Part shown: positions 1-64,000 of the stretch, one piece after another
Numbering within the stretch: position 1 is the stretch's first letter
Layout of the letters: each line of letters opens with the position of its first letter
Translations under genes and position numbers: made by a program
From: Megasphaera micronuciformis F0359
Lineage (GTDB): Bacteria > Bacillota > Negativicutes > Veillonellales > Megasphaeraceae
Assembly (NCBI RefSeq): GCF_000165735.1
Contig: NZ_GL538191.1
Span: 1 to 64,000, forward strand
Direction of reading: 5' to 3'
DNA length: 64,000 nt
The notes under the pieces: model-generated
Database searches by the model: none
What the model saw: the letters and a program-made list of their open reading frames with translations, nothing else
What the model was told of the DNA's origin: nothing

Positions 1-30
1 CTGGGGGTTTTGTCATGCCTATTCGGCGTA

Positions 31-65
31 CAGCAAAAGAGACCGCCTGCAAAACAGACGATCTC
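31..65 (-). terminator. Intrinsic terminator after the 2-hydroxyacid dehydrogenase gene
   Basis: On the minus strand a stem (GAGA..TCTC outside, CTG..CAG inside, two G-T pairs) closes a TTTTG loop and is followed by TTTT. It lies about 40 bases past the stop codon of the dehydrogenase gene. Confidence 0.75.
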
Positions 66-105
66 CTTATGCCCGTATATAAGGATATATAAAAATATAT
101 CCCTC

Positions 106-1059
106 TTATTTAGCCAATAAAGCATCGGCCTTAGCAATGTTGTCACGTATCTTCTGACAACATTCTTTAAAGGTTTTCAATTCTTCAGCCGTTAAGTTGT
201 ATTCCATAACCTGTTCTACGCCGTTTTCTCCGATAACGGCAGGTACACCGGCATAAATACCCGTTTCTCCGTATTGGCCGTCCAATTCGACACTGGCCGC
301 CATAATCCCCTTTTCATCATGAAGAATGGCTTCAGCCATGCGTACGGCCGTAGAAGCAATGCCGTATTCAGTACAACGCTTGCCCATAAAGGTATACCAC
401 CCGCCCTTAATAGCACGTTCTTGAAGTTCCGCCTTATCAAAACGGAAGCGTTCATCATGTTCAGCCAATTCTTCAAAAGGTTGACCGGCAAATTTAACAA
501 GAGACCAGGGAGTCATTTGAGAATTGCCGTGTTCTCCGAACATGAAGGCCGTGAAAGAATGATGATCAATCCCCGTCTGCTGAGAAATAGCACTGACCAG
601 ACGAGACGTATCAAGACCTGTACCTGTACCCATAACCTTGTGAGACGGCAATCCGCTCTTTTCGCGAATCAGATGAGTAACAACATCGCACGGATTGGTA
701 ATATTAATGAAATAGCCGTCAAATCCCCCCTTCATAATCTTGGGAATATAATCGGCTACACCCGGTACGGTAAATCCCATTTCATCATCACGACTGCCCG
801 TCGCACACAATTCAACCTTGCCCATGGCATTAATGATAATGTCGCAATCACCCAATTCTTCATACTTTGCAATCACATAATCTACATGATGCGGCATGAA
901 AAGGACGGCATCCATCAAATCCTGACGTTCGCTGATAGCCTTCTGTTCATTTATATCGCAAATTTTAACTACATCGGCGGCACCTCGCATGCCCAACACA
1001 AAAGCTACATGAGCACCTACATGACCCATTCCGACTACACCGATAATTCTTTTTTTCAT
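106..1059 (-). CDS. L-2-hydroxyacid dehydrogenase, LDH/MDH superfamily (L-2-hydroxyisocaproate dehydrogenase-like)
   Basis: NAD-dependent oxidoreductase of 317 residues that should interconvert an L-2-hydroxyacid and its 2-oxoacid in the cytoplasm. An N-terminal Rossmann glycine motif (GVVGMGHVG) is followed by NITNPCD, GTGTGLDTSR and the catalytic-histidine motif GEHGNSQ. The substrate-specificity loop after NAMGKVEL is longer than in lactate or malate dehydrogenases and lacks the usual PxKPGxxR. In my recollection it resembles the lactobacillar L-2-hydroxyisocaproate enzyme, so branched 2-oxoacids are as likely as pyruvate. The ATG follows a GGGG-type ribosome site. The gene is monocistronic, with its own promoter and terminator. 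Family is certain; substrate is not. Confidence 0.85.
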   Translation of the reverse strand: MKKRIIGVVGMGHVGAHVAFVLGMRGAADVVKICDINEQKAISERQDLMDAVLFMPHHVDYVIAKYEELGDCDIIINAMGKVELCATGSRDDEMGFTVPGVADYIPKIMKGGFDGYFINITNPCDVVTHLIREKSGLPSHKVMGTGTGLDTSRLVSAISQQTGIDHHSFTAFMFGEHGNSQMTPWSLVKFAGQPFEELAEHDERFRFDKAELQERAIKGGWYTFMGKRCTEYGIASTAVRMAEAILHDEKGIMAASVELDGQYGETGIYAGVPAVIGENGVEQVMEYNLTAEELKTFKECCQKIRDNIAKADALLAK

Positions 1060-1103
1060 GATAAGTCCCCCTAATCCGATTAATATTCATGAAGTACTTT
1101 CTT

Positions 1104-1132
1104 ATCATACCACCATTGAGCCGCTCTGTCAT
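1104..1132 (-). promoter_or_regulatory. Candidate promoter of the 2-hydroxyacid dehydrogenase gene
   Basis: On the minus strand ATGACA and TATGAT are separated by 17 bases, about 45 bases before the start codon. Confidence 0.5.
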
Positions 1133-1160
1133 ATGCACAGTTCCCCGTTTTTTATGCGAA

Positions 1161-1169
1161 TGTTATAAT
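1161..1169 (+). promoter_or_regulatory. Candidate extended -10 promoter of the gene at 1211
   Basis: TGT-TATAAT (TGn plus a perfect -10) lies about 40 bases before the start; no good -35 is seen 17 bases upstream. It is divergent to the dehydrogenase promoter. Confidence 0.5.
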
Positions 1170-1210
1170 TTACTTAATATCTCTATGACATCCACACGAA
1201 AGGACACTGT

Positions 1211-1744
1211 ATGAAACAATACGTATTTACGGCAGGAAGTGAAAAATCGGAAATACTCACAGCCCTTACCTTACCGTTCTGTTTCGGTCTGAACATATTA
1301 CTTATAAACTTATTCCTGTTTTACCTGCCGGCACACAAAACACTGCCCGGACAGACTGTCCTATACATATTTCTTACGATTTTTGCAGTATACACCGCTT
1401 GGTACTTGGTAAAGAAGATACAACGGGCATTATTGAAAACATACACGGTTGAACTGAACGACCGAATCGTCACGATTCGAAACAACGCAACTGTACTGTT
1501 AAGCGGTCCCATTCAAAGCTGTCAGCTGCATTATAGCCCTCAAAAACGAATTTCCTGCCTGAAGCTGACAATCCGTACGGATGAGCAGGCGATAACCTTT
1601 ATAGGCAGAAATAAATCATTTACAACTATAAAAGGTACAAAAAGCCTCAATATCTTCGGTACCTGTACAACGGCAGATATAAATACACTCTGCGAGCTGG
1701 GCCGAGACTTACAAATGTTATGTAAAAAAGACAGTCCTCTATAA
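1211..1744 (+). CDS. Small two-helix membrane protein of unknown function
   Basis: I do not recognise this 177-residue protein. Two hydrophobic segments (about residues 19-39 and 47-66) are joined by a short loop. A roughly 110-residue soluble part rich in beta-prone sequence follows (TVELNDRIVTIRNN, then LKLTIRTDEQAITFIGR). That layout of two N-terminal helices plus a beta domain resembles bacterial PH-like membrane proteins, but I see no diagnostic motif. The ATG is preceded by AAAGGA at good spacing. It has its own extended -10 promoter and shares a bidirectional terminator with typA, so it is a stand-alone gene. Confidence 0.65.
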   Translation: MKQYVFTAGSEKSEILTALTLPFCFGLNILLINLFLFYLPAHKTLPGQTVLYIFLTIFAVYTAWYLVKKIQRALLKTYTVELNDRIVTIRNNATVLLSGPIQSCQLHYSPQKRISCLKLTIRTDEQAITFIGRNKSFTTIKGTKSLNIFGTCTTADINTLCELGRDLQMLCKKDSPL

Positions 1745-1768
1745 GCAAAGACATTCGCCACCATACTT

Positions 1769-1804
1769 AAAAAGAGTTACGACCGAAGTCGTAACTCTTT
1801 TTTG
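1769..1804. terminator. Bidirectional terminator between the membrane-protein gene and typA
   Basis: Perfect stem AGAGTTACGAC / GTCGTAACTCT around a CGAA loop, flanked by an A-run on the left and a T-run on the right, so it can end both convergent transcripts. Confidence 0.9.
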
Positions 1805-1805
1805 C

Positions 1806-3617
1806 TTATCCTTTTTTAGCCGCTTTCTTGCGGTCGTGTTTATCCAAAATAGCCTTACGCAACCGAATGCTTTTCGGTGTAACTTCTACGAGTTCGTCGT
1901 CATTAATCCATTCCAAGGCCTGTTCCAAACTCATGATGCGAGGCGGCACAAGACGGAGAGCCTCATCCGATGCGGAAGAACGCGTATTGCTGAGATGTTT
2001 CTTCTTGCACGGATTGACATCAATATCTACGTCACGATTACTTTCACCGATAACCTGGCCGAGATAGATTTCCTGAGCCGGCGAAATGAACATAGTGCCT
2101 CGGTCCTGCAAGTTATAAATACCGTAAGCCGTTGTTTCGCCCGCTTCAAAGGCAACGAGACTGCCGCGCGTACGACCGGGAATATCTCCCTTCCAAGGGG
2201 CATAACCGTGGAAGACATGGTACATAATACCGTTACCCTTCGTAGCCGTTAAAAACTCACTACGGAAACCTATGAGTCCGCGAGCCGGAATAATAAATTC
2301 CAACCGTGTATAGCCGGCAATATCGACCATGTTGACCATTTCGGCCTTACGCGTACCCAACCGTTCCATAACAGCCCCCATAAATTCCTGAGGCACGTCG
2401 ATGGTCAAGGCTTCGAGAGGTTCGCACTTCTGACCTTTAATTTCTTTTGTAATAACACTGGGCTTACCGATTTGCATTTCATAGCCCTGACGACGCATTT
2501 CTTCAATGAGAACGGCAATATGCAATTCACCGCGACCCGATACCTTAAAAGCATCGGCAGATCCCGTTTCTTCTACACGCAGGCTGACATTGGTCTGCAC
2601 TTCGCGGAAAAGTCGGTCTCGCAAATGACGGCTCGTAACAAAATCGCCTTCCTGACCGGCAAAGGGACTGTCGTTAACATAAAAAATCATGGACAGTGTC
2701 GGTTCGTCAATATCGATTTTCGGCAAAGCTTCGGGATTCGTCGGATCGGCAACGGTTTCACCGATTTTAATATCGGGAATGCCGACGATGCAGGCAATAT
2801 CCCCCATCGAGGCCCCGTCTTCCCGTTCTACACGATTCAACCCTTCATACGTATACACTCGGGAAATTTTAGCCTTTCTCTGGCTCTCACCGTCAACGAG
2901 AAGCACGTTCTGATTCGGTTTCATACTGCCGCGAACGATTCGACCGATAGCGATTTTACCGACATAATCATCGTAGTCCAAGGTAGTAACCATGAACTGC
3001 AAAGGTCCTTCCAAATCGCCCTTCGGGCACGGGCAGTGGTCGATAATCGCCTTAAACAGGGGCTGCAAGTCCGTACCTTCATCCGCCATATCCGTCTTGG
3101 CAATACCGTCACGGCCGTTGGCATAAATAACGGGGAAATCAAGTTGTTCATCATTGGCATCCAATTCCATGAACAATTCGAGGACTTCGTCTTCTACTTC
3201 CGCAACACGTGCATCAGGCTTATCAATCTTATTAATGACCACGATGGGTTTTAAATTTTGTTCCAAAGCCTTACGCAATACATACTTGGTCTGCGGCATA
3301 GGGCCTTCAAATGCATCGACAAGAAGCAATACACCGTCAACCATGTTCAAAACGCGTTCCACTTCGCCGCCGAAATCGGCATGGCCCGGGGTGTCGACAA
3401 TATTTATTTTTACGCCGTCATGCATAACCGACGTGTTTTTGGATAAAATCGTAATGCCTCGTTCCCGTTCGATGTCCCCCGAATCCATGACACGTTCCGC
3501 AACCTTTTCATTAGACCGGAAAACGTGGCTCTGTTTGAGCATCGCATCGACAAGTGTCGTTTTACCGTGGTCGACGTGAGCGATAATAGCAATATTGCGA
3601 ATATCCTGACGTTCCAT
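1806..3617 (-). CDS. typA: Ribosome-associated translational GTPase TypA/BipA
   Basis: EF-G-like GTPase that binds the ribosome and supports 50S assembly and growth under stress. The 603-residue protein has G1 AHVDHGKT, the switch region ERERGITI, G3 DTPGHADF and G4 NKID. Domains II, III/V and the BipA-specific C-terminal domain ([17 protein letters not shown]) follow. An upstream in-frame ATG exists six codons earlier, but GAGAGGAA sits about 8 bases before the ATG chosen here (MERQDIRN), and homologues begin near this point. Length is normal for the family. It is monocistronic, with a promoter just upstream. Confidence 0.97.
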
Positions 3618-3676
3618 ATATATTTCCTCTCCCATTCAGAAAAATAGAAAAACTTCAATTTTTATATAACTGTAAT

Positions 3677-3705
3677 AGTATAGCACATATACCGACCATA
3701 GCCAA
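3677..3705 (-). promoter_or_regulatory. Candidate typA promoter
   Basis: TTGGCT and TATACT separated by 17 bases on the minus strand, about 60 bases before the typA start. Confidence 0.6.
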
Positions 3706-3706
3706 A

Positions 3707-3743
3707 CAAAAAGCGGCTCTCAACCGCAAGGTCGACAACCGCT
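3707..3743 (-). terminator. Terminator of the trmL-ylbF-murB operon
   Basis: Minus-strand stem AGCGG/CCGCT with an inner TCGACC/GGTTGA helix and TTGC loop, followed by TTTTTG. Confidence 0.75.
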
Positions 3744-3762
3744 CGTTCCACCTCTTATTACA

Positions 3763-4686
3763 TTAAGGTGTTCCCATAATACGCACTTCCGTCTCTAAAG
3801 TCACTCCGTGAGCTTCTTCCACACGCCTTTGAACTTCACGAATGACGGCTAAAACATCTGCCGCCGTAGCATGACCGCGATTAACGACAAAGCCCGCATG
3901 CTTCTCCGATACTTCCGCATCGCCGTGCGATAACCCTTTAAGCCCGGTTTGGTCGATTAACGTACCGGCAAAGTACCCCGGCGGACGCTTAAAGGTACTG
4001 CCCGCACTGTGCATTTCCAAAGGTTGCTTCGACGTACGACGTTCCGTTAAATCATCCATCGTCGCTCTGATCTCGGTTTTATCGCCGTATTGTAAAGACA
4101 ACTCCACATCTACCACATATTCCTGCAATTTCTGAAAAATGCTCTTTCTGTAAGAAAACCCGAACTCGCCCTTTTCATAGGTCGTCACTCCGCCGTGACC
4201 GTTTACCGTACGTACACGGGAAACTATCTGGCTCATTTCACCGCCGTAAGCTCCGGCATTCATAAAGACGGCACCGCCCAAGGTACCGGGAATGCCGCAG
4301 GCAAATTCCGCTCCTGTAAGACCGTTTTCATAAGCAAATTCGCATACGTCGGCCAACATGTAACCTGAGGCGGCGTGAATACGATTGCCGTGGCATGAAA
4401 GGGTTCGCTTCATCTCATTGAGCTGAATGACGACGCCGCGTATTCCGCCGTCCAGAACAAGAACATTGGAACCGCCGCCGAGAACCGTTACGGGCAGTTC
4501 CAAAGAGCGAGCCGCCCGAATGGCCAGAGACATTTCCTTTACCGAATGCGGTAAGACGAGAACATCCGCCGGTCCGCCGACGGCAAAGGTCGTGTGATCA
4601 CGCATAGGTTCGTCCCGATAAATTCGATCCTTAGGAATCTCGGCACCGAGGCATTCCGTGAACTTTTCAACTGCCTTACTGGTCAA
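3763..4686 (-). CDS. murB: UDP-N-acetylenolpyruvoylglucosamine reductase MurB
   Basis: FAD enzyme that reduces UDP-GlcNAc-enolpyruvate to UDP-MurNAc with NADPH, the second committed step of peptidoglycan synthesis in the cytoplasm. The 307-residue protein shows HTTFAVGGPAD, the FAD site VLGGGSNVLV and GIPGTLGGAVFMNAGAYGG. It also has the catalytic-serine region AGSTFKRPPG and a late ETEVRI with the conserved acid. The reading frame offers no good ATG: the start used is TTG, overlapping the end of the YlbF gene by 11 bases, with GGAAGGGATGAG upstream. This implies translational coupling. It is the last gene of a three-gene operon. Confidence 0.95.
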   Translation of the reverse strand: MTSKAVEKFTECLGAEIPKDRIYRDEPMRDHTTFAVGGPADVLVLPHSVKEMSLAIRAARSLELPVTVLGGGSNVLVLDGGIRGVVIQLNEMKRTLSCHGNRIHAASGYMLADVCEFAYENGLTGAEFACGIPGTLGGAVFMNAGAYGGEMSQIVSRVRTVNGHGGVTTYEKGEFGFSYRKSIFQKLQEYVVDVELSLQYGDKTEIRATMDDLTERRTSKQPLEMHSAGSTFKRPPGYFAGTLIDQTGLKGLSHGDAEVSEKHAGFVVNRGHATAADVLAVIREVQRRVEEAHGVTLETEVRIMGTP

Positions 4687-5026
4687 GAATGCTCATCCCT
4701 TCCGCCATGGAATTCTGTATAATCTGATAAATTTCGCCGGCCTTCGACTGCCACGTATTATACGCCTGCAAGTATTCCATAGCCGTCGGCTTATTTTTAA
4801 TAATATCGGCTAAGCGATTTAATTCTTCGATTTTCTTTTTTACCGGTTTGTCACCCATAGACTGTGCATAAGCTAACTTAGCCTGTAAAATCAGATAGTC
4901 GCGCACGTTTTTTCGCGTACTTTCTTCGGCTGCCAACTTTTCTCCCGCAGCGAGAAGATTCTTATAGTCTTCACATTCTCCTACAGCCTTAGCCAATGCA
5001 TCGGCTTTTACAAATACGTCTTCCAT
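4676..5026 (-). CDS. YlbF/YmcA-family regulator
   Basis: Small cytoplasmic all-helical protein of 116 residues. In Bacillus, YlbF and YmcA work with YaaT as partners of RNase Y and affect competence, sporulation and biofilm formation. Alternating charged and hydrophobic residues run through the whole length (LAKAVGECEDYKNLLAAGEKL), with no catalytic motif. The second ATG was chosen: the first lies inside the ribosome-binding region (GAGGTG), which serves MEDVFVKAD. It sits between trmL and murB in one operon. Family placement rests on length and pattern, so it is moderately secure. Confidence 0.75.
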   Translation of the reverse strand: MEDVFVKADALAKAVGECEDYKNLLAAGEKLAAEESTRKNVRDYLILQAKLAYAQSMGDKPVKKKIEELNRLADIIKNKPTAMEYLQAYNTWQSKAGEIYQIIQNSMAEGMSILDQ

Positions 5027-5038
5027 GCCGCACCTCAT

Positions 5039-5521
5039 TTACAAATTTTCTATACCCTTACCGCCCGTCATTCCCGGGAAACCCAGTTGTCGTAACGCTT
5101 CATACGAAACAATAGCCACGGCATTCGACAGGTTTAAACTCCGTGCCTTATCAATCATAGGAATACGAAAACAGTAATCCGCATTTCGTTTTAACAAATC
5201 TTCAGGAAGCCCCTTCGTTTCCTTACCGAAAACCAGCATATCATCTTCTCTAAAGACAATATCCGTGTACGACTTATCCGATTTGGTCGTCAAATAAAAA
5301 TATCTGCTGTTCGGATACTGTTGCTGAACTTCCTCAAAATTCTCATGTACATGTAAATCGAGAAGATCCCAATAATCGAGACCGGCCCGCTTAAGATACT
5401 TATCTTCCAACGAAAACCCCAAGGGTTTTACTAAATGTAAGGTTATATGGTTAGCCGCACAAAGGCGGGAAACATTACCCGTATTCCCGGGAATTTCCGG
5501 TTCCACCATTACTACATGCAT
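5039..5521 (-). CDS. trmL: tRNA (cytidine(34)-2'-O)-methyltransferase TrmL
   Basis: SPOUT-class methyltransferase, AdoMet-dependent, that methylates the 2'-OH of the wobble nucleotide of certain leucine tRNAs. The 160-residue protein carries three trefoil-knot motifs: EPEIPGNTGN near the N-terminus, VFGKETKGLP in the middle and IPMIDKARSLNLSNAVAI near the C-terminus. This single-domain length is usual for TrmL. A GTG three codons upstream is in frame but would overlap the GGAG ribosome site, so the ATG at MHVVMVEP was chosen. First gene of the trmL-ylbF-murB operon, with a promoter 20 bases upstream. Confidence 0.94.
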   Translation of the reverse strand: MHVVMVEPEIPGNTGNVSRLCAANHITLHLVKPLGFSLEDKYLKRAGLDYWDLLDLHVHENFEEVQQQYPNSRYFYLTTKSDKSYTDIVFREDDMLVFGKETKGLPEDLLKRNADYCFRIPMIDKARSLNLSNAVAIVSYEALRQLGFPGMTGGKGIENL

Positions 5522-5542
5522 CGTAATCACACTCCGTTTTTA

Positions 5543-5571
5543 ATTGTACAAGATACGCCGCGGAAAGACAA
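5543..5571 (-). promoter_or_regulatory. Candidate promoter of the trmL operon
   Basis: TTGTCT and TACAAT with a 17-base spacer on the minus strand. Confidence 0.6.
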
Positions 5572-5593
5572 GAACGGGTACATGTCTAAACAG

Positions 5594-5624
5594 CAAAAAA
5601 CCGCGATTTTCATCGCGGTTTTTC
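5594..5624 (-). terminator. Terminator after the TAA1-associated secreted protein
   Basis: Stem CCGCGAT/ATCGCGG with a 4-base loop, flanked by A- and T-runs. It lies 30 bases past the stop at 5656 and closes the TAA1 unit. Confidence 0.85.
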
Positions 5625-5655
5625 GAATTTCATCAAACGGACGGTTTATATCCGC

Positions 5656-6414
5656 TTATTTACGGTTTATAGACTGCCACAAGTCGACTGTATGGTCTTC
5701 CTGTTCGGTCGGTTCCGTAATATGTTTGTCTTTTACGACCTGTTTTGTCGTAAACCATACGCCTTCATTCATATAATGGCGCAGTTCTTCATTGGCTACA
5801 TGTTCCTGGTCTTCAACCATGACAGTGAGAATCGCATTTTCCAAAGCGGCTGCTTCTTCATCACTCTTTACGCCGCCTTCATCCTGCTGTTTTTTTGTAA
5901 TCTCAATAAGTCTGTCAGCCATACCGCGCATGACATTCCAGCCATAGCTGTTTGTATAGCCGTGCTTCATATCCGTACCCGTTTTCGGATCCTTACCGGG
6001 CATGGTTTCATAGTTGTATTCCTGAATACCGTCGTTTTCGGCATTCCAGTTCATTACGAATTCAAGACCGTGGACATACGAATAAATGTCTGTACGGAAA
6101 TAGTCGCCGTAATTGTTGACTCGATTGGATTCGAGCCATTTCTTTTCATTTTTTGTCAACTCTTTGCCTTCAGCCTGCTTTGCCTTTACTTCGGCAATAC
6201 GTGTTGTCGCATGTTGCCAAGCCTGTGCAAAAGCGTGTACCGAGTCCTTAACTTCCTGATTCGGAACCTTTACGAGTACGACTGTGCCGAGTTGCGGTGT
6301 CGTTTCGGGATTTTTACTAAGCAAGGGATCGTGCAATGCCTGTACGGATGTACCGGCAAAAGCCGTTCCTAAAACAAGTGCTGCCGTGAAAGCAGACAAG
6401 ATAGATTTTTTCAT
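5656..6414 (-). CDS. Secreted protein encoded directly behind TAA1 (candidate TAA partner)
   Basis: I do not recognise the family. The 252-residue protein starts with a clear Sec signal peptide (MKKSILSAFTAALVLGTAFAG, likely cut after residue 26), so it should be periplasmic or secreted. The mature part starts near DPLL, has VPNQEV at 50-55, is mostly polar and probably helical, and has NEELRHYMNEGVWF at 208-221. The secreted protein behind TAA2 (15898-16494) has the same three landmarks in the same order. The ATG follows GAGGAG at good spacing. An 88-base gap with a GC-rich hairpin separates it from the TAA1 stop, so it is probably co-transcribed. A role in TAA assembly, stability or wall contact is inference. 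Confidence 0.8.
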   Translation of the reverse strand: MKKSILSAFTAALVLGTAFAGTSVQALHDPLLSKNPETTPQLGTVVLVKVPNQEVKDSVHAFAQAWQHATTRIAEVKAKQAEGKELTKNEKKWLESNRVNNYGDYFRTDIYSYVHGLEFVMNWNAENDGIQEYNYETMPGKDPKTGTDMKHGYTNSYGWNVMRGMADRLIEITKKQQDEGGVKSDEEAAALENAILTVMVEDQEHVANEELRHYMNEGVWFTTKQVVKDKHITEPTEQEDHTVDLWQSINRK

Positions 6415-6461
6415 GTCTATACTCCTCTTCTTTAGTATCAAGTCTCAAGTTAACAGGCGAC

Positions 6462-6479
6462 GGGCCTCTTGCGAGGCCC
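6462..6479 (-). other. Intercistronic hairpin between TAA1 and its partner gene
   Basis: Perfect stem GGGCCTC/GAGGCCC with a GCAA tetraloop and no following U-tract. It is more likely an mRNA-processing or stabilising hairpin, or a leaky stop, than a full terminator. An equivalent hairpin sits behind TAA2. Confidence 0.6.
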
Positions 6480-6502
6480 TACCTGTCATAAAAGCCGCTG
6501 AA

Positions 6503-9500
6503 TTACATGCCGAGTTTCGCCATTAACATAGCGATATTCTTCTTCATTTCCGCATTTTCGCTCTTCAAATCGGCTACTTCACCCTTCAAGCCCTGATTTT
6601 CTTCTTTCACTGCCGCCATTTCCTGTTGTAATGCGTAAGCCGAGCTGATCGGGCCGCGACGATAGCGGTCGGCAATAGCCGTTTCCGGATCGCGGTGACC
6701 GAGTTTCCACGTAACACCAGCATTAGCCATCATGTGGCTTGAACCGCCTGCCCAGGACATGCCTGCATGCATCATGAGCGATTCGTTTCTGTAATGAGCT
6801 ACCCCTAAAGCCAAAGCCGAGGTACCGCGATAGTTACCGTAGCCGGCCATAATCTGAGTCGGTTCCAACGGATCGTACTGAATCGGTTTCAGTGCGCCTA
6901 ATGCGGCTCCTAATGCACCGACTGTCTGGATTTCATCACCCAGGTTGTTGAGACGATTGTAAATAGTCGGATCCGGAGTACCGTTACCGCCTGCTACATG
7001 AAGGTCATAAGTAATTTCCTTCGTCGTCGTATTTTCGTTTCTCGTAACAGTTACGGATCCGTCATTGGATGTAACCTTCGTACGAGCGCCTTCCAACTGG
7101 CTGAGGTTTACGGCATCCGTCGAGCTTGTGCCCGGTGCCAGGTTGGTAATCTTGTTACCGCCCAGGCTCAAATTACCGTTATTAATCGTTACCGTGTTGG
7201 AGCCGAAGTCGATACGCGGAGCATTACTCGTTGTCGTACCGCTGCTGATGGACTTAATGTTCTGCAAGTTCGGGTTCAGAGCATACGTAATCTTCTGATC
7301 CGTATCGTTGCCGCTCATGGTTTCGCGTTTAACGACCATGTTGTCGCCTGCAACGAACTGCGTGCCCTTATTGACTACAGCTGCACCGGCAGCACTGCCC
7401 GATGCCACGGAACCCGTACCTGTAGCGGCCGTATCAACCTTCCGATTCGTAGCCGACAAATCTACGTCGACCTTGAAGATCTTCTTGCCTGTTGTATCCT
7501 TACGAGAGGAAACAGTCGTGTTATTACCGTTTTCCATGTCGATAAGGTTCGTAATAACGTTCTTGCCGTCGTTTGTAATATTTGACAAGTCGTTCTTGGC
7601 AATGCCTTCAATAACCGCTTTTTCATCAGCTACGTCGTCACCGTTGCCGTCCACATAGGTCATGGTTACCTTACCGTTGCTGTCAACAGTATAAGTTCCC
7701 GGCTTAATGTGGCGTTCAGCAGCCTTCAATTCGCTCTTGGCGTCTTTCAACTGGCTTACGTTAACAGCATCCGTATCGGCCGTACCTTTAGCAACGTTCG
7801 TAATCTTATTGCCGCCGTTGTTGAGGCCGTCAGATCCGAGATGAACATCCGTCGTCGTGCCGCCTGTCGGTGCCTTAATGGTAATACCGCCGTTGTTAAC
7901 CGTCGTATCACCCATCTTGACACTGCCGCCGGCCGTCAAATCAAGGTCCTTGGACAGCTGTACTTTAAGCTTGCCGTTTACGTTATTGACGCCGATATTG
8001 TTATCCGTAAGCTTCGTCTTATCAGCACCGCCGACAATGTCGACAACCGTATTGAGTTTCTTGCTGATAACCTTCGAAGAATCCGTCTGGCCGTCGTCAC
8101 CGGCAAACTTCATGCCGTCGTCAAGTGTTGCTACCTGATGGTCTTTATTGTTCGTTTCGTCATGGTATACGATACGCGTCGTGTTCGTGCCGTCAAGACC
8201 CTTAGCTCCGTCTTTACCTTGAATGGTAATGCCGTCGCGGCCGTTTGTGCCGTTCAAGCCGATGGAGCCGTCCTTGCCGTTAATCACAACTGCCGAACCG
8301 TCTGCACCCTTAACGCCTACCTTACCGTCTTTTCCCGGCGTTCCCGGTTTACCTACTTCGATTTCGTCGCTCAGGCCGTACTTAATAACCGTATTGCCTG
8401 CACTGTCGTTCGTCTGGGTAATGGTGACGTTCTTTCCTGCCTGGAATTCAACAGCCTTGCTGTCCGTAATATCCTGAGTCGTATCACCCGAGTGTGTACC
8501 TTCGCCTGCAGAAGACTTAGCTACCCACTTGCTCATGCCGCTTGCCGGTGTGAAGCTGCTCAAGTCGACTACCGCCGTCTTTCCGGCTACGTCGTTTCCG
8601 TTACCGTCTACGTAAGTAAGAGTTACCTTACCGGCTGTATTCGGCGTATACGTACCCGGTTTGATGTGAAGTTCATCTTCCAGGTTCGCTACCTTATGCG
8701 TTACCGTAGAGCCCGGTGTGGCACCCGGCGTCGTATCCGGCGTCGTGTACGTAATGCGGTCGCCTGCGTAGTTAATCGTCGTGTGGTTACCTACAGGATC
8801 GCCCAACTGGATTGTCTTCGTTTCTACCGTATTCAAGCCTTTTACAGTCTTGTTCAGCTTAATCGTCAACGTATCCGTGCCGTCTGCTACCACTGCGATA
8901 TTGCCTGCCGCGCTGTCGAAGGCATTCGCTTCCGCTTCCGTTACGCCTTCACCCTTTACCTTAACCAAGCTGTTGAGCTTGTGTTTGTTTTCCGTAGACG
9001 TGTTGTTACCCGTAAAGCGTAAGCCGTCGTCCAGTGTTGCTACTTCATGCTTACCCGTATGGTCTTCATATACGACACGCGTGGTTGTCGTTCCGGGAGC
9101 ACCGTTTACACCGGGCTGACCTTTTTCAACATGAATGTCTACACGACTCGTACCGTTAATACCGTCCACACCGTCTTTACCATTAATGCCAATAGTACCG
9201 TCTTTGCCGTTTTTACCCGTAACGGTAATCGTTTCGGTCTTCAGGTCTTTATCGAGCTTCACGTCAATCGTCGTGTTGCCGCTTGCATCCTGGTCGATGA
9301 ACGTCTTGATGTTCGAACCGTCATAGTTCGTGTCGGCCTTCGTGCCCGCACCTTGTACCTTAACCGTCGATCCGAGCTTGTTCGTCTTCACGCCGCCCGA
9401 GTTGGCGTCAAACTTAAGACCCTTGTCCGTTAAGCCGTCGGCCGTGTTCTTCAAGTCCGATACGTTAACGGCACTGTTCGGGTTGTTCGTATTAGCCGCG

Positions 9501-12500
9501 TCGAGTTTATCCAGGAACGTAGCTCCCGTCTGGTTGGAGATCGAGCTTGCTACATTGTTCAGACGCATCGGAGCCGTCGTCGAGTTGTTGCCGTCGTTCA
9601 TGGACGCAATGACATCCGACTTCGCTACCAAGTTGCCTTGTCCTTCTGCTTTATCATCGTAGAAGTTGCCGTCGTTATGCAGATATACCTTCGTGCCGTC
9701 CGCCTTCGTGTACGTTACGGGAAGTTGTGCGTTGTTTACGACCTTCTGCGAGTTGACTGCCAAGTCATACTTGTGGTCCGGTGACGTACCGTTATCCGTT
9801 ACTTTGACCGTACCGTCTGTCGATTCAACAATCGTATTCGTGCCGCTGCCGCCTGTGGACAGATCGGAGAAGTCGATGACCGCCTTCGTGTCGCTTACAG
9901 CCGTGCCGTTTCCGTCGTTATATACCAACGTAACTTTCTTCGTCGATGCATCGTACTTGTAAACGGCATCCGTACCCGTCGTCTGCGTCGTTTCCGTCGA
10001 GCCTGTCGGTACGTTTGTCGGACGAATGTGGCGTTCTTCCGCCTTTAACTTATAAAGCTGCGAGCCGTTTACGGCTTCTGTCGACGTGCTGCTGATTTCA
10101 CCCGGAGATACGTTGGTAATCTTGTTACCGCCCATGCTCAGGTTGCCGCCGTTAATAACCACCGCCGGCGTATTGCTTGCGCCGCCCGGAGTGGTGTTAA
10201 GCGTAATCGTCGTGCCGCCGTTTTTAATGGTATCAATATCTTTCAGGTTCTTGGAAAGCTGTACTTTGAGCTTGCCGTTACCGTCGTTGTTAACACCGAT
10301 GTTGCCGTCCGTTAAATTCGTAGCGTCCGCTCCGCCGATGATATCGAGCGTTTCGTTGAGCTTCTTATTAACGACTTTGGTCTTATCCGTACCCTGAGCG
10401 TCATCGCCTGCATACTTCATGCCGTCGTTCAGTGTTGCCACTTCTTCTTTGCTGCCGTCCGGCTTTTCGTATACAACGCGAGTCGTCGTCGTTCCCGGTG
10501 CTCCGTCTACGCCCGGCTTGCCGTCACGAGTTACCGTAATGGTCGTCGTTTGTCCATCCGCACCGTTAATACCGATCTTGCCGTCTTTGCCGTCTTTACC
10601 CGTTGCCGTAATCGTATCCGTTTCCAGGTTTTTATCGAGCTTTACATCAATGGTCGTATTACCGACGCTGTCTTGATTAATGATGGTTTTAACGTTCTTG
10701 CCGCTGTATTCCGTATCGGCTTTAGCACCTTCGCCTTGAACCTTAACCGTAGAACCGAGCTTGTTCGTCTTTACGCCGCCCGAGTTGGCATCGAATTTGA
10801 GACCCTTTTCCGTCAAGCCGTCTGCCGTATTCTTTAAGTCCGTTACGTTGACCGCTGCATTTTGCGTCTTCGTATCGCCTGCCGCCGCATCGAGTTTATC
10901 GAGGTACGTCGGCGACGTCACGCCCGGAGTCGTATGGTTGGAAATAGCGCTGCCCACGTTATTGACGATCATAGTACCGCCCGTCGTGGCTCCGCTCGGA
11001 TCCTTAAAGGAAGCAATAACGTTGGAATTATTTACTTCCGTGCCGCCCGTCGCAGACGTATAGAACTTACCGTCGTCGTGGAGGTATACCTTGTTGCCGT
11101 CCTTATCCGTATAAACTACGGGGCTTGTCGTGCTGACCGTATAGGTCTTTTGTCCCGTCGTCGCATCGGATGTAGACGTAACCGTTACGTTATCACCGGC
11201 TTTAACAATAGTACCGAGGCCTGTAATCGTCTTTTTACCGTCATTGGTAATATTGGTTAAACTCGTATTAGCCAAGTCCGAGTCGTTAAATTTCAATGTA
11301 ATTTTTGAATCTTTCGTACCGTCATCGGCTGCTACGGTGCTGATACGGCCGGTTCCTTCAACCTTCAGAGAACCGTCGTGAACGAGGAAGTCCGATTTTC
11401 CCGTATTGCCTTTTACAATCACACCGACATTCTTCAACTGAGCCACGTTGACGGCATCATAGTCGTCGGAACCGCCGGCTACGTTGATGATTTGGCGTTT
11501 TTCTATGTCATTGCCGACAGAAACGGCACCTTGAGTCGCGCTTGCTGCAAATACGGTCGGATTGTATTTACGGTTATGAATAACCGCTCCGTTTGCATAA
11601 GCCGCATCATAAGCATCCGATTTGGGATCCGTTGTAGCTCTGGAAGAATCTGCACCCGAACCGATAGCAACACCGCCTCTCACGGTCGTCTGTGCGCCCG
11701 TACCGATAGCCGTCGCATCATACGCATTCGAAACCCGTGCACCCCAGCCCATAGCCGTAGACCGCACGCTGTCCGTACCCGATACATTAGCCGTTCTGCC
11801 GATAGCTACGGACTCTCTGGCTTCCGTATACGCACCGTGACCGATAACCGTACTGTCTGAAGCACCTTGTCTTGCCTGAGCACCCTGACCGATAACCGTC
11901 GAATAATGAGTGTTCTTCCCTGCCGAGCTGTCTTTACCGATAGCCACCGTCTCGTTGGACTGTTCGCTTACAGTCGCATTGGTACCGATAGCCAACGTAT
12001 CGCCTGCATTATATGTATCGGTGGCTGTATTTGTACCGTCTCCCGAATGAATAGTCGACGTTTCCGTATTGTAGCCGCTCGCACCTACAGCACCGCCCGT
12101 ACCGGAATAGGAATAAGTCGACGTAGCATCCTGAGCCTTTGTATTAGCTTTCCTGCCGATAGCCATGGAATTTGAAGCAGAAGCCTCAGCCGCACCGCCA
12201 ATAGCATAGGCAGTCTCGGCTGTTGCGTGTGCCGAGAAACCAATGGCATAGGCTCCTTTCGCAGTGGCCCTTGTATCATAACCCATAGCATAAGCACCAT
12301 TTCCTGAAGCCTGTCCCCTGTCACCCAATGCAACTGAACGAACTTCAGACGCTGTAGCTCGATAGCCTATTGCCGCAGACTGTGCCCCCGATGCGGTCAC
12401 TTGATCACCAATAGCAATAGCACTTGTATTGGTCGCGTTTGTTTGAAACCCTATTGCCGTAGACTGTGCTCCCGACGCAGTATTCTGACTACCAACGGCC

Positions 12501-13603
12501 GTAGCATCATTTATTATCCCCTTATTTTTAAAACCGATTGCTGTAGATTGGAAGCCTGTCGCTTCCGATTGATCACCGAAAGCGGATGCACTCTGATCCT
12601 TTGCTTTCGCCGCATTACCGACAGCCGTTGCACCAGTACCCGTCGCTTCCGATTGATCACCGAAAGCGGATGCACTCTGATCCTTTGCTTTCGCCGCATT
12701 ACCGACAGCCGTTGCACCAGTACCCGTCGCTTCTGTCGACGTACCCATAGCCGTAGAATTTTCACCCGACGCGGCAGCTCTGAAACCTATAGCATTGGAA
12801 TTATTTCCCGAAGCCGTAACTGTATTGCCGATAGCTGTAGCATTCTGAGCTGTACCTTTCGCCACATTCCCGACAGCTACAGCCCAGCGACCGGTGGCTT
12901 CACTATTAACACCTAATGCCGCAGAACCGTCGCCACTTGCTGTATTATGATTACCGACACTGGTTGCCATATTCCCTGTCGCCTTATTTTCCGCACCAAG
13001 CGCCGTCGCATAATCCGTAGTAGCGCTAGAACGACTGCCGACAGTTGTCGCATATTCCCCTGTCGAAATTTTGTTGCCACTAGGTACTTCGGCATTTACA
13101 TAGTCACCGATAGCAATAGAAGCATGCTTATCCGCATAAGCCACATTCCCCATCGCCACGGATGCATCCCCTGAAGCCTTTGCCCAAGCACCGATAGCCG
13201 TAGACGCACCGCCTGTCGCTTCATTTTGGTTACCGATTGCCAATGCAGAATTTCTCGTCGCCTTATTGCCCGCACCGATAGCCGTACGACCGTCTTGACC
13301 GGGAGTTGCTGCCGTGACATCATTTTGATAGCCGATGGCAATATAGTTAACGGCATTCGCATCGCTAGTCCCAGTATTCTGCGGTTTTCCGTAAGCTGAA
13401 ATATTGACCTTACTTCCCGACGTATCAACAGTCCCTTGATGGGGAGCCGCCTGGACTCCATCCATGCCAACGCCGGCCATCATGAGGCCTGCCAAAACGG
13501 TTGCCAAAACCTTTTTCTTGCCGCCGTTTGACTTGGCATATTCCGACACAACTACATAACACTGTTTAGACTTACTCCAAACAATCTTAAAAACCTTATT
13601 CAT
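6503..13603 (-). CDS. Trimeric autotransporter adhesin TAA1 (YadA-like, 2366 aa)
   Basis: Giant surface adhesin (type Vc secretion) that should form a homotrimer. It begins with an extended signal peptide region ([19 protein letters not shown]) and a hydrophobic signal to about residue 52. A long YadA-type beta-roll head of AIGxxxxAxGxxSxAxG repeats runs to about residue 700. A neck ([15 protein letters not shown]) follows, then a stalk with several DAVNVSQL necks and G-x-y runs such as [13 protein letters not shown]. The barrel anchor is near 2230-2302 ([24 protein letters not shown] to GVTWKLG). Unlike YadA, the chain continues 64 residues past the barrel: [12 protein letters not shown] and a heptad coil ending [13 protein letters not shown], expected in the periplasm. 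The receptor is unknown. Confidence 0.95.
   Translation of the reverse strand: [2366 protein letters not shown]
12558..12725 (-). repeat. Two exact 84-bp direct repeats in the TAA1 head
   Basis: Two consecutive 84-base units appear identical by eye. Each encodes 28 residues, two head-repeat turns including [19 protein letters not shown]. The lack of synonymous divergence suggests a recent duplication. Confidence 0.85.
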
Positions 13604-13742
13604 TCTTCACATTACCTTCCTTTCCAAAAAATAACGATACAAACATACAATTGTCGATGTTACAGGTTTTTAACCTTTCGTTCCGTCATGTAAACGAAAC
13701 TTTCACCATGAGTTCAAATTTTTAATAACTTACGTGCATGTT

Positions 13743-13771
13743 ATTTTACAAAACTTTTTCTATTCTTTCAA
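13743..13771 (-). promoter_or_regulatory. Candidate TAA1 promoter
   Basis: TTGAAA and TAAAAT with a 17-base spacer on the minus strand. It predicts a 5' leader of about 130 bases. Confidence 0.5.
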
Positions 13772-13803
13772 GGTAGTAATCGTTTTCCATTAGTAATTTA
13801 TGA

Positions 13804-13818
13804 ATGAGTTGAACTCAT
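13804..13818. promoter_or_regulatory. Palindrome ATGAGTT-G-AACTCAT upstream of the TAA1 promoter
   Basis: Perfect 7-base inverted repeat about one helical turn or two upstream of the proposed -35. A further copy of ATGAGTTCAA occurs at about 13708, between the promoter and the gene. This is operator-like, but no regulator is known. Confidence 0.35.
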
Positions 13819-13875
13819 GTTTTTTGATGAGGTTATCAAATTTATTCATGATGACAAGCTCTTGATTTTTTTTAT

Positions 13876-13922
13876 AAAAAAAGACCTTCCCAATATGCGA
13901 TAACACTGCATACAGTAAGGTC
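13876..13922 (-). terminator. Orphan terminator-like hairpin, possible 3' end of a small RNA
   Basis: Stem GACCTT/AAGGTC with an inner TATGC/GCATA helix, followed by seven T on the minus strand. No protein gene precedes it: the MFS gene already ends at its own terminator 290 bases upstream. It may end a small RNA from about 13930-14200 or act as a leader attenuator of TAA1. Confidence 0.5.
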
Positions 13923-14212
13923 GGAGCTTGTTGTCCGCGTTTCTCCCACCCCCCGGAACTTCTTCTCACCAAATACGGACTCCATATTCTTTTGTGTTAT
14001 TATTTATTTTTCGTGCATACTCTTTCTCCCCATACCACCCTCTCATATGCTATACACATTTTTATACTAACGTCATTCTTAAACGGAATATAATTTGTAT
14101 TTCGCTAAGATTTTACCATTAATTTATTTCCGTTTATTTTTCATTCTGTTACAGTTTTATAACATTCGATTATCCGTTACGTTTCATTCCGGGTTACTTG
14201 GTTATAATGCTG

Positions 14213-14252
14213 TAAAAAACGGGAACCCCTGTATCATACAGGAGTTCCCGTT
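14213..14252 (-). terminator. Terminator of the MFS transporter gene
   Basis: Stem ACGGGAAC-CCTGTAT / ATACAGG-GTTCCCGT followed by TTTTT on the minus strand. Confidence 0.88.
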
Positions 14253-14279
14253 CCGGATTACATGAATTCTTCGTCTTGT

Positions 14280-15593
14280 TTACGACAAACTTTCCAATTC
14301 TTTTCGCTTCGTTTCCCTTCCCAAGGTAAGGACAATAAAGGAAATAAGTACAAATACACCGGCAAAGATATAGAATATATGTCCCATATCCCACGCATCG
14401 GTCAAAAGGGCTCCTACAAGAAGAGGTGCCACCATACCGCCTACACGACCGAATCCCGTAGCCCAGCCGCAACCCAGACCGCGAATCTCCGTCGGATAGA
14501 GTTCGGGTGTATAAGTATATATAACACCCCAGGCACCGAGATTGAAGAAAGACATGGTCGCTCCCCAACAAAGCAGTGCCGTAACAGTCTCAGCGTGTCC
14601 GAAAAAGTAGCTGGCTATGCCGCTGCCCAACAAAAACAGGGACAAGGTATAGCGCCGTCCCAGTCGATCGACGAGCCAAGCCGCCGCTGCATATCCCGGC
14701 AACTGTGACAAAGTCATGACGAGGACATATTCAAAAGTTTTGACTACCGTAAATCCTTGTTTAAATACAAGGGAAGGAAGCCACATAAAGACACCGTAAT
14801 AGCTGAAAACGATGCCGAACCACACGAGCCAGAGCATGACGGTTCGTTTAATAAAACGGCTTGTCCAAAGAGACGTAAAGGAGCCTTTAGTTTCTTCCGC
14901 CACATCCTTCTCCGTCACTTCAAGGGGACGAGGTTCCATATGGCAACGTTCTTCCAAGGAAGAAACGATTTTTCGGGCTTCTTCTATTTTTCCCTTTTTT
15001 AAAAGATAGCGAACCGATTCGGGTAAGTGCATACGAATAACCATGGTATATAAGGCCGGTAAGGCTCCGATGAGAAAGGCCGTACGCCATCCCGTCACGG
15101 GAATAATAAAGTAGGCGATAAGGGCTGCCAACAACCAGCCGACGGCCCAGAAGCTTTCCAAGAGTACCATAAAACGACCTCTGGCACGCCCCGGAACGTA
15201 TTCGGTCACCAGCGTAGCCGCTACGGGCAACTCACCGCCCAGTCCCAGCCCTACCAAAAAGCGAAAAAGAACGAGTAACTCATAATTCGGTGCTACGGCA
15301 CACAATCCCGTAGCCAAGCTGTACAACACTATGGTGACGGAAAATACGGTTTTCCGCCCCACTCTGTCGGCTAAGGTTCCTGCCGCTACGGCTCCCAGGG
15401 CCATGCCGACAAGGCCGATACTACCGAGCATCCCCGCCTGAGTAGCCGAAAGCCCCCATTCTTTGATAAGCAAGGGCAATACAAACGCAATAAGCCCCGT
15501 ATCCATGGAATCAAAAACCCAACCGATTCCTGCAACCACCAACAGCTTATAGTGAAACGATGAAACGGGTAACGCATTTAAACGTTCCAGCAC
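14280..15593 (-). CDS. MFS transporter, NiaP/sugar-porter-like
   Basis: Inner-membrane major facilitator of 437 residues with about 12 hydrophobic segments. The N-terminal half has GWVFDSMDTGLIAF in helix 1 and the loop 2-3 signature GTLADRVGRKTVF. The second half has WLVDRLGRRYTLS and ends in a short charged tail. The helix-1 sequence with paired acidic residues resembles niacin permeases (NiaP) and aromatic-acid symporters, so a small organic acid or vitamin is a fair guess, but the substrate cannot be read. The start is GTG with GAGGAGGA 8 bases upstream; no better ATG is in frame. It lies between the two adhesin units with its own terminator, so a functional link to them is doubtful. Confidence 0.88.
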   Translation of the reverse strand: MLERLNALPVSSFHYKLLVVAGIGWVFDSMDTGLIAFVLPLLIKEWGLSATQAGMLGSIGLVGMALGAVAAGTLADRVGRKTVFSVTIVLYSLATGLCAVAPNYELLVLFRFLVGLGLGGELPVAATLVTEYVPGRARGRFMVLLESFWAVGWLLAALIAYFIIPVTGWRTAFLIGALPALYTMVIRMHLPESVRYLLKKGKIEEARKIVSSLEERCHMEPRPLEVTEKDVAEETKGSFTSLWTSRFIKRTVMLWLVWFGIVFSYYGVFMWLPSLVFKQGFTVVKTFEYVLVMTLSQLPGYAAAAWLVDRLGRRYTLSLFLLGSGIASYFFGHAETVTALLCWGATMSFFNLGAWGVIYTYTPELYPTEIRGLGCGWATGFGRVGGMVAPLLVGALLTDAWDMGHIFYIFAGVFVLISFIVLTLGRETKRKELESLS

Positions 15594-15897
15594 AATATCA
15601 TCCTCCTCATATTATGTATATAATTGTGCAAATACGCATTTTAAATTTTAAGCCCCATTTATATATATTCCTCATCCATTTTTATAAAAGTAGGACAGCC
15701 TCTATCTTCTATCCCCTTTTATTTTATCATCACTATAAATGCTACTTTATAAGTATAGCATAGTTATTCTTATAAACCTTATAAAACTTTCACATACCCA
15801 TGCCGACACCTATTACTTTACTTTATACACTTTTAAAGCAATATAAAAAGAAGCCTCTTTAATAAGAAGCTCCCTCTTATATTACATTATATAAATA
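15594..15897. other. Gene-free AT-rich region upstream of the MFS gene
   Basis: About 300 bases. It holds the terminator of the TAA2-associated gene at its right end in minus-strand terms. The MFS promoter presumably lies here, but I see no convincing -35/-10 pair. Small ORFs are not supported. Confidence 0.5.
15845..15871 (-). terminator. Terminator closing the TAA2 unit
   Basis: Minus-strand 8-base-pair stem AGCTTCTT/AAAGAGGCT (one G-T pair) with a 4-base loop, followed by TCTTTTT. It lies 27 bases past the stop at 15898. Confidence 0.75.
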
Positions 15898-16494
15898 TTA
15901 TAATTGTTGACGTAAATTTACGATACGTCCTTCTTCATAGGGCGAAATTAATTGTCTATCCGCATCCATACCGGCTTGCAGTGAAAAGAGTACCGTTTCA
16001 TTTAAATAGAACCGTAATTCATTGTTTTCGACTTGTCGTGTATTGTCAGCCAAAATATTCAGGAAGTCTTGTTCAAACGTTGCCTTGTTCTCCGGCGTTA
16101 CATAGGAATGAGTGGCAAAAAATGTTTCATAGTCATGATAAAGCTTATAGACCGCCTGTTTGCCGTACGCTGCTTCCTTCCAGCCATGACTGTCACGATA
16201 CAGATTGACGCGAACGTACATATAATGCAGAACCTGATCGTTATACCAACCCTGTTCGGATTTTACGCCCACACCGACTTCCTTGACCAACTGCCCGCCT
16301 CTTTGTGCCTGTAGGGTCGTAAATTGTTGCAACGCCTTATACACTTCCGTATTCGGAACGACGATAGCCGTCATTTCCTGAACTGCCGTCAAATCCCGAC
16401 TCGACGGTGCCGGTTGGGATAAGGGGTCGACGGCAGCATAAGCCGTAGCGCTGACAGACAAGGCCAAGGCTGCAGTAATCAGTTTTTTCAACAT
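15898..16494 (-). CDS. Secreted protein encoded directly behind TAA2 (candidate TAA partner)
   Basis: Unrecognised 198-residue protein with a Sec signal peptide (MLKKLITAALALSVSATAYA, cut near residue 20-21). The mature part starts AVDPLSQ, has VPNTEV at 46-51 and NNELRFYLNETVLF at 157-170. These match, in order and spacing from the ends, the DPLL, VPNQEV and NEELRHYMNEGVWF landmarks of the protein behind TAA1. That protein has about 50 more residues in the middle. The rest is polar and probably helical. The ATG follows AAGGAGG. It is separated from TAA2 by 58 bases containing a GC-rich hairpin. I infer a periplasmic partner of the TAA; there is no direct evidence of mechanism. Confidence 0.8.
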   Translation of the reverse strand: MLKKLITAALALSVSATAYAAVDPLSQPAPSSRDLTAVQEMTAIVVPNTEVYKALQQFTTLQAQRGGQLVKEVGVGVKSEQGWYNDQVLHYMYVRVNLYRDSHGWKEAAYGKQAVYKLYHDYETFFATHSYVTPENKATFEQDFLNILADNTRQVENNELRFYLNETVLFSLQAGMDADRQLISPYEEGRIVNLRQQL

Positions 16495-16515
16495 AGCATC
16501 CTCCTTACGAGGTTT

Positions 16516-16537
16516 GCCCCCGGCCGAAGCCGGGAGC
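16516..16537 (-). other. Intercistronic hairpin between TAA2 and its partner gene
   Basis: Stem CCCGGC/GCCGGG with a very stable TTCG tetraloop and an outer GC pair set, with no U-tract. Same place and type as the hairpin behind TAA1. Confidence 0.65.
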
Positions 16538-16552
16538 CCCCGTTTCTCATAC

Positions 16553-19500
16553 TTACTTCAGACCCGCTTTTTCCATTAAGAGGGCAATTTGAGCCTTCAT
16601 TTCTTCATTATCGGCCTGAACCTTCCGATACGCTTCAGTCAGTTCTTCTTCATGGTGTTTAATACGGGCGTTTTCAGCCTTCAGTGCCGTTACTTCATCT
16701 TGCATTACGTATACGGAGCTGATAGGACCGGCTTTGTAGCGATCGGGAATGGCTTTCTTTTCAGCCGATCGACCGAACTTGTACGTTACGCCCGCATTGA
16801 CGGCGTTATCCTGTTGTCCGAAGGAGGCACCCACGTGGAGCAACGTATTTTCATTCGTGTAATGGGCCAAGCCGAGTGCTACGGACGTACTGTTACCGTA
16901 CGAACCGACGGCCGCCATAACCTGTGTAGGTGCAATAGGATCATAAGCCAAGGGGTGTAATCCCGCCAAGGCTGCCGATGCGGAACCGGCATTATCCACC
17001 TTAACCTGTACGCGACGAAGCTGGCTTACATTGACCGCATCGTCATCTAAAGTGCCGGCTGCCACTCCGTGAAGCTGTTGTCCGCCGTTATTAAGACCCG
17101 TTCCCGTCAGTCTGACCCCTGTTGTCGAAGTGCCGACAGGTGTGAAGGTAATACCGCTACCGCCCATGGTCATGGACGATGTCACGGTCGGAGCCCCCGG
17201 TCGACGATCTTCACCGAGAACCGGTCCGTTTGTCATCTCTCTCGGCGTTGACTCGGGAGCCGTAGTCGACGTGGTAAAGGTAATAGTACCGTCACCCATA
17301 TTGATGTCCTTAGCCAACTTAATATTGTAGCCGTCTTGAGCGGAATTCGATACTACGGCAATGTTGCCGTCCGTCAAGCGCGACAGATTCTTCGCATTGC
17401 CGCGCAGATTTAACGTATCTCCGAGGCCGACCGAAACCTTACCCCAGTCGCCTTGGAAAACACGACCGCCGGAAATCTTATCACTGACGACCTTGAGCTG
17501 ATCTTCCGTTGCCGCTCTGCCGCTTGTAATATTCGGGTTCTTTACGTCCCACGTCGTATTGCTTAAGCCGCCTACATAGCTGCCGCCGCCTTGTCGACCT
17601 ATACTTACTCCGCCGACACCGATATTGCCGTTTACACCGTCAATACTTACAGCTCCGGCACCGCTACCGATGGTCAATTTGTCCGAAAGGCCTACGACAA
17701 CCTTACCGCCGCTTACGGACGTGCGTACGTTCGTACCGTCGCCGCCGATAGCCACCGTTTCGCCCAAGCCTTTCATAATCGACTGGCCGTCATCAGCAGT
17801 CACGCCGAATCCTTTACGGCTTATACTGTCCGCCATATCATGAAGTTGGCCGCCGTTAACGGCATCCGTACTGCCGGCACCGATACGTCCTGCCGCTACA
17901 TTCGTAATAACCTTATTTCCCGCATCGATACCGTTTTTCGTAACCGACGGACCACCGTTAATAACCAGTCCGTCAGAGGTTACGGTCGTATCACCGGTCG
18001 TCACCTTATTGGCCGTAACCGTGTCAACGCGCACATCCTTATTCAGAGATACGCGAACCTTACCGTTTTCAACGGATGTGGAAATATTGGCTCCGTCGCC
18101 GCCGATAGCGACGGTTTCGCCCAAGTTTTTCTTAACCGACTTACCGTCATCAGCCGTCACACCGAAGGCTCCCTGTTTGATCCCGTCTACAGCCTTGTCA
18201 AGCTGCCCCTTATTGACAGCATCATGTTCGTCTTCGCCGTCTTTAAGGTTCGTAATGCGATTGTTCGTTACGTTAATATTGCCGCCCGTAATCGTTACGG
18301 CATCTTCACAATGGTCTTTCAAGGTTATCTTCGTATCGCCGTTAGAAATAGAGGTAATGCCTCTCAAGTCCTTCGCCAACCGAACCTTCAGGTTATCCGT
18401 TCCGTCAGAGACGACACCGATATTATCCTCTGTCGTAAGCAGAGTTCTGTTCGTAATACCGCCGATAACGGAAACCTTGTTGTTCAATTTTTTAATAATA
18501 TCCGTTCCCGTATCGCCGCCGAAGACCATGCCGTCTTCCATCGTTGCAACTTGATGTTCTCCCGTCTTGTCTTCATAAACGATACGCGTAATTCCGTCCG
18601 TACCGTCTACACCTTTTTCACCCTTAATTCCCTTGGAGACATCATCATAACCGTTCTTCACAGTCAGGTCGATACCGTTAGTACCGTCCTTACCGTTGGT
18701 TCCCGCCGGCCCGGTTAAGCCGATATGGCCCACACCGTCTTTACCGTATACGGTTACGGCATCCTTACCGTCCTTACCGCTCACACCGATCTTGCCGTCT
18801 TTTCCGTCTTTACCTACTTGAACGGATTCGGTAACAAGGTTTTTATCCATCATGACGGAAATATTGCCGTTTGCATCTTTTACGGTCTTAATATTTTCAC
18901 TGCTATATTCGGAATCTACCTTCGTGCCGCCGCCAACGATACCCAAGGTTTCACCGAGGTTTTTGTGAATTACCTGCCCGTCGTTACCGACGAAGTTCAT
19001 GCCCTTGGCCGTCAGGTTGTTCGTCACATTCGTCGTCGTATTCGTTACGGCGTTATTTACCTGATCCGTCAGGTAATCTACATTTACGACTTCGCTTCCG
19101 TCGTTACCCGTCGCATAGGCTACGTTGGTAATATGCGTGCCGCCCGTCTTGTTAACGTACGTGCTGCCCGCCATGGTAACGGAGTTTTTATTCACCACGC
19201 CGCCTGTTACATCATACTGGACGGAACGGTTCGACAAGTTGTCTACAGCCGTCTTGGAAGCCACATCCTTTATCGTAACGGTTTCTTTTACGCCTGCATG
19301 CTTCTTATCTTCTACCGTCAAGTTCACCTTGCCGTCAGCATCGACAGAGTAGGCACCGTCGGCACTTCCGTCATTAGCTACTAAACGGAAGTCGGACATA
19401 TTACCGCTCACGTTATTAATAGCTTCATTTACGACTTTCAGCTGATCTTCCGTAGCCGCTCTGCCTGAAACAGCCGTACCGTTCCACGTCTTGTTATCAA

Positions 19501-22500
19501 GGCCCGTCACATAGTTACCCGTCACGCCTCCTGAGACTTGCGTACCCGTCTTCACATTGCCGGCCGTTACGCTCGTAAGTCCCGTTACTTCTTTGGCAAG
19601 CTGTACCTTTAAGACTCCGCCTATGTTGTTGACGCCGATATTTCCGTCAGACAAAGCTCCCGCAGCACCGCCGCGAACGTCCAATCGTTCGTTAAGTTTC
19701 TTGGAAATCACCGTACCGTTATCTCCGGCAAACTTCATGCCGTCGTCCAGGGTTGCCACTTCGTGATTTCCCGTCTTGTCTTCATAAACAATGCGAGTAA
19801 CTCCGTCCGTACCGTTGACACCCGGCTGGCCTTTTTCAACATGAATATCTACACGGTTCGTACCGTTAATACCGTCTACGCCGTCTTTACCGTTAATGCC
19901 GATGATACCGTCCTTGCCGTCTTTACCGACTTGAACGGATTCGGTAACAAGGTTTTTATCCATCATGACGGAAATATTGCCGTTTGCATCTTTTACGGTC
20001 TTAATATTTTCACCGCTATACTCGGAATCGATCTTCGTGCCGCCGCCGACGATACCCAAGGTTTCGCCGAGATTTTTATGAATTACCTGCCCGTCGTTAC
20101 CGACGAAGTTCATGCCCTTGGCCGTCAGGTTGTTCGTCACATTCGTCGTCGTATTCGTTACGGCGTTATTTACCTGATCCGTCAGGTAATCTACATTTAC
20201 GACTTCGCTTCCGTCGTTACCCGTCGCATAGGCTACGTTGGTAATATGCGTGCCGCCCGTCTTGTTAACGTACGTGCTGCCCGCCATGGTGACAGAGTTT
20301 TTATTCACCACGCCGCCTGTTACATCGTACTGTACGGAACGGTTCGACAAGTTGTCTACAGCCGTCTTGGAAGCCACATTCTTAATCGTAACGGTTTCTT
20401 TTACGCCTGCGTGCTTCTTATCTTCTACCGTCAAGTTTACCTTGCCGTCGGCATCGACACTATACGCCTTATCGGCCGTGTTGTTTTCCACCAGACGGTA
20501 ATCTGTCGCACCGGCTCCTTGCGTTGAAATGGTATCTTGCAAGACTTTCAACTGATCTTCCGTAGCCGCTCTGCCTGAAACAGCCGTACCGTTCCACGTC
20601 TTGTTATCAAGGCCCGTCACGTAGTTACCCGTCACGCCGCCTGAGACTTGCGTACCCGCCTTCACATTGCCGGCTGTTACGCTCGTAAGTCCCGTGACTT
20701 CTTTGGCAAGCTGTACCTTTAAGACTCCGCCTATGTTGTTGACGCCGATATTTCCGTCAGACAAAGCTCCCGCAGCACCGCCGCGAACGTCCAATCGTTC
20801 GTTAAGTTTCTTGGAAATCACCGTACCGTTATCTCCGGCAAACTTCATGCCGTCGTCCAGGGTTGCCACTTCGTGGTTGCCCGTCTTGTCTTCGTAAACA
20901 ATGCGAGTAACACCGTCCGTACCGTTGACACCCGGCTGACCTTTTTCAACATGAATGTCTACACGACTCGTACCGTTAATACCGTCTACGCCGTCTTTAC
21001 CGTTAATGCCGATGATGCCGTCCTTACCGTCTTTACCCGTAACAGTTACCGTTTCAGCCGTCACGTCTTTGCCGAGGGCTACATCAATAACCGTATCGGC
21101 ACCTGTCTTTTTAATGGACGTCTTAATATTCGTGCCGTCACCTTTAACGGTCACCTTAGAACCCAGGGCACTCGTCTGTTCACCGCCCACATTGGCATCG
21201 AAACGAAGTCCCTTGTTCGTAACTTCTTCCACCTTCGAGTCAAGCTGCCCCTTATTGACCGCATCATGACTGTCTACGGCGTTTTGGACGTTTGTGATCC
21301 GATTATTCGAGACGCTGACGTTTCCGCCCGTAATTGTTACGCCGTTGCCGCCTACACTCGTATTGTTGTTTAAGACAATACTCGTATTGCCGTTCGATAT
21401 GGACGTAATGTCCGTCAAATTCTTCGCTAAGGCAATAGAAATTTTACCGTTATCGTTAGCCGTTTGAATATTCGAATTTTTTCCGACAATGCCCAAGGTA
21501 GATCCCAAGTCCTTGTGAATAGATTGCCCGTCGTTACCGACGAAGTTCATGCCCTTGGCCGTCAGGTTGTTCGTCACATTCGTCGTCGTATTCGTTACGG
21601 CGTTATTTACCTGATCCGTCAGGTAATCTACATTTACGACTTCGCTTCCGTCGTTACCCGTCGCATAGGCTACGTTGGTAATATGCGTGCCGCCCGTCTT
21701 GTTAACGTACGTGCTGCCCGCCATGGTGACAGAGTTTTTATTCACCACGCCGCCTGTTACATCGTACTGTACGGAACGGTTCGACAAGTTGTCTACAGCC
21801 GTCTTGGACGCTACATCCTTAATCGTAACCGTCTGCTTCATTCCTGCATGATTCTTGTCTTCTACCGTCAAGTTCACCTTGCCGTCGGCATCGACGCTAT
21901 ACGCCTTATCGGCTGTATTGTTTTCCACCAAACGGTAATCCGTCGCACCGGCGCCTTGAGTCGAAATGGTATCTTGCAAGACTTTCAGCTGATCTTCCGT
22001 AGCCGCTCTGCCTGAAACAGCCGTACCGTTCCACGTCTTGTTATCAAGGCCCGTCACGTAGTTACCCGTCACGCCGCCAGATACTTGCGTACCCGTCTTC
22101 ACATTGCCGGCCGTTACGCTCGTAAGTCCCGTTACTTCTTTGGCAAGCTGTACCTTCAAGACTCCGCCGACGTTGTTGACGCCGATGTTGCCGTCAGACA
22201 AAGCTCCTGCAGCACCGCCGCGGACATCCAACCGTTCGTTGAGTTTCTTGGAAATCACCGTACCGTTATCTCCGGCAAACTTCATGCCGTCGTCCAGGGT
22301 TGCCACTTCGTGATTCCCCGTCTTATCTTCATAAACAATGCGAGTAACGCCGTCCGTACCGTTGACACCCGGCTGACCTTTTTCAACATGAATGTCTACA
22401 CGACTCGTACCGTTAATACCGTCTACGCCGTCTTTACCGTTAATGCCGATGGTGCCGTCTTTGCCGTTTTTGCCCGTAACGGTTACCGTTTCAGCTGTCA

Positions 22501-24988
22501 CGTCTTTGCCGAGAGCGACGTCAATAACCGTGTCGGCACCCGTCTTCTTAATAGACGTCTTAATATTCGTGCCGTCGCCTTTAACGGTCACCTTCGACCC
22601 CAAGGCACTCGTCTGTTCACCGCCCACATTGGCATCGAAACGAAGTCCCTTGTTCGTAACTTCTTCCACCTTCGAGTCAAGCTGCCCCTTATTGACCGCA
22701 TCATGACTGTCTACGGCGTTTTGGACGTTCGTGATTCGGTTATTCGATACGCTGACATTACCGCCCGTAATGGTCACGCCGTTGCCGCCTACACTCGTAT
22801 TGTTGTTCAAGACAATACTCGTATTGCCGTTCGATACGGATGTAATGTCCGTCAAATTCTTCGCTAAGGCAATAGAAATTTTACCGTTATCGTTAGCCGT
22901 TTGAATATTCGAATTTTTTCCGACAATGCCCAAGGTCGAGCCCAAATCCTTGTGAATAGATTGTCCGTCATTACCGACAAAGTTCATACCTTTGGCCGTC
23001 AGGTTGTTCGTAATATTCGTCGTCGTATTCGTTACGGCATTATTTACCTGATCCGTCAGGTAATCTACATTTACGACTTCGCTTCCGTCGTTACCCGTCG
23101 CATAGGCTACGTTGGTAATATGCGTGCCGCCCGTCTTGTTAACGTACGTGCTGCCCGCCATGGTAACGGAGTTTTTATTCACCACGCCGTTTGAAATATC
23201 GTAGTGAACGGCGTCTTCATCGTGACCGCCCTTTGCGGAAATACGGATTTGCCCGTTTGCCGACTTTTCGATGGTCACGTTTTCACCGTTTACAAGATTG
23301 ACCTTACCCCGGCTGGGCGGTACATCTTTCCCGTTAGCCTGTAGCGTCCAAATATCCGTCTTCTTCGCCAAGTCGCAGTCTTTAAAGCCGATCTCATAAT
23401 GTCTGTTTCCGTTTGCATCGATACCGCCGTTATCTTTAACGGTAATACGACTCCCCGGAACGGCGGACACAGTCGTATCTCTACCGTTTACAGTATAAGT
23501 TTTTGTTCCGTTAGCAACAGTTGATGTAACGGTCGTATTCGAACCGCCTTTCACTACGACGGCCTTCTGAGCTTCGTTGTGAATAACCGTTTTGCCTTCA
23601 TTGGTAATGTTGGATAAGTTAATGTTAGCCGACGCATCAATCTTTTGACGAACCGCATCGGTTAACCCGACAGTAACCGTTCCGCTTCCTGCCTGAGTGG
23701 TCACATACTGATTATCACCTTGAATTTTTAAAGTCTGACTATCCAATAAGACATCCGTATGACCCGTATTGGCACCCACTTTGAGGTTCACATTGCGCAA
23801 TTGCGCTACATTGACAGCATCCGTATCCTTGCTGCCGGCTGCTACATGGGTAATCTGTCTTGTATGGCCTTCATTACCGACGGAAACGGCTGCATATTCG
23901 GACCGTAAAGCAGAGCCGCCAAGTCCGGTATAACCGTTTGTCCGCCCGTCTTCGGTTTTAACATTATAGCCCCATTCACCGCTTGTTCTGTCGGCCCTCG
24001 AGTTGGAGCCCAAGGCTACGCCGTTTACCGTCGGTGCCGAAGCGCTTTTACCGATAGCCACGGCATTATCGACACACGCTTTGGCATCGGTACCGTAAGC
24101 AATAGAGCTGGCACCGCCGGCCGTACTGCGACTGCCGAAGGCTATACTGTCTACGCCCGTAGCGTGAGCCGTCTGCCCCAAAGCAATGGCACGATCGGCC
24201 GTAGCCTGCGTATTGTTTACACCGTCATAGGCGGCAATGGGAGTTCCCTTGGAATCATATTGTGTCTTCGGTGCTATGGTGCCGATGGCGATGGACTGAT
24301 TGCCCGTAGCCGTAGACGAATGTCCCATAGCCAGGCTGGCTTCCCCCTTAGCTACGGCAGCCGTCCCGATAGCCGCCGCATACTTACCGCTTGCATAAGA
24401 CTGACGCATCATGGCCAGAGAGTTAAATTCCGCAGCCTTGGCCCCGGCACCGATGGCGACAGCGGCAATCTTTTCGGCAGACGCATAGGGACCTACGGCA
24501 ACGGCCAGCGAACGAGCCCGCGAATAATCACCGAGTGCCGTACCGGATGCCGTCTGTACCTCAGGGTCATAAGCGTTGGCGGCGTTACCGAGTGCAATGC
24601 CGTACAAATGCGTCCCCGTATATAATTGATACCGACCTGTGCCGTCCCACTGTAAGATCCCCGTGTTGTCATAGGCCTTATTACCCGGCGTCCCGTAGTC
24701 GTACATCTTCGTCGCCGTACCGCCTTCCAAGGCAGACATCCACCCGGATGATAAGCGAATGCCCGCACTTCTTGCAGGGTTGGGATCGGTCGGTCCCGGT
24801 TCGTCAGTGACGGCAGCAAAGACGGGTACACAACCGGTTAAAAATAAGACCGCCAATGTTGAAATAAGTGTGTATCCTCTGTCTTTGGATGTTTCGGACT
24901 TAGTTTTTGAATGAGACTTTGCTATTTCCGAAGTAACAACATAACAGTTTCTGGCTTTGTTCCAAATAACCTTAAAAATCTTATTCAT
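16553..24988 (-). CDS. Trimeric autotransporter adhesin TAA2 (YadA-like, 2811 aa)
   Basis: Giant surface adhesin with the same plan as TAA1 but a shorter head and longer stalk. The extended signal region (MNKIFKVIWNKARNCYVVT) leads to a hydrophobic stretch, residues 40-60, that contains LTGC at 50-53. Beta-roll head repeats run to about residue 340, then the neck HVAAGSKDTDAVNVAQL. The stalk of about 2200 residues is built largely from tandem modules. Each has VVNKNSVTMAGSTYVNKTGG, DGSEVVNVDYL, G-x-y runs and NKTWNGTAVSGRAATEDQL. The barrel (LAGLHPLAYDPIAPTQVMAAVGSYG to GVTYKFGRS) is followed by about 70 residues: DRYKAGPISSVY and a coil ending IALLMEKAGLK. Translation may be coupled to an upstream 20-codon ORF. 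Confidence 0.95.
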   Translation of the reverse strand: MNKIFKVIWNKARNCYVVTSEIAKSHSKTKSETSKDRGYTLISTLAVLFLTGCVPVFAAVTDEPGPTDPNPARSAGIRLSSGWMSALEGGTATKMYDYGTPGNKAYDNTGILQWDGTGRYQLYTGTHLYGIALGNAANAYDPEVQTASGTALGDYSRARSLAVAVGPYASAEKIAAVAIGAGAKAAEFNSLAMMRQSYASGKYAAAIGTAAVAKGEASLAMGHSSTATGNQSIAIGTIAPKTQYDSKGTPIAAYDGVNNTQATADRAIALGQTAHATGVDSIAFGSRSTAGGASSIAYGTDAKACVDNAVAIGKSASAPTVNGVALGSNSRADRTSGEWGYNVKTEDGRTNGYTGLGGSALRSEYAAVSVGNEGHTRQITHVAAGSKDTDAVNVAQLRNVNLKVGANTGHTDVLLDSQTLKIQGDNQYVTTQAGSGTVTVGLTDAVRQKIDASANINLSNITNEGKTVIHNEAQKAVVVKGGSNTTVTSTVANGTKTYTVNGRDTTVSAVPGSRITVKDNGGIDANGNRHYEIGFKDCDLAKKTDIWTLQANGKDVPPSRGKVNLVNGENVTIEKSANGQIRISAKGGHDEDAVHYDISNGVVNKNSVTMAGSTYVNKTGGTHITNVAYATGNDGSEVVNVDYLTDQVNNAVTNTTTNITNNLTAKGMNFVGNDGQSIHKDLGSTLGIVGKNSNIQTANDNGKISIALAKNLTDITSVSNGNTSIVLNNNTSVGGNGVTITGGNVSVSNNRITNVQNAVDSHDAVNKGQLDSKVEEVTNKGLRFDANVGGEQTSALGSKVTVKGDGTNIKTSIKKTGADTVIDVALGKDVTAETVTVTGKNGKDGTIGINGKDGVDGINGTSRVDIHVEKGQPGVNGTDGVTRIVYEDKTGNHEVATLDDGMKFAGDNGTVISKKLNERLDVRGGAAGALSDGNIGVNNVGGVLKVQLAKEVTGLTSVTAGNVKTGTQVSGGVTGNYVTGLDNKTWNGTAVSGRAATEDQLKVLQDTISTQGAGATDYRLVENNTADKAYSVDADGKVNLTVEDKNHAGMKQTVTIKDVASKTAVDNLSNRSVQYDVTGGVVNKNSVTMAGSTYVNKTGGTHITNVAYATGNDGSEVVNVDYLTDQVNNAVTNTTTNVTNNLTAKGMNFVGNDGQSIHKDLGSTLGIVGKNSNIQTANDNGKISIALAKNLTDITSISNGNTSIVLNNNTSVGGNGVTITGGNVSVSNNRITNVQNAVDSHDAVNKGQLDSKVEEVTNKGLRFDANVGGEQTSALGSKVTVKGDGTNIKTSIKKTGADTVIDVALGKDVTAETVTVTGKDGKDGIIGINGKDGVDGINGTSRVDIHVEKGQPGVNGTDGVTRIVYEDKTGNHEVATLDDGMKFAGDNGTVISKKLNERLDVRGGAAGALSDGNIGVNNIGGVLKVQLAKEVTGLTSVTAGNVKAGTQVSGGVTGNYVTGLDNKTWNGTAVSGRAATEDQLKVLQDTISTQGAGATDYRLVENNTADKAYSVDADGKVNLTVEDKKHAGVKETVTIKNVASKTAVDNLSNRSVQYDVTGGVVNKNSVTMAGSTYVNKTGGTHITNVAYATGNDGSEVVNVDYLTDQVNNAVTNTTTNVTNNLTAKGMNFVGNDGQVIHKNLGETLGIVGGGTKIDSEYSGENIKTVKDANGNISVMMDKNLVTESVQVGKDGKDGIIGINGKDGVDGINGTNRVDIHVEKGQPGVNGTDGVTRIVYEDKTGNHEVATLDDGMKFAGDNGTVISKKLNERLDVRGGAAGALSDGNIGVNNIGGVLKVQLAKEVTGLTSVTAGNVKTGTQVSGGVTGNYVTGLDNKTWNGTAVSGRAATEDQLKVVNEAINNVSGNMSDFRLVANDGSADGAYSVDADGKVNLTVEDKKHAGVKETVTIKDVASKTAVDNLSNRSVQYDVTGGVVNKNSVTMAGSTYVNKTGGTHITNVAYATGNDGSEVVNVDYLTDQVNNAVTNTTTNVTNNLTAKGMNFVGNDGQVIHKNLGETLGIVGGGTKVDSEYSSENIKTVKDANGNISVMMDKNLVTESVQVGKDGKDGKIGVSGKDGKDAVTVYGKDGVGHIGLTGPAGTNGKDGTNGIDLTVKNGYDDVSKGIKGEKGVDGTDGITRIVYEDKTGEHQVATMEDGMVFGGDTGTDIIKKLNNKVSVIGGITNRTLLTTEDNIGVVSDGTDNLKVRLAKDLRGITSISNGDTKITLKDHCEDAVTITGGNINVTNNRITNLKDGEDEHDAVNKGQLDKAVDGIKQGAFGVTADDGKSVKKNLGETVAIGGDGANISTSVENGKVRVSLNKDVRVDTVTANKVTTGDTTVTSDGLVINGGPSVTKNGIDAGNKVITNVAAGRIGAGSTDAVNGGQLHDMADSISRKGFGVTADDGQSIMKGLGETVAIGGDGTNVRTSVSGGKVVVGLSDKLTIGSGAGAVSIDGVNGNIGVGGVSIGRQGGGSYVGGLSNTTWDVKNPNITSGRAATEDQLKVVSDKISGGRVFQGDWGKVSVGLGDTLNLRGNAKNLSRLTDGNIAVVSNSAQDGYNIKLAKDINMGDGTITFTTSTTAPESTPREMTNGPVLGEDRRPGAPTVTSSMTMGGSGITFTPVGTSTTGVRLTGTGLNNGGQQLHGVAAGTLDDDAVNVSQLRRVQVKVDNAGSASAALAGLHPLAYDPIAPTQVMAAVGSYGNSTSVALGLAHYTNENTLLHVGASFGQQDNAVNAGVTYKFGRSAEKKAIPDRYKAGPISSVYVMQDEVTALKAENARIKHHEEELTEAYRKVQADNEEMKAQIALLMEKAGLK
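19182..23169 (-). repeat. Tandem stalk repeats of TAA2 (1437, 1437 and 1113 bp)
   Basis: The landmark encoding NKNSVTMAGS recurs at 23169, 21732, 20295 and 19182. The first two intervals are both 1437 bases (479 residues) and nearly identical in sequence. The third is 1113 bases and carries a different, shorter segment after GNDGQ (VIHKNLGETLGIVGGG). All are multiples of three, so unit loss or gain keeps the frame. Confidence 0.9.
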
Positions 24989-25047
24989 ATCATGACCCCT
25001 TTTTCTAAAAAGTATTTTTGTTTATGTACTTTTAAAAATTCGTACAT
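24985..25047 (-). CDS. 20-codon upstream ORF overlapping the TAA2 start
   Basis: A minus-strand ORF encodes MYEFLKVHKQKYFLEKGVMI, preceded by GGAAGGAGG. Its TGA overlaps the TAA2 ATG as ATGA, the classic arrangement for translational coupling. The distance from the AGGAGG core to the ATG is short (2 bases), so initiation there may be weak. The peptide has no recognisable similarity and may matter only as a translated leader. TAA2 itself has only a GGGG site in front of it. Confidence 0.5.
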   Translation of the reverse strand: MYEFLKVHKQKYFLEKGVMI

Positions 25048-25106
25048 ATCCTCCTTCCCTTAGGAACCCAAAACATCTTCTATAAATTATCAATTCTTTT
25101 ACATTA

Positions 25107-25135
25107 TGATTACACATTCTATTTTGTTATGGCAA
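25107..25135 (-). promoter_or_regulatory. Candidate TAA2 promoter
   Basis: TTGCCA and TAATCA with a 17-base spacer on the minus strand, giving a leader of about 110 bases that contains the upstream ORF. Confidence 0.4.
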
Positions 25136-25643
25136 TGCTTGAAGGTGAAATTATTACAATTCTGTTACATTCCCGTTTTTCGTTATTTTTTTGAAATATA
25201 AACGCATGTAAACACGTTAATATCTGGGGTAGTACGAAAATTTATTTATATCCATTTCCCGGGATTACCTTTTCTCCCTTACAATGTTTAATCAACATAC
25301 CGCTAATACTTTGTACTTACTGTAACTCATAGTGAGTCAAGAAAACCCGTTTTATCTTGATGTCATTTGTGTTGCCTGAAGTTTTCTGTATATTCTGTTA
25401 TATTTCTTTTATTTTTACTTCTTTTATTTGATAGTTTTTCTCCCCTTCCTTTCATTTTTCATTCCTTATTTTCTAACAGTTTTTTCACAGCCTTTGGGGG
25501 ATATTTCAGCTATTTACTCTATTTTTTCTTAAAAAGATTTATTTGTAATTATTTATCCCTCTTTTTTAAATGATAGTTTTATTTTTATTTACTATCATCT
25601 CAAAAGATAAGATAAAATCACTTTTATTTTTTCTTTCCAATAT

Positions 25644-25671
25644 TTGACTTTTTGACTTTTAAGTGTATAAT
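25644..25671 (+). promoter_or_regulatory. clpB promoter
   Basis: TTGACT and a perfect TATAAT with a 16-base spacer. A direct repeat of TTTGACTT overlaps the -35. Confidence 0.75.
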
Positions 25672-25750
25672 CATAGTTGTAGTCGAGAACATAAAGAAGT
25701 TTAAATGAATGAATCGTTCCTATCTCTTGACCGCTAAGGAGGTTTATACT

Positions 25751-28330
25751 ATGGGAAATGAAAAATACACACAAAAGGTAATGGCCGCTTTCCAAGATGC
25801 ACAACAGACGGCGGCTCTCCACTATAATCAAGAAATTACATCCGTTCATCTGATGATCGGTCTAACCAAAGATCCGGAAGGTCTCTTAGCCTCTATTTTC
25901 AGCGATTGTAAAACTGATTTGCCGCTTTTAAGAGCCAAGTTGGAACAGATGCTTAAAAAGATTCCGTCCGTTCAAGGTTCAAGTAACCTGTCCATGTCGA
26001 CAGAAATGGTACGTATCATCGGCAAGGCTCAACAGCGTGCCGAAGCTATGCACGACGATTACGTCAGCACAGAACATTTGCTTTTAGCCGTTGCCGAAGA
26101 CAGTGATGAAAGTATGCAGGAAGTTTGCCGTCAATTCGGATTAAATGCCGATAAGATTCTCTCTTCCATTAAGGCAAACAGAAAGCAGTCCGTTTCATCC
26201 GATAATCCTGAAGATAATTATAAATCTTTGGAAAAGTACGGCCGCGATTTGACGGCTGCCGCCCGTAAAGGAAAGCTCGACCCCGTCATCGGTAGAGACG
26301 AAGAAATTCGCCGTACCATCGAAATACTTTCGCGTCGTACCAAGAACAATCCGGTTCTCATCGGTGAACCCGGTGTCGGTAAAACAGCTATTGTCGAAGG
26401 CTTAGCCGGTCGTATCGTTGCCGGTGATGTTCCGGAATCTCTGAAAAACAAGACCCTCTACTCTCTCGATATGGGGTCTCTCATTGCCGGAGCTAAATAT
26501 CGCGGTGAATTCGAAGAACGGCTTAAAGCCGTCCTCAATGAAATCGTTAAATCGGACGGCCAGATTCTCTTATTTATCGATGAAATCCATACGGTCGTCG
26601 GTGCCGGTGCTTCAGAAGGCTCTATGGATGCGGGCAATCTGTTGAAGCCTATGCTGGCTCGCGGCGAACTCCGTTGCATCGGTGCTACGACCTTGAATGA
26701 ATATCAGAAATACATTGAAAAAGATGCCGCCTTGGAACGCCGCTTCCAGCCGGTTATGGTGGACCAGCCTTCTGTAGAAGATACAATCACCATTCTTCGC
26801 GGCTTGAAAGAACGCTATGAAGTCCATCACGGCGTCCGCATTCGTGATAATGCCATGGTCGCCGCTGCCGTTCTTTCGGATCGCTATATTTCCGACCGTT
26901 TCCTTCCCGATAAGGCGATTGATCTCGTCGATGAAGCCGCTGCAAAGCTTCGCACGGAAATTGAATCCATGCCGGCACCGCTCGATGAAATTCGTCATAA
27001 AATCATGCAGCTGGAAATTGAAGAACAATCGTTAAATAAAGAAACGGATGATACTTCTAAAGAACGATTGGCTAAAATTGTCGACACGAAGAAGGAACTG
27101 GTTGCAGAAGAAGAAGAATTAAAAGCTCGTTGGGATAAGGAAAAACAGGCAATTTTACGTACTCAGGCCTTGAAAAAAGAACTGGATGACGTACGCCATC
27201 AAATGGAAAAGGCCGAACGGGATTATGATTTAACAAAGGCTTCCGAATTAAAATACGGAAAGTTACCCGAATTGGAACGTCAATTAGCCGAACAGGAAGA
27301 CTTGCTTTCGAAAGAAAAAGACAGCCACTTATTGAAAGAAGAAGTCAGTGAAGAAGACATTGCACAGGTTGTCAGTCGTTGGACGGGTATTCCCGTTACA
27401 AAGATGATGACGGGTGAACGTGAAAAGCTCCTTCATTTGGACGATACACTCCATCAGAGAGTCGTCGGCCAAGACGAAGCGGTTCGCGTCGTAAGTGATG
27501 CTATTATGCGTGCTCGTGCAGGCATTAAAGATCCGAATCGTCCCATCGGTTCTTTCATCTTCCTCGGACCTACAGGCGTAGGTAAAACAGAACTGGCCAA
27601 AGCCTTGGCTGAATCGCTCTTTGACGACGATCGCAATATCGTACGTATCGACATGAGCGAATATATGGAAAAGCACACCGTGTCAAGACTTATCGGAGCG
27701 CCTCCGGGATACGTCGGATACGACGAAGGAGGTCAGTTGACGGAAGCTGTTCGCCGTCATCCCTATTCGGTCATCTTATTAGATGAAATCGAAAAGGCCC
27801 ATCCCGATATTTTCAACGTTCTCTTACAAATCCTCGATGACGGTCGTCTGACGGACGGCAAGGGCCGCGTAGTAAATTTCAAAAATACGGTTATCATTAT
27901 GACCAGTAATTTAGGTTCTCATGAAATTCTTGAAGCTGCCGACTTCGAAACGGCGGAAAAATCGGTTAAGGATATCTTAAAATCCTATTTCCGCCCTGAA
28001 TTTCTGAACCGTATTGATGACATTGTCGTCTTTAAAGCGTTGAAAAAAGAACAGGTATTCGATATTGCCCGTATTTTGTTGGAACACCTCAGCAACCGTT
28101 TGCAAAAGCAAATGAATATTACCTTGACGTGGACCGATCGGGCTTTGGAAGAACTGTCCGATAAAGGATATGAACCTCAGTTCGGTGCTCGTCCCTTGCG
28201 CCGCCTCATCACGCATACCGTAGAAACGGCCTTAAGCCGTGATATTATCAGCGGTCGCATCGGTGAAGGCCAAACTGTACGCATCGATTTCGACGGTACA
28301 GACTTTACTTTCACTCCTGTCAAGGGGTAA
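25751..28330 (+). CDS. clpB: Disaggregating chaperone ATPase ClpB
   Basis: Hsp100 AAA+ hexamer that, with DnaK-DnaJ-GrpE, extracts and refolds polypeptides from aggregates in the cytoplasm. The 859 residues show an N-terminal Clp_N double repeat, AAA1 with Walker A GEPGVGKT and Walker B LLFIDEIH, and a coiled-coil middle domain (about 400-525). AAA2 follows with [12 protein letters not shown] and [11 protein letters not shown], then the small C-terminal domain. The middle domain separates it from ClpA and ClpC. The start used (MGNEKYTQK) has AGGAGG 8 bases upstream; an in-frame ATG 14 codons earlier lacks this. Its partners hrcA-grpE-dnaK-dnaJ are at 48-53 kb. No CIRCE is present here. Confidence 0.97.
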
Positions 28331-28378
28331 GCCTTTCCTATTCCGAACAGCCGGGTTTCCTTTATTCTATATTTATAT

Positions 28379-28413
28379 AAAAGGACTCTTCTCAAAACGA
28401 GAAGAGTCCTTTT
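28379..28413 (+). terminator. clpB terminator
   Basis: Perfect 15-base-pair stem AAAAGGACTCTTCTC with an AAAAC loop, ending in TTTT. Confidence 0.92.
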
Positions 28414-28512
28414 ATTTCTTTTATCCCTTTCTTTTCGGCTTTGTCACAATAAGGTATCGGTTTTTCCTCTTCTCTTTCTCAAGATATACCCCCGAGGGTA
28501 CATTCGTTCGCG

Positions 28513-28541
28513 TTTACAAGGGGTCAAAAAAATATTATAAT
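28513..28541 (+). promoter_or_regulatory. Promoter of the SpeD-like gene
   Basis: TTTACA and TATAAT with a 17-base spacer, 30 bases before the start codon. Confidence 0.7.
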
Positions 28542-28571
28542 GAACTGCAAATACATAGACAGGTGAACGGA

Positions 28572-29057
28572 ATGACTAATACTTTAGGTAAGCATTTACT
28601 TATTGATTTTTACAACTGCCGACTCGTAATTTCCGAACCGGAAGAGTTGCGGCCGTCCATAGAAAAAGCATTTGCTCAGGCAGATGTTAAACTTGAGGGA
28701 ATCAGTTTTTTTCAATCAACTGATGAAATGACGTGCATGGCCTTATCGGGTAATACGCACGTCTGTATTCATTATTACCCCGTTTTATCATATGCCGCCG
28801 TCGACTTGTACAGTTTTTCGACGGACTTGAATTTAAATCGGTTAATGAACATCTTCAAAATCAGCTTAAAGTCGGATCGCATCAAGGCAACCAGCGTCCG
28901 TCGTGGCGATTTCGGTTCCATTAGGGATATGCGTCCCACGCGTAAGTCCAAAGTCTCTACAGCTCGCAGAGTCAAAAATACGGGAGCTCGTTTAAAGCGC
29001 ACGAGTGCCAAAATGATTAATATTTTGCGCCACCCCAAACGGCCTCCCAATGAATAA
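28572..29057 (+). CDS. S-adenosylmethionine decarboxylase (SpeD) family protein, probably non-catalytic
   Basis: The 161-residue protein has the SpeD fold signature: TLGKHLLIDFYNC at the start, THVCIHYYP and YAAVDLYSF in the middle, and ATSVRRGDFG. True SpeD self-cleaves at a Glu-Ser bond to make a pyruvoyl group and also uses a His and a Cys. Here the Glu-Ser position reads Asn61-Thr62, the His is kept (His67), and the Cys position is Phe82. It is therefore unlikely to process normally or decarboxylate AdoMet. A strongly basic tail of about 45 residues (RPTRKSKVSTARRVKNTG) follows the domain and could bind nucleic acid or membrane. Start: ATG after AGGTGA; the longer frame upstream has no ribosome site. 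It lies 40 bases before the HD-GYP gene, possibly co-transcribed. Confidence 0.75.
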   Translation: MTNTLGKHLLIDFYNCRLVISEPEELRPSIEKAFAQADVKLEGISFFQSTDEMTCMALSGNTHVCIHYYPVLSYAAVDLYSFSTDLNLNRLMNIFKISLKSDRIKATSVRRGDFGSIRDMRPTRKSKVSTARRVKNTGARLKRTSAKMINILRHPKRPPNE

Positions 29058-29097
29058 TCGTTAGTTTGTTTGTCCGCATCAGAAAGGTCTTATCCCC

Positions 29098-29703
29098 ATG
29101 TACATGTTATCATTGAGTCAATCTGCCGGCATGGGCTTTGATGAAAAAGAATCACTGGAAGCGATTACAGCCAATCTCGTTTCATTCTTACAAATGAAGA
29201 GTCAACGCCTGTACAGACATTCTTTGCAGGTTGCCAACTACAGCGTCAGTGTGGCTGCCAAACTCGGCTTGCCGAAAAGCGAAATCGAGTTGATTAAATA
29301 CGCTTCGTTGTTACATGACATAGGAAAACTCAGTCTTTCCAATTCCTTACTGGCCAAGGCCCCTTATCTGAATCGTTCGGAAAAGGCTCTGTACCGGCGT
29401 CATGCTGCAGCCGGTGGTAATATGCTGGAAAACATTCCTTGTTGTCAGGACATTATTCCCTATATCGTTCATCATCACGAACGTTGGGACGGTTCGGGTT
29501 ACCCCAAGCACTTGCGCGGTGCCAATATTCCCTTCGGTGCCCGCATTATTGCCGTAGCCGATTATTATGATACAATTATTAATCCGTCTGCGGATTTTTG
29601 GGCTAAGACGAAGCAACAGGCTGTACGTGAGCTGTTCTCCGCTTCGGGGCTTCTCTTCGATCCGGAAATTGTAAAAGCCTTTATCGATACATTGGGAAAA
29701 TAA
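29098..29703 (+). CDS. HD-GYP domain phosphodiesterase
   Basis: Stand-alone HD-GYP protein of 201 residues, a metal-dependent phosphohydrolase family whose best known substrate is cyclic di-GMP. Visible motifs are RHSLQVANYS, the metal-binding HDIGK, HHHERWDGSGYP with the GYP signature, and FGARIIAVADYYDTI. No receiver, PAS or membrane part is present, only about 25 residues before the domain. The start ATG has a weak AAGGT site; the ATG two codons later is an alternative. It follows the SpeD-like gene and ends at a strong terminator. No GGDEF cyclase is encoded in the window, so the substrate is inferred from the family only. Confidence 0.9.
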   Translation: MYMLSLSQSAGMGFDEKESLEAITANLVSFLQMKSQRLYRHSLQVANYSVSVAAKLGLPKSEIELIKYASLLHDIGKLSLSNSLLAKAPYLNRSEKALYRRHAAAGGNMLENIPCCQDIIPYIVHHHERWDGSGYPKHLRGANIPFGARIIAVADYYDTIINPSADFWAKTKQQAVRELFSASGLLFDPEIVKAFIDTLGK

Positions 29704-29713
29704 ACAAATAACG

Positions 29714-29748
29714 AAACCCCTTCTTTACAAATTGTAAAGAAGGGGTTT
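29714..29748. terminator. Bidirectional terminator between the HD-GYP gene and comF
   Basis: Perfect stem AAACCCCTTCTTTAC / GTAAAGAAGGGGTTT. It serves both convergent transcripts. Confidence 0.92.
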
Positions 29749-30402
29749 TCAGTTGCGCGACGAAGCTATAACAAGTCCGGTCACTTCAACGGCACCGTTT
29801 CGCTTTAAAGCGGCGGCACAGGCCTGTAAAGTCGCTCCCGTCGTATATACATCATCAACCAGTAACAGGCGACAATCTTTCACGGTCTTGCCGGCAACCA
29901 CGGTAAAGGCCGCTTTCAAATTGCTCTGTCGCTCTTTACGTGCCAAGCCGACCTGCGAACCAGTCGGCCGAATTCGTTGTAACGCAGGTAGCCACATGTA
30001 ACCGTGTCTTTGGGCCCACGAACGGAAGAGAATATCATTTTGGTTAAATCCTCTTTCCCTTTCCTTCAAAGGGTAAAGCGGCACAGGCACAACGGCATCA
30101 TACATCTCCAATCGCCGGGTGAAGGGAAAGGCTTCCAGCAGATCCGAGAAAGCGCGACCGTACTGTCGTTTTCTCTTATACTTAAGATGCGTTAAAGCTC
30201 GTTGTACGGGCTCCGAATAATCACATAGGGCATAGCAACCGTCCAGTCTGTTTCGTCTGCTGTCATCCAAAAAGCGGGGATGCAGTAAATTTTTTCGGCA
30301 AACTTCACACCACTCGGCTTCAGTAGAGACATAGCACCCACAGCCGGGACAAGCGGGCGGAAAAAGAAGATTTTTTAAAAACTTTCCCCCACGACTCAGC
30401 AT
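29749..30402 (-). CDS. comF: ComF-family phosphoribosyltransferase-like protein (ComFC)
   Basis: Cytoplasmic protein of 217 residues associated with natural transformation in Firmicutes and Proteobacteria. The N-terminus has a zinc-ribbon-like pair of CxxC motifs (CPGCGC and CEVC). The C-terminal phosphoribosyltransferase domain has RLLLVDDVYTTGAT, the PRPP-binding loop. ComFC is thought to act on incoming single-stranded DNA at the inner membrane. The start overlaps the end of recD2 by 7 bases, so the two are probably coupled. DprA and ComM are encoded 11 kb away; no ComEC or pilus genes are in the window. Confidence 0.92.
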   Translation of the reverse strand: MLSRGGKFLKNLLFPPACPGCGCYVSTEAEWCEVCRKNLLHPRFLDDSRRNRLDGCYALCDYSEPVQRALTHLKYKRKRQYGRAFSDLLEAFPFTRRLEMYDAVVPVPLYPLKERERGFNQNDILFRSWAQRHGYMWLPALQRIRPTGSQVGLARKERQSNLKAAFTVVAGKTVKDCRLLLVDDVYTTGATLQACAAALKRNGAVEVTGLVIASSRN

Positions 30403-32558
30403 ATTTCATCTCTTTTCAATCGTTGAGCCAATAAGGTATACCGCTTACTTTTATCGGTAGCCCTTACAGCTCGTTGCAGTGCCGCCTTCGTACCTACAAG
30501 GATTACCTTCTTCTTGGCACGTGTAACGGCCGTATATAAAAGGTTTCGCTGCAACATAATGGAATGACTGTTTACAAGGACAATAATAACCGTATCATAT
30601 TCACTCCCTTGACTTTTATGGACCGTTACGGCATAAGCCAGAGATATTTCTCCCAAGTCATTTCCTTTGTAGCGTATATCCTGCTCGGGATAGCGTACAT
30701 GCATGCTGTCATTACCGAGCGCGAAGACGGCTCCCATATCCCCGTTAAACACGCCCTTTTCATAATCATTCTGTTTTTGCATAACCTTATCGCCTGTACG
30801 AAAAAGTATATTACCGTTTTTCAACTCCGCCTTTGCGGCATCGGCGCCATTTACTTGTTTCTGAATCAATTGATTCAGAGCATCGACGCCGCATGCATTC
30901 CTGTACATAGGTGACAGAACCTGAACTGAGAAAATGTCCCCGCCCGTAGACATCACTTCTTTCTCGTATAGATCGGCAACAAGATGAGCGCCTTTGTCCT
31001 CATCATTCGTCTCTATAAAACAAAATTCTCCTTCTTTGTCCACAACCGGCATACCACCGTGATTAATGCGGTGCGCATTGGTGACAATAAGGCCGCCTTC
31101 CTGTTGCCGAAAAATAGTTTCCAAACGTACGACAGGTACTGTTTCCGACCGAATAATATCATGCAAAACCGCACCGGCACCGACAGAAGCCAACTGATCC
31201 GCATCTCCTACAAAGATACACCGGCAATGGCCGGGCAAGGCTTCCAAAAGGCAGTCCGTCAATTCCAAATCGAGCATGGAAACCTCATCAACAATAATTA
31301 AATCGCCCTCCAGAGGATTGTCTCGATTATGATCGAATAAGGGATGTGTCCCTACATATCCGGCAGGTCCTAAAAGCCGATGAATAGTCTTGGCTTTACG
31401 CTGAGTTGTTTCGGCCAGTCGTTTCGCTGCTCGACCCGTAGGAGCACACAGCAAAATATTCAGTCCTTCCTGCTCAGCCAGTGCGATAATGGCCTTTACA
31501 ACTGTCGTCTTACCTGTACCGGGACCGCCGGTAATCACGGTCAGTCCCGAGTCCAAAGATCTCTCGACCGCCTCTCTTTGCTTGTCTGCCAGCGTAAATT
31601 CCCGTTCTGTCTGCCACCGATCTATAAACTCGTTTATATTGACATGAGTCTTTAACGGTATCATAGCCACCAGATTGCGAATGTCGTCGGCAACACGCAG
31701 CTCCTTCTCATAAGCATCAACCGTATATATATAGGTCAGACCGCTGCAATCTTCAGCTACAAGACGTCCGGTTATCAAGGTCTCATTTAATACATCGCGA
31801 ATATGTACGGGTTCGGCCTTCAACACATTCGCCGCCTTTTCGACCAATTCATCGTCAGGCAGGCATACATGTCCGTTCGACGTCATTTCCTGTAATACAT
31901 ACTCGATACCTGCCGACAGCCGTTCCGTTCCCGTCGGGTCCGTTCCAAAAGCCAGTGCGATTCGATCGGCCGTATTAAACCCGATACCGTCAATATCACG
32001 AATCATTCTGTAAGGCTCGTGTTCAAGCACATAGGCCGCTTCATCACCGTATTCCGCCAACAAGCGTTTGGCATAACGACCTGAGATATAGTGAGTTTCC
32101 AACAAAAGGGCCAACTCGTTAACGTCTTTTTCCGCCTGCAAAGACGCTGTAAGAGCCGTTAATTTTTTCGGCCCTATTCCTTCAACTTCCTTAAGCCGCT
32201 CGGGTTCATTCATCATGATTTTCATCGTTTCCGACCCGAAAGCGTTAACAAGCCGCTTAGCCAAAGCCGGACCGATACCGTCGACAGCACCTGAGGCAAG
32301 AAAGTTTTCAATACCTTCCGCCGTATCCGGCAAAAGCCGCTTCCACGAAGAAGCGGCAAACTGAGCTCCGTATTTTTTATGGATTGTTCCGTGACCTCGT
32401 ATCTCCAATCGGTCCCCCTGTAAGGGCTTTACTCCGTTTCCCGTTACAGTCAGCAAGGCACCGTCATCTCGGCGAATGCGAAAAACGAGGTAATCCGAGT
32501 CGGGTGCTTCAAAAAGCAGGCGTTCAACTGTCCCTGAAATTACTTCTCCTTCAACCAT
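30396..32558 (-). CDS. recD2: ATP-dependent DNA helicase RecD2
   Basis: Superfamily 1B 5'-3' helicase of the RecD2/YrrC type, found without RecBC and linked to replication and recombination repair. The 720 residues begin with an OB-like N-terminal region and tandem helix-hairpin-helix motifs (VDGIGPALAKRL, IDGIGFNTADRI). The motor follows with Walker A TGGPGTGKTT, Walker B IIVDEVSMLD, GDADQLASVGAG and the late motif TVHKSQGSEYDTVI. Length matches the family. The start overlaps the stop of the chorismate mutase gene as TAATG, and comF overlaps its end, making a tight three-gene unit of unrelated functions. Confidence 0.96.
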   Translation of the reverse strand: MVEGEVISGTVERLLFEAPDSDYLVFRIRRDDGALLTVTGNGVKPLQGDRLEIRGHGTIHKKYGAQFAASSWKRLLPDTAEGIENFLASGAVDGIGPALAKRLVNAFGSETMKIMMNEPERLKEVEGIGPKKLTALTASLQAEKDVNELALLLETHYISGRYAKRLLAEYGDEAAYVLEHEPYRMIRDIDGIGFNTADRIALAFGTDPTGTERLSAGIEYVLQEMTSNGHVCLPDDELVEKAANVLKAEPVHIRDVLNETLITGRLVAEDCSGLTYIYTVDAYEKELRVADDIRNLVAMIPLKTHVNINEFIDRWQTEREFTLADKQREAVERSLDSGLTVITGGPGTGKTTVVKAIIALAEQEGLNILLCAPTGRAAKRLAETTQRKAKTIHRLLGPAGYVGTHPLFDHNRDNPLEGDLIIVDEVSMLDLELTDCLLEALPGHCRCIFVGDADQLASVGAGAVLHDIIRSETVPVVRLETIFRQQEGGLIVTNAHRINHGGMPVVDKEGEFCFIETNDEDKGAHLVADLYEKEVMSTGGDIFSVQVLSPMYRNACGVDALNQLIQKQVNGADAAKAELKNGNILFRTGDKVMQKQNDYEKGVFNGDMGAVFALGNDSMHVRYPEQDIRYKGNDLGEISLAYAVTVHKSQGSEYDTVIIVLVNSHSIMLQRNLLYTAVTRAKKKVILVGTKAALQRAVRATDKSKRYTLLAQRLKRDEIC

Positions 32559-32833
32559 TATCCGTTCCTCTTCATTTCATCGTCTTCATAAACCTTGCTT
32601 TCATCCATTAAGGCCTGATAAATACGCTTAATATAAGGAACCAGCAGCTTATCTGAAGTAAAGGCGGCTACTTTATCCAGAACGGCTGCTTCTCTGCTTG
32701 CATCGAGTACGGGCATACGGTGAGCTTTTTTATAGGCTGCCACAGCGGCTACGGCTTTCATTCGTTCTTCCAACAAAGCCGTTATTTGTTTGTCAATTTC
32801 ATCGATTTGCTGACGACTGGCCGTAAGGTTCAT
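32558..32833 (-). CDS. Chorismate mutase, AroQ type (monofunctional)
   Basis: All-helical enzyme of 91 residues that converts chorismate to prephenate, the branch toward Phe and Tyr. It shows the family pattern: RQQIDEIDKQITALLEERM in helix 1 (with conserved Arg, Asp and Glu), AAVAAYKKAHRMPVLDASRE with the catalytic Lys and Arg region, then a final helix YIKRIYQALMDES. The third possible ATG was chosen because AAAGGA lies 9 bases upstream; the earlier ATG sits on that site. The gene overlaps recD2 by one base (TAATG). No other aromatic-pathway gene is nearby. Confidence 0.85.
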   Translation of the reverse strand: MNLTASRQQIDEIDKQITALLEERMKAVAAVAAYKKAHRMPVLDASREAAVLDKVAAFTSDKLLVPYIKRIYQALMDESKVYEDDEMKRNG

Positions 32834-32988
32834 ATCTTTCATTCCTTTTGTTGAGAAACAGTATATTTTTTTCATTATACCGCACTTTATAAGGGAAAAC
32901 CACGGTTAGCAAGGGACTTTTATTTATGCGTACAACGCCGTTTCTTCAGATGCAACATATTTATTACACATTTACAGTCTTCAAGTAA

Positions 32989-33017
32989 TTGTCAGAGCCT
33001 TTCTCTTTCGTTATAAT
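32989..33017 (+). promoter_or_regulatory. Promoter of the lysine permease gene
   Basis: TTGTCA and TATAAT with a 17-base spacer; start codon 56 bases downstream. No lysine riboswitch is visible in the short leader. Confidence 0.75.
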
Positions 33018-33072
33018 ATTATGTATTATTTATGAATTTATTATATCTTATACAAAGGTTGTGATTTCTCAC

Positions 33073-34530
33073 ATGTCAGAAGAAAAGCAAGAGTTACGAC
33101 GGAGCCTGAAGGCCCGTCACATGAACATGATCGCCATCGGCGGCGCTATCGGTACAGGCCTTTTCGTTGCCGGCGGGGAAACAGTCAGTACGGCCGGTCC
33201 CGGAGGGGCCTTGTTGGCCTATGCCTTCATCGGCGTTATGGTGTACTTTCTTATGACCAGTCTCGGTGAAATGGCGGCTTATCTGCCGGTCAGCGGGTCC
33301 TTTGAGACATACGCCAACCGTTATGTCGATAAGTCCTTAGGCTTTGCACTGGGTTGGAATTATTGGTTTAACTGGGCCATAACACTGGCTGCCGAACTCG
33401 TAGCCGGGGCACTCATTATGAAATACTGGTTCCCCGATGTACCGGCTTCCGTATGGAGCGGTATTTTCCTGGTCATCCTTTTTTTCCTTAACTATTTATC
33501 GACCCGTTCTTACGGTGAAAGCGAATTTATTTTCTCCAGTATCAAAGTTATTACGGTTGTTACCTTCCTCGTCGTCGGTACCTTACTCATCCTCGGCGTA
33601 GGCGGTGAAGCACCCGGCTTTACGAACTGGACTGTCGGGGAAGCTCCTTTTGTAGGCGGCGGTGCTGCCGTTCTCGGTATTTTCATGGTTGCCGGCTTCT
33701 CTTTCCAAGGGACGGAAATGATCGGCATTGCGGCCGGTGAAAGTGAAGACCCGGAAAAAAATATTCCCAAAGCCGTCCACTCCATTTTCTGGCGAATTCT
33801 CCTCTTCTATTTAGGTGCCTTCGTCGTTATCGGCTTCCTTATTCCTTATACGGATCCGAACCTTTTGAACACGGATGTGGAAAATATTTCCATCAGCCCG
33901 TTTACCCTTGTTTTTGAACGCTTCGGCCTCGTTGCCGCCGCTTCCGTCATGAATGCCGTTATTCTTACGGCCGTTCTTTCGGCAGGCAACTCCGGCCTAT
34001 ACGTATCGACGCGTATGCTCTACGCTATGGCCAAGACGGGACAAGCTCCGAAAATCTTCTTAAAGCTTAATAAACGCGGCGTACCTACCAACGCCCTCTT
34101 TGCTACGGCTATCTTCGGCCTCGCCGCCTTCCTCACTTCTCTTATCGGTGAAGGCAAGGCCTATGACTGGCTTGTCAATATCAGCGGCATGGCCGGATTT
34201 ATTACTTGGATAGGTATTGCTATTTGTCACTATCGTTTCCGCCGTGCTTTTAAGGCTCAAAATAAGGACTTGTCCGCCCTGCCTTACAAGGCGTCTTTAT
34301 TTCCCTTCGGACCGATTTTGGCCCTTATTCTTTGCATTATCGTTACGGCAGGACAGAATTATTCGGCCTTCACAGGCCCTGAAATCGACTGGTACGGCGC
34401 CAGTGTTGCTTACATAGGTATTCCCGTATTCTTAGCCGTTTTCTTCTATCACAAGTTCAAGCACAAAACCAGTCTTATCCCCTTGAAAGATGTAAACTTG
34501 ACGCGTGAAGAACACATAGATTCAAAATAA
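33073..34530 (+). CDS. lysP: Lysine-type amino acid permease (LysP, APC family)
   Basis: Inner-membrane proton-coupled amino acid importer of 485 residues with about 12 hydrophobic helices. From memory it matches Escherichia coli LysP along nearly its whole length. Matching segments include LKARHMNMIAIGGAIGTGLFVA with the APC glycine motif, ALGWNYWFNWA, GFSFQGTEMIGIAAGESEDP, IPYTDPNLL and VLSAGNSGLYVSTRMLY. Lysine is thus the best substrate guess. A longer frame with 28 extra hydrophobic residues exists upstream, but it would start inside the promoter, so MSEEKQEL is preferred even though its ribosome site is modest. Monocistronic, with its own promoter and terminator. Confidence 0.9.
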   Translation: MSEEKQELRRSLKARHMNMIAIGGAIGTGLFVAGGETVSTAGPGGALLAYAFIGVMVYFLMTSLGEMAAYLPVSGSFETYANRYVDKSLGFALGWNYWFNWAITLAAELVAGALIMKYWFPDVPASVWSGIFLVILFFLNYLSTRSYGESEFIFSSIKVITVVTFLVVGTLLILGVGGEAPGFTNWTVGEAPFVGGGAAVLGIFMVAGFSFQGTEMIGIAAGESEDPEKNIPKAVHSIFWRILLFYLGAFVVIGFLIPYTDPNLLNTDVENISISPFTLVFERFGLVAAASVMNAVILTAVLSAGNSGLYVSTRMLYAMAKTGQAPKIFLKLNKRGVPTNALFATAIFGLAAFLTSLIGEGKAYDWLVNISGMAGFITWIGIAICHYRFRRAFKAQNKDLSALPYKASLFPFGPILALILCIIVTAGQNYSAFTGPEIDWYGASVAYIGIPVFLAVFFYHKFKHKTSLIPLKDVNLTREEHIDSK

Positions 34531-34537
34531 ACTATAC

Positions 34538-34583
34538 AAAAAGCCCCTTGCAGGTCACCATAAGATAATCTGCAAGGGGCTTT
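34538..34583. terminator. Bidirectional terminator between lysP and the FMN oxidoreductase gene
   Basis: Stem AAAGCCCCTTGCAG / CTGCAAGGGGCTTT with a 16-base loop, flanked by A- and T-rich ends. Confidence 0.9.
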
Positions 34584-34599
34584 GTATTGCTTATTCTTG

Positions 34600-35634
34600 T
34601 CAGGATACTAATTTTTTAAGACACGATGCGTCTACACGGCGTACATCCGCCGTTCCCGTAATAACCATAGCATCTATAAGTTCTCTGCGAATTTTATCCA
34701 AATACAGAGCTACGCCTTCAGCGCCTCCGCCTATGGCGGCTACGGCCACCGGTCTGCCGATAAGAACAGCGTCGGCCCCGAGAGCCAACATTTTAAGTAC
34801 ATCTTCACCCGAACGAATACCGCCGTCGACAAAAACAGGTATGTTACCCTTAATTTCAGCGGCAATTTCCGGCAAAACATCGGCTGTGCCGGCCATATCA
34901 TCGAGAATACGCCCGCCGTGGTTGCTCACTACAATAGCACCCGCTCCCGCATCGGCACAAATTCTTGCCTCTTTGGCAGACATAATTCCTTTGACGACAA
35001 AGGGTAAGGGAGATTCCTGACAAATACGACGAATACTCGCTTCATTTTTAGGACCTACCGGTTGGCCGAGAAGTCGCATATTTACCAGTGTAGCCGCATC
35101 TATATCACAAGCTGTCGCCGGAGCTCCCGCCGCTTCACCCCGAGCGATTTTTTCAATAATCTTGTCGTCTTCCCGCGGCTTAATCGTCGGAATCACTCGC
35201 CCGGGACAAGCCGCTGAAGCCGCCAAGGTTCCTTCATACATATAAGGAGCTCCGCCATCTCCGCAAAAAGCTAGCGTTCCCGCTGTAGCCGCTCCGGCCG
35301 CTACAGCAAGGGCATACTCTTTTTCGACTTGTTCCGGTTCGCCTTCTACCTTACAATTCAGGGTAATGGCTCCGATAGGGGCTACCATGACGGGCATGGA
35401 CAGTTTTTGTCCGAAAAACTCCGTTTCCGTCGACGGTTCTTCTATGCCCCTCAGACTGTTCATAATCAACCCGTATTCATTTAGTGCCGCTATATTACGC
35501 AAAAACGAACGACTGCGTCGCAATCCCCCGAACCCCGGTATATGACCGATACAACCGCGACCGTCACATTGAGAACAGACACGACACCCCTTCATTTTAG
35601 CCTTAGCGGCGGCACGTATTTCTTCATATGTCAT
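34600..35634 (-). CDS. FMN-dependent 2-hydroxyacid oxidoreductase with N-terminal Cys cluster
   Basis: TIM-barrel flavoenzyme of 344 residues in the glycolate oxidase / lactate dehydrogenase / IDI-2-like superfamily. The barrel shows MPVMVAPIGA, the catalytic-His motif SNHGGRILDDM and the FMN-phosphate site DGGIRSGEDVLKMLALGADAVLIGRP. The N-terminus differs from classical members: C17-x2-C20-x2-C23-x4-C28, followed by GHIPGFGGLRR, could hold an iron-sulfur cluster or zinc. The substrate is unknown; an L-2-hydroxyacid is likely from the family. The start follows AGGAGAG. A rubredoxin gene lies directly upstream on the same strand behind its own terminator; an electron-transfer link is only a suggestion. 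Confidence 0.85.
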   Translation of the reverse strand: MTYEEIRAAAKAKMKGCRVCSQCDGRGCIGHIPGFGGLRRSRSFLRNIAALNEYGLIMNSLRGIEEPSTETEFFGQKLSMPVMVAPIGAITLNCKVEGEPEQVEKEYALAVAAGAATAGTLAFCGDGGAPYMYEGTLAASAACPGRVIPTIKPREDDKIIEKIARGEAAGAPATACDIDAATLVNMRLLGQPVGPKNEASIRRICQESPLPFVVKGIMSAKEARICADAGAGAIVVSNHGGRILDDMAGTADVLPEIAAEIKGNIPVFVDGGIRSGEDVLKMLALGADAVLIGRPVAVAAIGGGAEGVALYLDKIRRELIDAMVITGTADVRRVDASCLKKLVS

Positions 35635-35706
35635 AGTTACTCACTCTCCTGCCCGAAAAATTTATAACCATATCATAACAGGTTCTACCCGACTAGTGCA
35701 AAAGGG

Positions 35707-35740
35707 CAAAAAAATACCGTCACGAAAGTGACGGTATTTT
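35707..35740 (-). terminator. Rubredoxin gene terminator
   Basis: Perfect stem AAAATACCGTCAC / GTGACGGTATTTT with a GAAA loop, seven bases past the stop. Confidence 0.9.
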
Positions 35741-35746
35741 AAAGTC

Positions 35747-35905
35747 TTACATTTTCTGGAATGCGTCTTTTGCGGCACCGCACAAAGGACATACCCAGTC
35801 AGCCGGAACATCATCCCATTTCGTGCCTGCAGCTACGCCGTTATCCGGATCGCCTTCAGCTTCATCGTAAATGTAACCGCATACTGTGCATTCGTATTTA
35901 TCCAT
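35747..35905 (-). CDS. Rubredoxin
   Basis: Small iron electron carrier of 52 residues. It has the two rubredoxin knuckles C6-x2-C9-G-Y and C39-P-L-C42-G, plus the aromatic and acidic core [27 protein letters not shown], all diagnostic. The single Fe is bound by the four cysteines. In anaerobes rubredoxin passes electrons to oxygen- or peroxide-reducing enzymes and other flavoproteins. The ATG follows GGAGGAAG at good spacing, and the gene has its own promoter and terminator. The neighbouring FMN oxidoreductase is a possible, untested partner. Confidence 0.96.
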
Positions 35906-35961
35906 TGTTACTTCCTCCTGTGATTACTAATAAATTATCGTTATTAATTAACTACATCCCT

Positions 35962-35989
35962 ATTATAACATGGATTTTTTCTATTGCAA
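35962..35989 (-). promoter_or_regulatory. Rubredoxin promoter
   Basis: TTGCAA and TATAAT with a 16-base spacer on the minus strand. Confidence 0.65.
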
Positions 35990-36029
35990 CAAGTTATCCA
36001 TATTTCGTAGTAAAAAAAAGGGATTTTTC

Positions 36030-37463
36030 CTATTTCAAAATGGCATATACATGACGATCCATATCTTCCCAAGCCGAGATTTGTGCTTCTTCCGATCTTA
36101 AAAGCCTTTCACCGTCCGCACATTGTCGAGAAACCGATTCGGGAGCCGTACCGCTATACGTTTTGCGCCCTCTTACGCAAGACTCGATTTGTAAAGCTTC
36201 GTAAACATCGTCTGAAAAAACGGGACTCCATGTCCGCAATTCATCAAGACTTAAGTCCTTCAAGACCTTACCGTGTTCAATACAATACCGGACGGCATGG
36301 CCCGTGACGGCATGGGCTTCTCTGAAAGGAAGTCCTTGACGGACAAGGTAGTCGGCCATATCCGTCGCATCTGAAAAATCGCCTTCCAATACAGCCCGCA
36401 TGCGATCTTTGCAGACGGTCATCTTATCGATCATATCGGCATATACGGACAGTGCGAAGTGTAAATTATCGACAGCGTCGAACAGTCCTTCTTTATCTTC
36501 CTGCATATCCTTATTATAAGCTAAAGGAAGACCTTTCATTACAGTGAGAAGAGCCATAAGATGCCCGTAGAACCGCCCTGTTTTACCGCGGACAAGTTCA
36601 CAAATATCGGGATTTTTCTTTTGCGGCATAATAGACGACCCTGTGCAATGAGAATCATCCAGTTCAATGAAGGCGAATTCTGCCGATGACCAGAGAACGT
36701 ACTCTTCAGAAAGACGACTTAGGTGCATCATTACTTGAGCGCCAAATTCCAAAAAAGCAATAATGTAGTCTCTGTCGCTCACAGCATCGAGGCTGTTTTC
36801 ATATAATGTCGTGAATTTCAGTCGCTTTGCCACATAAGCCTGATCCAAAGGCCATGTCGTACCCGCCAAGGCCCCGGCACCCAAGGGCATCATGTCAGCC
36901 AAGTCTCTGGTCAGGGATAGATATTTAAAATCACGGGACAGCATGGCAAAATAAGCCATCATATGGTGACTGAACAAAATGGGCTGCGCTCTCTGCAAAT
37001 GGGTATAGCCGGGCATAATAACATCTTCATACCGCTTCGCCGCTTCCAACAAAGAGTTCTGTAGGCGCAACAGAAGCTTCCCCGTCCGGGTAACGGCCTT
37101 ACGCACATATAAATGCGTGTCCAAGGCCACCTGGTCATTACGAGATCGTCCTGTATGCAAACGCTTCCCGCCTTCACCGATCATATCCGTCAATTTCTGT
37201 TCAACGCTCATATGAATATCTTCAGCCGCATCGGAAAACTCGAATTCATCTTTTTCAATAAGGCGGTATATCTTTTTTAACCCTTCAATAATATCCTTCT
37301 TGTCAGTCTGTGTAATAATGTTTTCCTTTGCCAACATTTCAGCGTGTACGATACTGCCGCAAATATCTTCGGCATACATACGCCGATCAAAATGAATCGA
37401 CGCCGTAAAAGCTTCTACGGCCTTATCCGTTTCTGCCGTAAATCGGCCGCCCCATAATTTCAT
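36030..37463 (-). CDS. argH: Argininosuccinate lyase ArgH
   Basis: Last enzyme of arginine biosynthesis: cleaves argininosuccinate to arginine and fumarate; homotetramer in the cytoplasm. The 477 residues start MKLWGGRF, as usual, and contain HTGRSRNDQVA, the family signature GSSIMPQKKNPD and a normal C-terminal domain. The ATG follows AGAGGAA. It lies 31 bases after argG and is presumably co-transcribed. The only stop signal after it is a short GGA/TCC stem with a long T-run, so termination may be imperfect. Confidence 0.97.
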   Translation of the reverse strand: MKLWGGRFTAETDKAVEAFTASIHFDRRMYAEDICGSIVHAEMLAKENIITQTDKKDIIEGLKKIYRLIEKDEFEFSDAAEDIHMSVEQKLTDMIGEGGKRLHTGRSRNDQVALDTHLYVRKAVTRTGKLLLRLQNSLLEAAKRYEDVIMPGYTHLQRAQPILFSHHMMAYFAMLSRDFKYLSLTRDLADMMPLGAGALAGTTWPLDQAYVAKRLKFTTLYENSLDAVSDRDYIIAFLEFGAQVMMHLSRLSEEYVLWSSAEFAFIELDDSHCTGSSIMPQKKNPDICELVRGKTGRFYGHLMALLTVMKGLPLAYNKDMQEDKEGLFDAVDNLHFALSVYADMIDKMTVCKDRMRAVLEGDFSDATDMADYLVRQGLPFREAHAVTGHAVRYCIEHGKVLKDLSLDELRTWSPVFSDDVYEALQIESCVRGRKTYSGTAPESVSRQCADGERLLRSEEAQISAWEDMDRHVYAILK

Positions 37464-37494
37464 ACCTATTCCTCTTTTCCCCGTTTGTACACGG

Positions 37495-38718
37495 CTACTT
37501 TTTCTTTGCCTGCAACATCAGGGCTCTCATCTTCAACGGCAATCCGAAAAGATTGATAAACCCTTCCGCATCCTGTTGATTATACACATCATCTTCGCCG
37601 AAGGTAACGAATTCTTCACTGTATAATGAATAAGGAGATACGGAGCCGGCACTGATAATATTACCCTTATATAACTTCAATGTTACGGTACCCGTTACGG
37701 TTTCCTGAGTAACATCTACAAAGGCCGCCAAAGCTTCGCGCAAGGGCGAGAACCACATGCCGTCATAAACGAGGTCTGCGTACTTACCGGATAATTCCTC
37801 TTTGCAATGCATAGTAGCTCTATCGAGGCAGAGATATTCCAACTCTTTGTGAGCATACATAATCAGGGCTCCGCCCGGGTTTTCATATACGCCCCGGCTT
37901 TTCATCCCTACGAGACGGTTTTCTACAATGTCGACAATACCGATACCGTTGCGTGCTCCTATTTCATTCAAAGTCGTCAATAACTGAACGGCTCCCTGCT
38001 TTTCACTGTTCACGGCCACGGGAACCCCTTTTTCAAAGTCAATGCTTACGTATTCGGGCATATCCGGAGCTTTTTCAGGCGGCGTCGTTACCAAGTATAC
38101 ATCATTTTGCGGTTCATTAGCCGGGTCTTCCAAGTCCGCACCTTCATGACTTAAGTGCCAAATATTCCAATCCATGCTGTACGGATAAGGCTTATCCGTA
38201 CTTTGATGTGCAATAGGGATATCATGAGCCGCTGCATATGACAAGGCATCTTCTCTGGACTTAATATGCCAAACTCTCCAAGGTGCAATTATTTTCATTT
38301 CCGGTGCCAAGGCTTTGACGGTCAGTTCGAAACGAACCTGGTCGTTTCCCTTTCCTGTTGCACCGTGACAAATAGCATCGGCTCCCTCTTTTTTTGCAAT
38401 TTCTACCAATTTGGCTGAAATCAACGGCCGTGCAAAAGACGTGCCGAGAAGATATTTTCCTTCATATACGCAGCCGGCCTTCACTACAGGCCATACATAG
38501 TTTTCTAAAAACTCTTTTTTTACATCTGCAATATATACCTTGTCGGCTCCCGACATGTATGCCTTCTCTTCAACGGCCTTAAAGTCATCGGGTTGACCTA
38601 CATCGGCACATACGGCTATAACTTCAGATCCGTTATAGTTTTCTTTTAACCACGGTATAATGACGGAAGTATCCAAACCGCCCGAGTATGCTAAGACAAT
38701 CTTCTTTATTTCACTCAT
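37495..38718 (-). CDS. argG: Argininosuccinate synthase ArgG
   Basis: ATP-dependent ligase joining citrulline and aspartate; the step before ArgH. The 407 residues show the PP-loop AYSGGLDTS at the N-terminus, [19 protein letters not shown], and [15 protein letters not shown]. The ATG at MSEIKKIV has AAAGGAG 8 bases upstream; 16 additional in-frame codons upstream lie in the promoter-proximal leader and are unlikely to be translated. First gene of argG-argH. No early arginine genes (argJBCD) are in the window, so ornithine or citrulline is made elsewhere. I did not find a convincing ArgR box. Confidence 0.97.
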
Positions 38719-38779
38719 GTTACTGCTCCTTTCTACCTGTGCCACATCAACCTGTGACGTTACCATATGCTATGATGAG

Positions 38780-38808
38780 AGTATACTCTTATCTGTTATT
38801 TTATGCAA
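38780..38808 (-). promoter_or_regulatory. argGH promoter
   Basis: TTGCAT and TATACT with a 17-base spacer on the minus strand, about 60 bases before the argG start. Confidence 0.65.
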
Positions 38809-38876
38809 GTATTTTGTATATTTTCTATATATATTTTTAGCAACATCCCTTTTTTTCAGGTATAAACCGCTTATTT

Positions 38877-38905
38877 TTGCCGTTTCTTTGCGAATATGCT
38901 ATAAT
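38877..38905 (+). promoter_or_regulatory. Promoter of the transglycosylase gene
   Basis: TTGCCG and TATAAT with a 17-base spacer, 18 bases before the start codon, giving a very short leader. Confidence 0.65.
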
Positions 38906-38923
38906 TCACCCGGAGGAGGGCCT

Positions 38924-39673
38924 ATGAAAATAAAGTATATTCTCTTCTTCGTGCTGGCCTTTGCCGTAACGGCCGCATGGAGTCATTTCAGTGACACGGC
39001 TCGACCGGCTCAGACAGTACAGGCCGAGTCCGAAGAAAATTCCATATCTCCGTATTTTCACTTCCGTGAAGCTATGCAACAAAAACTGAACGGGATCCCC
39101 TCATATGTACGAAACGATAATATTCCGTCTTCCATGAAAAAAGCTCTTGTCGCAGTTGAAGATAAACGTTTCTACGACCACGGGGCTATCGACGTTCTCG
39201 GTCTTCTTAGAGCCGGCCTCGTCAACTTATATTCACAAGACACGGTTGAGGGCGGCAGCACCATCAGTCAACAAGTTGTTAAAAATGTCTTTTTAACGCA
39301 AGAGCGCACCTTTTCCAGAAAGTTGAAAGAGTTGTACTTAGCTGTCTTACTGGAACGAAACTACAGTAAAGACGCCATTCTTGCCGCTTATCTTAATACG
39401 GCCTATTTCGGTGCCGATGCGTACGGAATCTCCAAGGCCTGTCGAATTTATTACGGCATTTCCCCTGAAAGCCTGACACTGGCCCAATCAGCTATGTTGG
39501 CAGGATTGGTTCAGGCACCCACTTACTACAATCCTTTCGAAAATTATGAAGCTGCCAAGAGTCGTCAAAAAATAGTTCTCGACCGAATGGCGGACCAGGA
39601 GCTTATTACTAAAGCTCAGGCCGATAAGGCATATGCCGAAGACCTGCACCTACAAAAAAAGGGTAAGACCTGA
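38924..39673 (+). CDS. Monofunctional peptidoglycan glycosyltransferase (GT51)
   Basis: Membrane-anchored enzyme that polymerises lipid II into glycan strands on the periplasmic face. The 249-residue protein has one N-terminal membrane helix (MKIKYILFFVLAFAVTAAW). The GT51 motifs follow: VEDKRFYDHGAID with the catalytic Glu, GGSTISQQVVKNVFL, RKLKELYLAVLLERNYSKDAILAAYLN and QSAMLAGLVQAPTYYNP. No transpeptidase domain follows, so it is the monofunctional type (MtgA-like). GGAGGAGGG precedes the ATG; a longer frame upstream is antisense to argG and not credible. It stands alone with its own promoter and terminator, divergent from argG. Confidence 0.93.
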   Translation: MKIKYILFFVLAFAVTAAWSHFSDTARPAQTVQAESEENSISPYFHFREAMQQKLNGIPSYVRNDNIPSSMKKALVAVEDKRFYDHGAIDVLGLLRAGLVNLYSQDTVEGGSTISQQVVKNVFLTQERTFSRKLKELYLAVLLERNYSKDAILAAYLNTAYFGADAYGISKACRIYYGISPESLTLAQSAMLAGLVQAPTYYNPFENYEAAKSRQKIVLDRMADQELITKAQADKAYAEDLHLQKKGKT

Positions 39674-39689
39674 CGGTCTTACCCTTTTT
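39656..39689. terminator. Bidirectional terminator at the end of the transglycosylase gene
   Basis: Stem AAAAGGGTAAGACC / GGTCTTACCCTTTT; the TGA stop of the transglycosylase gene lies in the TGAC loop. It also faces the threonine-aldolase-like gene. Confidence 0.9.
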
Positions 39690-39696
39690 ATTCGGT

Positions 39697-40734
39697 TTAA
39701 AGCTCTTCCATAGCTGTCAATAAGGCATCTACATCTTCCGCCTTGGTAGCCCACGAAGTACAGAGGCGAATAGCTACACGACCGTCCGGTAAGTCCCCGA
39801 AATGATCGAAAGTAAATTCTTTTTCCGCCAACTTATCGCATTGTTCTTTCGTCAAAATGGGTAACTGTTGATTCGTCCTGTGATGATAGAAGAAGTCGAA
39901 TCCCAGTTTTTTTAATCCTTCGTGTAAGACGACGGCCAAATCAGCCGCATGACGAGCAGCCTTAAAATACAAATCGTCTGTAAAAAGAGTTTCAAATTGC
40001 AATCCTAAGAGCCATCCCTTAGCTAATAAAGCACCGCGCTGTTTCACATGGTAAGGGAACTCACGCTTCAGGGTCTCATTCGTAATGACGGCTGCTTCTC
40101 CGAAAAGAGCCCCCTGCTTTGTACCGCCTATGGTAAAGACATCGCAAAGTCGCGCCAAGTCGGGCAACGTCATATCACAGTCGGGAGATTCGAGAGCATA
40201 CCCCAAGCGAGCGCCGTCTACAAAAAGGATGAGATCGTAACGACGACAAACATCGTGGATGGCTTCTAATTCGGCCTTTGAATAGAGGGTTCCCGTTTCC
40301 GTCGTCTGCGAAATATAAACCATACCCGGTTGAACTATGTGAAACCCGTGTGTATCAGCCTGATAGGCACGACAGTATTCTTCAATCTGTTGAGGCTGTA
40401 ATTTTCCGTCTTCAGACGGAAGAATCAATACCTTATGACCCGTTAATTCAATGGCTCCGGCTTCATGAACATTAATATGAGAAGTCACAGGAGCCAATAC
40501 ACCTTGATAGTTTTTTAGAGCCGCTCCGATAACGGTAAGATTGATTTGCGTGCCGCCGACAACAAAGTATACTCCCGCATCGGGAGCGTCACAAGCCTGA
40601 CGAATCAATTCCTTTGCATGTTCCGTACGTTCATCCGTCCCGTACCCGGGATGCTGTTCTCCTGCCGAAGCGGCTAGGGCTTCAAGGATTTCCGGAACAG
40701 CTCCTTCCAAATAGTCACATTCAAAGCGTATCAT
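39697..40734 (-). CDS. Threonine-aldolase-like PLP enzyme
   Basis: PLP-dependent enzyme of fold type I, beta-eliminating lyase / low-specificity threonine aldolase family, 345 residues. It would cleave L-threonine or L-allo-threonine to glycine and acetaldehyde. Visible features are FECDYLEGAVPEIL, YGTDERTEHAKELI, FVVGGTQINL, the PLP-binding acidic motif LFVDGARLGYAL and the Schiff-base lysine in TIGGTKQGALFGEA. The start at MIRFECD was preferred over a start seven codons upstream because GGTGGAAG lies just before it. It follows a secreted-protein gene with a 21-base gap and is probably in the same transcript, though no functional connection is obvious. Confidence 0.88.
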   Translation of the reverse strand: MIRFECDYLEGAVPEILEALAASAGEQHPGYGTDERTEHAKELIRQACDAPDAGVYFVVGGTQINLTVIGAALKNYQGVLAPVTSHINVHEAGAIELTGHKVLILPSEDGKLQPQQIEEYCRAYQADTHGFHIVQPGMVYISQTTETGTLYSKAELEAIHDVCRRYDLILFVDGARLGYALESPDCDMTLPDLARLCDVFTIGGTKQGALFGEAAVITNETLKREFPYHVKQRGALLAKGWLLGLQFETLFTDDLYFKAARHAADLAVVLHEGLKKLGFDFFYHHRTNQQLPILTKEQCDKLAEKEFTFDHFGDLPDGRVAIRLCTSWATKAEDVDALLTAMEEL

Positions 40735-40755
40735 ACTGCTTCCACCCTTTCTCAA

Positions 40756-41385
40756 TTATTTTTTTGTATTTTTGGTTCGCACCAATATGTCCGTTACAGT
40801 CGACAACAAGTCTCCACTATCCTCATTTTGACCGAAGATCAGTATCACATCCGCCCCGGAACTTCGAGGTGCAACAAGAATGCGAACGGCTTCCGTAAAT
40901 CTTCCGTTATTTACGAATAAATCTCCATTGACAGTCCCTATATAATAAGTATTTCCGTTCACTTTGACGCCATGCATATTTTCAGCTACATAAAAATTAC
41001 GAGGTAATCGGCCGGTCAAAGCATCATTCATAGCTGTCAGCGTTATGGAATCGGTGCCGATAAGTGTTTTTACATCGGAAGACAACAGAGAATAATGCAT
41101 CATATATGCATATTGGAACTCTCCCTTATAGACCTTAACCAACTGATAGGTATGAGGGGTTACTCCCGGAAGAGCTTGGGCAATATACGACGTCATATCA
41201 TTTCCCGTCTCCTGGGCGATCAATAACTGTTGGGTTCCGGATTGGATATATAAGCTATCGGGAACTGCAACGTTTCCCCATCCGTTTAAGAACATATCCG
41301 CAGTCTTATTTTTATCTTTTGCACTTACGGGTGCCGCAAAAATACATACGGCTAAAGCCAGGCAAGCCAATGTCTTTATACGCAT
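40756..41385 (-). CDS. Secreted protein of unknown function
   Basis: I do not recognise this 209-residue protein. A clear Sec signal peptide (MRIKTLACLALAVCIFAAPVSA) should be cut after residue 22. The mature part contains VAVPDSLYIQSG, a central region with TYQLVKVYKGEFQYAYMMHYSLL and a C-terminal stretch DVILIFGQNEDSGDLLSTVTDIL. This is a pattern seen in small periplasmic proteins that many Negativicutes encode, but I can name no domain. It has no lipobox. It is first in a two-gene unit with the threonine-aldolase-like enzyme and lies behind the dprA-operon terminator. Confidence 0.75.
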   Translation of the reverse strand: MRIKTLACLALAVCIFAAPVSAKDKNKTADMFLNGWGNVAVPDSLYIQSGTQQLLIAQETGNDMTSYIAQALPGVTPHTYQLVKVYKGEFQYAYMMHYSLLSSDVKTLIGTDSITLTAMNDALTGRLPRNFYVAENMHGVKVNGNTYYIGTVNGDLFVNNGRFTEAVRILVAPRSSGADVILIFGQNEDSGDLLSTVTDILVRTKNTKK

Positions 41386-41448
41386 TTTTATTCCTTTCTT
41401 ACTGAAAAATTAATTATTTATAATTCTATACTATTTTACCTTTAAGGT

Positions 41449-41482
41449 CAAAAAAGACGCCCTTTTCAGGGCGTCTTTTTTC
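41449..41482 (-). terminator. Terminator of the yraN-comM-dprA operon
   Basis: Stem AAAAGACGCCC / GGGCGTCTTTT with flanking A- and T-runs, 32 bases past the dprA stop. Confidence 0.9.
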
Positions 41483-41513
41483 GATAATAAAGCCGTTTAT
41501 ATACATTTGTCAC

Positions 41514-42617
41514 CTAATCTATTTTTAAAAAATATTGTTGTGCCGAAACATCGATAAGTCCCGCCATTTCCAGTTCCGTCAAGGACGAGGCCAAACACGC
41601 CGGCGATAAGGCCGTCTCGGCACATAGCTCTTCATAGCTTACGGAGCGATCGCCTTGCATCAGTTTATAAATACGGCCGGCTCCTTTAGATAGAGGTGGC
41701 AAGGCTTTCCTTCCTCTTTTTTTCACCTCTTCTTGCCAACCGTAGGTCTCCAATAATTCTTTACCGGATAAAAGCGGTACGGCACCGCTTTTAATCAAAC
41801 GATTCGTACCGGCACATAGTGGTGAGTATACGGAACCGGGTACGGCAAAAACATCACGCCCTTCTTCCAGGGCAAAATCCGCCGTAATCAAAGACCCGCT
41901 TCGCAAGGCCGCTTCTACTACGACTACGGCTTGCGAAAGGCCGGCGATAACACGATTGCGAGCCGGAAAATTACGCCCCAAAGGCGGTGTTCCGAAAGGA
42001 AATTCGCTGCAAACGACACCGCCTGCTCCGATAATTCTCCGAAACAAGGCCGCATTTTCCGGCGGATACGTTTTATCCAAACCGGCCCCCGTTACAACCC
42101 ACGTCATTCCTCCACCCGCCAAGGTACCTAAATGTGCCTGCGTGTCAATGCCTCTCGCTCCTCCACTGACAACGGTTACACCGGCCTCAGCCAAGGTGCG
42201 TGCTAACCTGTGTGCCGCACGTAACCCGTACGTATCGGCCTTCCTCGATCCCACAAGAGCCACGGTCTTTTCCGTTTGCAAGAGACGACCGCAATAATAC
42301 AATACAGGCGGCGGATTCACGGTACAGCGCAGTAAATTAGGATAAGATTCATCATTCCACGTAAGAACAACGGCTTCGTATTTTTTTAAATTTTCTTTTG
42401 TCCGTTCAAACGAATACTGGGTACGCCAGCTTACCAAGGCTCGCCTGAATTTTTCAGGCAGTCTTTCATCCCTTTCCCCTTCATACCAAATCGTCGCCGC
42501 CGTACCGCACTTTTCAAATAAATCACGCAAGGTGCCGGGACCCGTTCCGGGCATGGCCGCCAGAGCCGTTAAGCATTCTCTTTCCCCTTCACGTTTTATA
42601 AGTATCCCTTCCTTCAT
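41514..42617 (-). CDS. dprA: DNA processing protein DprA
   Basis: Cytoplasmic single-strand DNA binding protein that protects incoming transforming DNA and loads RecA. The 367 residues have an N-terminal helix-hairpin-like part (LTALAAMPGTGPGTLRDLF). The Rossmann core has VGSRKADTYGL, VVSGGARGIDTQAH and GLDKTYPPENAALF, then FPARNRVIAGLSQAVVVVEA. A C-terminal winged helix follows (SYEELCAETALSPACLASSLTELE). The ATG used lies two bases after the comM stop with only AAGG adjacent, so the exact start is uncertain; an in-frame start 18 codons upstream inside comM is possible. Third gene of yraN-comM-dprA. Confidence 0.94.
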   Translation of the reverse strand: MKEGILIKREGERECLTALAAMPGTGPGTLRDLFEKCGTAATIWYEGERDERLPEKFRRALVSWRTQYSFERTKENLKKYEAVVLTWNDESYPNLLRCTVNPPPVLYYCGRLLQTEKTVALVGSRKADTYGLRAAHRLARTLAEAGVTVVSGGARGIDTQAHLGTLAGGGMTWVVTGAGLDKTYPPENAALFRRIIGAGGVVCSEFPFGTPPLGRNFPARNRVIAGLSQAVVVVEAALRSGSLITADFALEEGRDVFAVPGSVYSPLCAGTNRLIKSGAVPLLSGKELLETYGWQEEVKKRGRKALPPLSKGAGRIYKLMQGDRSVSYEELCAETALSPACLASSLTELEMAGLIDVSAQQYFLKID

Positions 42618-42619
42618 CC

Positions 42620-44137
42620 TTACTGGCGCTGTACCGTATCTCTGTAAGCAGCCGCTTCCGTAATATGGCAAGCTTCAATCACATCGGAACCGGCCAAGTC
42701 GGCAATAGTTCTGGCAACCTTTATGAGTCGATCGAACCCGCGAGGACTCAATTTCAAATGTTGGAAAATCCGAGCCGCTAATTCTTTTCCTTCGCTCGTA
42801 AGCGGACATGTTTCACGAATCTCTCTGTGCCCCATCAAACCGTTACGTAAGATTCCGTACGGTTTCAGGCGCATCGCCTGAATGTTCGCTGCCGCCGTAA
42901 CACGTTCTCGAATAGCCGCAGATGATTCTTGCCGCTGCGATGAAGATAATTCACTGTATAAAGGGCGTTCAACGGTAACATGCAAGTCGATGCGGTCCAA
43001 TAAAGGCCCTGAAATTTTACGTACATATTTTCTGATTTCTCCGGCCGAACAAGTACAAACGTGATCTTTATCATGCAAATAACCGCATGGACAGGGATTC
43101 ATGGCCGCAATAAGGATAAAGGATGCCGGATAGGCTAAAGAAGCCCGTGCACGTACGATTCTCACATCACCGTCTTCCAGTGGTTGGCGCAATACTTCAA
43201 GAACGGAACGAGAAAACTCGGGCAATTCGTCCAAAAAGAGAACGCCGTTATGACTTAGTGTCACCTCTCCCGGCTTAGGCACGGAACCTCCTCCTATAAG
43301 ACCTGCTGCAGATACGGTGTGATGGGGACTTCTGAAGGGCCTTTCCGTAATGCGACCTGCCTTGTTCAATATACCGGCTACACTGTAAATTCTCGTAACC
43401 TCTAAAGACTCGTTTAAGGTCATGGGCGGTAAAATAGTGGGCATCCGTTTTGCCAACATAGATTTACCTGACCCCGGAGGGCCTGTCATAAGCAGGTTAT
43501 GCCCTCCTGCAGCGGCAATTTCCATCACCCTTTTAGCCACTGCCTGTCCCTGTACTTCCGAAAAGTCATTATGATATTCCTTATCTTCCTCCTGTAACAT
43601 TTTAGCTGAAGAGGGAGAAAGGCAGTGTATCTTTCGTAAGTGATCGGATAGTACGGCGAAAGTCTCGGCCTCATAAACCGTTATCCCTTCACATAAAAGA
43701 GCTTCGTCTCCATTCTCGGGGCTGACGTAAACAGTTCTCATGCCCCTTTCTTTAGCAGCAATGACCATGGATAAAACCCCGACAGTCGGCCTGATAAGAC
43801 CGTCCAGCGACAGTTCCCCGATAAATACGGAATCTTCACATGATTCCGGTGCAATTTGTCCGCTTGATACCAATAAAGCCACGGCAATGGGCAGGTCCAG
43901 TGCCGCCCCTTCTTTCTTCATATCCGCCGGTGCCAGATTGACGGTAATTCGACGTACGGGAAAGGCTAACCCGCTATTTTTGACAGCTGTTCTTACTCTT
44001 TCCTTTGCTTCTTTAACAGCTACAGTAGCCAAACCTACAATATCAAAAGACGGTAAGCCGTTAGCAATATCTGTTTCTACTGTAATTAAACAACCGTTCA
44101 ATCCGAATAGGACGGCCCCGTATATACGTGAAAACAT
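42620..44137 (-). CDS. comM: ComM/YifB-family AAA+ ATPase (Mg-chelatase-like)
   Basis: AAA+ helicase-like protein of 505 residues that promotes branch migration of integrating DNA during transformation. The N-terminal Lon-S16-like domain (VETDIANGLPSFDIVGLATVAVKEAKERV) is followed by the ATPase core with Walker A GPPGSGKSML and Walker B VLFLDELPEF. A Cys-rich insert (CPCGYLHDKDHVCTC) and the Mg-chelatase C-terminal domain come next. GGAGTG lies 7 bases before the ATG. The gene begins 3 bases after yraN ends and is followed by dprA, a common arrangement. Together with comF this implies that competence functions exist. Confidence 0.95.
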   Translation of the reverse strand: MFSRIYGAVLFGLNGCLITVETDIANGLPSFDIVGLATVAVKEAKERVRTAVKNSGLAFPVRRITVNLAPADMKKEGAALDLPIAVALLVSSGQIAPESCEDSVFIGELSLDGLIRPTVGVLSMVIAAKERGMRTVYVSPENGDEALLCEGITVYEAETFAVLSDHLRKIHCLSPSSAKMLQEEDKEYHNDFSEVQGQAVAKRVMEIAAAGGHNLLMTGPPGSGKSMLAKRMPTILPPMTLNESLEVTRIYSVAGILNKAGRITERPFRSPHHTVSAAGLIGGGSVPKPGEVTLSHNGVLFLDELPEFSRSVLEVLRQPLEDGDVRIVRARASLAYPASFILIAAMNPCPCGYLHDKDHVCTCSAGEIRKYVRKISGPLLDRIDLHVTVERPLYSELSSSQRQESSAAIRERVTAAANIQAMRLKPYGILRNGLMGHREIRETCPLTSEGKELAARIFQHLKLSPRGFDRLIKVARTIADLAGSDVIEACHITEAAAYRDTVQRQ

Positions 44138-44140
44138 GAA

Positions 44141-44506
44141 TCAACACTCCATTATAAAAGCATGTGTAATATGTCTTATATCATAAGAGGGTTTCGTTTT
44201 TAGGATTTCGATGACATCAAAGCGGCAAGGACGGTCGTTCTCCTTATACTGTTGAAGCCAGCATTGCGCCGTCTTGACAATTTTTCTGCGTTTTCTGTAA
44301 TGAACCGCTTCCGCCGGTACGCCGAACCGTTCGGATCGTCGTGATTTTACTTCCACAAAAACCGTGGTCCCCTTATACCTGGCTACAATATCGATTTCTC
44401 CGAAAGAGGTCGTATAATTGACAGCCACAATATCGTACCCTTTACGACGCAAAAAATCGGCAGCCAGATCTTCACCCTTATAGCCGAACCTTTTATAATC
44501 CGTCAC
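44141..44506 (-). CDS. YraN-family (UPF0102) endonuclease-like protein
   Basis: Small protein of 121 residues with a restriction-endonuclease-like core: YKGEDLAADFLRRKGYDIV, GEIDIVARYKGTTVFVEVKSRRSERFG. The Asp and Glu-x-Lys of the PD-(D/E)xK motif are intact. The cellular role is unclear; it is usually encoded with comM/dprA or with ribonuclease HII, and a DNA-repair or recombination role is suspected. The start is GTG with AGGTGATAAG upstream. It is the first gene of the yraN-comM-dprA unit. Confidence 0.92.
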   Translation of the reverse strand: MTDYKRFGYKGEDLAADFLRRKGYDIVAVNYTTSFGEIDIVARYKGTTVFVEVKSRRSERFGVPAEAVHYRKRRKIVKTAQCWLQQYKENDRPCRFDVIEILKTKPSYDIRHITHAFIMEC

Positions 44507-44576
44507 CTTATCACCTCATGTTTTCAGTATAGCCGTTCTTTCTGTGAAATTACTTAAACTCTTTCTTAAAAATACA

Positions 44577-44614
44577 TAAAAAAATCGGATGAACCTCATT
44601 GAGATTCATCCGAT
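44577..44614 (-). terminator. Terminator of the prmA-to-HIT gene cluster
   Basis: Stem ATCGGATGAA / TTCATCCGAT followed by TTTTTT on the minus strand, four bases past the stop of the 38-aa gene. Confidence 0.88.
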
Positions 44615-44617
44615 TGC

Positions 44618-44734
44618 TTATAATCCCTTTACAGCCAGCCAGGCGATAATGACGGCCAAGGCGGCTACTGCTGCAATACGAATCAAAGCGGACGAGTTAA
44701 AGGTAACTGTTACCTTTTTTTTCTTCTTCGTCAT
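44618..44734 (-). CDS. 38-residue single-pass membrane protein coupled to the HIT gene
   Basis: Small ORF encoding MTKKKKKVTVTFNSSALI, then a hydrophobic helix RIAAVAALAVIIAWLAV and KGL at the end. Five lysines before the helix predict an N-in orientation in the inner membrane. The ATG begins one base after the HIT stop, and the last codons of HIT (GGAG TATAAT) provide the ribosome site, so the genes are probably translationally coupled. A strong terminator follows at once. The family is unknown to me. Codon choice and position support a real gene. Confidence 0.75.
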   Translation of the reverse strand: MTKKKKKVTVTFNSSALIRIAAVAALAVIIAWLAVKGL

Positions 44735-44735
44735 A

Positions 44736-45083
44736 TTATACTCCGGGCCATGCCATCTCTTTACCGCCCAAAATATGAGCGTGCATGTGGTGTACCGTTT
44801 GACCCGCTTTTTCTCCCGTATTGAAAACTACGCGATACCCGTCTTCAGCAAGGCCCAAGGAGGCTGCCACTTTTTGAATGGCAAAGAGCATACGCCCTGC
44901 CACAGCCGCATCATCCTGTGTAAGAGCCGCAATACTTTTAACATGTTTCTTGGGAATAACCAATACGTGTACAGGCGCTACGGGAGCAATATCTTCAAAG
45001 GCGTAAAAATCTTCATCTTCATACACTTTTTTGCTCGGTATTTCACCCGCCGTAATTTTACAAAAAATACAATCTTCCATCAT
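44736..45083 (-). CDS. HIT-family nucleotide hydrolase (HinT-like)
   Basis: Cytoplasmic histidine-triad protein of 115 residues. The HinT branch hydrolyses AMP-lysine and other purine phosphoramidates. It has CIFCKITAGEIPSKKVYEDE at the start, VHVLVIPKKHVKS in the middle and the histidine triad HHMHAHI near the C-terminus. Two adjacent ATGs follow GGAGG; the second (MEDCIFC) has better spacing. It overlaps the mtaB stop (TGATG) and is followed by the 38-aa membrane protein. In many Firmicutes rpsU follows at this position. Confidence 0.94.
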   Translation of the reverse strand: MMEDCIFCKITAGEIPSKKVYEDEDFYAFEDIAPVAPVHVLVIPKKHVKSIAALTQDDAAVAGRMLFAIQKVAASLGLAEDGYRVVFNTGEKAGQTVHHMHAHILGGKEMAWPGV

Positions 45084-46396
45084 ACATCCTCCTTCTCTAC
45101 TCCCGTCAAAATCGTACCGTCACGGCCCGTCAGGAGTATCTTTATAATACGACCGCTCGTATAAGCGGTCGGAACTTCCGCACGTATACGTTCGTACTGT
45201 TCCGAAAATCCTTCAACTGTCGTCCCCTTTACCTCTTCAATAAGAACGTGAACGGTCTTACCGATCATGCCGTCGAGAATCTCTTCCTTCTGCTCTTTGG
45301 ATAAGGCATTTACCGTTTCGACACGCTTTTTCTTTACGTCACTGCTTACCTGATTCTCCATTTGTGCCGCCGGAGTTCCTTCCCGCGGCGAATAGGGAAA
45401 GGCGTGAATATGGGAAAACTTTAGGCGTTTCAAAGTATCCATTGTTTCGTCAAACAACTCGTCCGTTTCGCCGGGAAATCCCAGTATCAAATCGGTTGAT
45501 ACTGTAAGATCTTTAATCTTTTTATGCAAGTCTTCGATAAGGAGTATATACTCTTCCTTTGTATAGTGCCTTTTCATGCTCTTAAGAATCTCATCGGACC
45601 CCGATTGCATGGGTAAGTGTAAATGAGGACAAATTCTGGAAGAAGAGTTGATGGCCTCTACCAAATCGTCACCGATTTCCACGGACTCGATAGAACCCAT
45701 ACGAATACGGGCAATATCCGTTTCCGCCAAGAGCCTTTTAAGTACGAGTGCCAGTGTAGGCCTGTCGGGCAAATCCATGCCGTAGGCCCCTAAATGGATA
45801 CCGGTCAAAACGATTTCCTTAAAACCTGCCGCAGACAGTCTCTTCGCTTCTTCAATAACCGCATCGGGTTGCCGTGATTTCAGACTACCGCGAGTGTAAG
45901 GGATAATACAATAGGCACAGAAATTATTGCACCCTTCCTGAATTTTTAAATCTGCCCGCGTATGTTCTACTGCCGACGGATAAAGAGGGATTTCTTCAAA
46001 CTCATCTCTTCCCATAATGTCATGTACCGCCCGGACAGTCCGCCCGCTTCGTTCGTTACGTAACGATTCGACAACTTGAACGATGCACTTTCGTTCGTTC
46101 GTCCCGATAACGGCATCCACGCCGGGAATGGCTGATAATACATCGGGAGATAACTGAGCATAACAACCCGTGACAATAACAAGGCCGTCGGCATTATTTC
46201 GTTTGGCACGACGTATAATTTGACGCGACTTTTTTTCACCTACATGGGTGACGGAACAAGTGTTGATAACATATACATCGGCCGGACCGCTAAAATCCGC
46301 TTCTTCATAACCTGCGGCGGCAAAAAGACCGCGCATACTGTCCGTATCATATTGGTTCACCCTGCATCCCAGAGTAGTAAAAGCAATAGTCGGCAT
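45080..46396 (-). CDS. mtaB: tRNA t6A37 methylthiotransferase MtaB
   Basis: Radical-SAM enzyme that adds a methylthio group to N6-threonylcarbamoyladenosine at tRNA position 37. The 438 residues contain the N-terminal UPF0004 domain with CRVNQYDTDSM and further cysteines (NTCSVT, TGCYAQ) for the auxiliary cluster. The radical-SAM motif is EGCNNFCAYCIIPYTRG, and a C-terminal TRAM domain follows. The opening MPTIAFTTLGCRVNQ is typical of MtaB rather than MiaB. The start overlaps the rsmE stop (TAATG). Part of prmA-rsmE-mtaB-HIT. Confidence 0.95.
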   Translation of the reverse strand: MPTIAFTTLGCRVNQYDTDSMRGLFAAAGYEEADFSGPADVYVINTCSVTHVGEKKSRQIIRRAKRNNADGLVIVTGCYAQLSPDVLSAIPGVDAVIGTNERKCIVQVVESLRNERSGRTVRAVHDIMGRDEFEEIPLYPSAVEHTRADLKIQEGCNNFCAYCIIPYTRGSLKSRQPDAVIEEAKRLSAAGFKEIVLTGIHLGAYGMDLPDRPTLALVLKRLLAETDIARIRMGSIESVEIGDDLVEAINSSSRICPHLHLPMQSGSDEILKSMKRHYTKEEYILLIEDLHKKIKDLTVSTDLILGFPGETDELFDETMDTLKRLKFSHIHAFPYSPREGTPAAQMENQVSSDVKKKRVETVNALSKEQKEEILDGMIGKTVHVLIEEVKGTTVEGFSEQYERIRAEVPTAYTSGRIIKILLTGRDGTILTGVEKEDV

Positions 46397-47127
46397 TAAA
46401 CAAATCCTCTTTCATACATAATGACGGAACAAGCCGCCAAAGCCGCCGTTTCTGCTCTCATAATTCTTTTGCCGAGAGATACGACGGCATATTGTTCGCA
46501 AGATGACGTAAGCTCCTCTATTTCTTCCGGAGCGTATCCGCCTTCCGGACCGATACAGATCACAGTATCTTCCCCGGCCGCCCGCTCAACGGCAATCCGT
46601 GCCGCTTTTTCTTCCCCTTCGTAAGGGATAAAGAAAAAGTACCGGTCGTATTCTTGTATAAGTTCTTTTAAGGTCCTCACTTCATCAACGGAAGGGACTC
46701 GAGTACGACCACATTGCTTTGCCGCCTCGAGGGCTATTTTCTGCCATCTTGCACAACGTTCTTTACGACGTTTTTCATCTAATTTTACTACACAGTGTTT
46801 CATTTGTATAGGAACGACGCGGTCTACCCCCAACTCCGTAGCCTTCTGAACCAACCAGTCGAAACGATCATTTTTCAACAAAGCGGCAGCTAAAATCAGC
46901 TCATGTCGCTCTGTTTCATCTTCAGGTACAATCTTTTTCAACGGCCGCATCAAGGCCCTTTCACCGGCCGTATCTGCAATAAGACAAGTATAGGCAATCC
47001 CCGTACCATCCGATACGGTAAGAACATCTCCCGTAACGTGACGCAATACGCGAACAACATGGCGAGAGTCCTCGGGGGATAAATAGAATTCCCCTTCTAT
47101 AGGAAAATCTGTAAATAATTTACGCAT
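46396..47127 (-). CDS. rsmE: 16S rRNA (uracil1498-N3)-methyltransferase RsmE
   Basis: SPOUT-family enzyme methylating U1498 of 16S rRNA. The 243 residues have an N-terminal PUA-like domain (EFYLSPEDSRHVVRVLRH). The knotted C-terminal domain has KATELGVDRVVPIQ, EAAKQCGRTRVP, IGPEGGYAPEEIE and VSLGKRIMRAETAALAA. The ATG at MRKLFTDF has AAGGAG 7 bases upstream and overlaps the prmA stop as TAATG; ten upstream codons in frame lie within prmA and were rejected. Cotranscribed with prmA and mtaB. Confidence 0.95.
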   Translation of the reverse strand: MRKLFTDFPIEGEFYLSPEDSRHVVRVLRHVTGDVLTVSDGTGIAYTCLIADTAGERALMRPLKKIVPEDETERHELILAAALLKNDRFDWLVQKATELGVDRVVPIQMKHCVVKLDEKRRKERCARWQKIALEAAKQCGRTRVPSVDEVRTLKELIQEYDRYFFFIPYEGEEKAARIAVERAAGEDTVICIGPEGGYAPEEIEELTSSCEQYAVVSLGKRIMRAETAALAACSVIMYERGFV

Positions 47128-48002
47128 TATATACTCCTTAACACGAGGGCATACCAACCGTTTTCAAATGCTTTCCGTTCAACGGAAAAACCGTATCTTT
47201 CAGCATAGTTTATGACTTCTCCTACGCGTTCATCAATAATACCGCTCGTAATGAACAGACCGCCTTCTTTTAAGTAATCTTTTAAATTCGGCAACAAACG
47301 AAGAATCAGGTCCGTAACCAGGTTTCCTACAATAAGATCAGCCTTTTCTCCTCGAGGCACCATTTGTTCTAACAGGTCACTGACAACCAAGGTCGTACAG
47401 GCATCTGCAGCATTTAATTTTATATTCAGTCGAGCCTGTTCTACAGCCTGCTCATCGTAATCGCCGGCCCGCACCGTAGAAGCTCCGCACTTTGCAGCTG
47501 CAATAGCCAGAATACCGGTGCCCGTACCGACATCGTATACGACTTGTCCCTGTTTAACAAAGTCTTCCAGGAAACGAATACACATGCAAGTTGTTTCATG
47601 AAATCCGCTGCCGAAGGAAGCTCCCGGCTCGATACGAATAACTTCCTCACCTTCTCGTACCGACACGGACTCTCCTACCGGTGCCGCCCAAAAACGTGCA
47701 GATACTTTTTTAGGATGAAAGAACTCCTGCCATGCATATAACCAGTCCGTTCCCTCACCTTGCCGAACGGTCAAATCATAGTCTTGCCATGTATGTTCCT
47801 GCCACAAAGAATCTAAGAGTCGACGAATTTCTTCAGCCACACGTTGTCCCTCAGCTTCCGTATACACAGTCAGAGATTTCATGCCCTTTTCATCCGTTTC
47901 TCCGTCTGTTACGGATACATTCACCAAGGATTCCCAAATAAGGGATGAAACACTGTCGGCACTTTCAACCGGCACGTGTAATCCTATTTCCGTCCACTCC
48001 AT
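47127..48002 (-). CDS. prmA: Ribosomal protein L11 methyltransferase PrmA
   Basis: AdoMet-dependent enzyme that methylates amino groups of ribosomal protein L11. The 291 residues have an N-terminal substrate-recognition domain (MEWTEIGLHVPVESADSVSS). The Rossmann domain follows with VYDVGTGTGILAIAAAKCGAS, DYDEQAVEQARLN and the catalytic-region GNLVTDLILRL. AAGGAG precedes this ATG at 8 bases; a longer frame upstream would include the terminator hairpin. The dnaJ-operon terminator ends only about 20 bases before the start, so expression depends on read-through or on a promoter inside dnaJ. Confidence 0.95.
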   Translation of the reverse strand: MEWTEIGLHVPVESADSVSSLIWESLVNVSVTDGETDEKGMKSLTVYTEAEGQRVAEEIRRLLDSLWQEHTWQDYDLTVRQGEGTDWLYAWQEFFHPKKVSARFWAAPVGESVSVREGEEVIRIEPGASFGSGFHETTCMCIRFLEDFVKQGQVVYDVGTGTGILAIAAAKCGASTVRAGDYDEQAVEQARLNIKLNAADACTTLVVSDLLEQMVPRGEKADLIVGNLVTDLILRLLPNLKDYLKEGGLFITSGIIDERVGEVINYAERYGFSVERKAFENGWYALVLRSI

Positions 48003-48024
48003 ATACACATCTCCTTTATACGAC

Positions 48025-48059
48025 AAAAAGGCTGCGAACAAACTCGTTGTCCGCAGCCT
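48025..48059 (-). terminator. Terminator of the hrcA-grpE-dnaK-dnaJ operon
   Basis: Stem AGGCTGCGgACA / TGTtCGCAGCCT followed by TTTT, between the dnaJ stop and the prmA ribosome site. Confidence 0.82.
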
Positions 48060-48066
48060 GTAAGAC

Positions 48067-49308
48067 CTACATTCCGGCTGCAAATTGACTGTATCCGATA
48101 CATCTGTTACGGACTATTTTCGTCAACCTGTCCCAGATTCCTTCTTTTTTGTTTTTTTCCTTTTTACCCTTACTTTCATCTTCAATAAGCCAATCTTCTC
48201 CACCGGCTATACCGAATTCTTTAAGCAAACGTTTCTGTTCAGAGTTGAGACGTTTCGGCACGACAATATTGACTTGAACATGATGATCGCCGCGACGATC
48301 CTTGGACCCGAGGACGGGAACCCCCTTGCCCTTAATACGGAACAAGGTTCCGGTCTGTGTTCCTGCAGGGATTTTTAAGTCAATTTTACCATCCATAGTC
48401 TCTACACGAATAGTAGCACCCAATGCTGCCTGAGTAAAGCTGATGGTCTGCTGCGAAATAATGTCGTTACCGCGACGAACAAAGTTCGGATCTTTACGCA
48501 CGAAAATGTATACATACAAGTCACCGCGACCGCCGCCGCGCACTCCCGGTTCACCTTCACCGGCTATGCGCAATCGTTGACCGTCATCGATGCCTGCGGG
48601 AATCTTGACTTTAATCTTTTTACGCACACGAATCGTACCCGTTCCGTGGCACTTCTTGCATTTCTTTTCAATAATCTTACCTGTACCGCCACAATGAGAA
48701 CACGTACGAACATTGACCATCTGCCCGAAGGGAGTATTTTGTACGACCCTTTGTTGCCCCGTACCGTGACATTCGGGACAAGTATCCACCTTGCTTCCCG
48801 GTTCGGCACCGTTACCGTGACAATGGTCACATGTGTCATCCTTCGGTATCTGGATTTCCGTTTCATCACCGAAAACGGCTTGCTTAAAAGTAATGTCTAA
48901 GTCATATCGTAAATCGGCACCTCGTTCGGGTCCATTCTGTCGTTGTGCCCGACCGCCGCCGAAAAAGGAGTCGAAAATATCACCGAATCCGCTGAAGTCA
49001 CCCTGGAATCCGCCTTGGCCGAAACCGCCCTGACCGAAGCCTCCAAAGCCGCCGAAACCGCCGGCACCGGCGCCTCCGTTTTGGAAGGCGTCGGGTCCGA
49101 ACTGATCATACTGTGCCCGTTTGTCCTTATCGGAAAGAACACTGTATGCTTCATTGATTTCTTTAAACTTTTTTTCCGCTTCTTCCGGGTTATCCCGGTT
49201 TTTATCAGGATGATATTTTATGGCCAGTTTTCGGAACGCCTTTTTTATATCAGCCTCGCTCGCATCTTTCGATACACCGAGCAATTCATAATAATCCTTT
49301 TTACTCAT
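48067..49308 (-). CDS. dnaJ: Chaperone DnaJ (Hsp40)
   Basis: Co-chaperone that binds unfolded proteins and stimulates DnaK ATPase. The 413 residues have an N-terminal J domain with HPD in IKYHPDKN and a Gly/Phe-rich linker (about 75-120). Four zinc repeats follow: [32 protein letters not shown]. Two C-terminal beta domains come next. After the usual C-terminal WDRLTKIV the protein continues with [14 protein letters not shown], a short extension I do not recognise from homologues. Last gene of the CIRCE-controlled operon. Confidence 0.97.
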
Positions 49309-49333
49309 TCCGAGCTGCCCCTTTTCTTACTTC

Positions 49334-51184
49334 TTATTTCTTATCATCATCTACGACTTGGTAATCCGCATCGACTACATTGTCGTCACCGGCACTCGTC
49401 GATTCCTGTGCCTGTTCCTGACCGGATGACTGCTGAGCCTGTTGTTGTGCTTCAGCCTGCTTATACATATCGCCGGTTAAATCATAAAGCGGTTTCGTCA
49501 ATGCTTCAGATGCGGCTTTAATCTGTTCCGTATCTTCGCTCTTAAGTGCTTCTTTCAAAGCGGCAATCTTATCTTTAACTTCCGAAACCTTAGTCTGATC
49601 GGCTTTATCACCGACTTCCTTCAGCGTCTTTTCAGCCTGATATACGAGGGAATCGGCATTATTTTTAGCTTCAATACCTTCTTTACGCTTCTTATCTTCC
49701 GCTTCATGAGCAGCCGCTTCTTTTACCATGCGGTCGATTTCACTCTGGTCGAGACCGGACGAAGACGTAATGGTAATTTTCTGTTCCTTACCTGTGCCGA
49801 GGTCCTTTGCCGATACATTGACAATGCCGTTGGCATCGATATTGAAGGCAACTTCGATGCGAGGTACTCCACGGGGAGCTGCAGGAATACCGGACAATTC
49901 GAAACGGCCCAACGTTTTGTTGTCTGCGGCCATTTCACGTTCGCCCTGCAAGACATGAACATCAACGGACGGTTGGTTATCCATAGCTGTCGAGAAGATT
50001 TGTTTGCCTTCCGTCGGGATGGTCGTGTTGCGTTCAATAATCTTCGTGAAGATACCGCCCATAGTTTCAATACCGAGAGACAAGGGAGTAACATCGAGAA
50101 GCAATACATCCTTAACATCGCCTACGAGAACTCCTGCTTGAATAGCCGCACCGATAGCTACGCATTCATCGGGGTTAATGCCCTTATCCGGGTCTTTTCC
50201 GAGAATATTTTTAATAGCTTCCTGAACAGCCGGAATACGGCTGGAACCGCCGACGAGGATAATTTTATCAATTTCATCGATGGAAAGACCCGAATCTTTA
50301 ATAGCTTGGCGAGTCGGTTCCATCGTAGCGTGTACGAGGTCTGACGTCAATTCATTGAATTTAGCCCGCGTCAGCGTAAGATCCAAGTGTTTCGGACCGC
50401 TGGCATCTGCTGTAATGAACGGCAAATTAATGTTTGTCGACATAACAGTGGACAATTCAATTTTTGCTTTTTCAGCCGCATCTTTCAAGCGCTGTTCGGC
50501 CATCTTATCCTGTGAAAGATCGATGCCCGTTTGTTTCTTAAATTCTTCTACCAGCCAGTTCATAACGGCGTTATCGAAATCGTCGCCACCCAAGTGAGTA
50601 TTACCGTTCGTTGCCTTAACTTCAAAGACACCGTCACCCAATTCGAGGATAGATACGTCGAATGTACCGCCGCCCAAGTCGAATACGAGAATCTTACCTT
50701 CACCGCCCTTATCAAGGCCGTATGCAAGAGCTGCCGCCGTCGGTTCGTTGATAATACGCAATACATCGAGGCCTGCAATCTTACCGGCGTCTTTTGTTGC
50801 TTGGCGTTGGCTGTCGGAGAAATAAGCCGGAACTGTAATAACAGCCTGCGTCACCTTTTCGCCCAAATACGATTCGGCATCTTCTTTTAATTTCTGCAAG
50901 ATCATAGCCGAAATTTCCTGAGGCGTATAATCTTTACCTTCAATCTTTACGGTATAGCTTTCACCCATGTGACGTTTAATAGAAGCTACCGTATTTTCAG
51001 GATTGGAAATAGCCTGGCGCTTTGCCAATTCCCCTACAAGACGTTCACCGGTTTTTGAAAAACCTACTACGGACGGTGTTAAACGAGAACCTTCCGAGTT
51101 GGTAATAACCGTAGGTTCGCCGCCTTCCATAACAGCGACTACGGAGTTTGTCGTACCTAAATCAATACCTATAACTTTTGCCAT
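49334..51184 (-). CDS. dnaK: Chaperone DnaK (Hsp70)
   Basis: ATP-dependent chaperone central to folding and aggregate rescue. The 616 residues begin [18 protein letters not shown] and contain [31 protein letters not shown] and [13 protein letters not shown]. The linker [15 protein letters not shown] leads to the substrate-binding domain. The Gln/Ala-rich tail ends [14 protein letters not shown], an acidic end typical of bacterial DnaK. GAGGAGGAATTC precedes the ATG. Third gene of hrcA-grpE-dnaK-dnaJ. Confidence 0.98.
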
Positions 51185-51216
51185 TCTGAATTCCTCCTCA
51201 ATATATACACGATTAT

Positions 51217-51792
51217 TTAACCGTTAAATGCTACTTTTACCATGGCCGGTCGAAGCGTTTTATCTCCTAAAAGATATCCGTCTTGCAACACTTCTACGAT
51301 TGTATCGTTAGCTACCCCTTCGGCAGGCACTCTCATGACCGCCTGGTGGTAGTTCGGATCAAAAGGTTTATCAAGAGCTTCGATCTTACGGACGCCCGCC
51401 TTTTCCAAAACTCCGGCCAATTGTTTGTAAATCATTTCATATCCTTCAATAAAAGGTCTTACTTCTTCACTTTGCTTTTCTTGCGGTACGTTTAAAGCCC
51501 GTTCAAAGTTATCCATTACAGGAAGTAACGTACTGATGAGTTCTCCCTTGATAACGCCGGCTACTTGCAAACGTTCGGCTGAAGAGCGCTTTTTATAATT
51601 TGCAAAATCGGCCTGCAGACGCATGAACTTCTCTTGAAATTCTTGAGCCTTGGCTTCAGCCCCATCCGTCTGACCCGCGTCTTGAGATTCCGTCTGTGCC
51701 GTATCATCTACAACATCTTCAACGATCTCTTCAACTACCGGTTCTTCGACAGCCGCCTTTTCTTGCGTGTTTTTTTCCTCACTTTCGCTCAT
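51217..51792 (-). CDS. grpE: Nucleotide exchange factor GrpE
   Basis: Dimeric exchange factor releasing ADP from DnaK. The 191 residues have an acidic low-complexity N-terminus ([15 protein letters not shown]), a long helix ([19 protein letters not shown]) and the C-terminal beta domain. That domain carries the family pattern [49 protein letters not shown] precedes the ATG. Second gene of the operon, 12 bases after hrcA. Confidence 0.96.
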
Positions 51793-51804
51793 CCAATATA
51801 CCTC

Positions 51805-52836
51805 CTACGTGTCTTCATGATGGTACGACAAGATTTGCACTACATGCTCTTTCATAAAATCGAGCAAGCCGATTATTTTGGCATATTCCATTCGCGTCGG
51901 CCCGAGAACGGCAATTTTTCCGACTACCTCGTCCCTTTGCCTGAATGTAGCCTCAATAATGCTGCAATCATTTAAAGGTGCGGGAGTTCGTGCATCTCCT
52001 ATGCGGACGACAGGATTTTTTTCTTCCGTTTCCTTGCCGAGAAGATGGATTACCCTTTCCCTTTCTTCCAGCATACTGAAAAGGGAGCGTGCCTTATCCA
52101 TGTCGCGAAACTCGGGAGTATTCAACAACTCCGTAGCCCCGCCCTGGTATAAATCCTGCTTCCGAAAAGCCCGTTGCAGATTTCGAAATGCCGCCTTATA
52201 TAAATCAATATCGTCGACAATATCGTTCCTGAAACGTTCCAGCACTTGTGTCGTAATCTTACTTAGCTGCATACCGGCCAAGCGCTCTGTCAATTTCTGT
52301 GCCAATACGTTCAACTCGTCTATCTCTACATGAGCCGGTTTGGCATAAATACTGTCTTCTACCTGGCCCGTATCGCTGACAACCAGCATAATGGCTCGCC
52401 TGTCATCTAAAGGCAAAAAGCGGACATATTTCAGTCTGGCACCGCTTTGCCCCGATGTAACGACAAAACTCACATTGTGAGTTATCTTCGCCAATACCTG
52501 AGCCGTTGAGCGAAAGAGTTGATCCGCATTATCCGCTCGATCCCCGAGCCATGTCTGTACAAGCCGTTTATCATCTTTTGTAACCTTTGACGGTTGCAAC
52601 AGACAGTCAACATAAAATCGATACCCCTTGGCTGAAGGAGTTCGGCCTGCCGACGTATGAGGCTGTTCCAGGTAGCCCATTGTTTCCAAGTCGAACATTT
52701 CGTTGCGAATGGTCGCCGCACTGACGCCTAAATCATATTTACGCGCTATCGTTCGGGATCCTACGGGCTCAGCCGATGTAATATAATCCTGAATGACGGC
52801 TTCCAATATTTTCTGTTTTCTTTCATCCAGTTCCAT
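51805..52836 (-). CDS. hrcA: Heat-inducible transcription repressor HrcA
   Basis: Repressor that binds CIRCE and controls class I heat-shock genes. The 343 residues start MELDERKQKILEAVIQDYI, an N-terminal winged helix (VGSRTIARKYDLGVSAATIRNEMFDLE). The family pattern LEQPHTSAGRTPSAKGYRFYVD and the dimerisation and inserted domains follow. The chosen ATG has GAGGTG 6 bases upstream; the longer frame would run through CIRCE and the promoter. A canonical CIRCE lies 24 bases in front of the gene, so HrcA should repress its own operon. Confidence 0.97.
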   Translation of the reverse strand: MELDERKQKILEAVIQDYITSAEPVGSRTIARKYDLGVSAATIRNEMFDLETMGYLEQPHTSAGRTPSAKGYRFYVDCLLQPSKVTKDDKRLVQTWLGDRADNADQLFRSTAQVLAKITHNVSFVVTSGQSGARLKYVRFLPLDDRRAIMLVVSDTGQVEDSIYAKPAHVEIDELNVLAQKLTERLAGMQLSKITTQVLERFRNDIVDDIDLYKAAFRNLQRAFRKQDLYQGGATELLNTPEFRDMDKARSLFSMLEERERVIHLLGKETEEKNPVVRIGDARTPAPLNDCSIIEATFRQRDEVVGKIAVLGPTRMEYAKIIGLLDFMKEHVVQILSYHHEDT

Positions 52837-52859
52837 CGACTTCACCTCGTTTCGGTTGA

Positions 52860-52886
52860 TTAGCACTCCGTTATTTTGAGTGCTAA
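52860..52886. promoter_or_regulatory. CIRCE operator of the hrcA operon
   Basis: Perfect TTAGCACTC-N9-GAGTGCTAA, the HrcA binding site, located between the proposed -10 and the hrcA start. Confidence 0.97.
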
Positions 52887-52897
52887 CAACTGTATAA

Positions 52898-52926
52898 AAG
52901 ATAACATGTTTATTTTTCTTTGTCAA
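52898..52926 (-). promoter_or_regulatory. Promoter of the hrcA-grpE-dnaK-dnaJ operon
   Basis: Consensus TTGACA and TATCTT with a 17-base spacer on the minus strand; the start site would fall at the edge of CIRCE. Confidence 0.8.
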
Positions 52927-52999
52927 TAGATTTTAAGCCAAAAACAGCAAATTTAGTCAAAAGGTCAAAAATGTTTTATTTCTTAGTTTTGAAAAAGGC

Positions 53000-53034
53000 A
53001 AAAGAGCAGATTCTCCCTGAGAATCTGCTCTTTT
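53000..53034 (-). terminator. glnA terminator
   Basis: Perfect 16-base-pair stem AAAAGAGCAGATTCTC / GAGAATCTGCTCTTTT with a 3-base loop. Confidence 0.92.
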
Positions 53035-53060
53035 ATTTCTTCTATCCAAGGTGAAATTAT

Positions 53061-54962
53061 TTAGAAAGCATTGTGCGAATATACATAATAAAGTTCGCTC
53101 AATTCATCCATTTTTTTACTCATCAAGACTTGCAAATCCGAAGCCGTGTCATAGTCTTCTTCCGACAAGGCCCGTTTGATTTGCGTAAAGAGAGACAAAT
53201 TCTTATCCGTATCTCTCCCCAGTTCAGTACGCAAAGCATTAATTTGCTGCCACCGTTCTTCTTCCAAAGGATTCGCATCGCTATCTAAATGCAATGCCTT
53301 AGCATTAATTACCCTTTCCAGATTATCAGGGACAATACGGTACTGAAGTTCAAGAGCCCACCGTTTCAAAGCTCCTTCTCGGAAGGAATCCATAACACGT
53401 CTTGCAAAGTTATCGCAAGCCAGGGTTTCCAGTTTATGGGGATATACTTCCCATGACTTGAAATTTTCCCAAACCGTCGCCGGAGCCTTGCCGAACATAG
53501 TATTGCGTTCTTCTTCCGTGAAGGCTTCAAACACATCCACTTCCGAACGATAAGCACGATCCGCAGCCAGGTAGTCTGCCTTATCTCCCACCTTCTTGGA
53601 AATTTCAGCCAATAATTCAGCCGGTGCTTTTTTATTCTTCAAAGCATAACGAATGCCGTCCAAGGCTGCCAAGTAGAAGAGGGCAATAGCGATATAAGTA
53701 TTGGTAAACGGATTGGGAGCCCGCATTTCCACACGCGTCGCATTAGGGCTTGCTACGTTACGAATCAAGCCGGCCAAAACGGAACGATTTCGAGTCGGCA
53801 CGTCGGGGCTTTCACCGCCCAAAGAGGTTACAATGCAGACCGGTGCTTCAAATCCCGGTTTCAAACGATTCAACGAATCCGTCGTAGACGATACAAAAGG
53901 ATTAATGACTTCATAATGTTTAAGAATACCCATTAAGGCCCCGTACCCTACAGATGAAAGGAACTCTTTCATCATGTCATCCGGATTGAACAGGTTAACA
54001 TACTTACCGTTTTTCATAATAGCGCCTATACCGATATGGGTATGTTCACCGCTACCGGCAACCCCCGATATCGGTTTGGCCTTAAAGGTGACTTCCAGGC
54101 CGTTTTCACGAAAGGCTTCGCGAATAATAATACGGGCCTGAATTTCGTTATCTGCTGTCTGAACAGGATCGGACGAGAACTTCCAGTCTACTTCCAGCTG
54201 TTCAAGAACGAAGATAAGTTTACCCGAATCATCAATATGAGCCTTAATACCGCCTACTTCCTTGTGCCCCATTTCCGGCTCAAGGCCGTATTTTTCAAGG
54301 CGTTCAACTGCCTGTTCCAAGGCCGTGCGTACAACACCGTGTGTCCGTTGCCAATATTGTTCCTGCAATTTTTGCGATGTGGACAAAAGGCGAGAAGCCA
54401 CGTCCTGACTGGGCGACTTAACCCAAAACTCCAATTCCGTAGCTGTCGTAAGTACCAGTTTCTCTATATCATTTACATTGATATTCAACCCGGGAACACC
54501 GTATTCCTTAACCAGCTTGAGAACTTCATCGCCTACATAGTCGGTCGTATTGCGCAAAATAGATCGGGAATCTATAAAGCCCGTAGCATGTTCAAGGAAA
54601 CTCGGTATACGCAAAGTCCCTACAGGCTTTCCCGTAGCTTCATCTATATTTCCGTCGTTATAGTCAACAAACCAGTTAACGCTCGGATCCGCCTTAATAT
54701 CTACACGAGCATTGTCTAAGGTGGCAATCCCCGGCAGGACTACGGAAGAACCGTCCGTCTGGAAGGCCGAGCCGTCAAAGAAACTTTCATAGTCGTCAAA
54801 GAAGACGGAGATAGGGATCTTTTCATCCGTATCATTGCCCGCCAAATCGACACCTACCAAAGATACGAATTTAATTTCCGGATGTTGTTCCAAAAGCGCC
54901 AGAATGCCTTCTTTTCCGTACTGTCCGGCAGGGATTACATAAAGCAAGTTTTCCGTATTCAT
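53061..54962 (-). CDS. glnA: Glutamine synthetase, long (633-residue) form
   Basis: Ligates ammonia to glutamate with ATP, the main entry of nitrogen into glutamine. The N-terminal beta-grasp part has KFVSLVGVDLAGNDTDEKIPI and FQTDGSSVVLPG. The catalytic core has TATELEFWV, GHKEVGGIKAHID, GSGEHTHIGIGAI, TRNRSVLAGLIRN and RVEMRAPNPFTNTYIA. It is about 170 residues longer than classical type I enzymes. The extra C-terminal helical region (residues about 470-633) is known in some Clostridia and Negativicutes. The adenylylation motif is not evident. The ATG after AAGGAGG was chosen. An intrinsic terminator ends only 20 bases before the start, which implies leader attenuation. Confidence 0.93.
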   Translation of the reverse strand: MNTENLLYVIPAGQYGKEGILALLEQHPEIKFVSLVGVDLAGNDTDEKIPISVFFDDYESFFDGSAFQTDGSSVVLPGIATLDNARVDIKADPSVNWFVDYNDGNIDEATGKPVGTLRIPSFLEHATGFIDSRSILRNTTDYVGDEVLKLVKEYGVPGLNINVNDIEKLVLTTATELEFWVKSPSQDVASRLLSTSQKLQEQYWQRTHGVVRTALEQAVERLEKYGLEPEMGHKEVGGIKAHIDDSGKLIFVLEQLEVDWKFSSDPVQTADNEIQARIIIREAFRENGLEVTFKAKPISGVAGSGEHTHIGIGAIMKNGKYVNLFNPDDMMKEFLSSVGYGALMGILKHYEVINPFVSSTTDSLNRLKPGFEAPVCIVTSLGGESPDVPTRNRSVLAGLIRNVASPNATRVEMRAPNPFTNTYIAIALFYLAALDGIRYALKNKKAPAELLAEISKKVGDKADYLAADRAYRSEVDVFEAFTEEERNTMFGKAPATVWENFKSWEVYPHKLETLACDNFARRVMDSFREGALKRWALELQYRIVPDNLERVINAKALHLDSDANPLEEERWQQINALRTELGRDTDKNLSLFTQIKRALSEEDYDTASDLQVLMSKKMDELSELYYVYSHNAF

Positions 54963-54981
54963 ACTGTTCCTCCTTAGAACT

Positions 54982-55046
54982 AAAAAACTCCGCACCTCTA
55001 CCGGTGCGGAGTCCCCTTTGACTCGGTCATATTCTTTTGTCCGAAT
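54982..55046 (-). promoter_or_regulatory. glnA leader with terminator and competing hairpins (candidate attenuator)
   Basis: In minus-strand RNA order three stems overlap. ATTCGG/CCGAGT (55046-55021) is first. GAGTC/GACTC with hexaloop AAAGGG (55024-55009) is second. The strong terminator ACTCCGCACC/GGTGCGGAGT with TTTTT (55012-54982) is third. Each excludes the next. The promoter lies upstream of all three and the glnA ribosome site directly after, so the terminator belongs to the glnA leader, though it can also stop rpsU-yqeY read-through. Confidence 0.65.
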
Positions 55047-55055
55047 TACAGTTAC

Positions 55056-55084
55056 ATTATATGAGTAACCGACTCGTCTGTCAA
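55056..55084 (-). promoter_or_regulatory. Consensus glnA promoter
   Basis: Perfect TTGACA and perfect TATAAT with a 17-base spacer on the minus strand, downstream of yqeY and upstream of the leader terminator. Confidence 0.85.
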
Positions 55085-55100
55085 CTCGACGATATAAAAT

Positions 55101-55553
55101 CTATCTGCTTTGCAGAGTTTTCTTTACCGCATCGGAAATGACCTTTCCGTCAGCCTTGCCTTGAAGCTGCGGCATAACCGCCTTCATGACATCACCCATT
55201 TTTAAAGCACCTTCGCCCATACCGGCCACTATGTCGGAAACAATTTTAAACACTTCTTCCGACGACATCTGAGCAGGCATGTATTTTTCGAGAACTGCAA
55301 TTTCCGCACGAACTTGTGCAGCTAAATCTTCCCGACCGCCTTTGACAAAGTCTTCCAGCGATTCTTTGCGTTGCTTCATTTCTTTGGCGATGACCTTGCT
55401 TACACCGGCGTCATCGAGCTCGCACTTTCCGTCGATCTCCACGTTCTTGATGGAAGAACGTACTGAGCGAATAACGGCAAGTTCAATCTTGCCCGCTTCT
55501 TTTTTCTTCATCGCCGACTTCATGTCCTGCGATAATTCTTCCTTTAAAGACAC
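55101..55553 (-). CDS. yqeY: YqeY/GatB-like domain protein
   Basis: Small helical protein of 150 residues related to the tRNA-binding tail domain of GatB amidotransferase subunits; exact role unknown. Typical features are the opening SLKEELSQDMKSAMKKKEAGKIELAVIRSVRSSIKN, then AKEMKQRKESLEDFVKGGREDLA, EIAVLEKYMPAQMSSEEV and MGDVMKAVMPQLQGKADGKVISDAVKK. Length is normal. It follows rpsU with an 18-base gap, the usual Firmicute pairing. Confidence 0.95.
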   Translation of the reverse strand: MSLKEELSQDMKSAMKKKEAGKIELAVIRSVRSSIKNVEIDGKCELDDAGVSKVIAKEMKQRKESLEDFVKGGREDLAAQVRAEIAVLEKYMPAQMSSEEVFKIVSDIVAGMGEGALKMGDVMKAVMPQLQGKADGKVISDAVKKTLQSR

Positions 55554-55571
55554 TGTATCAACCTTCTCGGA

Positions 55572-55751
55572 TTATGCTTTAAATTTACGTTTACGTGCCG
55601 CTTCGGACTTTTTCTTTCTCCGTACGCTGGGTTTTTCATAATGTTCGCGTTTACGGACTTCGGAAAGAACACCTGCCTTTTGGCAAGAGCGCTTGAAACG
55701 ACGCAATGCGCTGTCCAAAGTTTCATTTTTACCAACTCTGATTTCTGCCAT
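55572..55751 (-). CDS. rpsU: 30S ribosomal protein S21
   Basis: Small basic ribosomal protein (bS21) of 59 residues: [20 protein letters not shown], then [21 protein letters not shown] and a Lys/Arg-rich tail ending KRKFKA. The sequence is characteristic of bS21 over its whole length. A strong GGAGGGAGGG site precedes the ATG and a consensus promoter lies about 60 bases upstream. It forms an operon with yqeY. Confidence 0.97.
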
Positions 55752-55807
55752 TCTGTATCCCTCCCTCCAAAATTATCGTTAGGGAGTGCTGTTTTGCACA
55801 CATGAAA

Positions 55808-55836
55808 ATTATACTTAAAAAGCGTCGTTTTGTCAA
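55808..55836 (-). promoter_or_regulatory. rpsU-yqeY promoter
   Basis: Perfect TTGACA and TATAAT with a 17-base spacer on the minus strand. Confidence 0.85.
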
Positions 55837-55878
55837 TTACATGCCCTTTTATCCTATGCAAAAACATTCTCTCGTGTT

Positions 55879-57000
55879 TTATCTCAAAAAGCGGCTGAAC
55901 ACATAGTTTCCATAAAGAATCCCCTGGCTTGTAAGGCAATATCCCCACTCGGTCTTTTCCAGGAAACCTCGCAGTACCAAATCCTCTATTACCGTGCCGA
56001 AAGCATCTGTCACCGTTCTCTTAAAACACCGCTCAAACCGTTTATTATCAATTCCTTTCATGGTTCTCAACCCTAAAAAGCAAAAATCTTCTTCTCCTCT
56101 TTCCTTGTCGATTAGTTCATGTTCTGCCAGGACCGATGTTTTTCCTGCATTTTTTATATATTCCGGCAAAGAACGTATATTTGAAAAACGATAGGTGCCG
56201 TCAAAGGAGTGGCTCGAAGCGCCGAACCCGATATACGGCTCATACTGCCAATACTTAAGATTATGCTTTGATTGAAAACCTTCCGCCGCATAGGCTGAAA
56301 TTTCATAACGCTTCAAGCCGCCCTTCTCCAGAGTATGGCATACCCTTTCTCCCGCTTCTTCCGTAACACGATCTTCCGGAAGGAGGATTTCCCCCTTCCG
56401 GACAAGACGCTTCAGCATCGTACCTTCTTCAACAATAAGGCTGTATGCCGAAGCGTGTGTAACACCCAGTTCGATTAAGCTACGGGCATCGGTCTCGGCG
56501 TCCTCGGGTGATTGTCCCGGCAGGCCGTAAATGAGGTCTGCCGATACATTCGTCACACCGCCAGTACGTACGGCTTCCAAGGCCGCAAAGGCTTCCGCCG
56601 ACGTATGAACCCGCCTTAACAATTGCAACAATCGATCGTCAAAAGACTGGATTCCCATGCTGATTCTATTAACGCCAATTTTTATAAGATCGCGTATATA
56701 ATCGGACTTAATTCCGTCCGGATTTACTTCAAACGTAATTTCGCTATCTGCGTCTATCCGAAAGGTATCTGTCAGTGCCGACATTATTTTTTCGCCTTGC
56801 CGTGCCGTCAAAAGGGAGGGAGTACCGCCGCCGAAATAGACGGTATCCGCCGCCTCCCCAATGTATGAAGTTGCGCGTATTTCTCGACACAGAGCCTCTA
56901 CATAGTCATCTAAATACGACGAAATGCCTCCGTACGACGGAAAGTCGCAGTAGAGGCACTTACGTACGCAAAAAGGAATATGAACATACAGGCCCGTCAT
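55879..57000 (-). CDS. hemW: HemW-like radical-SAM protein (coproporphyrinogen dehydrogenase family)
   Basis: Radical-SAM protein of 373 residues related to oxygen-independent coproporphyrinogen oxidase HemN but shorter; HemW proteins bind heme and act as heme chaperones. It opens with YVHIPFCVRKCLYCDFPSY, containing the CxxxCxxC cluster motif, then VYFGGGTPSLL, GVNRISMGIQSFDD, SADLIYGLPGQSPED and a C-terminal HemN-type domain. Misannotation as HemN is common. The start overlaps the lepA stop (TGATG). Last gene of iscS-mnmA-lepA-hemW; no heme-synthesis genes are nearby. Confidence 0.92.
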   Translation of the reverse strand: MTGLYVHIPFCVRKCLYCDFPSYGGISSYLDDYVEALCREIRATSYIGEAADTVYFGGGTPSLLTARQGEKIMSALTDTFRIDADSEITFEVNPDGIKSDYIRDLIKIGVNRISMGIQSFDDRLLQLLRRVHTSAEAFAALEAVRTGGVTNVSADLIYGLPGQSPEDAETDARSLIELGVTHASAYSLIVEEGTMLKRLVRKGEILLPEDRVTEEAGERVCHTLEKGGLKRYEISAYAAEGFQSKHNLKYWQYEPYIGFGASSHSFDGTYRFSNIRSLPEYIKNAGKTSVLAEHELIDKERGEEDFCFLGLRTMKGIDNKRFERCFKRTVTDAFGTVIEDLVLRGFLEKTEWGYCLTSQGILYGNYVFSRFLR

Positions 57001-58802
57001 CAGTTATCATCCACCTGCAAGACAGCCATAAAGGCTTCTTGAGGTATTTCGACACTACCTACCTGCTTCATTCGCTTTTTACCTTCTTTCTGTTTTTCCA
57101 ACAGCTTGCGCTTACGCGAAATATCCCCGCCGTAGCACTTAGCCAACACATCTTTTCTCAAAGCCGCCACGTTTTCACGGGCAATAATTTTATTACCTAC
57201 AGCCGCCTGGATCGGTATTTGGAAAAGTTGACGGGGAATAAGACCGCGAAGTTTTTCCACCAAGCCTCTGCCGCGGCGAGCTGCAAAGTCTTTGTGGACA
57301 ATGACACTCAAGGCATCGACAATTTCCCCGTTAATGAGGATATCCATCTTAACCATAGGCGAGGTGCGGTAACCGTCCAATTCGTAGTCCAGGGATGCAT
57401 ACCCTTTAGTAGACGACTTCAAGACATCGAAGTAGTCATAGAGTATTTCATTCAACGGCAAATCATATACCAAGGATACCCGCGTGTCGTCAAGATAGTC
57501 CATAGTCACATACTGCCCACGCCGATTCTGTGAAATTTCCATGACCGTTCCCACCATATCCTTGGGAATTATAATCGTCGTTTTTACAAACGGTTCTTCT
57601 ATATGTTCTATTTTAGTCGTATCCGGCAACAGGGAAGGGTTGTCCACCGCTACCATTTCACCGTCTGTCTTATACACATGATAAATAACGGACGGAGCTG
57701 TCGTAATCAGGGATAATCCGTATTCTCTTTCCAGTCGTTCTTTAATAACATCCATGTGCAGCAGTCCCAAGAAACCGCAACGGAAGCCAAATCCCAAAGC
57801 CGTCGAAGTTTCAGGTTCATATAAGAGAGCCGCATCGTTCAAGTTAAGTTTTTCCAATGCATCTCGCAAATTATCGTATTCACTTGTATCTACGGGATAT
57901 AGGCCGCAGTACACCATGGGTGTTGCCGGTCTGTAGCCGGGCAAAGCGTCGTGTGCCGGATTATCAGCCCTGGTCACCGTATCTCCAACGCGACAATCGC
58001 GTACGTTTTTCATGGATGCGGCAAAGTAACCTACACTACCGCACTCCAGGCTTTTTACGGCATACATGCGCGGCAAAAAGACGCCTGTTTCAATAACTTC
58101 AAATTCTTTTCCCGATGACATCATGCGTATTCTGTCGCCGGTCTTGACGGACCCTTCCATAATACGCACATTAGCAATAGCACCCTTATAGGGATCGAAA
58201 TGCGAATCGAAAATCAGAGCCCGCAAGGGTTTGTCACTTTCGTCCTTCGGCTCGGGTATCTTTTCCACAATAGCCTCCAGCACCTTGTCGACGCCGAGTC
58301 CCGTCTTGGCACTGACCATGACGGCTTCGGATGTATCGAGGCCGATAATATCTTCAATTTCCTTGCACACCCGTTCAGGATCGGCACTGGGTAAATCAAC
58401 CTTGTTTATAATCGGAATAATTTCCAAATCATGTTCTAATGCAAGGTATACATTTGCCAAAGTCTGAGCCTCTACCCCCTGAGTCGCATCAACAATAAGC
58501 AACGCTCCTTCACAGGCAGCCAGACTGCGTGATACTTCATAATTAAAGTCCACATGCCCCGGCGTATCGATAAGATTCAACGTATATTGATGCCCGTCCT
58601 TGGCATCATATAACAATCTGGCTGATTGGGCTTTTATAGTAATACCTCTTTCCCGTTCCAACTCCATGGTATCCAAAAGCTGCTCTTCCATCTCTCTTTG
58701 AGAGATGGTTCCGGTCATTTCCAACAGCCTGTCGGCCAGGGTAGATTTACCGTGATCTATATGAGCAATAATAGAAAAGTTACGTATATATTTAGTAGCC
58801 AC
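57000..58802 (-). CDS. lepA: Elongation factor 4 (LepA)
   Basis: Ribosomal GTPase that affects initiation and back-translocation. The 600 residues show G1 [32 protein letters not shown] and NKVDLP, EF-G-like domains II, III and V, and the LepA-specific C-terminal domain ending [22 protein letters not shown]. The start is GTG with AAGGAG 8 bases upstream. It lies 15 bases after mnmA and overlaps hemW; the lepA-hemW pair is widely conserved. Confidence 0.97.
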
Positions 58803-58817
58803 TGTCCGTTCTCCTTC

Positions 58818-59894
58818 TTAAGTAATCGTACCGCCGCCGAGAACGCGGTCATCCTCGTATAGCACCAAGGCCTGTCCTGCCGTAGCCGCACGCTGAGGTT
58901 TGTCAAAAACGACCTTCATTTCATTGCCTGCAGGATATACCGTACAGGGAGCCGCTTGAGCGGCATAGCGAATTTTACCGTAGGCCTTGAAAGGCTCTTC
59001 CCGTACAGTCTCAGTCCAAGTCACATCATGAGCTTTAATTTCGGCGGAAAAAAGTTCTCGTTCCGAACCGACGCGGACTTCATTGTTTTTTTCATCCAAC
59101 GACACTACATAATAAGGACCGCCCGGGCCGCCCAGGTTCAATCCTCGTCTCTGCCCGATCGTATAAGCCGCAATTCCCTTATGAGTACCTACTGTCCGCC
59201 CTTGTCCGTCAGTAAATCTACCGGCTTTAAAAATATAGGGAGCTTCTTTTTTCAAAAATCCCTTGTAATCATTATCGGGAATAAAACAAATGTCCTGACT
59301 TTCCGGCTTATTAAATACCGGCAATCCCCACTCTTTTGCCAACTCCCTGGTCTTCGTTTTTTCCAAATCCGCCATGGGGAAAATAATATGTTTCAACAAA
59401 TCCTGTGTCAGTTGATACAACACATAGGACTGGTCTTTTCTTTCATCCTTACCGCGACGCAAAGTATAAATCTTTCTTTCATTGTCATAAACAATTCGGG
59501 CATAATGTCCTGTTGCCAACAAATCCGCTCCGAACTGTTGCGCCTGATCCCACAGCAGTCCGAATTTAATGAACCGATTGCAGGCAATACAGGGATTCGG
59601 AGTCTTGCCGTGTGCATATGAATCAATAAAGTAATCAATAACGTCATGACGAAAAACATCCCGAAAATCCAAGGTATAATGGCGTATACCTAAGACATCC
59701 GCCACGGCTTTGGCATCATTAACCGAATCGAGCGAACAACAGGCATGAATATTTCGTTCGACTTTACACGCAGGCTCTTCTTCCCAAAGTCTCAAAGTAA
59801 TACCGATGACTTCATATCCCTGTTCTTTTAAAAGTCCCGCCGTAACGGAGCTGTCCACACCGCCGCTCATGGCAACGGCAATACATTCAGACAT
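58818..59894 (-). CDS. mnmA: tRNA-specific 2-thiouridylase MnmA
   Basis: Uses ATP and sulfur from a cysteine desulfurase to make 2-thiouridine at wobble position 34 of Lys, Glu and Gln tRNAs. The 358 residues have the PP-loop VAMSGGVDSSVTAGLL and the two catalytic cysteines in TPNPCIACNRFIKF and ESQDICFIPD. GHYARI, the central domain GIAAYTIGQRRGLNLGG and the C-terminal beta barrel are also present. GGGAGAGGA precedes the ATG, and the gene starts 2 bases after iscS ends, so the sulfur donor and acceptor are made together. Confidence 0.97.
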   Translation of the reverse strand: MSECIAVAMSGGVDSSVTAGLLKEQGYEVIGITLRLWEEEPACKVERNIHACCSLDSVNDAKAVADVLGIRHYTLDFRDVFRHDVIDYFIDSYAHGKTPNPCIACNRFIKFGLLWDQAQQFGADLLATGHYARIVYDNERKIYTLRRGKDERKDQSYVLYQLTQDLLKHIIFPMADLEKTKTRELAKEWGLPVFNKPESQDICFIPDNDYKGFLKKEAPYIFKAGRFTDGQGRTVGTHKGIAAYTIGQRRGLNLGGPGGPYYVVSLDEKNNEVRVGSERELFSAEIKAHDVTWTETVREEPFKAYGKIRYAAQAAPCTVYPAGNEMKVVFDKPQRAATAGQALVLYEDDRVLGGGTIT

Positions 59895-59896
59895 GA

Positions 59897-61030
59897 TTAT
59901 TCCTCTCCCGCTATGCGGCGAATAACTTCAACAGCCCGCCGCACTTCACTTTCCGTCGTATCTTTACCCAAAGATATTCGAACACTGCCCGTAAGCCATT
60001 GCGCCTCCGTCTGCATTGCCTCCAGAACATGAGACGGTTGAGCCGCACCGGATTCGCAGGCCGAACCGGCTGAAAGGGCAATTCCCTGCCTATCCGCACT
60101 GATTAAAACAATCGTTCGATCCTTTCGAGCTACGGAAAAATTAATAATATTGGGCAACGAGTCGTTCAAGGTCCCGTTCACATGATATAGATCCGGTCGC
60201 TGTCCCAACTGTTCGACTATATATCGTTTCAAACACGCTGCGTGTTTTATTCTTTCTTTACCTTCCAGTTGCAAGAGTTCACAGGCCTTACCGAAACCTA
60301 CAAGAGCCGGTACATTTTCCGTTCCGGCCCGCAAATTACGTTCCTGGGGGCCGCCGATAAGGTCGGGAGCTAACTGAATCCCGTCACGTATATACAAAGC
60401 ACCGGCCCCTTTAGGACCATATATCTTATGACTCGCCACAGATAAAAGATCTATATGCAGCCGCTTTACATTCGTATCCGTCCAACCGAATCCCTGTACG
60501 GCATCAACGTGAAGTACGGCACCGTGTTCCTGTAAAAGTTCACCCACGGCCCGAATAGGCTGCAACGTTCCGGTCTCGTTATTAGCCGCCATAATCGATA
60601 CAAGAACCGTATCGTCCTTTAATGCATTTTTAACGGATTCTATAGAAACGCGGCCTTCTTTATTAACAGGCAAAACGGTTACATCATATCCCTTGGTCCG
60701 TAAAAATTCGAAAGAACGCAAAACGGCAGCATGTTCTACGGCCGTTGTTATCAAATGCCCGCCTTCGGGACAGTTAGCTCGTAAGTACCCGAATAGAGCC
60801 AAATTATCAGCTTCAGTACCTCCGGCGGTAAATAAAATTTCTCGTCCTTCAGCCCCTATGGTTGCCGCCACACGGTCTCGCGCCGTTTGAACAGCGGCTC
60901 TTGCCTTTTGGCCGAAGGCATGCAAACTCGAAGGATTTCCGAATTCAGTTGTCATATAGGGCATCATAGCGTCCAACACCCGCTTATCCACCGGTGTGGT
61001 CGCCGCATAATCCAAATAAATGCGTTCCAT
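59897..61030 (-). CDS. iscS: Cysteine desulfurase (IscS/NifS family)
   Basis: PLP enzyme that removes sulfur from cysteine as an enzyme-bound persulfide. The 377 residues open MERIYLDYAATTPVDKRVLD and contain ETGTLQPI, the PLP lysine in SVASHKIYGPKGAGALY, and the mobile catalytic-cysteine loop LSAGSACESGAAQPSHVL. The ATG with GAAGGG was preferred over one 12 codons upstream. Adjacency to mnmA points to tRNA thiolation; without an iscU neighbour, a role in Fe-S assembly cannot be judged. Confidence 0.95.
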   Translation of the reverse strand: MERIYLDYAATTPVDKRVLDAMMPYMTTEFGNPSSLHAFGQKARAAVQTARDRVAATIGAEGREILFTAGGTEADNLALFGYLRANCPEGGHLITTAVEHAAVLRSFEFLRTKGYDVTVLPVNKEGRVSIESVKNALKDDTVLVSIMAANNETGTLQPIRAVGELLQEHGAVLHVDAVQGFGWTDTNVKRLHIDLLSVASHKIYGPKGAGALYIRDGIQLAPDLIGGPQERNLRAGTENVPALVGFGKACELLQLEGKERIKHAACLKRYIVEQLGQRPDLYHVNGTLNDSLPNIINFSVARKDRTIVLISADRQGIALSAGSACESGAAQPSHVLEAMQTEAQWLTGSVRISLGKDTTESEVRRAVEVIRRIAGEE

Positions 61031-61106
61031 AGTTTTCCCTTCGCAAAGAAAGTCATTATTAATCATATCACATAGCCTGCGTATCTACCAGACATATAAG
61101 AGATAA

Positions 61107-61140
61107 CGAAATGCCGACCTTTCTATAAAAAGGTCGGCAT
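61107..61140 (-). terminator. Hairpin after the alcohol-dehydrogenase remnant
   Basis: Stem ATGCCGACCTTT / AAAGGTCGGCAT, followed on the minus strand by the short T-run TTTCGTT. Probably the original terminator of the now-truncated gene. Confidence 0.65.
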
Positions 61141-61144
61141 ACAA

Positions 61145-61759
61145 TTAAAAAGCATCCTTATATATTTCACGATAATCGGCTTCCGTAAGAGTCACAAAGT
61201 TATGTGCCGTCAATCGCTTCTGCTCCGTTTCCACTGAATGAGCAAATGCCGGTATCATATCTTCCGTAACGCCATATTCTCTAAGTCTTTTCTTCGGCAA
61301 AATCACATCAATAAGACGAGCCAATTCAGTTAACACATCTTTTTCGGAAACCCCTAAAATCCGTGCTGCAAAAGCCTTAAATACACTTAACTCACCGCCG
61401 TCTCGACGTTGTTCATAAGCCTTCAAAACATTTGTAAACACGGCATAATTGGATTCACCGTGAGCAACATGACAGGTAACGCCCAAGGGGTAACTCATGG
61501 CGTGTACGGCTGCACATCCTACCGTGCCGAAAGCAATCCCGGCATATAGTGCGGCTGTCAGTAAGTCTCCATATAAGGGTTCACGTGCATCCTTACCGTG
61601 TTCTCGAATATACCGGTAGGCACAAAGAATCATTTCCATAGCCTTATAGCTGAAAAGCTTGGTCGTTTCCGTCGCAGCCGGCGATAAGGCTGACTCCACG
61701 GCATGAACTAAAGCATCGACGGAACTGGTTGCAAAAACCTTGAAGGGCTTGTTTACATA
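61145..61759 (-). pseudogene. 5'-truncated 4-hydroxybutyrate dehydrogenase (iron-type alcohol dehydrogenase) remnant
   Basis: About 200 codons matching the C-terminal part of iron-dependent alcohol dehydrogenases. From memory the closest is the clostridial 4-hydroxybutyrate dehydrogenase: FATSSVDALVHAVES, FSYKAMEMIL, AGIAFGTVGCAAVHAMSYPLG, the metal-binding HVAHGESNY and LREYGV. The family is about 370 residues. The first 165 or so, including the NAD-binding GGGSxxD region, are missing, so it cannot be functional. Extending the frame upstream only adds residues encoded by the TAA3 terminator, and there is no ribosome site. The break coincides with the end of the TAA3 unit. Confidence 0.88.
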
Positions 61760-61768
61760 AGTACTATT

Positions 61769-61805
61769 AAAAAACAGGCACTCTTTAGTCTGAAAGAGTG
61801 CCTGT
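61769..61805 (-). terminator. TAA3 terminator
   Basis: Stem ACAGGCACTCTTT / AAAGAGTGCCTGT with a 6-base loop followed by TTTTTT on the minus strand, 17 bases past the TAA3 stop. Confidence 0.92.
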
Positions 61806-61821
61806 CTGTAGTACATCAAAG

Positions 61822-64000
61822 CTATTTGGTTTTTGTTGTCTTTACAGCTTTTGCTGCCTTTTCGGTCTTTGCAGTTTTTGTATTTTTCTGCGGTTGAACA
61901 TGTCCGCCGTATACATCGCGATAATCTTTCATCTTCTTGTTATCTTTGTTGTTAACACGAACACGTTCTACTTTATGACGGTCGTTATCTTTACCGGAAA
62001 TGCGGTCAACACGAGTTCGATCCAATTCTTGAATACGATTCAATTCAGGTTCGAATTCGCCCATAGCTTTCGCCATCTTCGGATCAATAGGCGCTCCGTT
62101 TTGCAATGCACGGTAAATAACAGCCGCAAATTCATAACGAGTCATCGAGCGGTCACCCTTGAATTCGCCATCAGGATAACCAACAACCAGGCCTCTATCA
62201 GCTAAGGATTTAACATATTCATATGCCCAGTGGTTTTCCGAAACGTCAGGGAAGTTAACATTACCCGTACTCGTCTGGCCCACAGCCATTTTACCGGATT
62301 CCATTGCATCAATCTTTGCGTTTTGTGCTTTGACGATAGCTTTTAATGCTTCTACTTCTTTAGCCAAGGCTACTTGTGAACGTGTTACATGTTTCCCTTG
62401 CCCAAATTTCAAGCTGACTCCCGCATTTACCAGGTTTTCACCGGCACCGAAAGAACCGCCTACGCTGAACATGACATCTTCGTTCGGACGATAGTATGCA
62501 CCAACAGCCACAGCGTTAGCACTATTATAGTTGCCATAACCTGCCGCAAAATCCCACTTATCATCCGGATCGAAGTCAAGAGGATGAAGGGCTGCCAATG
62601 CTGCAGCACCGGCACCAACACGATTTACTTTATCACCCAACTTATTAATGACGGCAGAATTAATATTATTGTTATTACCAATAGCCTGTTTTAATTGAGC
62701 CACATTGACTGCGTCTGTATCATTTGTGCCGGCAGCAACGCTCGTAATCTGACGAGTACGAGTGGTACCATCGCCTACAGATACAGCAGCGTCCGTTGCT
62801 TTCCATACAGATGTTGTGTTTGTCGATGCAGTGTGAGTCGACGGATCATATCCAACTGCACCTGCACCTACGGATGCAATAGAACCGGAACCAATAGCTA
62901 CCCCACCAGCTTTTGTTACATTGGTATTGCGTCCAATAGCGACCGCATCTGATACGTTAGTCGTGCTACCAGTATCATGCGATCCTAAAATTACGCTATT
63001 ATTCGCTCCCTGTAATGTTCTATTATCACCGATAACCACGGCATGATTAGTATCACTAATCGTATTTTCAGAGCCTGTAACCGTTACATGATTTACATTC
63101 GTTGCCGTATTATGAAAACCGGTAATAGAGTTGTTGGCACTTTTCGCACCGTTAGTCCCTGTTACTGTATTATTAACACCAATCATGGCTGTACGTAATG
63201 TATAATCAGCTTTATTTCCACCACCGAAGGCCATTGTGGAGCCACCGCTACTCGATGCCCGAATAGACGTTCGTAAGCTATCGGCAAAGTCTTTTGCTGA
63301 AGCGCCCCCATCAGTCGGGGTACCGGATAAGCTCGTATATGAGTTGGTAATTTCATTGCCGGCACCAAAAATAAGAGAGCCATTGGAATTAGCTGTGCGG
63401 TTAGCAACCCCTGTAATGGTATTGGCAACACCGGAATCGTGAACACCTGTTTTAGATTCAACGCTATTTAACGAACCGTTAATAGTAGCCCCTAAATTTT
63501 TCGTCGCATTAGATAAACGACCACCATTGTAGTCACTAGAAATAATGTTGTAGGACCCTGTACTCGTAGTAAAAGCACCATTACTAAAGCTATTAGCCCC
63601 TACGGTTGTAGTATATACGCCTAATGAATCAGTTCTAGTAGAAGCACTGTTCACCGTAGTATCGCCCAAATCTCCATTATAATTGTGAGAACCGACCATC
63701 GTACTCCCTGTACGAGCAAATGTGTTATCACCGATAGCAACACTTCCTACAACCTTAGTCGGATCAGCAGGAATTCTAGAAGAAGAGAACCAACTACCAC
63801 TATATGTTGTCTGACCAAAAGCAAAGCTGGCTTCTCCGCCACCAGCCATGTTTTCTATGTGTGCATTTTTACCAATGGCAATACTACCGCCTTGGCTGGC
63901 ATAGTTATCAATATTGGCTCCGTTACCTATTGCAACATCACCGGTTGCAGCGCTAGCACCATTAGAATAACTAATGCTGGCTCCTTGCCCAATTGCTACG
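61822..64000 (-). CDS. Trimeric autotransporter adhesin TAA3 with C-terminal SLH domain (5' end outside window)
   Basis: The frame is open to the right edge (VAIGQGASISYSNGAS is still in frame), so the N-terminus is missing; about 725 codons are visible. Beta-roll head repeats lead to one neck (SVAAGTNDTDAVNVAQLKQ) and almost directly to the YadA anchor (GAGAAALAALHPLDFDPDDKWDFAAGYGNYN to NAGVSLKFG), so there is no long stalk. Past the barrel comes a coil (VALAKEVEALKAIVKAQNAKI), then an SLH domain at 62107-62256 with FPDVSENHWAYEYVKSLADRG, GYPDGEFKGD and MTRYEFAAVIYRA. A charged helix and a Lys/Thr/Ala-rich tail end the protein. The SLH domain should bind peptidoglycan in the periplasm. Confidence 0.93.
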   Translation of the reverse strand, partial: VAIGQGASISYSNGASAATGDVAIGNGANIDNYASQGGSIAIGKNAHIENMAGGGEASFAFGQTTYSGSWFSSSRIPADPTKVVGSVAIGDNTFARTGSTMVGSHNYNGDLGDTTVNSASTRTDSLGVYTTTVGANSFSNGAFTTSTGSYNIISSDYNGGRLSNATKNLGATINGSLNSVESKTGVHDSGVANTITGVANRTANSNGSLIFGAGNEITNSYTSLSGTPTDGGASAKDFADSLRTSIRASSSGGSTMAFGGGNKADYTLRTAMIGVNNTVTGTNGAKSANNSITGFHNTATNVNHVTVTGSENTISDTNHAVVIGDNRTLQGANNSVILGSHDTGSTTNVSDAVAIGRNTNVTKAGGVAIGSGSIASVGAGAVGYDPSTHTASTNTTSVWKATDAAVSVGDGTTRTRQITSVAAGTNDTDAVNVAQLKQAIGNNNNINSAVINKLGDKVNRVGAGAAALAALHPLDFDPDDKWDFAAGYGNYNSANAVAVGAYYRPNEDVMFSVGGSFGAGENLVNAGVSLKFGQGKHVTRSQVALAKEVEALKAIVKAQNAKIDAMESGKMAVGQTSTGNVNFPDVSENHWAYEYVKSLADRGLVVGYPDGEFKGDRSMTRYEFAAVIYRALQNGAPIDPKMAKAMGEFEPELNRIQELDRTRVDRISGKDNDRHKVERVRVNNKDNKKMKDYRDVYGGHVQPQKNTKTAKTEKAAKAVKTTKTK

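Follow-up and report, generated by a model that had tools for sequence, protein, structure and literature searches.

The question raised by this locus is what is encoded by the small genes that follow two very large TAA adhesin genes in the oral anaerobe Megasphaera micronuciformis F0359, and whether their products serve the adhesins behind which they stand. We analyzed a stretch of 64,000 nucleotides (GCF_000165735.1 NZ_GL538191.1:1-64000), referred to at its full length as the window, in which an initial annotation had placed one such gene directly behind TAA1 and another directly behind TAA2. That arrangement holds, but on the minus strand; the plus-strand reading of 5656-6414 and 15898-16494 has stops. 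Adhesin and partner share a strand within each pair, with 88 bp between TAA stop and partner start for TAA1 and partner A, and 58 bp for TAA2 and partner B. The features of the two pairs are as follows:

5656..6414, minus strand: partner A gene, 252 aa, signal peptide, predicted helical bundle, A-type (tree support 96/84)
5668..5688, minus strand: C-terminal short motif of partner A, VDLWQSI, of the type [VI][DN]L[RW]xAI
6451..6488, minus strand: hairpin in the gap from TAA1 to partner A, -26.3 kcal/mol, intergenic z -3.2, T tract absent, 36 nt to the ATG
6503..13603, minus strand: TAA1, 2366 aa, with ESPR, YadA head, stalk and anchor, and post-barrel tail (Pfam)
6506..6697, minus strand: TAA1 post-barrel GPISS tail, RYR subtype, HRDPETAIADRYRRGPISSAYALQQEM... 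and coiled coil, 64 aa
15898..16494, minus strand: partner B gene, 198 aa, signal peptide, predicted helical bundle, B-type (tree)
15901..15921, minus strand: C-terminal short motif of partner B, VNLRQQL
16507..16543, minus strand: hairpin in the gap from TAA2 to partner B, -26.9 kcal/mol, intergenic z -3.2, 12 nt to the ATG, abutting AAGGAGGA
16553..24988, minus strand: TAA2, 2811 aa, with ESPR, YadA head, stalk and anchor, and post-barrel tail (Pfam)
16556..16771, minus strand: TAA2 post-barrel GPISS tail, RYK subtype, RSAEKKAIPDRYKAGPISSVYVMQDEV... and coiled coil, 72 aa

TAA1 and TAA2 are complete YadA-type TAAs, with all YadA membership features above the Pfam cut-off. After the barrel each carries a tail of the GPISS type, consisting of Y[RK]xGPISSxY and a coiled coil; all 29 sequences compared keep the G, P, S, S, Y and Q of the motif Y[RK]xGPISSxYxxQ unchanged. 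Domains placed after the barrel are periplasmic by established TAA topology, and classical TAAs are without a post-barrel tail. An MFS transporter-like gene (14280-15593, minus strand) lies between the two TAA modules, with a GC content of 0.44 versus mostly ~0.47-0.52 in the modules. The window also contains TAA3 (61822-63849, minus strand; its open frame runs on toward the window end), a cis-tethered counterpart to the GPISS-type TAAs, which bears a post-barrel SLH domain (Pfam 2.6e-12) and has no partner gene.

Judged by sequence comparison, partners A and B are true homologues. Aligned along their length they are 25% identical (BLASTP E 9e-9, single comparison), an HMM built from A-type members only detects B at E 1e-7 with its best non-family match at 1.5, the B-type HMM detects A at E 1.7e-18, and hhalign of the two subfamilies returns a probability of 99.4% (E 1.6e-21). 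Because BLASTP, cross-detecting subfamily HMMs and profile-profile comparison agree, the similarity is far above chance. Both proteins begin with a typical signal peptide, in keeping with the Sec export first attributed to them, and both are free of cysteine and therefore not lipoproteins. Searches of Pfam, NCBIfam and PDB sequences with A and B returned no credible family, OmpA included, and 38 homologues compared with Pfam gave no coherent match; scattered single-member Pfam matches (best 0.0011, DUF896) fell in a different family each and were treated as chance. AlphaFold2 models, based on alignments of 38 and 29 homologues, present A and B as helical bundles with short strands only (mean pLDDT 78 and 84, core blocks >90), so the comparison of predicted folds suggested at the outset yields the same kind of structure for both. 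Foldseek with both models found nothing at E<=0.001. Apolipophorin-like bundles topped the second-look structural matches of both models (Z 6.5-7.5), as is expected for any helical bundle, and were set aside.

Three sequence landmarks had been put forward as common to the two proteins. The C-terminal helix NELRxYxNExVxF (or NxELRxYxNExVxF) proves to be the signature of the whole family, its L and R being invariant and its E, Y and N nearly so among 38 members, and D-x-L is conserved as well, but “VPN” is peculiar to the window pair, most other members having VPS or VAS. Many members have [VI][DN]L[RW]xAI, the DLRxAI motif, once or twice at their C-terminal end; the motif is missing from tandem members in the genus g11 and from some B-type members. 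We searched for this motif in Veillonella parvula SKV38 as a possible shared envelope docking signal, and three of the six matches to the pattern genome-wide are the three partner genes of that strain.

A search of 380 Negativicutes genomes with a 38-member profile recovered 58 members in 23 genomes, chiefly Veillonella. The Veillonella family (in the GTDB sense) accounts for 55 of these, the window's genome for two, and G341 for one divergent copy; the named carriers are mainly Veillonella and include V. parvula SKV38, V. rogosae, V. infantium, V. tobetsuensis, V. denticariosi and V. caviae. Of the 15 genomes that represent the window's genus, 14 are negative and a single one has partners, and A or B alone as query matched only the window among 17 genomes of its own family. 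The initial annotation had envisaged a general Negativicutes factor, an idea that does not survive a distribution confined almost wholly to the Veillonella family. A first search with a two-sequence profile had split the B-type matches in two pieces and gave doubtful matches in G015 and G005, which were discarded.

Members of the family are found directly behind a TAA in 40 of 58 cases and second in tandem in five more, such that linkage to TAA genes extends beyond the window (45/58) and only 13 homologues are unpaired, far from the preponderance away from TAAs that would have spoken against it. This linkage is real, but what it follows is one tail type, GPISS, rather than TAAs as a class. Among the 55 partners of the Veillonella family, a GPISS TAA immediately precedes 38, and five occupy the second place of a tandem; both window partners likewise stand directly behind GPISS-tail TAAs. 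Of 353 TAA anchors in that family, 118 are of the GPISS type, and a partner directly follows 38 of these 118 versus none of the ~235 others, SLH-tailed ones included (Fisher p 8e-21, a value inflated by shared ancestry). At the level of genomes, GPISS TAAs occur in 36 of 380, and these include 22 of the 23 partner-positive genomes (Fisher p 3e-25, also inflated by shared ancestry). Dependence between tail and partner is one-way: the tail works without the partner, because 80 of the 118 GPISS TAAs have none directly behind them and 14 GPISS-positive genomes have none anywhere. The genomic evidence is strong for a real, previously uncharacterized, lineage-restricted and TAA-linked protein family, whose function we put forward as a hypothesis.

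The 13 homologues outside TAA pairs comprise six at a stand-alone locus in the Veillonella-related genus g11, three behind type Va monomeric autotransporters and four elsewhere; the 12 belonging to the Veillonella family divide into six, three and three. A stand-alone B-type homologue is present in every searched g11 genome (L136, L137, L139, L145, L146), in a neighborhood that is conserved and TAA-free in the cases inspected, and this copy may serve many of the partnerless GPISS TAAs in trans. The homologues behind type Va autotransporters, in three Veillonella genomes, are B-type (L112:5442-6026, L122:4237-4830, L176:2590-3168). In g11, two distinct A-type partners also occur in tandem behind a single GPISS TAA (L135:7378-9138, L140:6238-7905). 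The window's own genome encodes a further TAA on contig C13 (L147:7374-9083) with a GPISS tail of the RYK subtype and no partner gene 3' of it; it clusters with Veillonella TAAs and is followed by phosphate-transport-like genes. In SKV38 the partners lie between vtaC and FNLLGLLA_00040, behind FNLLGLLA_00041, and behind vtaF. On the chromosome of this strain, the three genes map near 56,903-57,547, 63,570-64,214 and 91,611-92,360. The TAA FNLLGLLA_00040-41 of this strain is split into two overlapping frames (L114 ~7835-7841; near 59,837 in SKV38), with its partner gene kept.

Phylogenetic trees split the partners into an A-type and a B-type, and each type of partner pairs with anchors of its own type, in the window and in Veillonella alike. 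The two pairs of the window, originally described as independent, are both real pairs, but they represent two old subfamilies that have separate tail subtypes and that occur together in Veillonella arrays. Among unique tails, 9 of 10 RYR tails and 14 of 49 RYK tails are paired. Across 33 non-redundant pairs, partner distance follows that of the tail most closely (Mantel r 0.93), then that of the barrel (0.82) and that of the 250 aa before the barrel (0.51), a gradient compatible with co-adaptation but not proof of it, because physical linkage in often-recombining arrays could give the same result. Tail specificity is a statistical pattern; tail binding and function are putative. TAA1 with A and TAA2 with B each nest with same-type Veillonella pairs in the partner tree and in the anchor-plus-tail tree, the anchor and tail of TAA2 falling among Veillonella B-type TAAs with support of 98/95. 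The partner modules probably came to this genome from the Veillonella lineage, most simply with each TAA-partner pair moving as a unit; the alternative is loss in other Megasphaera.

The layout of the pairs offers a further regularity. Gaps between TAA and partner range from 13 to ~270 bp, and folding of the gaps, sequence by sequence, places a stable GC-rich hairpin between the adhesin stop and the partner start in nearly all pairs, the exceptions being gaps of 13, 18 and 43 bp. The hairpin mostly ends 9-12 nt before the ATG in B-type pairs, at the Shine-Dalgarno sequence (1 nt in one Veillonella pair), and 31-36 nt before it in most A-type pairs; the window hairpins fit this rule (12 nt for B, 36 nt for A) despite differing stem sequences. 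In a covariation check of the A-type hairpin, RNAalifold recovered just four pairs owing to misaligned stems, and the hairpin is for this reason put forward on single-sequence folding. A T tract is usually absent, which hints that adhesin and partner share a transcript and that the partner cistron may be stabilized or translated separately.

Because the partner is tied to adhesins with one particular inner-side tail, this small secreted helical protein probably serves GPISS-tail adhesins as a dedicated helper in their construction or anchoring. More specifically, we lean toward a cis-encoded periplasmic accessory protein that would bind the GPISS tail and assist the assembly of the TAA or its retention in the outer membrane. 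TAA and partner would form one genetic module; the TAA would be anchored in the outer membrane, with its Y[RK]xGPISSxY segment and coiled coil returning into the periplasm, and the partner would be exported via Sec and presumably reside there in soluble form. Its all-helical bundle most likely binds the cognate GPISS tail, and once bound it may aid assembly of the giant trimer or keep it anchored when load is applied. Several points speak against such an accessory: the many GPISS TAAs and the 14 GPISS-positive genomes that do without a partner, the 13 unpaired homologues, the possibility that linkage explains the distance gradient, the lack of a recognizable peptidoglycan-binding domain in the partners, and the missing DLRxAI motif of the tandem and some B-type members.

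The lack of a known peptidoglycan-binding domain or fold match also weighs on a version in which the partner is itself a tether in trans, bridging the GPISS coiled-coil tail and peptidoglycan in place of the cis SLH link, so that the two tail types would be alternative anchoring solutions. Partners stand directly behind SLH-less tails only, TAA3 with its own SLH has none, and the DLRxAI motif is a candidate docking peptide; moreover, there is the example of Acinetobacter TpgA, which attaches to peptidoglycan as well as to its TAA (PMC8151025) and in simulations strengthens the membrane anchor of that TAA (PMC13082670). Many GPISS TAAs nevertheless do without an adjacent partner, and we regard a tether of this kind as unlikely. 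We are equally doubtful that the partner is a periplasmic chaperone that handles TAA chains or anchors in the unfolded state, ahead of BAM insertion or in the course of it, and stays outside the finished adhesin. Such a role could explain the three B-type homologues behind type Va autotransporters, which have no coiled-coil tail, and a stand-alone copy could act on several TAAs in trans. SadB sets a precedent, as an accessory protein that raises surface display of SadA (PMC3953254); partner divergence, however, tracks the post-barrel tail best, which points to a site on the mature tail, although linkage could explain this too. That the gene serves some other periplasmic purpose and is only carried along and copied with its TAA neighbors as the arrays recombine, as stand-alone homologues and the proposal of Bechon et al. 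that short similar ORFs ease duplication and deletion in the Veillonella cluster (PMC7549365) might suggest, is very improbable because of the tail selectivity: no partner follows the ~235 same-family TAAs of other tail types, and subtype concordance is kept across families and in pairs outside the main arrays.

The most economical reading is that the partner is a periplasmic accessory that would bind the GPISS tail of its own TAA, for assembly or anchoring. This reading could be extended, speculatively and with little confidence, to a scheme in which diderm Firmicutes fix their adhesins either by a cis SLH domain or by a GPISS tail clamped in trans by a helical partner, with A and B as mutually specific locks for sorting and regulating paralogous adhesins. 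The interpretation given in the initial annotation is partly supported: homology, TAA linkage, helical folds and distinctness from SadB and TpgA hold, and its “assembly factor or periplasmic link” describes roles that the partner may play.

The window TAAs are of the same kind as those of the Veillonella group, which carry a post-barrel SLH domain or coiled coil (Poppleton 2017, PMC5491611; Bechon 2020, PMC7549365). Bechon et al. stated in 2020 that the function of the coiled-coil tail was unknown and mentioned hypothetical short ORFs of the Veillonella array only as possible recombination aids (PMC7549365); the available portions of these two papers say nothing of the ORFs forming a family, of a link to a single tail type, or of the hairpin. 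Among the papers searched, none names the presumed partner locus tags, and the likely partner locus numbers are absent from an outer membrane proteome list of 78 proteins, which had been filtered by outer membrane prediction and so gives no information on a soluble protein. The coordinates of the SKV38 partners fall in locus-tag gaps of the table of Bechon et al. (00039; 00042-00043) and behind vtaF, and the delta-8 deletion therefore probably took out two partners. In array deletions like this published mutant, partner genes were probably lost along with the adhesins. For Veillonella coiled-coil tails there is now a possible binding partner, together with a conserved motif that can be mutated and identified loci in the genetically tractable V. 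parvula SKV38.

As an exported protein encoded in conserved adjacency to a TAA, the partner would belong with the cis-encoded TAA accessory proteins, and the expectation that it would differ from the known examples was borne out on every defining feature tested. SadB of Salmonella, encoded with SadA, is likewise a small exported protein encoded beside a TAA and thought to aid surface display, and it too has an autotransporter-unlinked paralogue, YajI (PMC3953254). SadB is, however, a trimeric inner-membrane lipoprotein with an Ig/MATH-like domain and the gene order sadBA, whereas the partner is a non-lipoprotein, predicted to be helical and encoded downstream of its TAA: the lipobox and lipid-anchored cysteine of SadB and YajI are absent from both window partners, their Ig/MATH-like beta fold is not seen in the AlphaFold2 models, and no sequence similarity to them was found in Pfam, NCBIfam or PDB sequences. 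TpgA of Acinetobacter Tol 5, the partner of AtaA, resembles what is proposed here in being periplasmic and co-transcribed with a TAA, and it touches the membrane anchor of that TAA through its N-terminal domain (PMC8151025, PMC13082670). TpgA binds peptidoglycan, whereas neither its OmpA-like domain (Pfam and NCBIfam for A and B, Pfam for the 38 homologues) nor another peptidoglycan-binding domain is recognizable in the partner. Unlike TpgA, the partner would act on the post-barrel tail, a feature that classical TAAs do not have. The list of known TAA accessory proteins is short, and SadB and TpgA have no sequence in common; a third type related to neither, if true, would suggest that such helpers have originated repeatedly.

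Follow-up and report, generated by a model that had tools for sequence, protein, structure and literature searches.

TAA3 and the order of its domains

The window, a stretch of 64,000 nucleotides corresponding to positions 1 to 64,000 of contig NZ_GL538191.1 of Megasphaera micronuciformis F0359, ends within a reverse-strand gene for a predicted trimeric autotransporter adhesin (TAA), referred to here as TAA3. In the ORF listing the frame (61822-63999) is open up to the window end, and its start is an ATG at contig position 64164 (L009:3165), preceded by an AAGGAG site; the gene spans 61822-64164 on the contig, and of the 780 aa of the whole protein the last 725 are encoded inside the window. 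The features of the gene are collected in Table 1.

Table 1. Features of TAA3 located in the window
Feature	Position	Strand	Basis
TAA3, trimeric autotransporter adhesin (predicted)	61822..64000, gene on to contig 64164	-	ORF and Pfam
YadA_stalk (neck), ahead of the barrel	62644..62751	-	PF05662, E 5e-8, residues 472-507
YadA membrane anchor; each chain gives four strands to a predicted 12-stranded trimer barrel	62404..62571	-	PF03895, E 1.4e-11, residues 532-587; genome scan
Predicted periplasmic coil, single 34-residue helix	62293..62394	-	AlphaFold helix 4-37; hydrophobic columns; barrel-SLH spacing
Single SLH, OmpM type	62125..62253	-	PF00395, E 3.3e-12, residues 638-680; OmpM1 8bys/8bz2/8bym, E about 1e-12; Foldseek 8bz2
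Post-SLH helices, EFxPEL motif	62020..62097	-	8bys alignment; model helices 104-123; F196 and E199 in 80/81 tails
C-terminal beta-hairpin, consensus RIRVDxI ... ERVRVN	61951..62019	-	R226 and R228 in 79/81 tails; model strands
Variable tail, ending Lys/Ala-rich; some members have a YRDVYG motif ahead of this end	61825..61950	-	Alignment

TAA3 begins with a normal signal peptide (MTQYAKKRLAATITAALIYTTLGGVSALAA), and Pfam annotation of the full protein returned, from the N to the C terminus, YadA_stalk, YadA_anchor and SLH, all of which pass the curated cut-offs and are joined without an intervening stop. The YadA anchor that marks type Vc adhesins is thus present, as are the signal peptide, head and stalk that precede it in this class; the head repeats were read by eye as the VAIGxxA type, and Pfam gave no YadA_head match in the full protein. 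By these features TAA3 is a type Vc adhesin, and it would form a trimer. Matches to the NCBIfam YadA and BimA models scored far under cut-off and are due solely to the anchor that these proteins have in common, and an Rfam scan of the window gave no matches.

The SLH lies C-terminal to the anchor on a single frame, as Pfam and the homology to published Veillonella parvula genes both indicate, and the post-barrel SLH put forward in the original prediction is therefore real; the three peptides quoted there (HWAYEYVKSLADRG, GYPDGEFKGD and TRYEF) were all located in TAA3. From the stalk onwards a single frame encodes the YadA barrel, a heptad coil of 34 residues, one SLH, a pair of short helices, a beta-hairpin that is conserved and a tail rich in Lys; 61822-62640 holds the end of the neck and everything from the barrel to the tail. 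The barrel, coil and SLH of the predicted anatomy stand, while the conserved hairpin module after the SLH had been overlooked.

Recurrence of the layout and its published counterparts

When the last 272 residues of TAA3 were used as query, 17 of 17 genomes from its family gave a match, and in each the top one covers both barrel and SLH; dozens of the matches extend in a single frame from the barrel through the coil to the SLH. For the wider class, a profile built from 30 barrel-coil-SLH tails matched Veillonellales families, a family with the Acidaminococcaceae pattern and a few others, among them a few Selenomonadaceae; in the remaining Negativicutes the best matches lie near E 1e-24, a size that fits an OmpM SLH alone. 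The named loci come from Veillonella, Megasphaera, Dialister, Acidaminococcus, Succiniclasticum, Phascolarctobacterium, Mitsuokella, Negativicoccus, Colibacter and Anaeroglobus, with the closest relatives of the TAA3 tail in Colibacter and Megasphaera-group species. As barrel and SLH share one frame in every genome of the family and in many from other Negativicutes families, the layout is neither a product of chance nor an assembly fault.

In a tree of SLH domains (80 TAA and 41 OmpM rows, 77 columns), the TAA and OmpM domains form separate groups, divided by a single branch with full support; some OmpM rows are fragments, yet none was mixed with the TAAs. This single split disfavours the idea that the TAA SLH arose from OmpM more than once; one ancient joining event explains it more simply. 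Since the tree is unrooted, rests on few columns and was sampled by query, it says only that there is no sign of repeated exchange between TAA and OmpM.

The core of the finding has already been published. In V. parvula, an SLH was described downstream of the YadA barrel in Vpar_0041, Vpar_0100 and Vpar_1664, with the proposal that it is periplasmic and touches peptidoglycan similarly to OmpM, the layout being restricted to Negativicutes (Poppleton 2017, PMC5491611); in strain SKV38 the anchor of every TAA was later reported to be followed by either an SLH or a coil (Bechon 2020, PMC7549365). Across the two papers, the SLH-bearing members are Vpar_0041, Vpar_0100 (VtaG), Vpar_1664 (VtaI) and VtaH, and in both the periplasmic, peptidoglycan-bound SLH is a proposal; the available parts of PMC5491611, PMC7549365 and PMC10628300 yielded no binding or topology experiment on SLH-bearing TAAs. 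The suspicion that similar proteins were known in Veillonella was therefore correct, and the predicted domain order, periplasmic placement and comparison with OmpM agree with what these authors proposed for the homologues.

Two of our matches fall in such genes: on the SKV38 chromosome (NZ_LR778174), 47207-47881 (L102) falls in FNLLGLLA_00037 (46910-47878) and 152788-153507 (L069) in VtaG (151792-153522), with 54% and 56% identity to the TAA3 tail, respectively. The V. parvula proteins share with TAA3 the YadA anchor and C-terminal SLH but differ in head sequence and in the extreme end of the tail, so TAA3 is another example of the published architecture in another genus. What goes beyond this literature, as far as the accessible text of these papers extends, is the residue count, the conserved hairpin and a pair of paralogues with and without SLH. 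A comparable arrangement is that of the Streptobacillus moniliformis TAAs, in which the YadA anchor is likewise followed by a domain that binds peptidoglycan, yet one of the OmpA fold (PF00691) in place of SLH (Bechon 2020, PMC7549365). The only OmpA (PF00691) protein in the M. micronuciformis genome is an ordinary OmpA-like one with no TAA part.

An OmpM-type SLH followed by a conserved hairpin

Among solved structures, the sequences nearest to the TAA3 SLH are those of V. parvula OmpM1 (8bys, 8bz2 and 8bym; best E 2.6e-13), and the similarity extends beyond the SLH into the EFxxEL helix, which reads EFSNEL in OmpM. In OmpM1, W34, G58 and the TRYE at 63-66 are residues of the sugar groove, and Y36 and Y65 are tyrosines that OmpM proteins of Negativicutes conserve and that may matter for polyamine (Silale 2023, PMC10628300). 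The equivalents of W34, Y36, G58 and T63-R64-Y65-E66 are all present in TAA3, in the stretches HWAY, FKG and TRYE; a lack of pocket residues, which would have spoken against wall binding, was thus looked for, and every OmpM1 residue named by Silale 2023 was found.

The same residues are kept by the related TAA tails (77 distinct sequences), with W34 in all 77, Y36 and R64 in 76 each, G58 in 75 and Y65 in 74, and by OmpM-like ORFs (Y36 in 56, G58 in 60 and Y65 in 61 of 62, the exceptions being mostly gaps). In contrast, none of 18 repeats from multi-SLH proteins, a small control that includes near-duplicates, has Y36, G58 (proline in all 18) or Y65. Retention of the OmpM signature in TAA tails and its loss in multi-SLH repeats favour a periplasmic ligand of the OmpM type over one of the S-layer type, and by these signature residues the TAA3 SLH appears to be of the OmpM wall-binding kind. 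Within the portions of this literature at hand, a count that separates OmpM-type SLH from multi-SLH repeats is a step beyond the published remarks. The genome also encodes a three-SLH-repeat protein (C1 4621-5100, L010; a 369-codon frame), which is without the OmpM tyrosines.

This signature also bears on where the SLH acts. SLH domains of monoderm S-layer proteins act outside the membrane, and that of TAA3 might be extracellular and bind cell-wall or S-layer material, either shed or from its neighbourhood; this is very improbable, as it bears the OmpM signature rather than the multi-SLH one and as the established structure of TAA barrels, with four strands per chain, puts the C-terminus in the periplasm.

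TAA3 itself is no OmpM. Both combine an outer-membrane barrel and a coil of similar reach with an SLH that carries the pocket residues and leads into the EFxxEL helix, but in OmpM (V. parvula OmpM1, PDB 8bym/8bys/8bz2; Mep45 of Selenomonas ruminantium) the order is N-terminal SLH, coil and C-terminal barrel, the barrel is a porin and the C-terminal hairpin is lacking. The reversed order and the YadA-type barrel set TAA3 apart, although it may work like OmpM.

The fold of the tail was modelled by AlphaFold as a single chain from a 59-row alignment (mean pLDDT 76, pTM 0.49), which gave the 34-residue helix, the SLH helices, two further helices and a hairpin (strands 126-132 and 141-146). With this predicted fold, Foldseek gave a single match below E 0.001, namely 8bz2, the crystal structure of the OmpM1 SLH. 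In the alignment of 81 tails the coil helix has an unbroken 3-4 heptad pattern with hydrophobic columns at 92/96/99/103/106/110/113, and the distance from barrel to SLH is narrow (42-62 residues) across related tails. At 1.5 Å per residue, 34 residues would reach ~50 Å, close to the 50-60 Å reported for the distal stalk of OmpM1 (Silale 2023, PMC10628300).

The hairpin is almost as conserved as the SLH. It had no Pfam match in the full protein and no counterpart was seen in OmpM, which has a coil there instead, and a description of it was not found in the available text of Poppleton 2017, Bechon 2020 and Silale 2023. One possibility, which we raise tentatively, is that this hairpin is a module of its own, so far undescribed, that either completes the trimer of SLH domains or touches the wall, or some other envelope component, at a second site; the tails would then form a TAA-specific wall-anchoring cassette distinct from that of OmpM.

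The conservation of SLH and hairpin across genera and families, together with the intact frame, makes it most doubtful that the tail is a decaying, functionless remnant of domain swapping, despite the fast swapping of domains in TAA repertoires (PMC7549365) and the cut gene for an iron-containing alcohol dehydrogenase (Fe-ADH) downstream at the TAA3 locus.

A putative wall anchor and its genomic setting

With the anatomy, conservation and OmpM-type signature residues of TAA3 established, we consider it likely that the tail fastens the adhesin non-covalently to the wall from within the periplasm, with trimeric state, topology (from the established structure of TAA barrels), ligand and mechanical role as follows. 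In TAA barrels every chain contributes four strands and hence ends in the periplasm. Three TAA3 chains would form one outer-membrane barrel through which the passenger would exit to the surface, and the C-terminus of each chain, because of the even number of strands, would lie in the periplasm; there the tails would zip into a coil of ~50 Å ending in three SLH domains, one per chain. As in OmpM, these could together form three wall-binding grooves and hold the adhesin non-covalently to polyamine-bearing peptidoglycan. A pulling force on the adhesin would then pass to the wall and not to the membrane alone, and tethering of the outer membrane would be a secondary benefit alongside OmpM. On this reading the SLH would bind the wall of this organism in the cell and may matter for holding the outer membrane, a role for which the genome has seven OmpM paralogues.

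Presence of an SLH is by itself no proof of binding, since OmpM1 bound sacculi as the full trimer but not through its SLH in isolation (PMC10628300). The wall chemistry is plausible, as the genome holds seven OmpM-like porin genes in tandem (about 10 kb; C33 757.8-767.9 kb, L013-L019) and one gene of the Orn/Lys/Arg decarboxylase family (PF01276), a match that denotes the family only and does not imply cadaverine or putrescine synthesis. A further match, to PF02784 (fold-III decarboxylase), was excluded from this argument, its substrate being unsettled.

In all eight TAAs of the genome the barrel is followed by a short coil, and TAA3 alone has an SLH after it, so the SLH is not needed for TAA function. 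For example, a paralogue on another contig (C12, L003) has 59% identity to TAA3 over residues 28-630 (head, barrel and coil) but ends at the coil, without SLH. In V. parvula, single mutants of the TAAs outside the cluster, including vtaG, vtaH and vtaI, had no aggregation defect (PMC7549365).

That seven sister TAAs manage with the coil only also weighs against the SLH being mainly a trimer-stabilising cap, which would lock the three chains or aid outer-membrane assembly, with wall binding secondary or absent. SLH-wall contact has been suggested to stabilise the trimer (Poppleton 2017, PMC5491611), OmpM SLH domains pack as a trimer (PMC10628300), and the conserved hairpin could contribute; however, conservation is strictest at the ligand-pocket residues, including the Y36 and Y65 that distinguish these domains from multi-SLH proteins, and we regard such a cap as unlikely. 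In diderm Firmicutes the wall-binding SLH has thus been joined to outer-membrane barrels in both orders, and the wall may serve as an anchorage for adhesins. The paralogue pair, alike save for the SLH cassette, offers a clean way to ask what a wall anchor adds to an adhesin.

Elsewhere in the window, two giant TAAs at 6503-13603 and 16553-24988 (-), of 2366 and 2811 aa, have stretches resembling collagen and carry an extended signal peptide (ESPR), and both continue 65-75 residues beyond the barrel into a coil without SLH. The 2811-aa TAA is adjoined by a 198-aa ORF (15898-16494, -) with no Pfam match. The seven OmpM genes compare with four OmpM in all in V. parvula, and the SLH of the seven reads G(V/L)DxxxFxG, against GYPDGxFKG in both V. 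parvula OmpM1 and TAA3. Directly behind the terminator-like hairpin of TAA3, 61145-61819 (-) encodes the C-terminal part only (PF25137) of Fe-ADH; in relatives this gene is longer and apparently full, with open frames of 371-383 codons, and TAA3 seems to have replaced its front half.
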